From: Allomyces arbusculus | Taxonomy: Eukaryota > Blastocladiomycota > Blastocladiomycetes > Blastocladiales > Blastocladiaceae | Assembly (NCBI GenBank): GCA_027604705.1 | Contig: JADHYV010000015.1 | Span: forward strand, 310,001 to 374,000 | DNA length: 64,000 nt | Direction: 5' to 3' | Part shown: positions 1-64,000 of the stretch, in pieces | How the letters are laid out: each line of letters starts with the position of its first letter | Numbering within the stretch: the first letter of the stretch is position 1 | Program-made: the position numbers and the translations under genes | Notes under the pieces: model-generated | Database searches by the model: none | What the model saw: only the letters and a program-made list of their open reading frames with translations | What the model was told of the DNA's origin: nothing

Positions 1-604
1 CGAGAACAACAATCCTACGACCGCCTGCAGTATTAATTGTCTGTCAGACCCAGCAACGCAGGTCTCAATCCACCGTAAATCTAGTTAAGTTGTGGTGTTG
101 AGCGAAGGAGCCCTGGTGCAGAGAGTACGCCACGGTGCCTTGGGTTCATCATCGTCGTTCTTGAGGTCACTCGCTTGGTAGAACGAAAGCCAGTGTGTTG
201 AGGGATGGACGTGAATTGCTGATCTTCCCGCCAGCTGAACGAGCTTGGTTCACTGTTGGTGGGCATGTTTGGCGTAATCTTTCGCTGCACTTGGGTACGA
301 GACATATGGTAAACATCATTCAAGAGTCGTGGCAATGCGGCCTCGAAAGGCCGCGAACCCCCAAATCCGCCAACATCGCCTGCCATCCCCATCAGTCTGC
401 TCGACACTCCAAGCTCTCTCTCGCGCGCGCGACGATACTCTCAGCGGGAAGCTTTTCCACCGCTTGGTGAGGTCGTGTCACATCAGGTCTAGTGATTTGA
501 TTGCCGTGTTGCGAATCGTCCTCCACAATCTCGATCCCAAGCACCGCCGCCCACTGCGAATTCCCGGCACCAAAACCCGTCCGCTTCCACGACATCTATT
601 TCGA
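1..604. other. No gene supported at left edge
   Basis: Short overlapping open frames on both strands show no recognisable domain, signal peptide or intron-exon structure. The stretch lies downstream of the PhoD-like gene and probably holds its 3' flank plus spacer. Confidence 0.4.
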
Positions 605-2587
605 TCAATCTGCCTTATCCGCTGCCGCCCCACTATCCCTCACCCCCGACGGCGCCGGCGGCGGCGGCGCGAGCCCCAAGAGCACTGGATCCGTCTGCAA
701 CGCCATTTCATCGTCCCAGGTCGACCCATGTTTCCCGCCCTTGCGCCGCTTCCGGCGCGTGCACGGCTGGCACTGGTCCCACCAGCCGCGGCCGTCGCCG
801 AGTTTCCAGACGACCGCGCCCACAATCCCGAGCGCGATCACAAGAAACGAGACGATCACGGCCCAGACCCACGTCGGGAACCACGGGATCGTGCAGGCTT
901 TCGCGTTCGCGTCGCCGCGAGTAGCGGCCATGAGGGTGTTGGAGGTCGCGTCGAGGCAACGCGTGAAGGAGTCGAGGACGCGCGTGCGCCCGAGCGTGTA
1001 CCCGTCGAACGTGACGCAGGTTGAGGTGTTGGTGTCGGCGATCGAGACCATGGCGTACTGGTAGTTCGGGTAGTACCAGTAGGCGTGGCACCCACCCGTG
1101 TAGGCTCCACCTGGGTGATGGAACGCGTCAGTGAGCCGTAAATCCGGAGTTCAAACTGCAGCAACGAAGAAAGCGAACCCTTGGCTGACCCATAGTTGCC
1201 GAGCGGCCCGGCTTGCAAAATTGGGAACCCGGCGCCGGACCCGCGCGTGCTGAAATCCGTATTCGTCCCGTCATCGATCGCGAGCATGTGCGCGTCACCC
1301 GCGACCATGACCAGGTTATTCACGCCGAGCGAGACCATCGCGTCGGCGATCTGCGTGCGTTCGGCGGGGTACCCGGCCCACGCGTCGTCACCCGGATCGG
1401 GAGCGCCCGACCACGGCGTCGTGCTGACCCACACCATCTAGACCGAGGAGCACGGCGTGAGTGGGTGGACAAGCAAGGAGAGGGACCTATCAAGTCGCGT
1501 ACGTACCAGCTTGTACCGCTGGAAGTTGCCGAGCTCATTGAGCAACCACCCGCGCTGCGCGGCGCCAAGGACCGTCGGCGATGCGGCGAGAGACCCGGTT
1601 GCGGCACTGCGCAGGTCGGTCATGATGAACCGTACGCGACCGACGGTGAAGGCCTGGAACCCTACAGGGGAACCATTATCGGATTGCAGTGGCAGGTGCG
1701 GCGTGAACGCGTCGTAGGCCCAGAGCGCAGCGGGTTTGCTCGATGAGGATGCGTCGCTACGGTCACACGGCAGAGTGAGGAGCTGGACGCAAAGTGAATT
1801 GAGGGCGACGGCGCACGTACGCGTTGTTTGGTCCAAAATCGTGGTCGTCTATCCCCGGCAACGGCGTTAGATCCGGTCCACATCTCGACCAGCGAATCGC
1901 AATCACGCACCGTAAATGTAGAACACGGGCCGGTTCGCGAAAAATTGCAGCTGCGCCGATTCCTTGAAGACCGACATGTACTGGTCCTTGTAAAGCGCCT
2001 TGTCGTTGGTGGCAATGTCGCCGTAAAACAGGTCGCCATGCTGCACCATGAAGAGCGGATTCCACCTGGCAATCTCGTCGTACGTCTTGCCCACTACACG
2101 ACGCCAACGCCGCCGCCGCCGCCGAGAATCAATTCCGGATATCCTGCGATGTCCCGATTCGACGCATGCTCGTTTGCGTACCGTCCGACTGCCATTTTGC
2201 ACACGACCCGGCCGCAAACTGGAAACTCAGCGGCTCGTTCTCGGGCGGGAACGTCGCCACGCGTCCAATCGGCGTCACATTCCCACCCCCTCCGCCGCTC
2301 GCCACGCCGAGATAGTACGTCGTGCTGGCGCGCAAATTCGTCACGTCGATTTTCGCGATATTGAACCCTTTGAACGCGGCACCGTCGCGGTCCTCGGACA
2401 CGGTCATGTTGCTCGCCGAGACGGGCAATGTGCGCACGATCGCGGCTTGCGGGAACGCGAGGTCGGTACTGACGATGACGGTTTCGCCGGGCACGACCTG
2501 CGCGCGCGCCGAGAAGGCGGTCGAGTTGACGGCGCCCGACCAGAAGAGACGCGTCGGCGACTGTATTGCTTCGGTAGTCGAGGCCAT
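605..2587 (-). CDS. PhoD-like metallophosphatase with C-terminal membrane anchor
   Basis: Probable phosphomonoesterase/phosphodiesterase of the alkaline phosphatase D (PhoD-like) family. Six exons: 2587-2182, 2093-1911, 1848-1821, 1756-1507, 1437-1179, 1110-605, giving 543 aa with all joins in frame. An N-terminal beta domain (about 1-115) precedes the metallophosphatase core. Visible metal-site motifs are HGDLFYGD in exon 2, DDHDFG near residues 197-202 (created by the second splice) and GDAHM near 336. A hydrophobic helix at about 453-476 followed by a basic, Pro-rich tail predicts a single-pass anchor. No signal peptide is visible after the chosen ATG, although the catalytic domain would be expected outside the cytosol, so an upstream signal-peptide exon may be missing. 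Introns are 62-88 bp. Family assignment is strong; substrate is unknown. Confidence 0.85.
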
Positions 2588-2891
2588 GGTGGTCGTGCAG
2601 CGAGTTGCGGCGCTGTCGGGGGTCGGGGCGCGGAGTGCTGCTGGTCGTTGTTGCCGGACAGTTGGCCAGTTGGTGCAGTCTAATATTGAATCCTACGAGA
2701 GAACGAAATTGCTGTTTGCTGTGTGCGGGCGTCGAAGTTAACACTGCAGGAGCGAGCGTTGAAAAGCGCGTCGACAGCGCGCACCCAACAGAGAGACTGC
2801 GCCGGCATCGAGAACGTCGAGAACACTCGGACACGGGCCAGCGACGTGACAAAGCTTGAGGGCAAACATGGAAATCCATGGCCACATCTAT

Positions 2892-4580
2892 TCATTCGTA
2901 CTCGACCACAACGACTACCCCGTCGCTCTCCTCGCCCGCGTCCCACGCGGCCACCGCAGCGTCTATCCTCTCCTTCTCTCGCGGGCTGATTGGTCGTCGT
3001 GCCCGCGACGGATCGACGGCGGCGCTTCCAACCCGCTGGCCCGCCGAATGTGCGCTCGAAGACGCGAGCGCTCCGCTCTCCACCATGTCTTGGTTCCTCG
3101 CCTGCACCGTGTCCGGGCTCCTCGGCCGGTCGGTACTCTTCTCTTTGCGCACACTCGACTCTTCATCCGGCTCCGTCGCGTGCCGCTTTCCCTCCCTCCC
3201 TCCATCCTCACCCTCCACCTCCACCTCTCGCTGGCGCTTCACCCCCTGCGCCGTCCCCGTGCCACCCCACATCGCCATCAACCCCGTCGGTTTCGGCGTA
3301 TACGGCTCGACAAAGTTCGGATCATGCACGCCGGCCTTGCCCACCCTCGGATCCACGGCATACCACACGAGTCCGTCATCGTTCCTCCCCTCGTGCATGA
3401 CGGCTTCAAGCGCGGGCCCCCACCGCGTATTCGGATCGAGCCAGGCGCGGATCGCACGCGGCGTCGTCAGGAGCACCGGCATCCGGTCGTGCAAAAACGC
3501 GAGTTTGGGCGTGTTTTCCGTCGTGACAATAGTGAAGCTGTGCAGGGTGCTGCCGGGGTGGGCTACGCGGATGGCGGGTCAGATAATGTCGTGGAACGAG
3601 GAGGAGAAGTGGAGGGGGGGGGGGGGGGAGGGCGTACCGGGATCGGGCACCGCAGCGTAAAGTCCGGCCATGCACAGCAGCCGCTTGTCGGCGCGGCGCA
3701 CGTAGTAGGGGGTCTTTTTGGTGCCCTTGCGCACCCATTCGTAAAACCTAGCCCGACCGGCGGGTGCGGCGATGAGTCTCGAGAGAGTGCGCAATTCGCA
3801 ATTCGCATCGGGGAATGCGCGCGTACCCTTGCGCCACAACCATGCACCGGTGCCGGTGTCGTAGCCCGGCAAACATGGGTTTCCCGCTCGTCAGGGAGTC
3901 GTCGCGCGCGTTGATCGGCGCGAGGCCCGTGGTCCCCGACGACGCGGTCAGGAGACCCCATTTCTGGAGAAGCACACGCGTCAGTGGGTGGAGAAGAGAC
4001 GGAAAAAAATGCTCGCTGAGAGTGCGCACCATGGAAAAGAGCGCGTAGGCGTCCTGCTCGCTCGGATCAAACAGGGCGTGCTCGTCGCCATCTACTAGAC
4101 ACGTCCGCGCAACCGTCAGGATCCGCACCCCGATCAAAATCCCCCGCGCCGACGCGTGGCTACACGCACTTTTCGATTCCGCCGAGTCCGCCGCTGTCGT
4201 CGGCCTCCCGTTCCCCTTCTCCACCGCCGTATCGTGCTCGTTCACCTCCTCGGCAAGGCGCTCCGCTACGCCCGCCGTCTGCCCGTGTGCCATGGCGACC
4301 ACGTATTCCTCTCCCGACCGGGCGCCGCACTCGGCAGCCCCGCCGCGGTGCACGACGACGGGCTGGAACGTGGTCGGCGCGACGTTGGTCGTGGGTGCGA
4401 ATTTGCTCTCGCCGACCCTGGACACGGAAGCACGCGCACGACCACGACCAGTCTCGTCAGCGACCGTCACGGCGCGTTGGAGATCGCAAATTTTCGTGCA
4501 GGTAGCGCCTACCAGTGTCGCAAGCCCGTCTGCCGGCGTACTTGCGCCGCGTTGACGTTGAGCGCGATGCGGCCGCACAT
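2892..4580 (-). CDS. SRAP-domain protein (HMCES/YedK family)
   Basis: SOS-response-associated peptidase-like protein. The family uses the amino group and thiol of Cys2 to crosslink to abasic sites in single-stranded DNA and shield them. Five exons: 4580-4513, 4417-4030, 3963-3827, 3747-3638, 3562-2892, giving 457 aa. The protein starts Met-Cys-Gly-Arg, so the catalytic Cys2 is in place. The motifs PTTNVAP, KWGLL, INARDDS, RCMVVAQGFYEW and the active-site HDRMPVLL follow in family order. Several of these appear only after splicing (for example GFYEW across the 79-bp third intron). The C-terminal ~130 residues are a charged low-complexity tail, making it longer than bacterial YedK and closer to eukaryotic HMCES. 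The fourth intron contains a long C/G homopolymer near 3613-3630. Confidence 0.93.
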
Positions 4581-5403
4581 CTGGTGCTGGTGCGGTGCGG
4601 ATCCCTTGCAGCTAGCTGTAGAATTGCTGAGACTTGCGTCGCCGTATCGGTAGTGTCTTGCTGTAGTTCGTGCAGGATGTTGATGATGGAGTTGGGGAGA
4701 TTTGAAAGACCCGCCTGTGTCAAATTTGGTTCAAGCAGCTCATCGGCCGCACGGCACCAACCTCGGCTCTCTCCGTTCTGTCCCGTTTCAGCAGCGATTC
4801 TATCGACCACTGCGCCGGACAACAACCCGAAATCCACGAATGCCACGCGATTTGGACGGTGGCGAAGGGGGGAAATGAACGACAAAAAACAAGCGAACGA
4901 GGAACCGAACGAACGTAGAAACCCACCAAAGCGCCGCGAGTCAATAATAAACGAACCAGAACCAGAACCAGAACCAGAGCAAACCAATCGCCGAAAACCG
5001 AACCTGACCCGTATCGCGCAAGCCGGCCAATGATGAGCGTGTGCGGGGGAAGAAGCGACAGCAGCATGTGGGGGTGGTAGCGAGCAGGGGGGGATACACA
5101 ATCGAGCCAGGGGCATGTGTCGAAAGAAAGGAAACGACAAGCAGGCGGCGACGCGGGGCACCACGACCGCGCGCGCGAAACGGAAGGAAGCGAGCAATGG
5201 AACAAAACGATCAAGAAAAACAACGGCAAGGGAAAGGAAAGATACAATGCCGGCAGCCCAACCCCCGCGACACGCACACAGGTTCGGCCACACGACACCC
5301 CAAAACCAGCCACCGACCGAGACTGCCGACCGACCGACCCGGTCGACCGACCCGCACGGCATCCAACGCTTGACGCACGCGACACGCGACACGCGCGCGC
5401 CGT
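4581..5403. other. Spacer between SRAP gene and GSK3 gene
   Basis: No supported gene. It holds the 5' flank of the SRAP gene and the 3' flank of GSK3. Simple repeats are visible: a hexameric CCAGAA run at about 4956-4980 and GACC-type runs near 5325-5350. The long open frames here have no domain and are probably a by-product of high GC. Confidence 0.45.
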
Positions 5404-7269
5404 TTACGCCTTGTTGTTCGGGTTGTCGATCGGCTCCGGGACAAAGTTGCTCAAATCGATCCCACGGGCACGCAGCGCGTCCTCGGCGTGCGGGGGCACG
5501 AGCATCTTGTTCAAGTCCGGGCGAATCGACAATTCCATGCGCGAGAAGTCAAAGAGCGGGGGCAAGTCCTTGCCCGAGGGCAGACGCGCGTCGGGCGACC
5601 GCAACTCGTCAAAGAAACTGTGCGTCATGGCCTCGATCGCGGTCGGCCGGGCCAGCGGCTCGTACCGCAACAACTTGTCAATCAGGTCGAGTGCCTCGGG
5701 CGGCGTCTTGGGCGAGAAGATCTGCGCCCACGGGTGCGCCTTGATCGGCGGGAAGTTGTGTTCCGTGTAGTTTGGGTTCATGGCACGCACTTGCTCGCGC
5801 TCGGGCGTGCCGAGCACCTTGATGATCTCCACCAGTTGGTCGACGCCCGACTCGCCCGGGAACATGGGCTTGCCCAGCATCAGCTCGGCCATGACACAGC
5901 CCGTCGACCAGACATCGATTTGCGTCGTGTAGTTGGTCGCGCCGAAAATCAGTTCGGGCGCGCGGTAGTACCGCGAGCAAATGTAGGACACGTTGGGCTC
6001 GCCGGCAATTAAAATCTTGGCCGACCCGAAATCGCACAGCTTGAGCACGCCCGTCGCCGAGTTGAGCAACAGGTTCTGCGGCTTGATGTCGCGGTGGCAA
6101 ATGCCTTGATGAAGAGCGAGCCCAGGTCAGCTCGAGCGATACAAAACAGCCGGAAAATATCGCAAGAGTCGAAAAAAGAAAAAGAAAAAGAAAAAAGCGT
6201 ACCGAGCGCGTGAATGTAGGCGAGCGACCGGAACATTTGGTACATGTAGAGCTTGATGAGAATCATGGGCATGGCCTGCTTTTGCTTGGTGAAGTGGCGC
6301 GACGCGCGGTAGATGGTCTCGGGCACAAACTCGAGCACGAGGTTCAGGTAGACCTCGTCGCGGCGCTCGCCGTTCGACCCGTTCGAGTAGAAGAAGGACT
6401 TGAGCTCCACAATGTTGCGGTGGTCGACCATGCGCATGATTTGCAGCTCGCGGTTCTATGACAAGCACGCATTCATCGTTAGAAAAAAGTCAGTGACTGG
6501 TGCCATCCACGGCCGTGGTTCGATCCTGGGGCCCACAGACCGCCGCCGCCGCCGCGAACACGGCGCGGGGGTTGCTGCACGAGCACGCAGGCGAGCGCGC
6601 GCGCGGGCTGACGTTGCTCGCGCGCGCAACGTTGCGTGCGATGCCCGCGTCGCCGCCTCGGTCGGGGACACGCGGCCACCATCGCGTGCGGGCAAGGGAC
6701 CCGCGGCGCAGCCCATCGGCGAGGCGAGGCGGGCGTCGGACGCGCGAGCGCGCGGCGGCGGCAGGGCACGACAGCGACCGACCGACCGACGGCGGGAGTA
6801 GTCTCATCCAGCGACGACGGCCCACTTGGCACACGCATCGAGAGCCCCTGGCGCGCCTCCGTAGTGGCCCTCATCAATGCATGCAGCCCCTCTGACCCCC
6901 CGTTGACCGACCGACACTCACACACAACCCCACGCCGCGGCGGCCGCTCGAAACCCAAGACAAAATAAAGACGAAAAAAAGCGGACGGACCTTGAAGCGC
7001 TTATCCTGGAGCACCTTCTTGATGGCGACGCGCTCGTGCGAGTCGGCGAGCAGGGCCTCGTAGACGACACCAAACGACCCGTTGCCGACGGGTTTCCAGT
7101 CGTAGTAGGAGAGCTCAATCGACTCGCCCGTCTTGGCGTCGGTCGCGATAATGGTCGTGGTCTGCGCGCGGCGCGCCGAGGCCGCGGCGGCAGCGGCAGC
7201 GCCGCCCACGACAGCGGCGGCGGCGGCGACCACGTCGGAGCGCGTGGCGCCGTTGGCGTTGGTGGCCAT
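5404..7269 (-). CDS. GSK3: Glycogen synthase kinase 3 (shaggy-type Ser/Thr kinase)
   Basis: CMGC-family kinase that phosphorylates primed substrates, among them glycogen synthase, which is also encoded in this window at 20.7-23.0 kb. Three exons: 7269-6991, 6455-6203, 6104-5404, giving 410 aa. The Ala-rich N-terminus leads into the Gly loop [11 protein letters not shown], the ATP-binding Lys in VAIKK (Lys84), HRDIKPQN (Asp183), DFG (Asp202) and the activation-loop [12 protein letters not shown] with Tyr218, the residue whose autophosphorylation activates GSK3. The C-lobe is complete. The first intron is 535 bp, far longer than any other in the window and very GC-rich; the second is 98 bp with a purine/T-rich tract. 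The start was chosen as the ATG just before MATNANGAT; upstream sequence is a G homopolymer. Confidence 0.96.
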
Positions 7270-8363
7270 GATCACAAAGAGTGAGGGGGGGGGGGGGGGG
7301 GGATGTGGGGGGTGCGAGCGCTCGGTTCGGGCGGGCGCGCGCAAGTCGAGGGCGGGGACGGCACGGGAGCGGGCGCGCGTGCCAAATGCGGGGAGTCGCG
7401 TGCGCCGAGTCGAGTGTCGGTTGGTGGAGGGTCCGCGGGCGCGCAGGAACCGGGTTGGGCGGGGTGGAGGAGTGCGCGGAGCGTGGGCAGCAGGCAGGCG
7501 CGCACGCGAGCAAACGAACGAACGAAGGAACAAGCGGCCGACAGGCGCGCTCTCACACGCGTGCGCGGTTGGCAAGCAGGCGGCGCGGCGCGAGCGTCAA
7601 CTCAGTTTGCGCGGCAGGCGAGGCAGCGGGGCGGCGCGGGGCAGCAGCACGGCGTCGCGGGGGTGCACGGGAGCAGGGCAGGGCGGCGTGTGGGCGGAGC
7701 GGCAGCTGGGGAGCGGCCGGGCCGTGAGCGAGGTGGGGGGTGGAGGAGGTGCGGGTCGACGGCCGGCCGCGCGACGCCGTTCGTGGTGGTCAACAGAGCG
7801 TCGCGCTTTCGGCGGGGGCGCGCGCGGAGGCCTGCTGCCTGGTGGGGGACACGCCCCCGGGGCTTGACGCGGCTCGCCATGCGCCCCGGGGCGCCGCTGA
7901 TCATGTGTCTCCTGCAAGCCCTGTCGATGCCACACGGCCCCACGCACGTGAGCGCGACGCCGGGAGGCTCCTGAGCTCCTGCGCCAGCTCTCCTCATGTG
8001 CGGCTTCATTGGTGCCCGCGCTCCACCACCGTCCGCTGGCACTGCGAGGTCGCGCAGAGTCGCGTCGCAGCGTCGCAAACGCACCACCGGGAGAATGGAG
8101 AGTATCGAGCAGACTGTATCGGGATCGCGACGCCAAAAAAGAAACGACAACGAGTACTCAAAACGACAAAACTACAACCATTCTAGACGCGGCGCGCCGT
8201 GCCTGTGGAAGGGGACCGTCGCACCAGCAAAAACTTGGCAAAAAAAATGAAAATAATAAAAAAAACCAAAACGCAGATCAAAAAACGCCTGCGGGCCCGT
8301 ACCACCACCAATTCCGCCCAACTCGTACGACATGAAGCGGCCTGCGCCCCACCCCGCGCTCAT
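7270..8363. other. GC-rich 5' flank of GSK3 and 3' flank of kelch-like gene
   Basis: Very GC-rich with an uninterrupted G run at about 7286-7302. Open frames on both strands are Arg/Ala/Gly-rich and show no domain. Probably the GSK3 promoter and 5' UTR; 8100-8300 is A-rich on the plus strand. Confidence 0.4.
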
Positions 8364-9971
8364 TTACCGGCGGTACCCCTTGTTATTCGTCATCCCGCCA
8401 GCGACCTTGTACGACGGGTCCTGGTACGGCGACGCGGCCAGATGTGCCGGACTCGGTGCCGGCACGGTCCCCGGCTGTGGAGCGGGTCCACGAGCTCCGA
8501 GTTGCTGTTCGGCGCGCTTTTGCAGCTTGTACTCTTCGGCCTTCGCGCGCTGCCTTCCCTTGAACCACGAGAGCCCCGCGAGAATCATCGACCCGACAAA
8601 CATGAAGGCGACGCCGTACCCGACCCACGCAAGCACCGACTGCCGCTTGGCCCAGCACACGACCGCGTTCTCCGTACAGGGGCCCGCCGCCACGTCTTTC
8701 CCCGCAGCATCGGCCGAGGGCGTGTACGAATCGACCCAGGTGAACGTCAACGAGCCCGACGACTCTTCCTTGATTTGCAAGATGCGCAGGTACTTGCCCG
8801 CGGCCGTGGGCACGCCGTCGTTCGGTTCCCCGCCCGTCACCCCGCCGAGAATAAAGATATGGTCGTCGTAGAGGAACGCCGTAGGCGCGCGAATCACCGA
8901 CGGCCCCTTGTCGGCATTCGCCACTTTCGTCTCGGAGGGCCACTGCCCGTTGGCCGGCGTCACGTACTCGATCAACATCCCGCGCGCGATATCTTTGGGC
9001 TGCATGTTGCCGCCGAGGTGGATCACGTACTTGCCCTTCTTGTAGATGAACGTCGCAAACAGTTCGCGGCCCACATTCAGTTCCGGGATGCGTGCGAGGT
9101 CGCCGTTCTGGATCGAGACAAACGCACGCGCCGTCGAGAACGTGCCAGCGTCGACGTTGCGCCCGCCGGAATAGATCATGTGCGTCGAGTTGTACATGAT
9201 CACCGACGGGTAGAGCAGCGGCGAAATCGCCGTCGATTGCGCCTGGCCGAGTCCCTTGACGGTCGCGACCATGAACTTGGACGTGGCCGTGACGCCCGAT
9301 TTGGAATTCGGGTCCGCACCGAATGCCGAAAACTGGACCAGACCGGCCTCGCCCATTTCAGAGGTCGCGTGCCCGTTGGCGACCGCCTGGTCGGACGGCT
9401 CCTTGGCGGCCGACCACGAGTTGCCCGTGACCGAGTACTGGAACATGGGCGGCTTGGACTGGCCGTCGCCATTGGGGAGTTGCGGGGCAACGACGGTGAT
9501 GGTCGACCCGTCGCCCGCAACGACCGCACAGCCGTTACCGAACCCGACGGGTAAAGGGGCAATGTTGCCTTTGGTCGAGAGCGCGTTCGCCTTTTGGGCC
9601 TTGTTGAGGTCGAGCGCAAACGTGTCGGTTTTTGCACCGGAGAACTTGTACTCTATTCATTGACGCTGTCAGTCGTCCAAATTCTTGCGTTCTCGAAATG
9701 AAAGAGCAAGAGCAGTAAGCGTACGGTCGTCCATGCCGCCCATGACGTAGACGGTCGTCCCGATTTTCGCAAGCGTCGCGTACGAGACGCCGACGGCCTT
9801 CATGGCGGGCGCCTGCACGGTCTCGTCGGCGGCGCGCGCCGTCGAGGCGACGAGCACGACGAGCAAGAGGGCCGCGAGCGTCAAGGTCGCGCGCGGCAGG
9901 GTTCGGACGGGCGTCCTGCGCGGCGCGCGTGGCGGAGCGCGTGCGGATGGTGCTGGTGCGAGGGACAACAT
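8364..9971 (-). CDS. Kelch/galactose-oxidase-like single-pass membrane protein (paralog A)
   Basis: Predicted cell-surface protein, 511 aa, two exons: 9971-9725 and 9652-8364 (72-bp intron with GTACGC donor and CTGAC branch-like site). A basic leader and hydrophobic segment ending AARA-type (about residues 28-48) look like a signal peptide. Kelch-like strands follow, with paired glycines in YVMGG, MIYSGG, VIHLGG and IFILGG, suggesting a beta-propeller. A transmembrane helix lies near residues 410-435 (GVAFMFVGSMILAGL), followed by a basic, Gln/Pro-rich cytoplasmic tail. Architecture matches the tandem pair at 36.8-42.1 kb, but exon structure differs and similarity is weaker. Function unknown; ligand-binding or cell-wall sensing would be guesses. 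Confidence 0.75.
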
Positions 9972-10578
9972 GGTGGGAAGGACGGGGACGGGGACACGCG
10001 TTGGCAGGCTGGCGTCGGGTGCCGCTGCGGCCAGGCGGTGGGCAAGTGGCGCGGCGCGGGCGAGTCGTCTATGGTCTTTGTCGTGCCCGGCGGCGGCCCG
10101 CGGCAAGTGTCGGCGACGTCGGGGTTCGTGGCGCTGGCGCGGGAATTGCAGTAAGTTGCACGGCGGGACGAGCGAGCACGGCGGGCCGGTATCGTGGACC
10201 AAGTCGGCTTGCGGGCGTTGGTGGAGCGCGGCGGGCCTGGTTCAAGTGGTTTGGCGCTGGCGGTGGAGGTGGCCTGGTTCAAGTTCTTCCAGTGGTGAAC
10301 CAGTCGGACGCAGGTTGGCGTCGTTTTGCGGCGTGCTTGGCGGCCAGAGGGCGAAATGCGGCGAATCGCATGCTGTGGCAGGTGGCTGGCAGCCTGACCG
10401 GCGACACGTGCGTCCACGTCAAGAGGCCACCCTGGAATCGGCGCCCATCGTGTTGACAATCTCTAAAATATATATCACAGATCAAATGCGTGTGCGTGTG
10501 CGTGTGCGCTTGTGCACGACTGATCAAACACCGTGACCCACCCCCTCAATCCGCAATCCACGACTCCCAAAGCGGCAC
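9972..10578. other. Spacer between kelch-like gene and dipeptidase gene
   Basis: No supported gene. Contains a GTGTGC simple repeat at about 10487-10510. It holds the 5' flank of the kelch-like gene and the 3' flank of the dipeptidase gene. Confidence 0.4.
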
Positions 10579-12176
10579 TCACGCTGCGTCGGCCATGATC
10601 GCCTCAATCTCCTCGACCGTCTTGGGCACGTCGGTCAGGTTCAGGTACCCGTCCTCGGTGATCAAAATGTTGTCCTCGATGCGCACGCCGCCCACGGGCA
10701 TGTACCGCTCGACCACCTCGAAATCAATGAACGGTGCCACCGTCTCGTCGTTCTTGGCGTTCTCGATCACGAGCGCCGTAAAGTAAATTCCCGGCTCAAC
10801 CGTGACCACCATGCCCGGCTCGAGCGCGCGGCGCATGCGCAGGTACCGGATCGACGGCTCCGGAATACGCTCGGTGCCCTTCGGGTACCCACCGACATCG
10901 TGCACGTCCAGACCCAACAGGTGCCCGAGCCCGTGCGGCAGGAAGACGGCCTGCGCGTGCGCGGCGAGCACGTCCTCGATATCGCCAACGAGAATCCCGG
11001 CCTCGATGAGGCCCTGCGCGATCACGCGCTCGGCGACACGGTGCATATCCTCCCACTGCACGCCCGGACGCAGCTGCTCGATCACCGCGAGCTGCGTGTT
11101 GAGCACCGTCTGGTAAATGTGCCGCGCCTCGTCGGTGAACGTGCCTTGCGCCGGGAACGTGCGCGTAATGTCGGACGCGTACCCGCGCACCTCGCACCCG
11201 GCATCGACCAGGACCAGCGCATGCGGCGACGCAGCGGCCGTCGCGAGCGGCGCCAGGTTGCGGCCGTAGTGCAGCGTCGCGGCGTTGGCGCCAGCGCCGA
11301 TGATCGGCAGGTAGGCCTGCTGCTTGGCACTATTCACGCCATGATCAGCATGTCAGCGACCCTGTCCATCCCATTCTCTACCCACTTCAACTGAGCAACA
11401 CAAAAACGCACCCATGCTTGTGGCACGTGTAGCGGAACAGCGCCTCGAGCGCCGTCTCCGACGTGGCCAGCGACGCGGCACGCATCACGGCGACGTGCGC
11501 GCGGTGCGAGATCGCGTTGGCGCGACGGATAAGCGTGGCCTCGCCCTCAGTCTTGCGCAAACGCGCGTTGGTCAACGCCTCGGTCGCGACCTCCTTAACG
11601 ACGCGCGACGCAAATTCCTCGCCGAGAGCCTCGTAGTTGGACTCAATGTCAAGCACGTAGACGGCGGCCGGGTCGAGTTCAGCAAGCTTCTCCTGCAAAG
11701 CCGGGACACCGCCGAGAACGGGAAGGCCGTAGGTCTCGGTCTGCTCCTCGAGCGAGGGGGGCATGCCAATCCAGACGGCCTCGTCGAGCTCGACGACTGG
11801 AGTAGATACAATCGAACGATGGCGCGCGTCAGGTTCGCTGCATCCCTGCACCTCCACACACGATAACAAACATCGTACCCGGCGCAAACATGAACGACTC
11901 GCCCGACGCAACATCGAGCAGGTAGTGGTAACCGGGCTCCTCGCAGCCCGTCACGTACAGAAAGTTGGACTCTTGGCGGAACATGACCTCGACATCGGTA
12001 TGGTGGCGCTCAGCCGTGACATCGCCGCGCAGGTAGACGACGCCCGACTCGATACCGGCCTTAGCGAGGGCCTCGCGCACTTGCGCGCGGTGCTCGGCGG
12101 CCGGAATCGCGGGGAAGGGGGTCGAGAGGTCGGACGCGGCTTCGAGCACGTCGGGCGAGGGCGTCGGGTAGGCCAT
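10579..12176 (-). CDS. PEPD: Xaa-Pro dipeptidase (prolidase, M24 family)
   Basis: Metallopeptidase cleaving X-Pro dipeptides, presumably cytosolic. Three exons: 12176-11879, 11796-11412, 11329-10579 (two 82-bp introns), giving 477 aa. An aminopeptidase-P N-terminal domain (about 1-170) contains the FLYVTG segment. The pita-bread catalytic domain carries the M24 metal ligands: DAGCE..SDITRTFP, the HGLGHLLG-DVHDVGGY stretch, VEPGIYF and GVRIEDN. The order and spacing are those of eukaryotic prolidase. A TATA-like element lies 68 bp upstream of the ATG, and the SDR gene diverges 508 bp away. Confidence 0.95.
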
Positions 12177-12684
12177 GGTGGATGCTGGGCGGGAATGCGG
12201 GTGGTACGGCGGGGAGAGAGTGGGTGCGTGGGGACCGACTGGATTATATAGTCGCTGCAGCGTCGGTGGAGCGCAAGGGGAGCGGGGAGCCGGAGGAACT
12301 GCAGGGTGGGTGCCTGAGCTGCACGACCATGCACGGCCGGGCGAGATCAGCAAGAAGGTTGGCCTTGAGGGCGCCAACGCGGGTCCGCGGATGCTTTGTG
12401 GGCGGGAAGAGCCGAAGAACAGTCGCGCGGGGGCTTGTGTGCAGTGGGGTGCAGGGCCGAGGAATACCCGGGTGAACAGTGACGAGAGCGTCGTCAAGTG
12501 GGCACAGGGCTTGACCGACACCATCGTGTGGTTCGACCCTTCGCGAGTGGAAGAGGGTGTTGCTGCTGGTGTTGGGGGCCGTCGGGGTGGCAGCAGTGGC
12601 AGCTCAAACGCGTTGGTCAGAAAGTGTGTTTGCGACCGGGGCACCGTCAAATCAATTGTGACCAAGCTGAGCAGCAGCAACAAG
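12177..12684. promoter_or_regulatory. Divergent promoter region, prolidase / SDR genes
   Basis: A 508-bp segment between the two start codons of head-to-head genes. Open frames crossing it show no domain. Any cis-elements serving both genes must lie here or in the first exons. Confidence 0.45.
12244..12250 (-). promoter_or_regulatory. TATA-like box upstream of prolidase gene
   Basis: TATATAA read on the minus strand, 68 bp upstream of the prolidase ATG in otherwise GC-rich sequence. Position fits a core promoter; no experimental support. Confidence 0.35.
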
Positions 12685-14249
12685 ATGATCACCAGCATTC
12701 GCCCTCGACTCGCTGCAACGGTGGCGACGGGGGCCGCAACGGCGGCTGCTTCGCGAGCTGCTGGGTGCGTGGCCGCGACCACCGCGGTGGCCACGCGCTC
12801 CACCATCGTTCGCTATGATCAGCTCCAGCTTCAGCACCAACAGCCCGCAGGCCTGCTCACGCCGGCGCGCAACATGCTGTCCGCCGTGACACGGCGCGCA
12901 TACTCGACGTCGTCAGGCGCTAGCACCGCGTCAGCACGCCGTCGCAAGCATCACTACTCGCTCCGCGGCAAAACCGTGTTCATGTCTGTTACTCCAGCTC
13001 CAAAAATCGATATTTGCGATCAATGACATCAACGACTGATCAGAATGCTCCACGGCCTTCTAGTACCGGCGCGAGCTCTGGGATCGGCGCAAGGTGCGGC
13101 GCGCTTCCTGCCGTTCATTGGGTTGATTCGCTCATGGGCACGAATCTGATTTCAACTTTCATCGTTGTTGGCAATTCGCATCAATACGTCTCTTTAGTTG
13201 TGCCCGGTATATTTTCGCACATACGATTCCGATCACGTCCGGGCACCCGCCAATGCTCATTATCAATTATCCGCGATCCAGGTTCTTTGCCGACGAGGGT
13301 GCGAACCTCGTCCTGACGGCGCGCCGTGTTGAGCGCTTGGCCAACCTCAAGAACGAGCCCGCGGCCGAATACCCCGACGTCAAGGTGCACGTGGCCGCGC
13401 TCGACGTGGTTGACCGCGATGCAGTGTTCCGCACTGTTGCCGACTTACCCGACCAGTTTAAGAACCTTGAGGTCCTGGTGAACAATGCTGGTACTGTTGT
13501 CAAATTGGCGACGTGCTGGTGGGTGGACAAGTTGCTAACACGCATTCCGCGATTGATCTAGGCCTCAGTTTGGGCCTGGAACCCATGATCGAGACGACGC
13601 CCGAGGATGCCAACACGATGCTGGACACCAACGTGCGGTACGGGCACTGCAGCTCTTCCACCCCCACCTCCACCATGCCGCGACTAATCCCACCCCCACC
13701 TGTTGACCTCCAGCGGCGTCTTCAACGTGACCCAAGCGATCGTCCCCGGCATGATCACCCGCGGTGCCGGGCACGTCATTACGATCGGCTCCGTCGCGGG
13801 CCGGCAGCCCTACGCGAACGGTGCCATGTACTGCGCGTCGAAGCACGCGGTCGAGGCCATGTCGCACGCGCTCACGCAGGAACTCGTCAAGACGCCCGTA
13901 CGCGTGACCATGGTCGCGCCCGGCATGGTCGAGACCGAGTTTTCCGTGGTGCGGTTCCATGGCGACGAAAGCAAGGCAAAGGCCGTGTACGACGGTCTCG
14001 ACCCACTCACGCCCGACGATATTGCCGACTTGGTCGTATTTGCAGCGACGCGGCCCAAGCATGTGCAGCGTATGTTGTGGAGGTCATGGTTGGTGGATTG
14101 GTTCCGGGTCCGCGCGGAGGACTGACGCGCAGCAATGGCGACGACGCGTTTGAAATTGTGTAGTGAACGACATGCTCGTGTTCCCGACGGCGCAGGCGTC
14201 CGTGTTCCATGTGCATCGCGACGCGGCGCCCGCTGCGGCCGAGAAATAG
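12685..14249 (+). CDS. Mitochondrial short-chain dehydrogenase/reductase (classical SDR)
   Basis: NAD(P)-dependent oxidoreductase, 351 aa, six exons: 12685-12983, 13064-13093, 13282-13490, 13562-13637, 13714-14069, 14164-14249. The first ~95 residues are Ala/Arg/Ser-rich with an RRAYSTSS segment typical of a mitochondrial presequence. The Rossmann core shows TGASSGIG (formed by the first splice), NNAG, the catalytic Ser in TIGSVAG and the YCASK active-site Tyr/Lys. It ends in a YdfG-like FPTAQAS segment on the last exon. Exon 2 is only 30 nt and the following intron is 188 bp. Closest in feel to YdfG/TMA29-type 3-hydroxy acid dehydrogenases; the substrate is not determined. Confidence 0.92.
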
Positions 14250-15278
14250 TGAAGAAGCGCCGATTGATCGGCTTGGCCCGTCGGCCGGAGGCCGTACGCG
14301 TACGCGCTGGCCCCAGACGTAATGAAATGCGATGCATGTTTTTTTCATTTCTGTCGACGTGTCGCCCGCCCGCATGCCGGTCGCTTTGCTGCTCCCTTGG
14401 CCATCCGCGGGTCACGCACGACCCTCCCTCTCCGGCAGGCGCCGCGCGCCGGCATGTTGTCCAACGCCATTGCATGCGCGTCCCCGTCGCGTCTCGCGCG
14501 TTTTGGTCGTGCATCGTGCAGCGAGGTGCAGGGCCAAGGGCAAAAACCTGATCGTTTTAAGCAGCGAGCCGAGGCAAACCCTGGGCCCCAGGCACGCGGC
14601 CAAAGCCACACGACGGTCGGTGGTCACCAGGCAAATTTTGACTGGCGCCACCCCGCGCGGCCGCTGTCGTGGCCGTTCCCTTCTTCAACCCGCTCGGCCC
14701 ACAGACGGCCACGCCGCTGCGCTCGACCCGCATCTCCCGCGTACAGCTCTTGCCCAACGTACTCCAGCACACATCGGCACCGTCTGCCCGCTCGCTGCCA
14801 GCCCGAGCCGCGCTTCTACGGACCAGCGGCACCAGCAGCAGCAGTGGCGACAGCAGCGCATCAACCACACCATCACCGACCCCGCACGACGTCGATAGCG
14901 CGCGTAGCATTGACGGCCGTGCCAAGCAGCACCAGCACCCAGCAGCAAGCGTCTCCTGCAAGCACGAGCGGCGGCAGCAGGCAGTTTGGTCGTCGCCGAG
15001 CCGAACGGCCGAAATTGCGATCAAGGCCGCGCACGCGCCCTCGTGTGCTGCACGACTTCCTGCACGGCCGACCCCGTGGCGGCACCGCTCAGGGCCTCCT
15101 TTCTGCATCAACCACCACCTCGCGCTTGCGCGGCACCGCGCCCGCTTGACCGCTTGCCGTCAGCGCCGCCCCTGCCACGTCGACACCGGCCAACCCCCGC
15201 ATTCGCGCACGTACCAAGCGAGCGCGCCCGTTCTCCGTCCGCCCGTCCGCACCTCTGCCTGTGCCTGGATCGCGCGCC
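14250..15278. other. Spacer, no gene supported
   Basis: GC-rich with long open frames in several phases (Arg/Pro/Ser/Ala-rich), none with a recognisable domain. A 5' exon or UTR of the downstream 223-aa gene could lie here. Confidence 0.35.
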
Positions 15279-16237
15279 ATGACGTCGCGGAGCCCCGTTC
15301 GCGGCCGCCGTACGTATCCATTCTCTTCTCTCCATTCCTTCCCTCGCACTTGCGTGTCCCTTCTGGCCCGCTCTCTCCCTCCTCGCTCGCACCCTACCCG
15401 CCCGGACCTGACCCCCACCACGATGCTCCCGTGTTCCCCGCGCCTAGCCGCGCTCCACCAGCAACGCGGCCGTAGTCTTTCATCGCACGGCTCGCGCATG
15501 CGCGAACCCTCTGTCAAGGAACTCGCCGCGGCCGCCGCCTCGGGCCGTACCCCACGCCATCTCCTGCACCATTTGCAACAACGCACGCCGTCGTCGCCGA
15601 CCTCGGGCCGCCCGCGGAGCCGGTCCCGGTCCCGCGGCCACGTCTACGCGCCGACGGGTGTCGGCGCCCTCCTTGGCGGCAGTTTCGATAATGACCCGCC
15701 GCGCGGACGTACCGCGACGCGGTACGGTGGCGGCCGGTCTCGGTCGGCTGTGGGGGCGTCGGTCGAGTCGCCGGATTCGCCCTTGTACGTGCTCGGATGT
15801 CCCTGCCGACGGGTGTGGCATTGGTTGAGGTTGCTGATGCAGGAATGTTGGCCCAAATTCCATTTAGTTACCACTGCGCATGGGATGCACCTCCCGTCCC
15901 GTGCCTGTCAACGCTCGCGCCTGACGTGAGGCTGCGCGACGATCTCGCCGCCCTGCGGCTCGACGACGGTGGCGCCGGTCTGGCGCCGGCCGTCGCTGTC
16001 GCGCCCGCGGCCGAGGACCACGCCATGGACGATGCGTCGACGGCGACCGAATCGGTGGACGACGATGCCGACGAGCGCATGGCGCGGACCGAGCGCGACT
16101 TGGATGTCTTGCGGCATCGGATCCCAGGGTGCGTTGATTCAACGCGTTTGCAAACATTCGTTGACGGGGCGCTGATCACCGTCGTCTCCAACAGCACGCC
16201 GCCATTGTCGCTCGCCGAGCTACACCGCGCCGTCTAG
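15279..16237 (+). CDS. Uncharacterised low-complexity protein
   Basis: Not recognised. A consistent four-exon model (15279-15309, 15448-15784, 15868-16128, 16195-16237) gives 223 aa. The first intron has a GTACGT donor and CCTAG acceptor, the second GTACGT and TTTAG, and the third GTGCGT and AACAG; lengths are 138, 83 and 66 bp. The N-terminal half is Arg/Ser/Gly-rich (RSRSRSRG stretch) and the C-terminal half is acidic (SVDDDADERMARTERD). No membrane segment or domain is visible. The coding case rests on splice signals, frame closure and the composition change at the boundaries. An RNA-associated or nuclear role would only be a guess from composition. Confidence 0.5.
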
Positions 16238-16817
16238 GCGCCCATCCACTCCAACGGCCGTGAGCCGCGCGCCCCTGTTCATACTTTAACCAACCCCCTT
16301 CGCGCGGGCCCGTGCCGCCCTCCTCGTCGTGCGCGCTCGCACGTCGACCGTACCTCCACTGCCCACCCTTCCCTTGCCGTTTCGCAATCGTCGGTGGCGG
16401 TGGCGGGCCCCATCCAATTTTGCTCCCCCATGCCCTTTTTGGTTCTTGCCTTTATTTGCTGCGCCGCCCCTCCTGGCTCGCAATGCCACGGGCCGCCGCA
16501 TTCTTGTTTCGTTCTCGTGTGTTTCGGTTTCTTGTTTTTGTCATTTCCTGCTGCTTTTTGAACGTTGGAACGGCTGCCGCCGCCGCGTGCCGTCGCACGC
16601 CGCCCTGCGCGCCCCTGTATCTTTATCTTTATTTTCGACCCTCTCCCTAAATGGTACCGCGCTGTATTTCGGAGTCGCTCGCAACCCCCCCCTCGATCGC
16701 CCAATTTCCAATGGGAAGAACATGAGAAACACGCTTCCATGCGTCGTCTAATAAAAACACAAACGGTTTCAATCTCCAAACGACAACTAAGGACAGAGAA
16801 CCTATCGACCAACCAAC
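16238..16817. other. Convergent 3' flanks
   Basis: Lies between the convergent 223-aa gene and the C2-domain gene. T-rich on the plus strand from 16430 to 16640, consistent with UTR and terminator sequence; no gene supported. Confidence 0.4.
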
Positions 16818-17962
16818 CTACGGCTCCCGCGGCCGTCCTGAAATCGGCCCGCCGGGCGGTAACCAGAACGCGCCGACCGGCACGCTCCCGGCCGGCATTG
16901 GAGGAAGGACCCACGGGCCCACGGGTGCCGGTGGTGGGGCGGGTCCCGTGGCAACGGGCATCATAGCGAATGGCGGGGCGTGAGGCGCAGAGGACGGCGG
17001 GTACCCGTGCAGGGGTGCAGGTGGGTAGGGATTCGGCGACGCGTAGCCCGCCGCGGGCGGGACCGGTGCCGGTGGGTATCCGGGCGTCGGTGGATACCCG
17101 TTCGTCGGTGGGTAGCCGGGCGTCGGTGGGTACCCGTTCGTCGGTGGGTAGCCGGGCGTCGCTTGGTAGCCTGGCGCGGGAGCGCCGTACCCAGGAGCGG
17201 GGGTGGGGTAGAAGTAATACGGCGTGGGCTGCCCCATCATGGGGTACCCGGTGACGGCCGGCGGCGCGGCAGAGGCGTGTGTCGAGTGCGCCGTGACGGG
17301 GGCGTGGGTCGGGTGCGCCGCGGCGACGGCGACGTGGGGTGGTGGGGTGGGATGGGCCGGTGTCGAATTTGCCTGTCAAGCAAAACAGCGATCAGCGCAC
17401 ACACCAGACACCGCACGAGGATCGCAAACATACCGGCTCAAACCACACCTGCACGCGCACTTCGCCGGCCTTGACGAGCATCCCGCCCGCCGCATGCGTA
17501 CCCTTCTTGCTCGTATAGAGCAACTGGAACCAATCGTGCACTTTCTGCGCGCCCGGCCGTAAAACGTTCGCAAAGGGCACCTCGGCCGCGCCAATCACTT
17601 TATCCTCACCCATCAACCGGTCGTGCACGACCTCAACCACCAACTTCGTGCGCGTCACGGGCGTAATCGAAAACGTCAGGTGGCAGTCGGTCTCGTCGGC
17701 GTCCCACTGCGCGTACGTGTGCGCACCCTGCAGTGCGCGCGTGCGCTTGCGGTCGCCGCTTCCGGAGGGCGCAGCGACGGCGTACGGATTCATTTTGAGC
17801 CCGGGAACGACAACGGAGCGCAGGTCGCGCGCGCGTTCTGTGTGCCGATGGCAAGGGTCAGCCGGTGGAGAAGCGAGCGGCGCAGCATGGGCATGCGGGG
17901 GACGGACCAAGGCGCACGTGCAGCGTGCCTAGGACCGGCGGCGAGCCGGCATAGGTGGTCAT
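16818..17962 (-). CDS. C2-domain protein with proline/tyrosine repeat tail
   Basis: Three exons: 17962-17908, 17837-17434, 17372-16818, giving 337 aa. The N-terminal C2 domain (about 1-150) is seen from GTLHVRLERARDLR, KMNPYA, a DADETDCHLTF strand, LVVEVVHDR and VIGAAEVPFANVL. C2 domains bind phospholipids, often with Ca2+, and few acidic loop residues are evident here, so Ca2+-independence is possible. The tail carries GYPPTNGYPPTPGYPP-type repeats (about residues 205-250), encoded by 48-bp DNA repeats, and ends in Pro/Met-rich sequence. Tails of this kind mediate SH3/WW binding or condensate formation, and a role in membrane traffic or cytokinesis (Inn1-like layout) is a guess. No membrane segment. 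Confidence 0.82.
17080..17165. repeat. In-gene tandem repeat (24/48-bp units)
   Basis: Alternating 24-bp units, nearly identical over about 85 bp, encode the GYPPT(N/P) tail of the C2 protein. Their low divergence suggests recent slippage or unequal exchange. Confidence 0.8.
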
Positions 17963-18774
17963 GGCGGATGTCGGCTGAGCAGAGCGGTCGGCGAGCACTT
18001 GGTTTCAGCGACCGAGCTGGCCAAAACGCAAGTTTCGGGATACGATTTACTTGATGCAGCAAGTCGCGAACGTGCAGCAAGGTCGGAAGTCGGTGGTTGG
18101 CGAAGGCCGGCCGCGTCGGCGTGGAGAGGGTCGATCACAAGTCTCCGTTGAAGTGCCGCGTCCACGTCAATCGGGCACAATCATTTCGACCTTCCCAATC
18201 TTCCGGCCATCTCGCTGACCATCGACATGACTGCAATCGGAGCGCGTTTCTGGAATTCGCTGCCATCTCAGTCGGTCGTCGGCCGCTGCTCAAGCATTGG
18301 CCATAGCAAAGCGCAACACCGCTGCCCTGGTGGCAACGATTAACTGCTGACAGCGCGCTTTTGCAACGCAGCGGGCGGATATTTATCACGGCTGGGCGAT
18401 GTGATATGAGGGGTATTCCCACTTCAAGATCCGCCACAATGCTGGTTACCATCCCCACGGCGGCGGCCACTTGGAATCCTGAGATTTCTAGTGGCGAGTA
18501 GGAGACCCCTCCCGCCTCTCTTCATATTGTCCCAAGGCTCCAGGCCCGACCCACTGAAGAGAATCTTGACGCAACCGTGCCTCAAATGGCGGGTGATACT
18601 GCGTGAGCTTGTACGTCCTGATCGGCCGCGGTAACTTAGTACTTTGATAGGAATCGCGCTCATTATTGGCCGAGGAAAGTTGTGGTGGTCTGGGTGGGTC
18701 GCGGTCGCGGTGGTCGCGCGCGAGTGGCCTTCTCGTGTCGTTTGAGCGCAGATGCGGCGTTGATGTGCCCAGTG
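17963..18774. other. Spacer, no gene supported
   Basis: Contains the 5' flank of the C2-domain gene. Base composition falls toward neutral between 18180 and 18680. No domain or convincing splice structure is seen on either strand. Confidence 0.35.
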
Positions 18775-18828
18775 ACGCGTTGCGACCCGGCCTTGACGCG
18801 TTGCGACCCGGTCTTGGCGCGTTGCGGG
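18775..18828. repeat. 21-bp tandem repeat, about 2.5 copies
   Basis: The unit GCGTTGCGACCCGGYCTTGRC is repeated head to tail with few differences. Noncoding context next to the retroelement remnant. Confidence 0.7.
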
Positions 18829-18939
18829 TCTGCAGCTGGGGGCACAGCGCGTCTCCCACTCACGGCGCTAAGTGCGAGACAATTTTGCTCCACGTCAAAT
18901 CGCGTGGTGCGTCTGCCCTGCCGTCGCTCGCGGACCCGC

Positions 18940-19640
18940 AATCGATCACCAGCTTGCCGTCGACAACGTTCTTTGCCGGCTCTTCGTCCTCTTGCGCCCC
19001 CACGTCCTCTTGCGCCCCCACGTCCTCTTGCGCCTCCACGCCCTCGGCGCTCCGCTCTCTTCCTAGGTATTCCATTCCACTCTCAACCTGGCCTCAAAAT
19101 CCGCTTGAAAACCGCGCAACGTCTCCATTTTTGGCGACCACCAACACACCAAGCTGCGCCTGCAATCAGTGCAGTGACCCTGGCGCCCCACTGCATGACG
19201 TCCGCGATCCGAAAGCGCGCCCGAACACCCAACTTTGGAATAATTATCCGGCTGCTGCCACGCCTGCACCTTTTCTGGGTCCAGCTCGTTTGGGGAAAGG
19301 GACGCGCGGGCATCTTGGGCAATGAGGCGGCGGACGTGGCGGCCACGGCTGCAGAGGCTCTTCTGGAGGCGCTGTACCTGTTGGCCAGTGTCGTCGTGGC
19401 GATGGACGTATGGCACCTACCGGAGTTTGATGGCACGCGGACCCCTGCTGGTATAATCAAGGTCGTTTCGCGGCGGTGGCGCTCGCGCCGTTTGGCGCTG
19501 ACTGGCTTGTCTGTCGACTGGCGAGCCAGGCGCAACGTGCTGCACGGTGGACAAATGCCGCTCGTGTGTGGGCTGAACCAAGTCGCGTCCGCGGCGGGCC
19601 AGTCACAAGGTGTCGACCGATTTTGACTGGACTTGGCGCG
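18940..19640 (+). mobile_element. Degraded retroelement remnant with RNase H motif
   Basis: One plus-strand frame contains a GILGNEAADVAATAAEAL stretch (near 19308-19370). It matches the last conserved block of the RNase H domain carried by many non-LTR retrotransposons and some other retroelements. Hydrophobic/Trp-containing context upstream (LHLFWVQ) fits the preceding strand of that fold. No complete reverse transcriptase, no terminal repeats and no target-site duplication were seen, so family (LINE most likely) and boundaries are uncertain. It appears old and incomplete. Confidence 0.5.
18985..19040. repeat. 18-bp tandem repeat, three copies
   Basis: The unit CGTCCTCTTGCGCCCCCA is repeated three times with one or two differences, inside or beside the retroelement remnant. 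Confidence 0.75.
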
Positions 19641-20736
19641 ACTTGGTGCATGCCCCGATCAACCTGGTGGGCCGCGACGAGTTCCTTGACGCGATCATGG
19701 GCACGCCAACGTGCAGCGCGCGGCGAGGTGCGTCGTCACGTCGTGCGCCATCGCGCGTCGCCGGCGAGGCGTGTTCGGGGATGGCGGTCCGATTTGATCA
19801 AATCATGAACGCCTCTGCAACGCGGGGTTTTGCAAAGTGCAATGACTTGGACACACGGGGAATCGAGCTGGCCACTGTCACAGCAGCCCTTCAGCGTTTC
19901 TGCCCACATCGCTGCCCGCGCTGTCCGCTTCCGCTCATCGTGCATCGTGCTCGAGGTGGCGCTCCGTTCCGGCCACGCGCGATGACGGTGATCCACGATA
20001 TTTCGTGGCGCGCGGTGTGGTGCGTGCGCAAGTCAACCTCCCTCGCCGAGCCGGAGTCACGCGTGCGCACGACGTCCGCCTGGTCACCGCGCATCGAGGT
20101 CTCTTCGAGTCGTCCTGTCCATCCGCACCCGCCACCAACTCCACAGTCAACTTGCAGCAAGTCGCGAGCAGCGACTGCCATTCTAGATGTCGTACGAACC
20201 GTGCTGCAAACCAAGCTGTGCGCACGATGTGGGCGCGATGCAAGGCTGGTGTGTGTGCCGCTGGCCCCATTCACGCGCGCCGTGGGAACCGCGCGCCTGC
20301 TCCTTGCTTTGACCAACAAGACAATGACCACGAAAACGCGCCAGGCAGCACGGGCAACCCCACAATTGAGTTGGGAATGATCGCGCGCGATTGGCGTGCT
20401 TGCGCGTGTTGTGGCCAGTGGGATTTGCCCGCCACCGCGGCCGATCGCTGTGACTGCGACCGACCCCACCCCCGCACCCACCGTGTGCGCGCTCCCGACG
20501 TGACGCGTCGCCATTTCCCGCAGCGCCTGCTTCTTCTCAGTCGCAACTGGACCCTGCCGCGCCCGCGCTCGCAAGGCTCTCTCTCCACGCTCAACGACGC
20601 GCTTCACGACGCTCGCTGCTCTGCTACTCCAGCGCGCAGCAAGCCGCGTTGCAACCATCCGCATCGAGGACCGTGCTCCACGACACCGGCCTGGACGAGA
20701 TCCGTGCCAGCAATAGTATAGCGACGCGCCAGCACG
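19641..20736. other. Spacer upstream of glycogen synthase
   Basis: Open frames on both strands with no recognisable domain. May include further eroded retroelement sequence (Cys/His-rich patches) and the glycogen synthase promoter. Confidence 0.35.
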
Positions 20737-23023
20737 ATGCCACGCTCGATCCGATCGCCGTGGCTCTTCGAGTCGGCCTGGGAGGTGGCCAACAAGGGTA
20801 CATTGCCGACCTGTCCCTGTGATCCAAAGCTTGCTCGCCTGCTCCCTCGAGTGAGCAGAGGCCCCCGATCGGGCAACAGGAGAAACTGACGCGGTGCGTG
20901 CTCCTCCCAACTGTCTAGTCGGCGGCATCTACACGGTGATCCGCACCAAGGCGCTCGTGACCGCGGCCGAGTACGGCTCGCGGTACCTGCTCGTGGGCCC
21001 ACTCAACCCGCGCACGGCCCCGCTCGAAGTCGAGCCGGGCGACGCGGCGCTCGTGAGTCCGGCGCTCAAGGACTCGCTTGACGCGATTCACTCACACGGC
21101 GTGCGCACCGTCTTTGGGAAGTGGCTCATCGAGGGCGCTCCGTCGGTCATCTTGTTTGATCTCGGGTCGCTCGCGCCGCGGCTCGACGAATGGCGCGGCG
21201 ATCTCTACCACACGCACGGTGTGCCCGCGCCGCCTAACGACACGGAGACGAATGACGCGATCCTGCTCGGGTACGCAACGGCGTGGCTGCTCGGCGAATT
21301 TCTGCATCGTAACCGGCACGACGCTGTGATTGCGCATTTCCACGAGTGGCAGGCGGGGGTCGCGTTGCCGCTCATCAAGCACCGCGGGTTCGATGTCGCC
21401 ACGGTCTTCACGACGCACGCGACGCTGCTCGGGCGGTACCTGTGTGCTGGGTCGGTGGATTTCTACAACCACTTGCAGCGGTTTGATGTGGACGCCGAGG
21501 CCGGCACGCGCGGGATCTACCACCGGTACTGCATTGAGCGCGGCGCCGCGCACTCGGCTGACGTGTTCACGACCGTCTCGCACATCACGGCCTACGAGGC
21601 CGAGCACTTGCTCAAGCGTAAGCCCGACGGCGTTTTGCCGAATGGGCTCAACGTGATCAAGTTTGCTGCCGTGCACGAGTTCCAGAACCTGCATGCCATG
21701 GCCAAGGAAAAGATTCACGATTTCGTGCGCGGGCATTTTTATGGCCATTTCGACTTTGATCTCGACAAGACGCTCTATTTCTTTACGGCCGGTCGGTTCG
21801 AGTTTAGGAACAAGGGTACGAGTTGCGCCGCACTGCTCTCCACCCATTTCAACTTCTTGTGGGCACCTTGGCTGATCGTTTCCGCTCAATTGTACGTAGG
21901 CGTCGACATGTTCCTCGAATCGCTCGGGCGGCTCAACCACCGTCTAAAGCAAGCCGGGTCCAAGACGACGGTCGTCGCGTTTGTGATCTTGCCCGCGGCG
22001 ACGCAGTCGTTCACGGTCGAGACGCTCAAGGGCCACGCGGTCGTCAAGCAGCTCAAGGACACGGTTGCTGACATTCAAAAGGAACTCGGCAAGCGCATTT
22101 TCGAGGCGGCCGTGCGCGGCGACTTGCCCGACCCGGCGACCCTTCTCTCGCCCGAGGACCTCGTCACGCTCAAGCGGCGCATTTACGCGCAGCGGCGCAA
22201 CGAGTTGCCGCCCGTCGTGACGCACAACATGGTGGACGACGGGAAGGACCCGGTCCTGTCCGCGATCCGCCGGCTGCACCTGTTCAACAACAGGCACGAC
22301 CGCGTGAAAGTCGTCTACCACCCGGAATTCCTCAACGCGAGCAACCCGCTCTTTGGGCTCGAGTACGAAGAGTTCGTGCGCGGGTGCCATCTTGGTGTGT
22401 TTCCGTCGTACTACGAGCCGTGGGGTTACACGCCCGCCGAGTGCACGGTCATGGGCGTGCCGTCGATCACGACCAACTTGTCGGGCTTTGGGTGCTACAT
22501 GGAGGAAATGATCGAAACGCCCGCCGACTACGGGATCTACATTGTCGACCGCCGCATGAAGTCGGTCGAGGAGTCGGTTAACCAATTGGTCGACCAGATG
22601 GCGCAGTTTGCCGCCAAGTCACGCCGGCAGCGCATCAATTTGCGCAACCGCACCGAGCGGCTCGCCGAGATTTTGGACTGGAAGCGCATGGGGCTCGAGT
22701 ACGTCAAGGCGCGCCACTTGGCGCTCAAGCGCCGGTACCCGGCGTCGTTTGCCGAACGGTCGGCGCGCGAGTCGCTCACGCCGTCGCCGCAAGACGGCGG
22801 GAAGAGTTACCGCGACGTGTATGCGCCGCAGGACTCGCCCATTGCGCCGTCCGGGCAGCAGGTGCCGAAGCCGAGGTCGACGCCCAATTCGCCGCGGCTC
22901 AAGCACGCGCATTTGATGGGGGACGATGATCTCGGGGACCATATCCTCGACAAGCTCGATGAGCTCGGCGTCGGGCATGATGAAGATGATGACGAGGATG
23001 ACGACGAGCATGGAGGCCATTGA
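20737..23023 (+). CDS. GSY1: Glycogen [starch] synthase (GT3)
   Basis: Adds glucose from UDP-glucose to the non-reducing end of glycogen in the cytosol. Three exons: 20737-20797, 20919-21815, 21900-23023, giving 693 aa. The start is within a short first exon encoding [20 protein letters not shown]. Splicing joins it to VGGIYTV, the family's nucleotide-sugar-binding glycine motif. Other blocks include [23 protein letters not shown], the Arg-rich regulatory segment ending RRHxx-like near [15 protein letters not shown], and the catalytic [19 protein letters not shown] (two Glu acceptors). Length is normal for fungal/animal enzymes. The C-terminus carries a Ser/Pro-rich segment ([18 protein letters not shown]) of the type phosphorylated by GSK3, then an acidic tail. 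The second intron (84 bp) keeps the frame open. Confidence 0.97.
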
Positions 23024-23232
23024 TGCGGGCGAGCTTGCCGGCAAGCGCGCGAGAAATTGCGGGGGGCGCGAGGGCAACTGAGGGATGCTATAGTTTGTTT
23101 TGTGGTTGTGTCAAATTCCATAATGGACTTTTTTGCAAGGACCGATGGGACGGTGAGGAGACGGTACAAGCTTGGATGGGTATATTTTGCACGGTGCACT
23201 CGACACGCAATCAAAACCACGATTTGAAGCAA

Positions 23233-24709
23233 TTACTCGAGGGCTGGGGCCACGGCATCCTCCTCGCCGTCCGACGCTACCGCTCCTATTCCGTCGCCCT
23301 CTCCACCACTCTCCACCTCGCTCCGCCGCACGATCGACACATCCAGTGACCACCGCCGCTTCCCCCCACCCCCACCCAACGACGTTCGCCGCCGTTTCCT
23401 CGTCACCCCACCAACCCCACTTTCCAACTCGACGACCCGCCGCTCCGCACGCACACGACGCGCACGTTCCGCACTTAACTGCGCCTGGACCGTCTGCGTC
23501 TTGGCGACCGCTGCCGCAACCGCTGCACGGACTTCGCCCTGCATCGTCGCGAGTGCGTCATCCAGTAACGCCTGCCACCGCGCATCCGCAGCGTCGGTCG
23601 CGGCCGCGACTGCCAAATCCCGTTCTTCTGCGAGCGCGGCCTCGCGTTGCTTTGCGTCCTCGAGCATCACCGCGTTCCCCGCGCGGAGAAGAGTCAAGTC
23701 GCGGTCAACGAGCGCACGCGCCTGGTGCGCCGCCGCGAGCTGCGCGTGGAGCGCTGCAGCCTCGGTATCGGACGCATCCAACGGGTCAGTCTGCACCTCC
23801 GCGTCCGCGTGTGCAACGACCGTGGCATTTTCGCCGTCAATATCGCCGAGGGACAGGAGCGTCGCATTGTCGTCGAGTGTCGCGTCGAGCGCCTCTTGCA
23901 GGTGCGCGAGCAGTTCGGCGTCCGCGACCGTCTGCGCTTCGAGAACCGACGCGCGCGCACGGACGACGGCGAGTTCGGCGTCGGCACGCTCCAGCGCCTC
24001 ACGGGTGACAGCCAGCGCGTGTTGTGTGGCCGCAAGGTCCGCGGCGAGGCGGGAGAGTTGGGGTGAGGTCGCGGGTGCCGGCGCGGGCGCAGATGAGGAG
24101 GTCGAAGGCGGAGGGGAACGCGAGAGCGGACTGGAGGGACTTGGGGCCGGCGGAGAGTGTAGGGGAGCAGTCGCAGGAGGCGGTTTCGATGGGGTCGCGG
24201 GCTTTGGGGTCGGGAGAGGTGGAAGCACCCGAGGCGACGCGGGTTTGGACGGCGGGTTCGCGCGAAGGGGAGCGAGAGCAAGGCGAGCAGCGGACGGTTT
24301 CGTCCGTTTAGAGATCTACATTCGTGGCCGACACCAATCAATACCGAGAATCCACGCATGGACCATGATCACCAGCATCGCGCACTTTTCCGGTCGAACC
24401 GGATTCCTTGAGTCCCGCACTCGCCTTGGTCTTGGTTAATTGCGGCCGCGGCTGCTCAATTGCGGTTTTGCTCGTCGTCAAGCTGGCCGGTCGCTTTCCC
24501 TGCACGGTGGAGAGCATCGAAGAGCATGAGATCTTGCTGTTTCCGCATGCATTTCCAGCCGTTGCCCATCAGGCTGCCTTTTCGGTCGGTTGGGTGATGC
24601 ACACCTTCTTCAATCGCTGCTGCTCTTGCCAAATGGCAAGTTTTTCTCGCATCGACAGCTCCTTTGGCGTGGAAGCATGCTGATTCGGAGCTTCATTTTC
24701 GGCATTCAT
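23233..24709 (-). CDS. Coiled-coil protein, uncharacterised
   Basis: Not assigned to a family. The proposed model has exons 24709-24605, 24451-24386 and 24315-23233 (417 aa); the first intron of 153 bp is the least certain join. The N-terminus has a charged amphipathic stretch, REKLAIWQEQQRLKK. A Pro/Ser/Ala-rich linker (about 60-140) follows, then a long Ala/Glu-rich coiled coil (about 145-345) with heptad spacing and no membrane segment. The end is a basic RKRRRTS patch and an acidic C-terminus. This layout is common in spindle, centrosome and cytoskeletal proteins, but that is inference. The third exon alone (from about 24228) is the best-supported coding part. Confidence 0.6.
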
Positions 24710-25051
24710 CGTGGTCCCGACGAGATGGTGTTCGTTGGTCGTGGCCGTACGTGGTTGGAGGTCTGGACACGCCGCTGGCGCCGCGAAACAAAGCGCCAAA
24801 TTGTATTGTTGCTGAACACCAATCCGAGTGCCAAGATGCAGCAACTTGGAGAGGGTGGACTTGAAATGACGAGGCAGAAGCGATAATTGCAGCATGAAGG
24901 TCGGGTCGACTGCAGCTCTTTCCGGCTCGCTGAAGGGCACGTGGATTTCTCGTGGCAAATGCGAGACGGGTCGCGTCTCTTGATGGTGCTTGGTTGGCTG
25001 GTCAAACCGTCGGCAAGCAACGTCGCAGCGCTCGGTCGGCTTGCCGCTCGT
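24710..25051. other. Spacer 5' of the coiled-coil gene
   Basis: No gene supported. Open frames on both strands are short of motifs. The promoter of the coiled-coil gene is expected here. Confidence 0.35.
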
Positions 25052-25152
25052 ACGCGGTTCACACAGTGCACGCGGTCCACACAGTGCACGCGGTCCACAC
25101 AGCGCACGCGGTCCACACTGCACACGCGGTCCACACTGCACACGCGCTCCAG
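25052..25152. repeat. 18-bp tandem repeat (minisatellite), about 5.5 copies
   Basis: Unit ACGCGGTYCACACWGYGC is repeated head to tail. Because 18 is a multiple of three, the array reads open in several frames and creates spurious repetitive ORFs. Confidence 0.85.
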
Positions 25153-25456
25153 CGCGACCGCCATGGTTCAACCATCGTCTGCACTGGATGCGATTCGGCT
25201 TGTTCGAGGTTGCTTGCCAAATAAAAAACGTACCATGGGTACCGATCGGCTCAGCGACGTCTTGCGTGGGCCTTGGACCGCACACACCCCAGCTTTGAAG
25301 ATCACTGGTTACCACGACTACATCGGGTCCACACTCTTATGAGCTGCTGCCCCGCTGGCTGCTCATTCCCACTGCTGGGGCTCTCGTTCCAATTTGACGT
25401 TGTCATTTGAGTGCTCTGGCTGAGGCGTGCATAATGTACAGCTAGAGGGCCTTTGG

Positions 25457-26115
25457 CTTCCACTGGCTACCCAAACCTGGAGGGAGTACAACAAGTCGAA
25501 GCCTTCCTCGGCGCCTTCATGACAAGGCAAAATTTACGTGGTGTGTCTGGTGACCGGGATTTCCCCCCTTGATTCCCATCTGATCGCTGCGGATCGAACA
25601 CCCCGCCCACAGTGCTGCGTATGGACGATGCTGATTTGGTGGTTTTATCTCCTATCGTCATCAAAGCCTCCCTGCTCGTTTTGTGCGACAATAATGCATC
25701 ACAGGTACCAATCACTTCAGCAACTTCAAGCATGGGCCATTTTATCGACACACGTTTCCTCGCATGACCAATTCTCTGAGGAGCCCAACCACTCTGCAAT
25801 TCACACCCATCCGCTCTCCGTTGGCTGCTCCAACCCGAAGGTGAGTACCGGTTCGAAATGTCCTCCGAATGCGCACGGCGAAGCCAGCACAGTGTGCGGT
25901 TGGGGGTCTCCGTCTTCCACTGGCTGCTCCAACCCAAAGGCGAGTGCCAGTTCAAATTCTTCCTCGGCGCCCCGCATTTTCAAGGCATAGTGTACAGGTT
26001 TGTTGGCCAACGGTGACCTCGATCTCATTCTCTCCCACCACGATCCGGATCAGATCGCATGAGATTGCTGCTGACCGTCCACCTTGCCCACGGTGGTGCT
26101 TGTGCAGACAGACTT
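25457..26115. repeat. Diverged direct repeats of about 60-190 bp
   Basis: A segment starting CTTCCACTGGCT at 25457 recurs at 25914, and a partial copy with GGCTGCTCCAACCC lies near 25818. Shared blocks include TTCCTCGGCGCC (25500 and 25964) and a GATC..GCTGC..CCGCCCAC-like block (about 25567 and 26060). No coding potential is evident. Could be an eroded noncoding mobile element or a local duplication. Confidence 0.5.
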
Positions 26116-26427
26116 CGGATTTCGCATAATTTAATCCCATTGACCAGCCAAAAAGACGAAAGATTCAGAGGCGAGTGGCCCTGACGCGCCGTTCGACTGC
26201 GGGAGACGTTCCAGCAACACAGACGAGGCGAAATGATGCACTCACACGTCAACCTGTCCTATGGTCAACGGCTGTCGACGGCTTGGAGAATTTGAATCGA
26301 TCATAGTTGCCAGATTGCAAGTGATACGGATATATTGATCTTTGGACTGGCAGAGCGCACTATGCAAATAGCAACCCATCCCCAACGACGCGCCAGCCCC
26401 CCCCCCCCCCTCCCTTGCGCAGCACCA
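26116..26427. other. Spacer 3' of mannosyltransferase gene
   Basis: No gene. Contains a C homopolymer at about 26398-26412 just past the mannosyltransferase stop codon. Confidence 0.45.
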
Positions 26428-28134
26428 TCACGCCCCTGTCCAAAACGGCCCCCATGACGTTTCGTTTTGGTACCGGGCATACATATTCGCAAGCCACGTG
26501 CCGAGATTGGCGTACTTGGGCTCGAGCACTTCCGGCGAACTGCCGCGCTTGTTGAGACAGAACCCGTCGGGCGAGTCCTCGCCAAACTGCCAGTCGACAC
26601 CCTCCGCGTCCCAGTCCATCATCATGTGCTCAAACACGAGCATCCGGCTCGGCTGACTGTACTTGTCAACCTCGAGCCCGCCGTTGAACCAGAGCGGCCG
26701 CCGGTCGCGGTCCGTATGCAACAACCCGCCGCACACCATCACCCCTTGCGTGCGGCGCCGCCGCCGTGTCCAGAACGAGGTCTTGGTGGACTCACGGGTG
26801 GACAGGAACCCAATCGACCCGCCGTACCCGGGCATGAACGCGACTGGCTCGCCCGCGAGCTCGAACCCGATCCAAAAAGTCTCCTTGTCGCCGTGCACTT
26901 TCCGGTAGACGATCGATTCGCGCAATGGCGGTGCATTGAGCGCACAGGTCGCTAGCATGCCGAGCGTGCCCGCCGTCGTCGCCTTGTTTACGACCACCAC
27001 GCCCGATTCCATTTCGTGCTGCGAGACGCCGCGCCAGAACCGCGACGCCCGTACGCGCGCCGACGGGTTGGGCACAAACGACTTGAGCCACGTCAATCCG
27101 GGCGCGTAGGCGTCTGGGAACAGCGTGCGGTCGTGGAAGAAGAGCGTGCCTGTTGCCAAGTACCCCGGGTCGTCAAAGAGCACTTCGGGCGGCTGCATAA
27201 AGTAAACGTCCGAGTCGACAAGAATCGTTTGCTCGTACGGCGCGAGCAGCAGCGCAAATGGCTTCATCGCCCACCCGGTCGGATTCGCCACGTCCCAGTC
27301 GACGTGTGCGGTCATGTCCAAGGTCTTGACATTCGGCAACGACTCGAGCACTTGGCGGTAATGCGGCGGCAAGTCGTCGTCGCCGCCGTACATGATGGTC
27401 ACGGGCAGCGATGACCCGACCTTGCGCAGCCCGAGAATCGAAATGTAGGCGTAGTGCGCATGCTGCCGGCCGCACGTATAGACGAGGCCGCGCGCCTTGC
27501 GCGGGAAGGACCGGTGCAGCGTGCGCACCGACGTCTTGAGCCACGGGTAGAGCCGCGCCTCGAGCGAATGGAGCAGCTCGTCAATGGGCACGAGCGGGGC
27601 CGCGTCTTTGTCCGCCGCCAGCCGAAGTCTTGCCGCTGCGCTTGCGCGCAGGCGGTAGAGATCGCGATGCAGCCGCACGTAATGCGCAAACGCTGGCATC
27701 GTGTCGATGGGTGTCGGCGGCGTCTGCAGCTGTGCGAGCGTGTGCCGCGCGAGCATTGCTGTGATGGCCGACCGCACCGCATTTGCTGCCGCCGTCGGAT
27801 CGCTCCACGGCTTGGACGATGCATCGGCACTCGAATCCGCGGCAATCGCATCGAGCAGCGCGACGAGGCTCGCGTCGATATCGTTGGAAGTCGTGGCGAC
27901 TGGGTCGTAATCGGATCCCATGGCAGAAATTCCGCGTTGCGCGCTGACGAGCGATGCCGGCGAGCCTTTGGCGAGCAGGTCGACCGGTACGCGCGCTGTC
28001 GAAGTGGGAAGATGGTCGTACGGGTCGAGCGGACCCGTTTCGGCCGGTTCCCGCGTTAAATGGTACAGGGCGAGAACGAAAAGCACAATCATGACACATA
28101 GCCATAGCAATCGTCGGGGCTGTCGAGTCAACAT
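26428..28134 (-). CDS. MNN1-type alpha-1,3-mannosyltransferase (GT71)
   Basis: Predicted Golgi type II membrane glycosyltransferase acting on mannoproteins with GDP-mannose. Single exon, 568 aa. It has a short basic cytoplasmic N-terminus, a signal-anchor helix at about 9-27 (LLWLCVMIVLFVLALY), a stem region to about 190, then the catalytic domain. Key features are RGLVYTCGRQHA, LPVTIMYGGDDDLP, the DxD-type metal/nucleotide site in ILVDSDVYFMQPP (about 285-297), SGVVVVNKA, and HGDKETFWIGFELAG. This order matches fungal MNN1/MNN2-like GT71 proteins. A run of Arg (about 452-456) sits in a variable loop. It diverges from the channel gene across a 989-bp spacer. Confidence 0.9.
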   Translation of the reverse strand: MLTRQPRRLLWLCVMIVLFVLALYHLTREPAETGPLDPYDHLPTSTARVPVDLLAKGSPASLVSAQRGISAMGSDYDPVATTSNDIDASLVALLDAIAADSSADASSKPWSDPTAAANAVRSAITAMLARHTLAQLQTPPTPIDTMPAFAHYVRLHRDLYRLRASAAARLRLAADKDAAPLVPIDELLHSLEARLYPWLKTSVRTLHRSFPRKARGLVYTCGRQHAHYAYISILGLRKVGSSLPVTIMYGGDDDLPPHYRQVLESLPNVKTLDMTAHVDWDVANPTGWAMKPFALLLAPYEQTILVDSDVYFMQPPEVLFDDPGYLATGTLFFHDRTLFPDAYAPGLTWLKSFVPNPSARVRASRFWRGVSQHEMESGVVVVNKATTAGTLGMLATCALNAPPLRESIVYRKVHGDKETFWIGFELAGEPVAFMPGYGGSIGFLSTRESTKTSFWTRRRRRTQGVMVCGGLLHTDRDRRPLWFNGGLEVDKYSQPSRMLVFEHMMMDWDAEGVDWQFGEDSPDGFCLNKRGSSPEVLEPKYANLGTWLANMYARYQNETSWGPFWTGA

Positions 28135-29123
28135 CTTGACGGGGCCAGCGTGTCGTCGAGCAATAGGACGAGATCGTAGAGCAGGGAATACAATCGGTAG
28201 GCGAGCGCTTGACTCGCTAGCGTGCAGCTTCTAGCGACCGGGCAGCACGTCTTATACGTTCTCGAGCCGTCTAGGAATGTTCTCGTCGGGGGTTCCGGCG
28301 AGCTGAATGCGCACGAGTCGATCGAGATAGGCGAGCGTGGATGCTCGGTCGCACGCCGCCGGGCCCAAAATGGATTGATTTCACGGCAGCCGGCAGAGAA
28401 GTTGTCGGCCGCAAGGTGCTTGAAGGCCAAGAAATGGCGCGGGAGCTTGGGAGAAGTGTTGCGTCAAGTGATAGCGCGGCGCGATTGGCCAAGACGGCCA
28501 AGAGGCCCGGCACGATGATGGAAATGGTCGGAAATGAATGAAAGCAAATGAAAACAGACGGAATACCGGTGCAGCCAAGGCGGCCAAGTCACAAGTGATA
28601 AATTGCCGGTCACCCGCGTGTGACGCAAACGGGCAAGCAAGCCAGGTTCGAAGTTCGAACCGCCGACTTTGCATTTGCGCATTTTTGCAACAGGGCGCCC
28701 CGGCATTCAAAGCGTGTGTTCCCTCTTGCCAACTGCCGCCGATCTGCAGCAGCGACCCAACGCACGACTGACGCTTCGACTCGCCTTGCAACTGCCGGCA
28801 TTCGATTGATCCGACCGTCTTTCTTTCGTCCCGGACGATCTTGTCCGCCGCTCCGCCTCCGGTCCGCGCACCTGCTCCAACCTCACCGCGTCAAGCAATC
28901 GCTTCGCTTCGGTGTCCCGTGGCTGCGCGATCCAAGCAACCGTGGCCAAGTCTCGTGCTCGCGCTGCTCCCGCAGGCACCGCGAACGCAAGTCCACGGTC
29001 GAGGCTCGAGAGCCGCAACTTTCATGACCCGGCCTGTCCTTTGCCTGCACCATCTCGGCGCAGTTGTCACCATCGACTTGGCCCGCTTGTGCAATCTGCT
29101 GGTCCGACCAATCCACGCCGAGT
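28135..29123. promoter_or_regulatory. Divergent promoter region, mannosyltransferase / CNG channel
   Basis: A 989-bp region between the start codons of two divergent genes. Includes a perfect short inverted repeat GGTTCGAAGTTCGAACC at about 28647-28663, a possible dyad binding site. No gene supported. Confidence 0.4.
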
Positions 29124-31222
29124 ATGGGCTACATTGCGCGCTTCATCCCCGTCGACCCGGCATCACTTTCTTGGACCGCTCGCCTTTGGAAATGGGTCAT
29201 TATCCGCTCGTCGCCGCTCTACATTGCCTGGCAGCATCTTGTGCTCGTCACCATCTATCTCATTGGCCTCCTCGAGCCGTACAGGGTCGCGTTCAACCGC
29301 GACTCCATGTACCTTCATTGGCTCGGCGTCGCGCTCGACCTGTTCCACGGCATCGACTGCCTCGTGCGATGGCACGTCCCCTACGTCGAGGACCGCATCG
29401 AGATCATGGACGTGCCCTCGATTATGCGTCAGTGGTGGAGATCGCGCACGGGATGGTGGGACGTGGCCGGTTTCTTGCCGCTCGAGCTGCTCACCGACCC
29501 CTTGACGTACCTGATTTTGAGCAAATCGCAAGTACTGCCGCAGTATTGGACAAGAGACATGGTCCGGCCGACGCTCTTTGTCGTCTTGCGGCTCAACCGC
29601 ATGGTGCGTACGTTTTCTCATCCGTCTCTCTCTCTCAACGTTCCGATTGAGGTGCGGCTGAGGCCTGTGATGTGCCCCTTTGGTCGGATTGTGAAGCTCC
29701 GATTGCACTTGATCTTCACCTACTTTGCCGAGCGATCGGCGATGCTCCACGCGCGCTTCTCGCTGCACATGGTCAAGTTTGCCTTTCTCATCTCCACCAT
29801 GATTCACTGGTACGCGTGTATGCTCTATCTCGTCGGGTACGCCTTTCTGCCCGAATGCCGGAAGGGAGGTTGATGACCACCCGCGATCATCTCTGACGGT
29901 CGCCGACGACAACCTAGATGCCCTGACGGCTGTCCACTCGGCAGCGACATTGACGGCCGATGGCCCGGCCAACTGATACCTCGCGAGGATCTGCGCACCA
30001 TGCCGACCGTGTCGCGATACCTGGTCTCCGTTTACTTTTCGTGCTTTACCCTGACGACGACCGGGTTCGCCTTCATTTCTCGCTTCATCCGAGACTGCCG
30101 GCGCAAGACGCTTACCCACAACTTGCCACCACCGCTTAGATACGGCCGCGTCAACCCGTACAACACGACCGAGCGCACCATCGCTGTCTTTGGCGCGACC
30201 GTGTGTAACTTTGTCTTTGGGTACTGCACGGGCACCGTCACGTCGCTGCTCTCCAACTCGCGCGGTGTGCAGCTGCGATACGAGCAAAAACTCGATGCCG
30301 TGCGCGAGGAAATGATGCAGCGCGGATTTCCCGAGGACTTGCAGTCGCGCGTGCTCGACTACTATTCGGTGCTGTGGATGAGGAATCGTGGGATCGATGC
30401 GTTGTCGCTGCTCACGACCCTGCCGCCGGCGTTTTACGCCGACGTGTCGATGCACATGAATGCCGAGCTGTTGCAGAAAGTGCCAATTTTCCAAGGGGCC
30501 GGGCTGTCGTTTTTTATGGCGCTCTCGCGCGCGCTGCGGCCAGAACTGTACCTGCCGGGCGATTTGATTGTGCATCGCGGGGATGCGGGCAAGGAAATGG
30601 TCCGTGCTTGCTCCATGTGCTGCTTGCGAGCGTCGAACTCACCGCTGTCATCATCCACCTGATCCACCAGTACTTCATCCGCCGCGGCAAGGTTGAGGTC
30701 CTGTCCGAGGACCTGACCGAAGTGTGCGACGCCATGGGCGAGGGCACGTTTTTCGGCGAAGTTAGTCTCAGTACGTCTCCTCTCTCCGCCCTCTCCACCG
30801 TCCTTCAACCGTTCCAGCGCTCACCTTCTCGCCCACTCCACTCCACCACCTCTCCAGTCAAAATGCGCCCGCGCACCGCCAACATCCGAGCGGCGACGCA
30901 CTGCGATATCCGCGTCCTCGACAAGGCCGACCTGATGCGCATCCTCGAACACTTCCCCGATGTGGCCGCGCGCATCCACGCCAAGGCCGACGAACGGCTC
31001 GAAAAACTTGCGCGGCGCGTCTCGGCCAGGACGGGGGCCGGACCGGCGACGCCGTTTGCGGTCCTGCGCGCGGTTGCCGCGGCCAGTGGGTCCCGGCGCC
31101 GCGACTCGGACTCGGATAAGGTGAGGAACGGCGCGGAATTGATGCCGGCGCCGACGAGGTCGCCGAGGTCGCGCGCGTCGTCGGGGCAGGATGGTGCGGC
31201 ACGAGGGGGGGGACCGGAGTGA
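29124..31222 (+). CDS. Cyclic-nucleotide-gated K+ channel (HCN/CNG family)
   Basis: Six-helix plasma-membrane channel gated by cyclic nucleotides; a candidate partner of the guanylyl cyclase at 59.3 kb. Six exons: 29124-29603, 29697-29836, 29918-30064, 30140-30599, 30671-30770, 30858-31222, giving 563 aa. S1-S3 lie at about 20-150. S4 reads LRLNRM/LRLHLIF with only three regularly spaced Arg (156, 159, 162). S5 contains MIHWYACMLYL. The pore helix leads to a TTTGYG filter (residues 253-258) created exactly by removal of a 75-bp intron, as in K+-permeable HCN/BeCNG-type channels. Then come S6, a C-linker and a CNBD with GDAGKEMYFIRRGKVEV, FGEVSL (Glu439) and RTANIR (Arg448, Thr449), the residues that clamp the cyclic phosphate. 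A short Ser/Arg-rich tail ends the protein. Upstream in-frame codons lack ATG, so Met at 29124 was chosen. Confidence 0.92.
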
Positions 31223-32033
31223 GGTGGACGCGGGGTGGGGGGGGGGGGGGTGGACTGCGGACTGGAGGGTGGGAATATACTCGACGTGTGGCCGAAAAAT
31301 GGTTTTTTGTGCGCGTAAGGGTCGGTCGAGAAGCCATTATCGTGGAGTGGATCAATGTGATCCGATGTTCAGTTATCAATTGTGCGCGCCCCTCAAGTTT
31401 GTTCTTTCGAGTGCACGCTTGTCAGCAATATTCAACTTGCGGCGTCACGACGAACGATCATCACAGCGCGCTGCAGCGCCCACCCGCAAAGGGGTTGAAG
31501 CAACCGCGTATCAGCGCGTGTGGAGCGAGATCGTCATATTTCCGGCACGAAAAGAGTGTCGGACGGGGCACGGTGGACAATGAGTGGCTGGTAGCGGGCG
31601 GCCAAGGTCGTTTACACGGGACGACGATGTGACGACCGCGCAGTGGTGGCAAAGGTCAGACTTTCACGGATAAGTCCATTGCACCCATGACGCGCATCTC
31701 GCGCGGGTCTCCCGCGGCCCGAACGAGTCTAAAGTGTGGAAATAACGCGCGAGGGCGATGACACGCCAAGGTGGATCATGATCGAGTTCACTTCAACTTG
31801 GACCAAATGAACACTCACCAACAACAGCCTGGAAGCAACAGCGAACCCACAATAAATTGCTCCAAAGAGGTCTCTATTCCAAAATGATTTCAATGAAGAG
31901 CACAACGACGCGGCATCAAGCCATCTCCACGCACAACGGTGTGCGTAATAATACAAGGCACAACACGGCGCGAAACAAGAACACAAGAATGAAAATAGGT
32001 CCCTAAGCGTCGTCTTGCGGCAACGTCAGCGGC
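31223..32033. other. Convergent 3' flanks, channel / transporter
   Basis: No gene supported. A G run lies at 31238-31250 just past the channel stop. The sequence becomes AT-richer from 31290 to 32000, consistent with UTRs of the two convergent genes. Confidence 0.45.
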
Positions 32034-33887
32034 TTATTGCTTGGCCGACGTGCTGCTACCGGCCTTGTACTTGTAGAAGTAGGCCATGACGAGCAGGCAC
32101 ACGTTGGCCGCGGCCGAGATACCCGTGTAGAGGAAGTACTTCTTGGGCAGGTTCTTGCCGGTCCAGTTCTCGACGTTGGCCTCCGAGTTGAGCGAGGCTT
32201 CGATGGCGACGACGTAGAAGTTGCCGAGCGAGACCATGAGCAGCCAGAACGACGTCGAGAAGGCGCGCATCGCCTTGCCGACCTGCGTGTACGCGAATTC
32301 GGAACCCGTGGGCGAGAACAACGATTCGCCGAGCGAGAGAATAAACCACTGCGGCAGCTGCCAGGCGCCATGAACACACCTGCCCCTGCAGGTTTCGGGG
32401 ATCGTGAGCCCGGATTTCTTGTCGAGCGTGCCCCCGTAGCCGTCGTAGACCTTAGATTGAAGCAATCCGGAGATCAAAAACCCGCAAGTAACCAAGATGG
32501 ACCCGAGAACCATCCGCCGAAGCGGCGTGACGGCGAGACCGCGGCGCTCGAGCCACGGGTACAAGAACGTCGAGAGCAGGTAGACGAGCAGCACGACCAT
32601 GATCGGGTTGACAATCGCGATCCAGACCTCGGGGGAGAGATGCAGGTCGCCGAAGTACGTGTCCATGCGGTCGTATTGGTCCGACCATTCCGTCGATTGC
32701 TGGTCGTAGACCATCCAGACGAACGAGAACGGGAAGATCATGAGCAGCATGCGCATGAACTCGCCCGTCTCCTCAGCAAACTGCTCGCCGTAAGGGCCAG
32801 CACCAAATTGCCAGAAAGTCTTTTTGGCACGGTCCTCCTTGGTGGCACCAATCCAGCCAACGACGGCAGCGCCAATCACGGCAACCATGTGGAACGGCAC
32901 AAACTCGCCGACCGGCGGCACAACACGGTAGTAGCGCTCGCCGTAGATGAAGAGCGCCGTGACAATCGCGAAAACAACCGTCGGGAGCATATAACCGGCA
33001 AAGTAGCACACGGGCGCGGCCTCGTCGCCGGAACCGATCGCGTCGCCAAAGCAGCCAAACGCATCCTTGAGCGCGGGCGTCGCGAAACCGGTCAAGACGG
33101 CACCGGCGTTGATGGCAATGTAAAAGTACGAGAAGAAACGACGCAGACCGTCGGCCTGGATCTTGAGGAACTGGTCAGCGCCGTGCGGGCCGACGCAGGG
33201 CTTGATACCACCGGTGCCAATGCCAATCAAGTAGAGACCGAGCAGAACCGACCAGTTGGTGCGCAGCGCCGGGATGGCCGTGATCGTGAGGACAATGTTG
33301 CCGACGAGGTAGGTGAGCGACAGGTAGACAATCGTCTTGTACTTGCCGAGGTACGAGTCGGAAATGGCGGCACCGATGAGCGGGAAGAAGTAGGTCGCCA
33401 TTTGCCATGCGTGCACCATAGACTTGGCCGACGTCTCCTCATTGCCGATGAAGATGAGGTAACGGTTCAAGAAGGCCTTGAGGCCGTAGTACGTGAAACG
33501 CTCGCCAAACTCGTTGGGCAGAATGTAGTAAATGGCACGCGGGAAGGCGTTGGGGTTCTTGGCAATGCGCGCGTCGAGACTGTTGGTGGTGGTGGAGTGG
33601 GCGCCCAAAATGGTCAGCTTTTCAGCTCGATGAGCAGGGGCATCGCTCAACCGTAATGAAAAAACGTACTCAGCGTTAATGCGACGCTCCTTCTCGAGCA
33701 GCGCAATCTGCTTCTCCGAAAGACCCGCGGTGTTGTACTCGTGCTACGTGCGCGGACAGGACAGCATTGTGTAAGTCAACGAGCGGTTGCAGGGCGCCGC
33801 GGCGAGCAGAAACACGAGACATACAGCGAGGGCATCGTCGGGCGCGTTCTCGAGCGTCACGCTCGAGTCAATCTTTTCGACGCCCAT
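32034..33887 (-). CDS. PTR2: Proton-coupled oligopeptide transporter (PTR2/POT family)
   Basis: Imports di- and tripeptides with protons across the plasma membrane. Three exons: 33887-33825, 33743-33670, 33579-32034 (81- and 90-bp introns), giving 560 aa. The cytosolic N-terminus is charged. The EFGERFTYYG segment in helix 1 is the ExxERFxYYG proton-coupling motif. GIGTGGIKPCVGPHGADQF and the FFSYFYIAINAGA signature follow, then a large loop with QQSTEWSDQ, and ESLFSPTGSEFAYTQ. Twelve hydrophobic helices are visible. A TATA-like box lies about 200 bp upstream. A similar-sized antisense ORF across the gene is a codon-bias mirror. Confidence 0.95.
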
Positions 33888-36803
33888 GGTGCTGGTTCAG
33901 GTCGAGTCGGTTGAGGTTGCGTGGAGAGGTACTGCGTGCGGTGCGACCGGGCGACCAACTGGCAGTCGTCGACGAGGTGGAGTCGAACGAGCGGCAGCGA
34001 GCGGAGTAGTGTGTCGCCAACCAGGTCGACCGCAACGAGTAGCACGATACGACGGAGCGAAGTGCGGCGGGGACGCTGGCCTCTTATACCTCCACGCCAG
34101 CATCGAGCAATGGTTCTCGGTAGTTTAGCAAAGTGCGCCGCGCGTGCGCGACGCGGCCCGGCCGGCCGGGTTGAGTTTGGTCTGCGTGCGCGCCGAAATG
34201 AACGAGATCCCCTTGCGTTCCCGCAAGCGACGGCACGGTGGCCGGCCGGGAAGGGAAGCGCGCCATCAGGAAGAACTCCGGATGGGACGGATAGGTCAGG
34301 CGGACAAGTGTGCGCGTGCGCGCCAGCGGGGACGCGCGTCAACGCCGACGCCAGCTGGCGTCTCCTGGCGTTCGTCGGCGTCAGCGGTGTGGCGTTGCAC
34401 AAAGGCGCCAGCCAGTGACGCCGTCCTGATTGAATCATGGCTGTATTTTTCTCTTTTGGAGCAACGACACCAATGCCGCCGTCTGTTTTGCTGCAAGGAA
34501 CAGGGCACAGACGTTTCGAGTTGATGGGTCTCTGCTGCCCATGGGGTCAGGCGCATGCGGCGCCTCTGCGGTTCGGCGCGTGTGCGCGCTTTTGGTCATT
34601 GGTTCATTTCCTTTGCGCCACGCAGATGACGGCAACCCGGCTGGCCAAGCACTCAAGCGGCCGAGCCCAAGGACACCAGTCGGCAGTTGATGTATTTGAT
34701 GATTGCGACGTTGTGTCCATTTCGGCCACTTGCTCGCACCCGCCAACTGGACCGTGCCGGTCTCGCTTGGCGCGCTTGTTTTACCGAGCGTGAGGACAGC
34801 CAGTGGGTTGCGCGCGTAAACCCCAACATGGCGCCGGACCTGCCGAAGAACCTCGCGGCAGGTTCCGGGTCCGCGGGAAAACTGGCTGCCCGACGCGCAT
34901 CCGCACAGATCTTGCGGCGGGCACGGAACAGGTCTCGGTTGGACGAGCGTGAAGAGCGTCGAGGGACATGCAAACCACCGCTCCAGACCCTCATCACCTC
35001 CCGCGCATCAAGTGGGGCCACGCCAGTTTCGCCAGGCATCGCCAGCTTCGCAGCGAGGAGCCGCCGCCCGCGCGGGCCGCCCGGCGAGAACGTTGCGACC
35101 AACGACCAACGCACCCCGACGCAAAACCCAGAGCGAAATGAGAGAAGCAAGGATGAGCTGCGGGCGGCGCGCAAGTGGGCGACCGCCGATGTCACCATCG
35201 CATGGGGCCCGGCACGTCAGTCGGATGGCGCATGCCAGAGCTTCGGCCGACGTTTCGAGAACAAAGTGTGGGCGGGTAAAAGTGATCAGCGAACTTGGCT
35301 GCGCACAGGTAATTGGTGGCGCCTCAAAATGGCCCTGTGACCGGCGCAACACTGGCGCACGACCGGCGCATCGTTCGCCACCTTCGCCTCGGCGACCGGG
35401 CGCACTTCAAACACCACACTCATGTGATCGTGCCACCGCCAACCCAATGGCGTGCATGCTCATCCTTTTTGCGCCGCCACACTCGCACAACGCGATCTCC
35501 GCCATGAAAATGTCGTCAACGACGCGGCGCGGTGCGGCCGACAATGGCCGATAACTGGCCGGCAGCAGCTGGCAACAGCGCGCTGCATGCTGATCAAGAC
35601 CCTCTCTCCTCTCTGCGCGTGCGTCAGAGCGCAAACTGGCCGAGCAACATCCCAAACTTTCTCATCGTCCAATGATTGTTTGCAACGTTGATGAGAACGG
35701 GTGCACAAGTAATGGTCCCGCGCGAGCGCACCCGCGCCCGGACTCGTGCACCGCGAACCACGGGCGCATACGATCCAACTGCGACGCACGACCGAGGAGT
35801 CGAAGCGGGATGGGGTTACCGTCGACGCTCCTGATCGTGGTAGGTAGCACAGTTGTAAATATGACCGCATGACCTCGTCCAACCCCCGCGCGCGGACGTG
35901 ATGATTATGTTGTGGGACAAAGTCATGGTGCAACCACGACAGGTGCGTGATAGGCCGCGAAGTCGTGGCAAGACAAAGAGTCTCTGCTTGCTTTACATGG
36001 CCTGAAATGGCACAACGCAAGCAAATAGCGAGACAAGCCGCGCTCACGGTCTATAGTTCAACCAAACTATCTGCTTGCAACGTGGGCGCCGCTTTTGCTG
36101 TTGTTTTGTTGTTGCTCGCGCTTGCAGACGCAGAGAGATATCCGCATGGCCTGGAGGCCAACCAACTATCCCACCATGCAGCCCTTTCACGACTCCACAA
36201 CCAGTTCAAATAACGCTGTCTGCGCAGGACTCAGCGTGTGCTCAGTCCATTGCAGCAGGATGCAGTGCCCTTGGAATTCGCCAGAGGCACCGATCAAGTC
36301 GTGATCAACAGCACCGCCACGAGACACGCATCCTTGAGTTGGCGTTGCAGGGGCAGCCAAAACCTACGAACACATGGTGCGAGGCATCTGACGCTTGATT
36401 GGGAGAATGAGGGTTTGCACCCGTTCAGCAGCCTCGCAAACTCCAAAATCATGTCGACCTCAACCGCCACCTATTTCCTGTGCGCTGCACACCATTCTCA
36501 TCATTGCAACTTGCTCTGGTCACCCGCAATCGCTGCCAGTGCGCCGTGCACCCAACTTGACCCACAACGACCCTCAACTCGGGCCGGTTTCGCGCTAGAC
36601 CAAGAGCGACGGTGCTTCGCCCAAGTTCGAGCAGAGCTCCGCCCTGTTGCAACTTCCGGTGCTGAAGCGTCCTCACGCGAGCCGGAACCTGGAAGGCGTA
36701 CAGACACGGCACTGCCAACCGCTCGACACCACGCTCGACCACTGCGCTTGACTTCAGCGCTCGTCTCTCGCATCCAGTTCCGAGACTTACTTGCGTGCAC
36801 ACC
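33888..36803. other. Gene-poor 2.9-kb spacer
   Basis: Many overlapping open frames in all phases, none with a recognisable domain, signal peptide or consistent splice sites. The first ~300 bp is the transporter promoter and the last ~300 bp the promoter of a kelch-like gene. The middle could hold eroded mobile DNA, but no terminal repeats were found. Confidence 0.4.
34083..34088 (-). promoter_or_regulatory. TATA-like box upstream of peptide transporter
   Basis: TATAAG in GGAGGTATAAGAGG context on the minus strand, about 197 bp upstream of the transporter ATG. Plausible core promoter element by sequence only. Confidence 0.3.
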
Positions 36804-39103
36804 ATGTCGCGACGGCCGCTTCGCGGCTTCGTGCGTGTCGTGACACTCGTACTCCTTGCCGCACTCGTCGTGCAGCACCATGCCGTTGCCGAAGCCGCCA
36901 CCGGGTGGCCCCCCAACATGCGCACGCAGCTCGTTGCGCCCGCCGTCGTCTACCTGCCGCGCGAGCGCAAGGCCTATGTCTTTGGCGGCCGTATTCTCAC
37001 GCCACTCACTCACTACACGGACGTGGCCGTGATTGACCTTGCGAAAAACATCACGGGTGCCGACGCCGACTCGTCGGCTGTCTCGACGGCGCCCTTTTCC
37101 CTGCCGACTGCCGACTCGAGTCTCGTCCCGCTCGCCGTCACGCGCGACAAGGCGCTCAGCGACGTTTACGATGTGTGGCTGCTTGGCGGCATGGCGTCGG
37201 GTGGGGCACCGCTGCGCGCCTACGCGGTCAACGACTTGCTGCGCGCGAAAGAAGTGACAAGTGTCGGCTTGGCCACGTCGGATGCGAGCGGACAGTCGCT
37301 CGGTGGGTTGATTGTTGGATATCCGGGACGGAGTGGCGCCACGACCCCATTTGCGCCCGGTGCGAGCAACCAGCTCGGGACGGACCCGGCCGTCTACGCG
37401 TTTGGTAACTGGAGTACCGTCAACAACACGCTGTGGCGATTTGACAAGGTGGAGAGGAATCGCTTACATTTTCTCTTTCAGGACAAGGACTCACGATTCT
37501 TTCGCGCGCACTTTTCTAGTCAGCTGCGGTGCGTGCCGTCGCCGCCGGGACCACGCTGCCCCCGTCGCGCGGGTTCTCGTGTATGGTCCGCTACGACTCG
37601 CTACGCGTTGTGCTGACGGGCGGGAATAATGGCAATAATACGCGACTCAAGGACTTGTGGACCTACAACTTGGTCGCCAACACTTGGAGCCAGGTGCGTT
37701 CCGCCATGTGCTTTTTCTCGCTGTTTTTGTTCACCGCCGCTCGCCGCTCACCTGGACCCGCACCATAGTACTCCTCGTCCTTGCTCGTGGCGCGCGACGA
37801 CTGCCAAATGGCCGTCTACCAGCTGCCTGACAAGTCGGCCTCGTATCTGTTGATCATGGGGTACACGTCGAACCCGGCGCTCGAGTACGTCAACCTCGAC
37901 TCGGGCGACGCGCCGCGCGCCGCCGTTCTGAGTACCGCCGACACGCAAGGCCCCGAATCGGTCTCAGCGCACGCCATGTTCGTGCATGACAGCCACCTGT
38001 TCCTTGTGGGCGGTGTCCCGACAGCCTTGCTCAATATTATCAAGATTGCGCCGCAGAACGACGGCACGCTCGCGTTTGCCTGGGTCAAAACATACGTGCC
38101 TTCGGCAGCGGCGGGGACCAATACGACTGCCGCGGGGAACGGGACGACGACAGACCGCACCGCAACCGACGGGACGGGATTGAGTGCGGGTGCCGTGGTT
38201 GGGATCAGTGTTGGCACCGTCGCGGGGATGGGGTTGCTCGGCTTTGCCGCATTTTTCATGTGGCGCCGGAAACAGCAGTCGGCCGACCAGTACCACGGGT
38301 CGCGGCGCGATTTCGATAGCGTCGTGGGCGGCGCGTCGGGCCCGTCGGCGGCCAGAAGCGATGGTTCGGCCGATCGGCGCGATCATCTCCTCGCGACGGC
38401 GCGGTGGGTCGCAGAGCCCAAAGACGCGGGCGCGGGGCTCGTGTCGGGTATGTCGTCGGACACGTACGTCAACTATTACGCGGGGCCCGGCAGCAGCGCC
38501 AGCGACTTGGCGCCCGTCGTGCACCATGCGCCGCGCGATTCAACACCGCCCGCCGACACGGCCGCGCCGTCGGACCTGTACCTGCCGCCGCAGCACCCGT
38601 GGGGCCCACCGCCCATTCCGCCAATGCTCGCGTCAACGAGTCCGCCCCCACCTGAAACGCCCACGGGGCCCAACACGCGGTGGAGCTCTGGTGGTCCGCC
38701 CGATGCGGTGCCGCAGCCGCCGCCGATGGTCGTCTACCGCGCACTCCCGACAATGGGGTACGAGTTGCCGGCGGGCACGCTGCCGAACGGGATGCCGGGC
38801 GTCGTGCGGCTGTCGAATGGGCGGCCGGGACCGCCGCCTGGACTGCCGCCGCAGCCGGCCGCATACTATGTCGCGCAGCCGCAGTACGTGCAGGTACCGT
38901 ACGGCGCGCAGGTGCAGTATGCGGCGCCCATGCCGTATGGCCAGGTCGTGCAGTTTGCGCCCACGCCGGTGCAAGCAACAGCGACGCCGTACGGGTCGGG
39001 GCAGCGCGAGCAGTCACAGATGTTGCCGCCGTCGCAACAGGAGCAGCAGCAACGGCAGCAACAGCAAGCGCAGCAGGAGCAGCCGCCGCCTTCGCAGTCT
39101 TAA
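36804..39103 (+). CDS. Kelch-like single-pass membrane protein (paralog B)
   Basis: Predicted cell-surface protein of 717 aa. Three exons: 36804-37448, 37520-37693, 37769-39103. A signal peptide is clear at about 1-32 (RVVTLVLLAALVV core). The extracellular part has kelch-like repeats: AYVFGGR, DVWLLGGM, VVLTGGNNGNNTRLKDLW with NTW, LLIMGYTS and SHLFLVGG. The Gly-Gly plus Tyr/Trp spacing fits a six- or seven-bladed propeller. A Thr-rich stalk precedes the transmembrane helix near 455-480 (AVVGISVGTVAGMGLLGFAAFF), then a basic stop-transfer and a ~230-residue cytoplasmic tail rich in Pro, Tyr and Gln, ending in poly-Gln. Shares intron positions with its neighbour at 40.1 kb: the middle exon is 174 nt in both. 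Function unknown. Confidence 0.85.
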
Positions 39104-39128
39104 TTACCGCAACCGGTCGCAAACGAGT

Positions 39129-39180
39129 CGCAGCAGTCAGTACAAGTCGCAGCAGTCAGTACAAGTCGCAGCAGCACCAG
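39129..39180. repeat. 20-bp tandem repeat after paralog B stop
   Basis: The unit CGCAGCAGTCAGTACAAGT is repeated about 2.5 times within the first 75 bp past the stop codon, and so probably lies in the 3' UTR. It resembles the CAG-rich coding tail, suggesting it arose by slippage from it. Confidence 0.7.
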
Positions 39181-40081
39181 TCTTTTATTTTCTTTGCATC
39201 CGTCGTCGCCTTCACCAATGCGTCCATTTGTGTGTGATCTGTGCATTTTTTGTTCCGTCTATGCCGTCCCTCCAACTCGATGTTCATCACACGTCTTTTT
39301 GCTCCCGCATCGTTGGCCTTTGCCGGGTCCTTTAATCCCCAATGAAGACGTTTATGATGGTCGTCTTGATCTTCTCCACTCTCTCCACCGAGTCGTGGCG
39401 CACCAGAGACATCTGGCGCGTTATGCCCGGATTACGCCACTCTGGTCAGCAGCATGAGCGAACGTACGGCGCACGCATCGTTGCAGTCAACCTATCGGTG
39501 TGGATCGTTTGCAATGACGCGGTGCTCGGCTGCCAGCGTCAGGATCGACGTGGGCCGCGAACCAGGTGCTTGTGCTGCCTTGGAAGCGGGACGGGACGCG
39601 ACGCGACGCTTCGCCGCGTGGAAGCGGGTTCGCCGTGCTGCTGCGCCCCAAAACGGCACAGGTCTCTGCCGCCAACGCGCGAGAAGGCCGGTCAGACTTC
39701 GCTCGTCGGTGCGACAGCCAACGACGCGCAACGACGTCCTCTCCACGCGGCGCGCAACTCGCAAGGCACATCCTCGCGCTGATCTTGCAGGTCGCTGATA
39801 CTGCCGCGACCCCGCGGCCGTGCGCGCTCCCCAACTTGCTGCATTTGCGCCGCCGCGCTCGACCGGCCCCGCTGCCACTCCTGCTTGCTCAACTCCCCGC
39901 CAACCAAACTCAGAATCGGCCCCTCGACGGACCAAGTCCGAGCCAACACACCAACCGGCCGCTGCCTTCGGACCCGCGCCCGAGGCGTTTCCGCTGTTTG
40001 TGGCCCGCCAGCGACATAAACAACCGCCAGGAGCACCAGTTACCCGCAAGTACCCTCGCATCAACCATTCGTTCGCAGATC
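39181..40081. other. Spacer between tandem kelch-like paralogs
   Basis: No gene supported; it holds the 3' flank of paralog B and the promoter of paralog C. The long frame entering paralog C from 39566 lacks an upstream ATG context or signal peptide and is not adopted. Confidence 0.4.
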
Positions 40082-42106
40082 ATGCCCGCTGCACCTCCAT
40101 ACCACCGCCCGCCACTGCGCGGTGCCCGTGCGCCCGCTCTGGCCGCGCTGGCGCTCCTCGCCGTGATCGCCACCCTGGCCTCGTCTGTACCGTCCGCGCT
40201 CGCACAATCGTCCCCCGCGCGCGGCTGGCCCGCGGGAATGCGACAACAACTCGTGGGCCCAACCGTCGTGTACCTGCCAATCGACCGGAAAGCCTACGTG
40301 CTTGGCGGGCGGCGCGTGTCCCCACTCGCCTCGATCCCGGACGTGGCTGTGATCTCGCTCGACTCCAAGTTCACCATCAACGACCCGGACTCGCCCGCCG
40401 TCCAGCCGGCACCGTTCACTCTGCCCGACTCGGGCGCCAGCAGTCTGATCGCGGTTGCGGCACAGCGTGCGGGTTCGTTTGCGAACGTGTATGACGTGTG
40501 GTTGCTCGCTGGCACTGGGCCGGGGGATGCGGATACGACGCCGAAGGTGTGGCTCGTTCAGGATCTGATCCGGGCGACGGGGGTCACGCCGCAGTCGGTC
40601 AAGGCCGATCCGGCGGGGTTGAGGATCGCGAGTCCCGGGCGGTCCGCGGTGGTGATGCCGTACCCCGCAGATAGTAAAGATATGGCCGCCTACGCGATGG
40701 GCAACTGGAGTGACGTGAACAGCAAGCTGTGGCGATTCGACTCGGTACATTTGTTGTCCGTGCGTGCGTGAGTGGATGGTGGTCGACGAAATCTGACTGC
40801 TGCTCGGTTCTAGTCGTTGTCGCTCGCTGAGGTACCCGTCTCGTCCGGCGAGTCGCCGGCCAAGCGCGGGTTCGCGTGCGCTGTGCAGTATGGGTCGCAA
40901 GTGCTGGTTTCTGGCGGCAATAATGGTAGCAATACGCGGCTGCGCGACTTATGGTCGTTCAACCTGGTCGCCAAGACGTGGAGCCAGGTGCGTTTCGTCA
41001 GCCTTCCTTTTCCACTCGCCACCGTTTTTCTGACCCGATCCGCGTCAATCTAGTTTGCCAACCCGCTCCTCGCCGCGCGCGACGACTGTCAGATCGCCAT
41101 CTACACGACGCCCGACAAGGCGCGCGCCTACGCCCTGATCATGGGCTACTCGTCGAGCCCGCTCCTCGAGTACGTCAGCCTGGCCTCGGCGTCTGAAAAA
41201 CCGCAAGCCGCCATCATCGATTCGACGCAAGCCAAGGGCCCGGAATCGCTCTCGGCACACGCCATGTTCGTGCACGACAGCCACCTCTTCCTCGTTGGCG
41301 GCTTGCCCACCTCGCTCCTGCTCGCCATCAAAATCACGCCCAACAATGACGGCTCTCTCGCGTTCGCGTGGGTACCCGCGTACACGCCCATGGCGTCGCA
41401 GACACAAGTCTCCTCGTCGACCGCGCGCGCAGTCGACGACGTGATCAACAAGCTTTCGACTCCCGTGATTGCCGGCATCTCGGTCGGCGCCGTGGCCGCC
41501 GCTGGAATCATCATTCTCGCGGGCGTCCTCATCTGGCGCCGGTCGAAAGCCAAGCGCGCTAAAGCGGCCGACCCGGACGCCGACCCGGTCCTCGTCGCCG
41601 CACTCGCGGGCCCACGCGCGTACCACTACTCGTCGGCGCCACCCACCGATCCGAACGCAGCCGCTGCGGGCGGCACGCCCGTCGCCCTCGGCCCAAAACG
41701 GCCCGTCTCGTTCCCGTCGGTCATGGGCGGGACATCCGACTCGTCGACGATCGTCACGGACCAGGTCCCAACGGACCCGCGCATGTGGTCGACGGCCGGG
41801 GTCGCGTCGGGTCCGGGCGTGGGCGCGCATCCGAGTACGATGGCGTCGGCTCTGAATTTGCCGCCGATGCCGGCACATTCGGCGGCGGTCGCGGTGGATG
41901 ACCATGAGGATGGGGTCGGGGATGATCGTGCGCCGCTGTACTTGCCGCCGGTCACGACGGACCGGCCGGGGCGGGCGCCAACGAACTGGCGCGGGTCCGG
42001 TGGGGGTGGTGATGTGTATATGTTGCCGGAGGCCACGGTCGCTCGTGGGTTGGGTGCGGGAGGGAGTGCGGAGGGCGGCGGCGGCGGGAACGCGCCGCGG
42101 ATGTAG
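40082..42106 (+). CDS. Kelch-like single-pass membrane protein (paralog C)
   Basis: Tandem duplicate of the 36.8-39.1 kb gene. Three exons: 40082-40744, 40814-40987, 41054-42106, giving 629 aa. The signal peptide ends near SALAQ (about residue 40). Blocks shared with paralog B include VVYLP.(D/E)RKAY, VYDVWLL, AYAMGNWS, GGNNGSNTRLRDLWSFNLVAKTWSQ (middle exon, split here by position) and AKGPESLSAHAMFVHDSHLFLVGG. The transmembrane helix is near 455-480 (GISVGAVAAAGIIILAGVLIW) with an RRSKAKRAK stop-transfer. The cytoplasmic tail is Pro/Gly/Asp-rich but unrelated in detail to that of paralog B, so the ectodomain is conserved while the tail has diverged. Possible receptor or wall sensor, by architecture only. 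Confidence 0.85.
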
Positions 42107-42393
42107 GTAAGGTGGGAGAGATGAGTTTGTAAGTAGTACGTCGTGCGTTTTGTTTGGGTTGCGGTTTGCAAAAACATGGCTGTGTAGTTCTTCATCACTT
42201 TGGAGTCGTTGGGATAAGTTTTCGCTGCGGACAGACGGACAGACGAGAATGGGCCAAAACTCGCTTCTACACTTGACTGTCCACGTTCAGATGCACACCC
42301 ACCGGGCCGCTATGCCCGGAAGATCAATCAACTAGGGTGGAGAAGACTTGGCGCGCCGGTGCCTATCCAATACACCACGCTTCGCGCCAAGTA

Positions 42394-45300
42394 TCAACCC
42401 GGGGCGAATAGTGTCAGTCCGTCCATGGCTGTTGCCGACACCGTCGGATCGGGCGTGGCAGCAACGTCCATCTCCGGCGCTGGCGTCGGAGTCGGCGTCG
42501 GCGTCTTCCCTGCCGACGGCTCCGCTGACCCGGACTTGGCACGCGATTTCTTTGGGTACCGGTTGCGCTTCTTGACGACGGTCGCGCGCATGGTCGCTGG
42601 CCGCGTCTTGCCGTGCAGTTTGTAGCTGGGAGGGAATCACAATCTGTCAGTCTCCGCCGCGGCGCTCACATGCAAAAGAAATACGTACTAGAGCGCGCAC
42701 GCATTACACCAAGGGTCGCCGTCCTTGGACCGTCGCCACAACGACGTCGTATTGGTCCCGCAATTCGCACACTCGGGTGGTGGTGCCGGTTCAGCGGGCG
42801 CGCGGACGGTCGCCGACTGGCACAGCGTGAGCGGTCGTGGTCGCTTGTTGTTCTTGACGCTAATTCGCAAGAACAAAATCCGGTGAGCTGGACAAGGCGA
42901 GCGCACGGTCAAAACACGGTGGTGAGCGTCACGTACTAGAGCCCGCACGCATTACACAACACCTCCTCATTCTCTCCGCGTCGCCACAGCGGTGTCTTGG
43001 TTGTCCCGCAATGCGCGCACTTGTACTCGGGCATCGCATCATCTTCCTCATCATCTGCCGCCGACGATCCCGCATCCGTTGTCGACACCGATCGCGACGC
43101 CAGCGGCGGCATCGGGGCCAACAGCGGCAACGACGGTGGGGCGGGCTGCGCCTGCCCCGCATCCGCCGCCGCCAGATCCGTCTTCCGCCGCTTTCGCGCG
43201 GCCTTGACCGGTTTCGCGCCGTCAACGTCCATCTTTTCAGGCCCACCACCGGCGACGACCGACTTGGTCCGTGCACGCCGCCTGCGCGGCGCCGCCGCGC
43301 TGCTATTGCCACCTCCATCAGCCGGATCGAACCCGATCGCGACCGCCGGTTCCGGGACCCCCAGCCCCGCCCCCACGGAATCCCCCTCGCCCCCACCACC
43401 CGCGAGCGCCGCATCCACCAGGAAGTCCTCGATATCGAGCATCGCCATGAGCGCGAGCGGGGTATCCCCTCTCCCCGCCGCGGCCGTTCCGTCCGCGAGC
43501 GGACACAGCGCGTCCTGCGGCAAGGGTGCGTCGCCGAGACACGGCGGGAGGTGGAACGGTGCCGGTCCACCGACGTGCGAAATGGCCGATTCGAGCGCGG
43601 TCGCCGGGGGTGGCGGGAGGAACGAGACGGGTTGGATCGCGCCGCCTGCGAGCGGGTCGCAAAAGCCGAACGGGTCGGCCAGGAGCGCAGCGAGATCGCT
43701 GGTAGAGGGCGGGTCGGCGTCGGCCATGGTCGCGTCGGTGCCGAGGAGCGACGGAGGGGGGTGCGGCGTACTGGCGGCGGTTTCGGGAGCCGAGCACTCG
43801 GCACCCGGCGGGCCGGTGTCCATGGGACCGGGTGGTGTGCGCAGATGGAGGAGAGCCGCGTGGGATGCGGTCCCAACGGTGTCACTGGAGAACGGCTCGA
43901 GTACGGCCAGTGACGCGGGCGACAGCCGCAGTTCCGGCGCGAATGTGTGGTGCGGCGACGATAGAGAGATTGGCGGTGGTGCTGTGGTCGTGGGCGCGTG
44001 AGGTAAAGAGACGAGTTGCTGGAACGGGTCACGCGAACCGGGGTCGGTGAGTGGCCATCCGGGTCCGCTCACCGGCGGCGGCGGTCCTGTGGCGGCAGGG
44101 TGGTGCGCGTCGATCAGAACCGAGTCGTTCTTGCCGTGCAGCGCGTGGAAGTCGTAGTGCGGCGGGGCAGTCGGATACTCGTGCGCGAGTCCTGGCGCGG
44201 ACTGGTGCGGATGCGCGCGCACATGGAGGTTCGCGTGCGCGGGATGTTGAGAGAACGGCCCACCGTGACCACCATCTGGCGTCCCTGCGGCGCTCGTCGA
44301 CGAAACGAACACCGTGCCGGCGGCTGGATGCGGCATCGGCGACTGCGGCTGTACGTTTGGCGGTACCGGAGCCGGCGCAGGCACTTGCTGCGCGACCATC
44401 TGTTGCGGAGGTTGCGGTTGTGTGGTCACCTGCGCACCGGCGGTCGACCCGGACGCAGCTACTGCCGCCGCAACAGCCGACGCGGCCGTGAACGGGTTCA
44501 CGTTCTGCAGCAACGCCGCAAGTAATTGCGATTGTGCCGCGGGGGAGAGCTGCGACAGTAACATGGTCGTAAACGTCGAGTTGGCTGCCTGCATGCCGAG
44601 CCAAAACGACGATTCGTCGACGCCCTGCGGGACCACGCCGCGGAGCGTGTCCGGGATCGCGGGTACGGGTTCGTTTGACGCTGGAGCAGGCGCCGCAGGC
44701 GCTGCCGGCACCGGCGGTGGCGGTTGTATGGGTGCGGCCGCGGATTGCACGGCAGACGGCGCAAACGGCACCGGTGCCGGGTGGACGGTACCACCCGCGT
44801 ACGCAGCAGCGTGCATTGTCGAGTGTTGCAGTGGATGGTGGTCAGGGTGGGGGTGTGGCGGGCCGGGACCTGGTCCGGCAGCCGGGTACGCGCTGTGCGC
44901 CCCGCTGGCCGTGCGATGCGGCGGGAAACCGGTGGAGAGGGTTGGTGGAACACCACTCTCGGTCCCCGCTGGTCTAGCGATCGGGTGCTGGCTGTTGGCG
45001 GTCGGATACTGGGCAGCAGCGGCACCAGGCGGATACGGCGGCGGCGCGGCATGGTCGGTCATCGAATCTGCGGCTGGCTGGCCTGCGGGAGGCCCTGGCG
45101 CGTGCATTGCAAACAGCGGCGCTGTCGGTGCGTGTGCCGACAGGTACAAGTGATGGTGGGCCGGCGCCGGGGGTGGGGGTGGCACGGCCGAATTCGGTGC
45201 TTGCGCAGTGGCCGGATGTGCGGTTGTGTTGGGCCCAGCACGACGCCAGGCGGCGCTGGCGGCCGGTCCAAGATGCGGCGGCAGGTGAGCGCTGTGGACG

Positions 45301-45452
45301 CCGAGCAGCAGCGACGCGAGGTCGGGCGAGGCGCGCGGAAACGGCGGGTCGGTTCGCGGCGGCGGCGGCGGTGGTGGGCGCTCGGGTGCGTGAGCACCAG
45401 GTCGTGGTCCCGGTCCGGGCCCGGGTGGTGCAAAAGGCCGGTGGTCGTGCAT
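42394..45452 (-). CDS. GATA-type transcription factor with two zinc fingers
   Basis: Nuclear DNA-binding protein of 972 aa. Three exons: 45452-42937, 42859-42689, 42625-42394. The first ~800 residues are low-complexity, rich in Pro, Ala, His and Gln, and probably include activation regions. A basic RRRRART segment and KAARKRRK may be nuclear localisation signals. Finger 1 is CAHC-X17-CNAC with TKTPLWRR; finger 2 is CANC-X17-CNAC with TTSLWRR. Each is followed by the usual basic tail ([17 protein letters not shown]). Both introns (77 and 63 bp) interrupt the same Tyr codon (TA/C) just after the last Cys pair of each finger. Finger 2 has Ala in place of the usual Gly in CNACGL. GATA factors in fungi regulate nitrogen use, iron and light responses; which applies is unknown. 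Confidence 0.93.
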
Positions 45453-47086
45453 GGCAGAGAGTTCTAGAACAAATTTGGAGGCAAGGGATGGTCAGGGATT
45501 GGTGCTCTCGGTTGAGAGCGACCAGTTGGCTGAGGAGCCCACGTACCGGCGTGATTGCGAGCAGATCAACGTTGAACGGTCACGGTCGTGTCGTAGCGCG
45601 TGCTGGCCAGATTGTCCACCGCGAGCGGGCCGTGTGCGGGCGAGCGCACGGCGGGGAGAAAGGAGCAGGTCGGCCGGCCGGTGCTTGTGCGATGAGATTG
45701 ATGGCTGATCACGACTTCTCCAAACCGTTTCTTGGCCGTGTTCGCGCACAAGCACGCGCCTCGAAGTGGGGCGATTCGAGCGCGTGGCAGTCCTTGTGCT
45801 GAAGCGGGCCGCGCGCGACTGCTCGCAGTCGAATCGAGGCCGGCCGAGGCCGCTTCGAGGGACGGAGTTGAGACGACTTGGTCGAATGGCGGGTCCGTCG
45901 GACCGCGTGCACGCCAATGCGGACGGCCGGAAGCAGCGCCAGGAACGCGCACGAGTGGGCGTACGGGATTACGGGGTGAGGATGGTGGTGGTCGCGGTGC
46001 AGCGAGCCCATGATTTTCGAATTTTGATTTGTGCACGATGGCCAGCCATCACCGCGGCATGGGCCAGATCTGATAAACGGCCAACAGGCCGGCTCCTGCC
46101 CAAAGGAACTCGCGGCAGGGACAGCTGCACGATGCACGTGCGCGACTAAGCCCACAGCGACGTCCCAAACCGCGCTTCAAATCTTCAATTTCAGCTCAAG
46201 CGAGTATCGAGTTCATGACCAGGCCCGACTGGCGACCTCGACGTATATCTTTGACGCCGTCGGCCTCTTTGATCTGTAGTTTTACAGGCAGGGCAAGCAC
46301 GACACGCTCAATCACGTTCAATCGTTCACTTTCGCCGGCCTTTGCCTGTTCCGTACTGCCGGCGCGCCAGAGACTGTAATCAAACTGGGATTTGCGACGA
46401 CGTTGGACATTATGGAACCCACGTCTCGACTCACCCCACACGGATCATTGTATTCTGGGTTGTTTTTCGTTGCGCTCTCTGCCGTGGGGGATGAGATTGA
46501 GCGCAGTGAGTGTTGGGGGCGCGTTTGTTTTGTTCCAGGGACGGCAGGGTGGTCAAGGGCATGTGGAATTATGGCCGTGACAGAACGCTGGCAGCGCTGA
46601 TGGCGTGCCAATTGAAGGACACAAGTATGTGTATACAACGCAACGGTGTGCTTCAGTTCCTCAACGAACAGCAGTCGGACATGGTTCGCTGTCGAACAGC
46701 GGCCTCGCAAGCGCTTCGCAGCGCTGTTCTCTCGGGGGAACATGTGCATCGTTTGGGAAAAAATGTTACCTTGAGCGGCCAAGGCATGGGACGGATGTGA
46801 TGAGGGCAAGGTCAAATGGCAGGGCTGCAACGCGGCACACGTGCGCCTGACCAACGACGCGATCAAGCAGCGACGCGTCCTCCCGACACTAACTTCATTT
46901 AGGTCGCCTTCGGCTCGCTCACCGTCGACACCGACCCCACAGTGCAACCACGACGCGAGCACCAAGCGCAACTGCTCGCACTCGACCGCTGCTGCCCGCT
47001 CCGAGCCGCTGCCATTCGCGACCTCGCGCGACCGCACCATCCCGACCCGCAACCAAATCCACCTGACCGAACCTGCACTCGACACC
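45453..47086. other. Spacer between GATA factor and UFD1
   Basis: Divergent promoter region of 1.6 kb. A long minus-strand open frame (46318-47142) has no recognisable domain and runs into the UFD1 start, so it is not adopted. Confidence 0.4.
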
Positions 47087-48562
47087 ATGGTTTGGCGATT
47101 TTCGTCATGACTGCAGCCCTTTTCGATGCTCAGCACCCTCAACTGACGCCCACGCGTCGCGGCATGCGCGCACTTCGACTAGTTTGGCGGCTTCATGGAA
47201 CACGGCGGCCAGTTTGGCTTTGGCCACCAGCGGCCTGGCTCGTTCAGCGAATACGTGTGTGTTACAACGCTTAGTTCCTGTTCCAAACGCGACTGACCAC
47301 GTCGCCGTCGCAGTATCGATGCTTTTCCAACGCGTTCATGCCCGGCAAGGAGCGCGAAAACGCCAACCACGGGTCCAAGAGTGCGTCACTCTCCTTGGGG
47401 ATCCCTGCCGCTCACCCCATTTCGCGCACTGACCGCCGTTCGTCCGTCACCCGCAATCTAGTCTTCATGCCGCCGTCCGCGCTCATGAAGCTGAGTACGT
47501 TTGTCTCGGCCAGCGACCAGCGCACGCGCCCCACGGATCCGCTCCTCACCCTCAATTACTCCTCTCAGCCGGCCTGCACATCGAGAACCCCTACTTCTTC
47601 CAGCTCACGAACGAGGCCACGGGCAAGTCGACGCACGGCGGTGTGCTCGAGTTTGTTGCCGAGGAGGGTCGCGTCTACGTGCCGCGATGGATGATGGCCT
47701 CGCTCGGCGCGTCTGAGGGCCAACTAATCAAGATTACCAACAAGATCCTGCCGCGCGGCACTTTTGTCAAGATTGAGCCGCAGTCGGTCGACTTTCTCGA
47801 GATTTCCGACCCAAAGGCCGTGTGCGTCTTCCCGTGCCCCACATCGACGCCGTGCTCGTTACTGACGGTGTTGGTACCTTGAAATAGCCTCGAGCGCGCG
47901 TTCCGCAACTACTCCACCCTGACGATTGGCGACATCATCTCGTTCGAGTACCTCGGCAAACAGCGCGACGTGAAACTGCTTGAAGTCAAGCCCGCCGACG
48001 CCGTCAATATCCTCGACACTGACCTCGAGGTGGATTTCGCGCCTCCCGTCGGCTACGTCGAGCCCACGCCCATGGCGCGCGGCGCCGCCGGGTCCGGATC
48101 CGCAGTCGGGAGCTTGGTACGCTCGCTCCATTTCTCGACGCGACGCGCATCGCTTTCACCTCCCAACTCACGTACCTCTTCGTCGCACCGCCGCTCAAAC
48201 AGAACAGTATCCGCGACGAAGTCATGCAGCACGTGCCCGTGGCGGCGAAGCAAGGGTGGGACGCGCTTGGCACCGGCCAAAAACTGAAGCCGTCGCATCG
48301 TGCCACTACCGCGAGCAACAGTCACGCCGGATCCTCGCCGTCACCGTCGTCGGCGAACGCGAGCAAATCGAGAACGGCAAGTACGCCCGACGTGGTGGGG
48401 CCCGCACCGTTGCGGGTCCCGCTCGGGCAGCTGTTTTTCGGGTTCGATGTTGCGGCGCCCGCAGCCCCGGGCGGTGGCGAGGACGGTGGGGCGGGGGACG
48501 ACGCGCCGGTCGTGTTCAAGGGCGAGGGCAACGTGCTCAAGACGAGGAAGGGTAAGCTTTGA
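47087..48562 (+). CDS. UFD1: Ubiquitin fusion degradation protein 1
   Basis: Substrate-recruiting cofactor that, with NPL4, directs the CDC48/p97 ATPase to ubiquitinated proteins (ER-associated degradation, chromatin extraction). Seven exons: 47087-47089, 47183-47254, 47314-47380, 47462-47494, 47569-47821, 47888-48116, 48203-48562, giving 338 aa. The first coding exon is only the ATG, joined to FGGFMEHGGQ, matching the MFxGF start of the family. The UT3 double-psi barrel shows FMPPSALMKL, THGGVLEFVAEEGRVYVPRWMM, FVKIEPQSVDFLEISDPKAV, FRNYSTLT and EVDFAPPVGY. The C-terminal region contains LFFGFD and a VVFKGEGNVL segment, comparable to the family's p97/NPL4-binding tail. Intron 4 interrupts the MKL/TGL region. 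Confidence 0.96.
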
Positions 48563-50166
48563 ACGAGTGTGTGCGCGCAGGGAAGAGGTCGTTGACCGGG
48601 ACACTGACGGGGGATGGCGATGCGTCTTTGGTTAAATAGGCAAGGGGCGTGCCAAGTAGAGTGCTGCTGCTGCACGGCCAGGCCGAGCTGGACCGGGTTG
48701 GGTCGCGTCGGGTCGCCACGACCCCGACCGTCGACCATGTTGCCGGTGCGTGTCGGGAAAATTGTGCCCAACTTGTACAATGTGATAAACACTTTGTCAT
48801 CAAAACTCTGCTTGAGGGAAAGAGAGAGGGCGGTCGGAGCCATGCGTAACTTCGATGTGGAGCGTTGCACCGCATCGGAAATCGGAATTGAGTAGCTGAA
48901 AAATTGGGTTGGTTGCGGCCTTGATTCAGCCACCACGCAGCCCGTCCCCAAGCGCCCAGGCCGTGGTTTCGGTGTTGCGCAGACCGAATTGCAAGGCTGG
49001 CCGAAAAAGGGCATAATTGGAATGAAAATTACAGGATCGTGAGAGCTATCTCGCCCTTGTATCACGCAAAACAACCATAAGCATGCATGCACGGCCTGAC
49101 TTAACAATGTTGCGAGCGATGCGTGTCCTGTTCAGTCACACTTTGACAGGCGCGAGCAACGGAGGATTGCCATCCGCCGTGCTTTTCAAGAAACTTCACG
49201 TAACAGCAACAAAAAATATCGCAGTAAAACCATGAAAGCAGTAGGTCGTAACCATCCACGCTACAGGCCTGCACTGAAAGGCTAACCCTGATAACGAGTG
49301 TTCGGTGAACTGGCTCATGATTAGAGAAGCGTTACTCATGGCACACGCTAACAGGCCCGCACTGAAAGGCTAACACTAGCGACGAGGATGTCCTGGCCGC
49401 AAGACACACTCCCTGATAATTAATGGTTGCGCGTGCATTATGACCTTGTGACCGCTAGAATACGAGCGGGCGACATTGATTGATCAATTACCAGTCTCTC
49501 ATATTGTGTGTGATCTTGGCCGCATTCTCAACTCGACACCCAGGAGAATTGTCGAGGTGCGCGCACGTTGTGCCGCAGAGGGCAGAGGCGGGCAGCCGTG
49601 AAGCTCGTACCCTTTCCGTCCCTGCCGCCTTGGTTCTTGGGCGTGTATCGTGGGCCAAAACGGCCGCGTCCGTCCCCGTCGATGTCACAGCCGATGGGGT
49701 GGTGTTGTCGATGCGTGGTTCGTTGTTCAATTTGAGTCGTGATAATTTGCTGGTCGCAGCTGACGAGAGCGATCAGTTGCACCATGTTAACAAGCAGCGG
49801 CGCCTAGTATCAGCAGGCGTCTGAGCTCAAAATGCCGATCACATGTGGGTCGCAGCCACGCGATGCTTCTTGGCACCCTGCTTGGCACCACTGACCACTG
49901 CTCCACCTGCAGACGCGTCGCGCGGCTCCGCACCTGGCAGCGGCCGCCACGACACGACCGATCCGGCCGCCAATCTTTGTAATTTGCAACCGCACTGCCT
50001 GCAGCCGCGACCACGAGCAGTGCAAAACCATACGCTGCGCTCGGATCGACCAACGACCGCGCCAACTGGGCGCTCCGCCAACCGCGACCGACCGCCCGAG
50101 CCCAAGCAATACGCCGGCCACCGACACCACCAGCAACTACATTTGCGCCCATCGGCCCCGTGGATC
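48563..50166. other. Spacer, lower-GC, with direct repeats
   Basis: No gene supported over 1.6 kb. Sequence from 48860 to 49500 is markedly more AT-rich than its surroundings. Contains a 33-bp direct repeat. The last ~300 bp is the promoter of the Lung-7TM gene. Confidence 0.4.
49264..49384. repeat. Direct repeat pair, about 33 bp
   Basis: An AGGCCTGCACTGAAAGGCTA block at 49265 recurs, with a few changes, at 49350. The two copies are about 85 bp apart, and the following bases (ACCCTGATAACGAG / ACACTAGCGACGAG) also match in part. Confidence 0.7.
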
Positions 50167-52340
50167 ATGCCAGGATCTGCATGCCGAGCAAGGCGCGGCA
50201 CGGCCAAAGCGCTGGCCGTAACGCTCATGGCCGCTCTCGCGGTCCTGCTCGTCACCATGTTGGCACCGGCACCTGTGCTCGGGTTGCCGCAAGTCGATGT
50301 CGATGTAGATCCCTCGCCCGAGGGCGGCGCCGGCGACTTTATCGACGACGTCATTGTACGCCTGCCGCGTCATGCCGAGTCCGCAATTGTAGCGAAAGTG
50401 TTATTGATGGACCTGGGGGTCGTTGCAACGCTTCTAGGACGAGCAGTTGATGATCAACCGTATTTGCTTTGCCATGAACGCGCGAAACTCGATTCCGGGC
50501 GGTCAGGACGCCTACGTCGAGCGTACGTTCAGGACAGATCCGGTTGTTGCACGAAGCGTCGCGTCGTAAGTGTTCGAGGTTAGCTCAAGTCCATTAATTT
50601 TCCCGTTCGCGCCGGTGTCTCTAGTTACGTACATTCCTCCATCGACGGGCACAGCGACGCTCGCTATCTACAATATTCTCGACCAAGGTCTGCTGGGCGG
50701 TAAGCTTCCGGTACGCCATGCACCGCCCCCCATTCGCTCCACGCTACCTGATGCTCATCACGGTCCACGCACACCGCCGCGCACCCACCAGCCACCCGAC
50801 GATTTCGGTTACCTGTGCACCGATGCTGGCGTTCAAGCCGGCATGTGCCCGGAGGTTGGTCGCGTCCTCTTCCGCAATGCGACGGCCGATGGCACCCGCC
50901 TGCCGCATGCGCCGCTGTTCACCAAAGTTCTCAAATTCAAGGAAGTCACGCTGCCGTACCGGGTACGGTACGATGTGACGGTCACGGGCCTCTACTGCAT
51001 GATTGGAATGCCACTCGGTGGGTTTGACGAGGATGCCGAGGTCATGGCGACGATCAAGTACGTGAATGCACACGGGCTGCTTCCAGCCGTGGACTACCCG
51101 AAACTTCCGGTACATTTTGTTGTTGTGCTCGGGGAAACGCGCAGCTGCCAGTGAAAAAACCTGACCAGGCCGTCACCACTGTCTAGTTTTACGGCGTGAC
51201 GTGCCTCGTCTACCTCGGCGTGTTCCTCATGTGGATGGCCAAGAGTGCACTGCACTGGAACGAGATTTTGCCCGTGCAAAAGTATATTTCGGGCGTGATT
51301 GGGTTCTTGGTCCTCGAAACGGCGACCAACTACTGGTATCTCTCCGACTGGTACGCTGCCCACGTCTATTTGAGCCATTCACATGACCTCATTCCATAAT
51401 TCACGTGTGGCCAACTGCTTCTAGGAATACGCACGGCGAGCAGTCGTGGGCATTGCTGTTCCTCTCGGCCATCATGAACTCGGCGCGCAACTCGGTGTCG
51501 CTCTTTATCCTGCTGATTGTCGCCATGGGCTACGGCGTGGTCAAGCCGTCGCTCGGCGACGACATGAAAAAATGCCAGTTGCTCGCGGCGGCGCACCTCG
51601 TCTTTGGCGCGCTCTACGCCGGATTCACGCTCAAGCAGTCGGACCACAAGGGATTCGGCATCCTGCTCGTCATTATCCCGCTCGCGATCACGCTGACGCT
51701 TTTCTACGTCGGCACCCTGTCGGCGCTCACGGCCACGACGCAGCATCTCGAGATGCGGCGGCAGCACTTCAAACTCGCCATGTACAAGAACCTGTGGAGG
51801 CTGCTCTTCTTTGCTGGGCTCAATCTGGTCGCCTTCTTTGTCGTGAACAGCGTGTGGTTCTCGAAGCGCGACGACGTGGTCTTTCTCGCGCGGTGGTGGC
51901 GGTGGCGGTGGCTGCTCGTGGACGGGTGGCTCAACCTGCTCTACACGGTGTGCATGCTCGCGATCTGCCTGCTGTGGCGGCCCACGTCCAATAATGCGCG
52001 CTATGGGCTCGAGGAACTCGTCTCGGACCCGCTCGAGGACGAGTTTGAGCTCGACGTGCCGGACTTGTTTGACCAACACGCTGAACGGTACCCAGGCGCC
52101 AATAAGCGCCGCGGCGACCCGCTTGCCGAGCAGACGGTCGTGTTTGCGCTCGATTCCGACACGGACGACTCGGACGACGACGTGACCGGGCCGATGCATG
52201 GTGGGGCCGCGGCGAATGGGTCCCCGACGCGCGTTGCGCTCGCGTCGGGGATGGGGCAGGCCGCGGCGCACCTGCGGTCGCGATCGCCCAGCCCGATTCG
52301 CGGCGGCGGTGGGAGGGTTGCACCGGATGGCAAGTACTGA
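50167..52340 (+). CDS. Lung seven-transmembrane / PTM1-type membrane protein
   Basis: Member of the GPR107/108-PTM1 family, Golgi and endosomal seven-helix proteins implicated in vesicle traffic. Six exons: 50167-50355, 50438-50522, 50625-50710, 50792-51109, 51187-51350, 51425-52340, giving 585 aa. The signal peptide is at about 1-38 (ALAVTLMAALAVLLVTML). A luminal beta-rich domain carries Cys pairs. The first membrane helix begins at KLPFYGVTCLVYLGVFLMW, after the family's YPKLPFYG junction, which the fourth splice creates. Helices 2-7 follow, with VVKPSLGDDMKK and the signature VDGWLNLLYTVCMLAICLLWRPTSNNARY. The cytoplasmic tail is acidic with DTDDSDDD. Yeast relatives are Ptm1 and YHL017W. 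Confidence 0.92.
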
Positions 52341-52850
52341 GGTGATGCCGAGCAGTGGAGTGCGACCAGCAGGCCGGCTCGAATTTTGGGCATGAGTGTT
52401 TTTGGATTGGACCGTGTGTGGATCAGGAGAGACGCCGACCGGCTCACGCGCCGTGGCCGCACCTCCGGCACATATGTACGCGAGCATATCGTCAACGAGC
52501 ATATCGTCATATTCATTTCTGGTCAGCATGTCGTCGCGGATTGTTCTCGGTTTCCACGTTGATGACGGAGGCACTGGTGGGTGTCGCCTTGACGTGGTGG
52601 GCGCCCTTTTGGCGACAGGTGTGACGGCTCGGCGCGCTTCGCTCCTTTTCCAGCTTTGTGCTGCCTGCACCGCGTCGTTTTCATCGTTGGCGTTAGCGGC
52701 CGCTACGCTTCCAGCCGGCCGTCTGTTTCCAAACAGCTCGCGCTCCTCTACTCGCCCGTACGGCAGCAGCAGCAGCTCGTGTAATCGCTCGAACTGCCCG
52801 CAACCGCGACCTGCTGCAACCCGCTGCACCCCAGCACCCGACCAACGACC
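52341..52850. promoter_or_regulatory. Intergenic promoter region of SGT2
   Basis: 510 bp with no coding support between co-directional genes; the SGT2 promoter and 5' UTR are expected here. Confidence 0.4.
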
Positions 52851-54002
52851 ATGGACGAAAAGACCAAGCGGCTCGCGTTTGCGGTTCTCGAGTTTTTGCA
52901 GGCGACGCACGCGTCCGACAAGGTGGCCGACGACGAAAAGGAGTCGCTTGACGTGGCCATGCAGTGCTTGCAGGATGTGTTCAAGGTCGACCTCGCCGAC
53001 GCCGAGCAGCAGGCGCTGTTCTCCATGAAGCCGGCGTCGCTCATGTCGGTCTTTGACGTCTACCTCAAGACCAAGGCTGCCAACGAGGCCAAGGCGCGCG
53101 CCATGCCCGCGGCTACGGCCGCTGCGGCGTCGGCAACACCGCGCAACGTGTCCGATGAGGACAAGAAGCGCGCCGAGGAGCTCAAGGCGCAGGGCAACAA
53201 GCTCGTCGCCGAGCGCAAGTTCCCGGAGGCCGTCGCCAAGTACACGGACGCGATTGCGCTGAACCCGAACAACGCCGTCTACTTTTCGAACCGCGCAGCG
53301 GCCTACTCGCAGGCCGGTCAGCACGACAAGGCCATTGACGATGCCAAGCAGGCGGCTGTCGTCGACCCGACGTTCAGCAAGGCCTACTCGCGTCTCGGGT
53401 TCGTTCATAGGCCGTGTGTTTGAACCCTGCATCTCTGATCGGTTTGACTTATCATGATCCACCACTCCTACAATAGCCACGCGTACTACGCGACCGGCCG
53501 GTTCCAGGAGGCGCACGACGCGTACGCCAAGGGTCTCGAGCTCGACCCGTCGAACAAGACGATGCGGCAGGCGATGCTGCAGGCCAAGGCCAAGCTGCCG
53601 GCCGTCACGGAGCCCGCCGACGACGAAGACGACGAGGACAGTCTCGACGCGACGCCACGTGCCGCGCCCGGTGCCCGGGGCATGCCTGATCTCGGCGCGC
53701 TCGGCGGCGCCGGCGGGCTCGCGGGCCTGCTCAACAACCCGAACCTTATGCAAATGGCTCAGCAAATGATGGCCAGTAACCCCGGGCTCGCGCGCATGGC
53801 GCAGCAGATGATGGGTGGGGCCGGTGGAGCCGGTGGTGCGGCCCCCGGCGGCGCGGGTGGCGCACCCAACATTGCCGAGTTGATGAATAACCCGGCGATG
53901 ATGGAGATGGCCGCGCAGGCCATGAGTAACCCGGACGTGATGAACAACCTCGCAGGGCTCATGGGGAACCGCGGCGGCGCTGGTGGCCCGGGCAGCAACT
54001 AG
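52851..54002 (+). CDS. SGT2: Small glutamine-rich TPR co-chaperone SGT2/SGTA
   Basis: Cytosolic co-chaperone that receives tail-anchored membrane proteins and hands them to GET4-GET5/GET3. Two exons: 52851-53398 and 53477-54002 (78-bp intron), giving 357 aa. The N-terminal homodimerisation helix bundle (about 1-75) begins KRLAFAVLEFL. Three TPRs follow (about 105-220): AEELKAQGNKLV, NPNNAVYFSNRAAAYS and LGHAYYATGRFQEA, the last restored by splicing. An acidic linker leads to a Gly/Met/Gln/Asn-rich C-terminal substrate-binding domain with repeated NNP-M and AQQMM motifs. Length and order match SGTA orthologs. Confidence 0.96.
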
Positions 54003-55395
54003 TGTCGTTCGTTTGGAGAGGGCGAAGTGGAACGGTGTCGAGCGTTGGGAAATTGTATGTATTTATCAATTGTGATGACCACGTGCGACCGCAATGACCG
54101 CTATCCGCACCTCTGCACTCGTCAGCATACGTCAGCGTGTTGACCTTGATTCAAAAGAACGTGGCCTTTGTAACGTGGATCGGCACACTGGCAATGAATG
54201 GGCGCGATTTTACCTCAACCCGCACAGTGCGAGCAGTATAAACCGCGGAAAAGTTGAAATCAAATCGTTTGCCGCTCATGTCATTTCGCGTGCAAATAGG
54301 ACGCGTTACGAAGCTGAGGAGTGAGAGAAGTGACGGTCGGTACGCGTTCCCCCTCTCAGGTCCCGCCCGACTCAGAGGACATGGCGTCGGGTCATGTCAG
54401 CGGTGGACGGCGTTGACAGCAATGCAAAGAAGAATCACCACGTATCATCTTGACATGCTGGGGTCTCATAACGTGGGTTCCTCGATGTTGAATACTGCTG
54501 CCGTGACATTGCTGTGATTTGACGAGACAATCGACGTGCTGAGCTTCGACGTATCGGAACCCATCATCGGCAAGACATCAGGATCTGGGAATAAGATCGC
54601 GACCGAGGGACGTACCGTCGAGATCATGGCATTGGCAGCGTTTACCGAAGGGAGCTGCATTGATTGTTTTGGCCCAGGCATGATCAAGCTCGTAGTAATT
54701 CAGTCCACGTCCGCCACTCATTCGCAACAATTCATTCGCAACAATGGGCTTGGTCCACTTGAGGAAAATCATCATTTTCTCGTGCGATGACCTTCTCCAC
54801 CTTGTTCCCGCTTGGCAGTCGTTTGACTTGCTGCTGATGCGGTCGTCCTCGCCATTTGCGTTCTCGCCATTCGCCTCCCTCATGCTCTTCACTCGGTCAT
54901 TCAGCACGCTCGCGAGCCTCTGTACATTGTTGCAAGCAATTCATGTGTGCCAGGACAAGTTCCATATTTTTCAATGGCCCCCGCAAGAACGCTGGCTGCA
55001 AAAGGAGGACCGACCGACAGCAGGCGCTGTGACTTCGTGGGTGAGATTGACATTCTTCAACGTGCAAAGCCACGGCACGCCACAGAAAACCGACGTGTCT
55101 TAACAACGCTGCAGAAAAACGCGTAAAAACACACGCACTGCCTTGCCTCGCTCCGCTCGCTGCCTTCGCTCGTGCGCCCACTTTGCTCGCGTGTGGCCGC
55201 TCTTCGTCAAAAAGGCAGCACCGCGTCGCCCTCTCTTCCCCTCGCCCAGCCGCCAGCGACGGCACCAACCAACCCCTGCTCTCCCCCCCGCACTGCAACT
55301 TGCGCCCGCACCCGCCGCATTTGCCTACGACTCGATCGACCTGTTCTGCCTGCAATCCGCCGCGGCCCCGCGCGCAAACGACACTTTCGACCACG
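54003..55395. other. Spacer, no gene supported
   Basis: Lower GC between 54060 and 54900. Open frames on both strands lack motifs or splice structure. Pyrimidine-rich 55140-55390 is probably the promoter/5' UTR of the next gene. Confidence 0.4.
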
Positions 55396-56552
55396 ATGCT
55401 GCAGCAACTGACCGGCACCATGGACATGGAGTCCCTCAACTCGGCGCTTGCCGCCGTCGCAGTCTCCGACGACGACCTGCGCCAGCTCGACGAGCTCGAC
55501 GCTGATGAGCTGCGCGCGCTCGTCAAGTCGGCCTACGAGCAGGTCGCCGCCAAGGAGCGCGGTACGTCTTGGCCCCCCATTCACCGACTTTTGCTGCCCG
55601 TGTCGACGATGCTGACGTGTCCCTTCTTCTCGGTGTGCTAGACCTCCTGCTCGCAGCCGAGATTGGCCAGTCGTTGCTCGATGCCAACACGGACCTCAAG
55701 AACGCGCTTGCTGCTGCCGAACTCTCGGCCGCGCGCGCAACACTCGCGGAGCGCGTCAAGGCCGGGATCGCGGCCGACACGCTCCCGCCCGAGTGGGACG
55801 AGATTCTCGCCAAGCTGCAGGCACACAACACGGACCTGCAGGCGCGCACCGACGAGCTCGAGCGCGAGCTGCGCGAACTACGCGTTGCCGCGACCAAGGA
55901 GACGCGCCGTCTCACCGACGAGGTCGCCGCGCAGCGTGACCGTGCCGATGCGGCCGAGGCCAAGCTTGCCGACGTGACCGCGACCAAGGACCGGTTGGCA
56001 CGCGAAAAGCTCGAGCTCAAGGTGCGGCTCGCCAAGCTCGCGTCGCAGCCGATTCCGGACGACGCTGATGCCGAGGCGCCCGAGCCCGCCGCCGACGAGG
56101 CGGCGCCCGTCCCGGAACACCTGGCCGAGCTCACCGAGGAGCTGTACCAGCTGCGCGACGAGCGTGATGCCCTGTCCGAGGCCAACGCTGAGCTCGCGAC
56201 CAAGCTCGCCGACGCGCTCACAACCGTCGACGACTTTGCTGCTCGCACGGCCAAGTCGGAGCGCAAGGTCGCCGAGTTCCGCCACCTGCAGGACTCGTAC
56301 AAGTACCAGGCGCAGCACATTACCGAGCTCTCGGAGCTCGTGGAGAAGCAGCGTGTCTGGCTCAACCAACTGACCGACGGTGAGGAACTGCCCGCGGTCG
56401 CGCGCCCGAACCGGTCGGCCGATGCGGCGATGCGCGAGTCCAACTCGTCGCTCATCTCGGAGCTCGAGCGCGCCTGGTCGCAGCAGCAGGCCGAGCCGCC
56501 CAAGGGCTTTTTTGGTCTGCTCGACAGCCTGCGCGCGTTTGTCCAGGAGTAG
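55396..56552 (+). CDS. Coiled-coil protein with dynein-adaptor CC1-box-like motif
   Basis: 358 aa, two exons: 55396-55561 and 55642-56552 (80-bp intron, GTACGT donor). An acidic N-terminus leads to a segment reading DLLLAAEIGQSLLDAN (about 56-71). This matches the AAxxG CC1-box that BICD, BICDR, Spindly and HAP1/TRAK adaptors use to bind dynein light intermediate chain, with Ala60, Ala61 and Gly64. A long coiled coil follows (about 72-290) with an acidic Pro-containing break near 215-235. The C-terminus is an amphipathic PKGFFGLLDSLRAFVQE helix. The motif spans the splice junction. Role as a dynein activator or cargo adaptor is inferred from one short motif plus architecture; no ortholog name is claimed. 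Confidence 0.8.
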
Positions 56553-56977
56553 AGCAATCCTCGTTGGTGTCGTGTGTGATGACGTGTGTTGTGCGCCCTC
56601 GGCGTGGTTGCGATTTGCTGTTGTCCCGCCCCCTATCGCCTCCCTCCTTCCCTTTTTGATGCTGTACTCTCGCTTGTTGTATACCTATCTCGCGTTTGGC
56701 GGCGCTCAACACAGCCCGGCCCGCGCGTCGGGTTTTGCGCTGCTCGGGCACTTTTGTTTCCCTCCTCCCGGTCCCTCCGACCTGTGTTTTTGTACGGCTC
56801 GCCCGGTCTGGTCAATGGTAAATTTGTGGATATGTCGTTGTTGCCAATGTTGCTGGGCTCGAGACGCTCAAGAAGGTGTGGAGATGGATTTAAGGAAATG
56901 AAATCGGGCCGCTCTGCCGCTTTTCAATTTCGCTCCAGGTCGGCAGCGGACACGATCACCGTTCAGCACCTTGGCAA
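56553..56977. promoter_or_regulatory. Short intergenic region upstream of OXLD1-like gene
   Basis: 425 bp with no coding support: 3' UTR of the coiled-coil gene (T-rich from 56640) and promoter of the next gene. Confidence 0.35.
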
Positions 56978-57730
56978 ATGGCAGCAGCAGCACGATCACT
57001 TTCAACAGTTATTGCATCAACCGCCGCGGCCAATGCTGCTCGAGCAGTGGCTATCACGGCACCGTCGCGCTATGCCGGCTTTTGGACCTTGATTTTGGAC
57101 CGGCCGAGACAGAGCCCAGCGTCGGTCAGTTCGCCCATCAAGTCGGCCAGTACGACCCCATCAACAACAACGGCCCGAACGCCCGTTACTGTTCCGACAT
57201 GGACGGCGACGCCTGCAGATAGCAAAGCTACCATCACGACATCCTCGACGCCAAGCGTTGCCAGCAAGGAAAACACAGCAACACGGCTCATCGCTCCTGA
57301 TGGGATTGTCCCGTTTCCTGTCCCGCCGCCGCCGCACAATCCGCCCGAGGCCCCCACCGACTGCTGCATGTCGGGTTGTCTGCACTGGTACGCGTTGTCG
57401 TGGTGGAATCCTTGCAGAATTAGGACTTCGAGCTCACTCTGTTTCGCCATCGAAAGCGTTTGGAACCATTATTTGGACGACGTGGTCGCGTACCAGCGCA
57501 CGGTGCGCGACTGGCACGCGCAGCGGTACGACTGGGCGCGCGACCAGCTGATGCGGACGCTAGAGGGGACGCCGCAGGCCGCGTGGTGGCAGCGCGAACG
57601 CGACGACGCGGAAATCAAGATGCGCGAGCCTGACTCTGAAGAGGCCGAGCGCCGTGCCGCGCTGAGCGTCATGGATCCGGCAGTGCGCGTGTTTTGGGAG
57701 ATGGAGCAGAAGGCAAATCGCGTCGAGTAG
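56978..57730 (+). CDS. Oxidoreductase-like domain protein (OXLD1 type), mitochondrial
   Basis: 227 aa, two exons: 56978-57387 and 57457-57730. The N-terminus (AAAARSLSTVIAS, then Ala/Arg-rich) looks like a mitochondrial presequence. The low-complexity Thr/Ser/Pro middle is followed by PPEAPTDCCMSGC and, after the 69-bp intron, CVWNHYLDDVVAYQ. Together these form the CCxSGCxxCVWxxY signature of the Oxidored-like family (Pfam PF09791). Splicing restores the fourth Cys (TG/C). Family members are mitochondrial and poorly characterised, possibly linked to mitochondrial translation or redox chemistry. The C-terminal half is a helical Arg/Glu-rich extension. Confidence 0.85.
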   Translation: MAAAARSLSTVIASTAAANAARAVAITAPSRYAGFWTLILDRPRQSPASVSSPIKSASTTPSTTTARTPVTVPTWTATPADSKATITTSSTPSVASKENTATRLIAPDGIVPFPVPPPPHNPPEAPTDCCMSGCLHWYALSWWNPCRIRTSSSLCFAIESVWNHYLDDVVAYQRTVRDWHAQRYDWARDQLMRTLEGTPQAAWWQRERDDAEIKMREPDSEEAERRAALSVMDPAVRVFWEMEQKANRVE

Positions 57731-57855
57731 GGGTGAGAAGGTGGGTTGTGTGAGGACGGTTTTGGAACAAACGTGGAGGATGCGTCGTGATGTATTGGAT
57801 TTGAATGTACAGGTTTCCAGCACGTCGTTCCCCAGTCCACCCCTCCCACCACAGT

Positions 57856-58629
57856 TCACGTCTTGCGACGAGTCAAGTGGTCGTAGAGCACGACCTGAAT
57901 GTACTCGCGCGACTGCACCTCGCGGCGCTCCGTGTTATCGCCGGCGTCGGCTTTCGGATCGACATTGACTACCTTGCGGTCACGCTTGTTCTTGAAAAGT
58001 AGGCCCGTCTCGTTGTCGGCAATCACTTGCCAGTTGGGCGTGTTGTTGCTCGTGCACAGCTGCGTCTCCCAGTTGAAAAACGACAGATCCGATGGTCTTG
58101 GGACCATGGTCTTGGTGCCCGCAAAGTAGGCGTCAAAAGCCTCGGACTTGAGCCGGTGCGCGTAGTCGATGTACCCGGAAATCTCTTGGCCGCGCGCGTT
58201 GCGGAGACGCAGGAAGATGATTGTCTGTTTGGGTGTCGTCGATCCGATCCATGGTCAGGTACTCGCTTTCGGTTCGCACCACGGGCCCAAACGGCAATGC
58301 ACCGTCATTTTCCCGTTCCGGTTGGCCTCCTCGCGGTCGGCGAGCGCCGTCAGGAACGGCGAGTGCGCGACATCTTTGCCGTGGCTCGCGAGCAGCTTGG
58401 CCTGCCACCGCTTGGCGAGCCGAAAGCTCTCGGCCGCCTTCTTGCGCGCATCAAACTCGTCGCGCTTGAGCGGCTCGCCGGACCCGCGGTACCCGAGTTC
58501 CACGAGCTGTCGGGCCAGGTCGCGGTCCTCGAGGTAGAAGAGGTCGACAGCCGAGATTTGCGAGTCGAGGTACTCTTCATAGGTCGCAAACTCGTTGATG
58601 ATGTTGTCGCCGGGCGTGCCGTCGGTCAT
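57856..58629 (-). CDS. CFAP299: Cilia- and flagella-associated protein 299
   Basis: 231 aa, two exons: 58629-58303 and 58224-57856 (78-bp intron). The whole protein follows the CFAP299 (C4orf22) family. It shows [33 protein letters not shown], a KRDEFDARK stretch, then after the splice [58 protein letters not shown] and a [12 protein letters not shown] end. Found in organisms with motile cilia or flagella and absent from fungi that lack zoospores, so it is a marker that this organism makes flagellated cells. It starts 702 bp from, and head to head with, the rhodopsin-guanylyl cyclase gene. Confidence 0.95.
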
Positions 58630-59331
58630 GGTGCAGGTTGGCGACGGCGGAGAGTGCTGATGCGGGCGGTCATGGGCCTGGCGAAGGCCTTGGCTATAGC
58701 GGAGTTTGAGGACGTTGTTGCTGCTTCCTGCAGCGAAAGCAGCGGTTGTCGATAGAGACGTGTTGCAGCGAGAGGCATTCGCTCTGCTCAACATTGGACA
58801 CATTGCGCTCAACACAGCCAGGTCCTCGGTTCAAGCCAGGTCCTCGGTTCAAATCCGGGAGACTTGGTGATAGTGATACTGACGAATCTTGATTCTGTCG
58901 CCGCCGACTTGTTTGCGTCGCAAAGCACACACCATCAGTCGATCCGATGCGCAAGAGATTCGACATTAGAGATAAGATGTTGTATTTACGAGCCCAAGCT
59001 CGGGGAACAGCCAGCATTCGATTCCTCTCAATTCGCGCCAACCGAGTTGGCTCCCACTTGGCGCAACCGGCCTGCAACAAATCAAGGCCGCAACGAACTG
59101 CAACCGCCTTGTGCCCTCACCCCGCGCAACCTTGTCGCCAACGGACCTCGTCGCCAACGAACCCCGCCAGCAGCACTCGGATCAACCGCGACGCGCATCC
59201 TTTCCTGTGCACGCGTGCCCGTCGAGCTCCCCTCAGTCCAATCGGCGCATTGCTCTCGCCGAGCGGCGCCCGTCAGCTTGCTCGTCGCTTCATCCATCCA
59301 ATCCGCTCCCTCCATTTGCGACCAGGCCGAC
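58630..59331. promoter_or_regulatory. Bidirectional promoter region, CFAP299 / rhodopsin-guanylyl cyclase
   Basis: 702 bp between the two ATGs. Contains a short tandem duplication of CCAGGTCCTCGGTTCAA at about 58820-58853. No coding support: the frame entering the cyclase from 58864 lacks homology before its Met at 59332. Shared cis-elements for zoospore-stage expression would be expected here. Confidence 0.5.
58820..58853. repeat. 17-bp tandem duplication
   Basis: CCAGGTCCTCGGTTCAA appears twice head to tail within the CFAP299/RhGC intergenic region. Confidence 0.75.
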
Positions 59332-61529
59332 ATGCGCGACAAGGACAACCAGATGCGCGGCGCCTGCACAGGCTGCAAGACGTGCTCCGAGTACTTGCCC
59401 GCCGCCAATGGCGCGCCGCAGTGCGACGACTGCCGCTGCGCCGTCACCAAGCACCCGATTGTCGATGCCAGGGTCTCGAATCGCAGCATGTCGCGGAAAG
59501 GGTCCGGGTCAGGCCTTTTGCCGTCGGCATCGCCCATCAAGTCGAGTACGGATTGACTCGAATTTGGTGGGTTCGATGGCAATTTCACGCGACTCACGAC
59601 CCACAAACGCGTCGCTTGTCACGATCAATAGGCTCGCGCTCGAAATCATCCTCGTCAGTCGATTCCGGCAAGAGCGCGGGCGGGAGCCCCACGACACCGA
59701 CCTCACTCGCGGCCTTCCAGGCGGGCCACACGTCGCTCGATGCCACGTGGTCGTGGAGCATGTTGTGGACCGTACCGGCACTCAAATACCTCACCGTGCA
59801 CGGCCTGCTCTGGAATGCGACAACAGCCGCGCTTTTGTGGTACACGGTAACCACGCACGACCGGCAGGCCTATAACCGCGGGTGGGCCGACGTCTGGTAC
59901 GGGTACGGTGCGTTTGGGCTCGCCATTGGTGTCGCCTTTTCCGGCATGGGTTTTCTCGGTGCGAAATCCACCGAAAAGAAGGCCATGGCTCTCGCCCTGT
60001 TTGGCGTCAACGCTATGACGCTTGCGACGTACGTGCTCGTCCTGCTGCGGCTCTCGCCAACGATCGAGGGCAGCCAGAGCAACGCCGTCGAACCGGCGCG
60101 GTATCTCGAGTGGCTCGCAACGGGGCCTGTTCTGATTCAGGTGATTGCCGATATCACGCAGTCGCCGCACAACCCGACCACCGTAATTGCCGTGAATTAC
60201 CTCGTCACGATTGCCGCATTCTTGGGGGCCGTCCTCCCGCCGTTCCCACTCGGCAACCTGTGCAGTGTCCTGTCGTGCGCCGGGATTGGCTACGTCGTGA
60301 CGCACCTCGTCATGTGCTTCACGCGTGCCATTGATGGCACCACCTTGTCGACCGTGGAAACGTCGGCCCTCAAGTGGCTGCGCGTCTCGACGCTCGTGTC
60401 CTGGACACTCGTGCCTGTTTCGGCGCTCGCGTTCCATGCCGAACTCGTCTCGTTTACCGCGGCCGAGGCGGCGCTGGCTGTGCTCGATATCGGCGCCAAG
60501 GTGTTTATGACACTCGTGCTCGTCAACTCGACTGTTGAGCACGCACAGAACCAAAAGGTGGACGCGATCACGGCGATTGCCGAGGAGCTCGAGACGCAAG
60601 TCAACAACTGTGATGCGATTCTTGAGAAGATGATGCCGGCTAGGTGCGGATATGCTGGACAGCTGCCGACATATAGCGAGAGAAAACAAATGTCTGACGA
60701 TTTGGGTATCTCCTCCCCGATAGCGTGCTCGAGCAAATCAAGAACGGCGAAGCGACCGAGGCGCAGGAATACGAGTCGGTGACCGTCTTCTTCTCGGATA
60801 TCACCAACTTCACGGTGATTTCGTCGCGCACGTCGACCAAGGACATGATGAAGACGCTCAACATGTTGTGGCTCGAGTACGACGCGATTGCGAAAAAGTG
60901 GGGGATCTACAAGGTGGAGACGATTGGCGAGTATGTTACCATTTCCTTTCTCGTATTTGATGACCTTAGCAGCTGATTCTCCCGACCCCCATAGCGCCTA
61001 TTTGGGTGTTGCTGGTGCCCCGGACCGCGTGCCCGACCACGCCGAGCGCGCCGTCAATTTCGCGCTAGATATTATCGACATGATCAAGTCGTTCAAGTCG
61101 GCGACGGGCGAGTCGATTAACATTCGGATTGGGCTGCACAGTGGGCCCGTCACGGCTGGCGTGCTTGGCGATCTGAACCCGCACTGGTGCCTTGTCGGTG
61201 ACACGGTCAACACGGCCTCTCGAATGTGCGTTTTGACCTTGATTCGATGCGTATCTTGGGGCACGGATCGCTCCGACTAACACGGTCGGTGGCTCACTCC
61301 CAGGGAGTCAACGTCCAAGGCCGGCCACATTCACATATCCGAGGACACGTACAAGAAGATCAAGGATCGGTTTGTCACGCAGCCGCTCGACGTCATGGAG
61401 GTCAAGGGCAAGGGCAAGATGCAGACGTACTGGTACGTTTTCGACGTCAAGCTGCGGACCGGTTGGAGGACGGGGCAACTGACGTGCGGTGGGTTGTATG
61501 TTTGCAGGGTCCTTGGGCGCAAGGCGTGA
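59332..61529 (+). CDS. Rhodopsin-guanylyl cyclase fusion (RhGC/CyclOp, BeGC1 type)
   Basis: Light-activated enzyme making cGMP from GTP, known from Blastocladiomycota zoospores. Six exons: 59332-59545, 59632-60643, 60724-60930, 60995-61225, 61304-61432, 61508-61529, giving 604 aa. The N-terminus is Cys-rich (Cys12, 15, 18, 31, 34, 36), with CDDCRCAVTKHPIV closely matching BeGC1 as recalled. A Ser-rich linker and an extra N-terminal helix precede a type I rhodopsin (about 115-385) with EPARYLEWLATGPVL, LGAVLPPFP and the retinal Schiff-base Lys361 in DIGAKVF. A signalling coiled coil (AITAIAEELETQVNN...ILEKMMP) leads to the class III cyclase domain. There, FSDITNF holds metal ligand Asp434, VETIGDAYLG holds Glu474 and Asp478, and HWCLVGDTVNTASRM holds Cys543. 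Glu474 and Cys543 are the guanine-selecting pair. The protein ends YWVLGRKA. All five introns (64-86 bp) are GT-AG. Confidence 0.97.
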
Positions 61530-61796
61530 CGGAGCGCGGCCAACTGGCTCGGTGCTGGATGCGATGGCGTGGTGTGGGGACTGGAAATTGGCCGTTTCGG
61601 GCCGAAGAGGTGGGCTGGTGGACTCTCCTTTCTGACTACCAAATTAGTGTACCCTGGGATGGTTCCTTGCAAACTTGCAAACAGGCAGATGTATTTCCTG
61701 CTTTGTTTGAGCGCTTGACGCGCGTGGATAGGACAGCGCTGGGAAATTCAAAAATGGATGGCATATTCGTGCCGGACAGTGACTGCTCACGCGAAA

Positions 61797-62953
61797 TCAA
61801 TGGTCGTCGCGGGTCGCTCCAGCGCACGATTCGTCCATTTCGCCCTGTGTGTCGTACTGGCACCCGCAATAAATGCAGTACCGGTGCGTCGTGCGCAGGT
61901 ACTCGATCAGCGTCGCGAGCTGCGTGTCCAACTACAGGACGGGCAAGGGTCTTATCAGCAATCTCACAGATGGACGCGGTTTCGACTAAAAGAGCAGAAA
62001 TACGTACGCTTAACCCCTCGAATGTGATGGCTTCGGCTGTCCTTGGAATCGATCCGTCGTCAATAGTTGGATCGTTTGGGTCGGGTCGCACCGGCTCGAC
62101 GGGCCCGGGCTCCTCGTCGCCGTCCACAATGGTTTCGAGCGGAGCGACGACCGGCTCGGTATCGCCCGTGTCGGCGTCGGGATCCGAGAGTGGCAGCGAG
62201 ACGGGAGTTTCGGGCAACGGCTGCACACTGAGCGGCCACAGGTGCGAGTGCGTCTGCAGCTCCTACTCGGTGGAGAATCATCGTCAGTATTCTAAGAGTC
62301 GTTTGTTGGCGATCCAAGCGGGAGTACCTGTTTTGAGTCGAGCTCGTAACAAATCTTGCGGCATTTCTTGATATCCGACTCGAGCCTAGGGACAAAGTAA
62401 AAGATGGATCAAACTGGACGAGCAAAACAAGCAAGGCCACGAACGGCGCGTACATCTTCTCCTGGAACCGCGTCGATCGCCAATCGCGAAAACTGCCCTG
62501 TGCTTCCTGCAAGAGCTTGACGCGCTTAGCCTCCTGCTCGACAGCCAGGTCCTCTGCGGTCTTGACGCCAATCCCGGTCCTACCTGAGCATCCGGTCAGT
62601 TCCTGGCCGCGGCAATGCAATCAATTACGCGTAAAGTACACACCCGCATGGACTGAAACAGCGAGCGGTTCGGCCATGCCCGCCGCGTCCTTGCCGAGCC
62701 CCTTACCGTCCTTGAACCCCATCTTTTTCAGTAGTTGCATGCCCTTGTTGGACTCGTCGAGCCTGCGTTTGAGGCCCTGATCGCGCGATTCCTTGAGCTG
62801 TTCGCGCAGCGGCGCCTGTTTGGCCGCGGCCTCGCGCGCCTTGAGCTTGCGGCGCTCCGAGTAAGTTAATTGAGTGGTCTTGGCGGCTGGCAGGGCCGCG
62901 GGCTCGGCGAGGAACGCGGCCGACATGTAGTCGTCGTCAGAGTCGCTGGCCAT
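61797..62953 (-). CDS. GPATCH11: G-patch domain protein, GPATCH11/CCDC75 type
   Basis: 295 aa, five exons: 62953-62644, 62583-62454, 62385-62328, 62262-62008, 61931-61797. It starts MASDSDDDYMS, as family members do. A basic coiled coil (ERRKLKAREAAAKQ) leads to RDQGLKRRL and the G-patch NKGMQLLKKMGFKDGKGLGK (about 72-92), ending HAGGRTGIG across the first splice. An internal helical region (RDWRSTRFQEKM) and an acidic insert (residues about 170-250) follow. The C-terminal DUF4187 block is TQLATLIEYLRTTHRYCIYCGCQYD with paired Cys. G-patch proteins activate DEAH helicases; GPATCH11 is nuclear and linked to splicing and cilia. It converges with the cyclase gene, 267 bp apart. Confidence 0.92.
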
Positions 62954-63782
62954 GGTGCGGAAGCTGGTGGGCGGGACTGCGGTTGACAACGGGGTCTGTC
63001 GTGGCGCCTGGATCCAGGGGCGCGCAGCTTGCGAATTGCGGCGGGTCGCAGCCGTTTCTCGAGCACCTGATGCAGTAGATGCAGGAGTGTCCTGGTCGCT
63101 GCAGCGACGTCTGCCGCGGCGATGTGGTTGTCAACGTGCAAACGCGGGGAGACAGTGGAGCGCGAGGAGTGTCTCCCGAAGTGTGACCGCTGCCGATTGC
63201 CGCGCCACATGCCGCTTTCGCCTCTTTCGCCGTGCTTTCGCGTCTGGAGCCAACTTGGCGTGGCGCGTGAGCCGCTCCGCTCCACTTCACCGCGCGCGAC
63301 GCTGCTGGCGACCCAACCGCGCCGACCAACCGCGACGCCCAGCACGGCGAGCTGCTGCAGTCAACAGCAGCCAGCCTTTGCGACCACCAGTGTCCAGAAA
63401 CACCGGCGCACCGGCCGCCGCAGCCCCTGGCAACAAGGCGCAACTCACTGCAAGCGACACGGAGACTGCGACGTTGACCTGCACTCGTCGCTGCTCGGTC
63501 ACGTCCCCGCGACCCCCAAGTGATATTGGAGACATTCAGGGCAGTCGAATACCGATTCCGGCTTTGGATTGTGTACCCCTGTCGCTGTTGCCAGCTCAAG
63601 CTCAAGCCGTCACGCACCGACCTGCGCCACTTGCGCTCTCGATTCTCGATCTCGTTCTCGTTGCGCATTCGGTCGAGCTACCGTCGCCGTTTGCAGCTCG
63701 TTACCCGTTTGACGCGATCAGCCTGCTCTCTGTGCTGCCGTCACCATGCCGGTCCGTCCCTGCCGACGCTCGACGCGATCAG
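62954..63782. promoter_or_regulatory. Divergent promoter region at right edge
   Basis: 829 bp between the GPATCH11-type start codon and the start of the partial gene at the right edge. Open frames lack domains. Confidence 0.4.
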
Positions 63783-64000
63783 ATGTCGTCGCGACCGCAC
63801 GCGGTAGCCCGATCTCGACCAATGTCAACTGATATGCGCTCGGGAATGGCACTCGACACGCTAGATTCAACTTGGCAAGCGCCAGGGCGGCGGCGAGGTC
63901 GCCAAGCCCCAGGCGGCATGGAAAAAGGCGGCCTGGAACAGCGACCGCAAGCCCAATCAAGTCGGCGTCGATGGTGCGCGAGAGATTGCTCTTGGAGACG
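63783..64000 (+). CDS. 5' end of an unidentified gene, cut by window edge
   Basis: Proposed exon 1, 63783-63803 (MSSRPHA), then an 82-bp intron (GTAGCC donor, GCCAG acceptor) and exon 2 from 63886 running off the window. Exon 2 reads GGGEVAKPQAAW, then KKAAWNSDRKPNQVGVD, GAREIALGD. The second exon has the composition of real protein rather than GC-driven noise, but no family is recognised. The donor is less typical than elsewhere, so the first exon is tentative. Confidence 0.4.
   Translation, partial: MSSRPHAVARSRPMSTDMRSGMALDTLDSTWQAPGRRRGRQAPGGMEKGGLEQRPQAQSSRRRWCARDCSWR

Follow-up and report, generated by a model that had tools for sequence, protein, structure and literature searches.

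A predicted rhodopsin-guanylyl cyclase with glycine and asparagine at the DC-pair positions

Gene structure and genomic neighbourhood

The stretch of DNA analyzed here (64,000 nucleotides, hereafter the window) contains on its forward strand a rhodopsin-guanylyl cyclase (RhGC, or CyclOp) gene at 59332-61529, in which six exons, in a splice model rebuilt from landmarks, join into a single open frame of 604 amino acids with a TGA stop. Exon 1 (59332..59545) carries the start codon and the conserved cytosolic N-terminal segment MRDKDNQMRG..., while exon 2 (59632..60643) encodes the remaining N-terminal extension, helix 0, the seven-helix rhodopsin (E231, G236, N260, D357, K361) and the coiled-coil linker. 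The guanylyl cyclase domain begins in exon 3 (60724..60930), with the metal ligand Asp434 and the guanine-selecting Glu474, and continues through exon 4 (60995..61225; cyclase core, with Arg554 and the guanine-selecting Cys543) and exon 5 (61304..61432; C-terminal portion of the cyclase), the final residues and the stop being supplied by exon 6 (61508..61529). The original prediction had spliced six exons by hand, and the same exons give 604 amino acids here, with GT..AG borders throughout and the named residues in place.

All five introns (86, 80, 64, 78 and 75 nt) have GT..AG borders, and each contains a YTNAY branch-like pentamer (5/5). Read-through meets in-frame stops in intron 1 (59546..59631, GTACGG..AATAG; two stops), the predicted borders of which lie in the Ser-rich 3' end of exon 1, and in introns 3 (60931..60994, GTATGT..CATAG) and 4 (61226..61303, GTGCGT..CCCAG), and none in introns 2 (60644..60723, GTGCGG..GATAG, with CTGAC 26 nt from its end) and 5 (61433..61507, GTACGT..TGCAG). 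Retention of intron 2, at 80 nt, shifts the frame. Intron 5 has a length divisible by three and would leave the frame intact if retained, and its excision regains the C-terminal YWVLGRK, as in the sequence of the BeGC1 structure. Intron 3 interrupts the codon of the metal ligand Asp478, which straddles the exon 3/4 junction (60929, 60930 and 60995). The G+C content at codon positions 1/2/3 is 55/47/81%, the pattern of a constrained frame.

The RhGC gene lies head-to-head with a CFAP299 (DUF4464) gene on the reverse strand (57856..58629; exons 58629-58303 and 58224-57856, 231 aa, one GT..AG intron of 78 nt), the two start codons being 702 bp apart. Pfam DUF4464 is found in both CFAP299 exon frames, and the product matches a chain of PDB 8glv (1.2e-90). 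In Drosophila, CFAP299 is reported to be required for normal axonemes and sperm flagella (PMC10425847). This flagellar gene and the gene for the predicted light receptor of zoospores thus lie around one common upstream region, which suggests that the two may be co-expressed during zoospore formation. At 58816-58860, an 18-bp direct repeat leads into CTCGG-TTCAAAT-CCGGG, which by eye resembles a tRNA T-arm and is possibly a tRNA fragment; neither ARAGORN nor Rfam reports a tRNA there, or anything in the window.

Downstream of the RhGC gene lies a G-patch gene (62624-63130, reverse; PF01585, 1.2e-11), which is presumably GPATCH11-like. The Pfam scan of the window covered 30 proteins, including the RhGC, and also identified an intact-looking glycogen synthase frame of 722 aa (20855-23020, forward; PF05693, E 0). 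Further matches on the forward strand are a short-chain dehydrogenase (13688-14122), UFD1 (47433-48284), a GOST 7TM protein (51387-52337) and an SGTA-like TPR protein (52785-53999), and those on the reverse strand are SRAP (2895-3578), a protein kinase (5407-6126 and 6012-6455), a peptidase M24 (10582-11352), a mannosyltransferase (26431-28230), a POT transporter (32037-33743) and a GATA finger (42939-45491).

Conserved residues and the rhodopsin-cyclase junction

Pfam finds both domains in the one model protein, Bac_rhodopsin (PF01036, 2.1e-16) at aa 159-373 and Guanylate_cyc (PF00211, 8.8e-57) at aa 421-600, which bears out the initial reading of a fusion between a type I rhodopsin and a class III guanylyl cyclase. 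A PDB search with the C-terminal 296 aa returned the cyclase structures of BeGC1 (6ao9, 6e-110) and CaRhGC (6sir, 2e-109), so strong a similarity that chance is no explanation. The cyclase domain is identical to that of BeGC1 at 166 of 184 positions and to that of CaRhGC at 162, while BeGC1 and CaRhGC share 171 of 184. For the rhodopsin part, the best PDB match is Rh-PDE (7cj3, 2e-14), with bacteriorhodopsins next; AlphaFold2, run on the exon-2 product alone, gave a mean pLDDT of 42.5.

When 23 is subtracted from published RhGC residue numbers, the same residue is found at 20 of 23 sites (15/16, 4/4 and 1/3 in the three subsets), including E254, D380, K384, D457, E497, D501, C566 and R577. The three exceptions, C259 (Gly236), L265 (Val242) and S364 (Ala341), all lie in the rhodopsin part, and none of the 15 published residues examined in the cyclase domain differs. 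The Schiff-base K361 (codon AAG, 60498..60500, forward) and its carboxylate counterions E231 and D357 are present (published K384, E254 and D380; PMC7693036), as are the metal-binding pair D434 and D478 and the guanine pair E474 and C543 (published D457, D501, E497 and C566; PMC7384201). The lysine, both metal ligands and the Glu/Cys pair are each found where the original prediction had placed them, and both guanine selectivity and light activation are predicted from the sequence. RhGCs have been reported from Blastocladiella, Catenaria, Allomyces, sanchytrids and several chytrids, and the earlier remark that such proteins are confined to very few lineages fits their reported occurrence in Blastocladiomycota, sanchytrids and some chytrid orders (PMC9616733, PMC8371127).

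Both the extra helix 0 and the long cytosolic N-terminus of the RhGC class are present. The N-terminal motif is in line with published primers, which encode DKDNNLRG near the start of CaRhGC (PMC5967339) and MKDKDNN at the start of BeCyclOp (PMC4569695). Helix 0, at about aa 124-146, corresponds to helix 0 of BeCyclOp (147-169; PMC4569695) minus 23, and its mean hydropathy of 0.74 is below that of the other seven helices. Compared with published 626-aa RhGCs, the N-terminal region is 23 residues shorter and the C-terminus has one extra residue, Ala604. Since the offset is constant from TM3 to the C-terminus, the 23 absent residues fall before TM3, and since helix 0 fits the offset too, they probably sit in the stretch at aa 46-107, 56% of which is Ser, Thr, Gly or Pro. 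In BeCyclOp, the N-terminal region is reported to govern dark activity (PMC4569695).

The acceptor of intron 2 was the single junction in doubt. With the AG at 60723, the Pro of the MMP motif stands 27 residues ahead of the metal Asp, equal to the spacing in five of five cyanobacterial class III cyclases, and 113 residues separate positions 361 and 474, the same as between published K384 and E497. A non-canonical GG acceptor at 60705 would add six residues (RYLLPD) to the linker, giving a 610-aa product; these codons continue the frame with no stop among them, and a good CTGAC precedes 60706. However, the site is not AG, the Pro-to-Asp spacing becomes 33 rather than the 27 of the cyanobacterial enzymes, and the distance from the Schiff-base Lys to the E497 equivalent becomes 119 rather than the 113 of the published numbering. 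This highly improbable variant was ruled out by the linker spacing and the published numbering, and the AG at 60723 is assigned as the acceptor because it gives the spacing of 27 and is the sole model that keeps the offset constant at 23. That the fusion depends on a hand-made splice model also leaves room for a chance juxtaposition, in which a rhodopsin fragment adjoins an unrelated cyclase, but this is scarcely conceivable, as exon 2 by itself spans the rhodopsin and runs on into a linker of cyclase type (EKMMPA), and across the junction the family sequence carries on without a gap.

Searches of prokaryote genomes gave 14 pattern matches, five of which encode relatives, namely the cyanobacterial class III cyclases mentioned above. 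Their sensor domains are of PAS, response-regulator, GAF or periplasmic-binding type, and no rhodopsin domain was detected in any of the five at E 1e-5. Although these sensor domains differ, the linker spacing of all five is exactly that of RhGC, the metal Asp standing 27 residues after the Pro of an ILP motif. Viral contigs contained no match for the six exact peptides searched.

The altered DC pair

The DC pair, consisting of a Cys in TM3 and an Asp in TM4, is absent from the 604-aa protein. Gly236 (codon GGG, 60123..60125, forward) takes the place of the Cys (published C259; PMC8575461, PMC7693036), and Asn260 (codon AAT, 60195..60197, forward) takes the place of the Asp (D115 of bacteriorhodopsin), as placed by alignment to bacteriorhodopsin and Rh-PDE chains. 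GGG is at least two base changes from any Cys codon and AAT is one further change from GAT, so that a single sequencing error is insufficient as the cause. In the published RhGC numbering, the TM4 partner would be D283, a number that follows from the offset.

In ChR2 and CaRGC, the Cys/Asp pair is described as lying next to the retinal C13=C14 bond, and the pair is reported to be conserved in CaRGC (PMC8575461). The C259S substitution in CaRGC made M decay 5.5-fold slower, at 3.13 s as against 570 ms, with few other effects (PMC8575461), and in channelrhodopsin chimeras Ala at either DC position kept the channel open longer, for tens of seconds (PMC4366085). The DC pair is a kinetic feature, reported for CaRGC, and not a defining one, an RhGC being defined by the fusion of rhodopsin and cyclase.

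As a control set, 386 cyanobacterial genomes were searched, of which 17 had a rhodopsin match; among 20 listed loci, the 17 above the cut-off were used (one of them, L025, with an internal stop) and the three below it were dropped. In these rhodopsins, which are distant ion-pump-type relatives, the TM3 position is occupied by Thr (9) or Val (8) and never by Gly, and the TM4 position by Gln (4), Ala (4), Asn (3), Gly (3), Asp (2) or Ser (1). These counts indicate that an intact DC pair is not universal and that Asn in TM4 is not rare.

Because C259S slowed M decay in CaRhGC, one may guess that this naturally DC-less protein signals for longer, which can be tested; the variation at both positions in other microbial rhodopsins speaks against it. 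By that analogy, its M (signalling) state might decay much more slowly than in BeGC1 and CaRhGC, where decay takes 100-570 ms, making it an integrating, step-function-like sensor, an outcome that we consider unlikely; if it is true, the protein would be a ready-made slow optogenetic tool for cGMP. As a natural RhGC in which the cyclase is kept and both DC residues are gone, it makes the role of the pair testable by reciprocal single swaps. The RhGC family, its mechanism and its optogenetic use are already published, and the altered DC pair is what is new here; a limited literature search returned no description of an RhGC without the pair, which is not a claim of its absence from the literature.

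Proposed function and comparison with known systems

RhGCs serve fungal zoospores as light receptors and offer a means of switching cGMP by light, and few have been characterized. Members of the family are reported to respond to green light, to signal through the M state and to produce cGMP, which acts through a cGMP-gated channel on zoospore swimming (PMC4046227, PMC8575461, PMC9616733). The gene described here is very probably an RhGC orthologous to BeGC1/CyclOp of the blastocladiomycetes, predicted from its sequence to bind retinal on Lys361 and to form a light-activated dimeric cyclase making cGMP. In the proposed mechanism, all-trans retinal on Lys361, with Glu231 and Asp357 as counterions, would absorb light (green, by family), and its isomerization would reach the cyclase by way of helix 7, the coiled-coil linker and the cytosolic N-terminus, with the M state as the signalling state. 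The class III cyclase, by family a homodimer, would then convert GTP to cGMP, which would act on a cGMP-gated channel and steer the zoospore, as in Blastocladiella. We infer light activation, the homodimer, the cGMP product and the role in phototaxis by analogy with these relatives.

Orthology is no guarantee of a good enzyme, since the three RhGCs of Allomyces macrogynus, when expressed in oocytes in 2015, were very weak (AmCyclOp1), inactive (AmCyclOp2) or light-independent (AmCyclOp3) (PMC4569695). A tentative alternative, which we hold to be possible, is that the gene is a degraded or specialized AmCyclOp-like paralogue, active weakly or only as the partner of another RhGC subunit. The G+C content of the window (62.4%) is near that of A. 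macrogynus (61.6%) and far from that of Catenaria anguillulae (56%; PMC8371127), although G+C alone is a weak argument, and A. macrogynus is reported to have several RhGC copies with hints of heterodimers (PMC4569695). The altered DC pair points the same way, as does a cyclase that is more distant from BeGC1 and CaRhGC than those two are from each other. Against it, the published cyclase-domain residues checked are intact and the frame is unbroken, and no second RhGC copy or piece was found in the 64-kb window, where the other tblastn matches have E values of 0.7 or worse. Judged from G+C and family, the 604-aa protein may be one of AmCyclOp1-3. If it is an Allomyces copy, the altered DC pair becomes a candidate cause of the poor AmCyclOp activity.

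Compared with known systems, the predicted orthologue shares with BeGC1 (BeCyclOp, BeRhGC) of Blastocladiella emersonii the order of the domains, the N-terminal motif, helix 0, the length of the linker, and the catalytic and chromophore residues. The two differ at 18 of 184 positions, a comparison that covers the cyclase domain and agrees with the original statement that this copy departs from BeGC1, and the 604-aa protein is about 22-23 residues shorter before TM3 and has Gly236 at C259 of the published RhGC table. CaRhGC (CaCyclOp) of C. anguillulae is alike in architecture, with its numbering offset by 23, but has C259 where the 604-aa protein has Gly and is 23 residues longer N-terminal of TM3. 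AmCyclOp1-3 belong to the same family (PMC4569695), and the A. macrogynus genome agrees with the window in G+C. SrRh-PDE (PDB 7cj3), the closest solved rhodopsin domain, likewise has an extra N-terminal helix (PMC8815786), but carries a phosphodiesterase in place of the cyclase and retains Cys and Asp at both DC positions. The NeoR/RGC heterodimers of chytrids likewise combine rhodopsin with class III guanylyl cyclase (PMC12264004, PMC8815786). In NeoR, however, the D212 position is occupied by Glu and the T89 position by Asp, and a Glu/Asp/Glu triad at the Schiff base is described as E136, D140 and E262 (PMC8815786); this triad is absent from the 604-aa protein, which has Glu231, Thr235 and Asp357 at those positions, and with Asp357 and Thr235 at the D212 and T89 positions it is not a NeoR.
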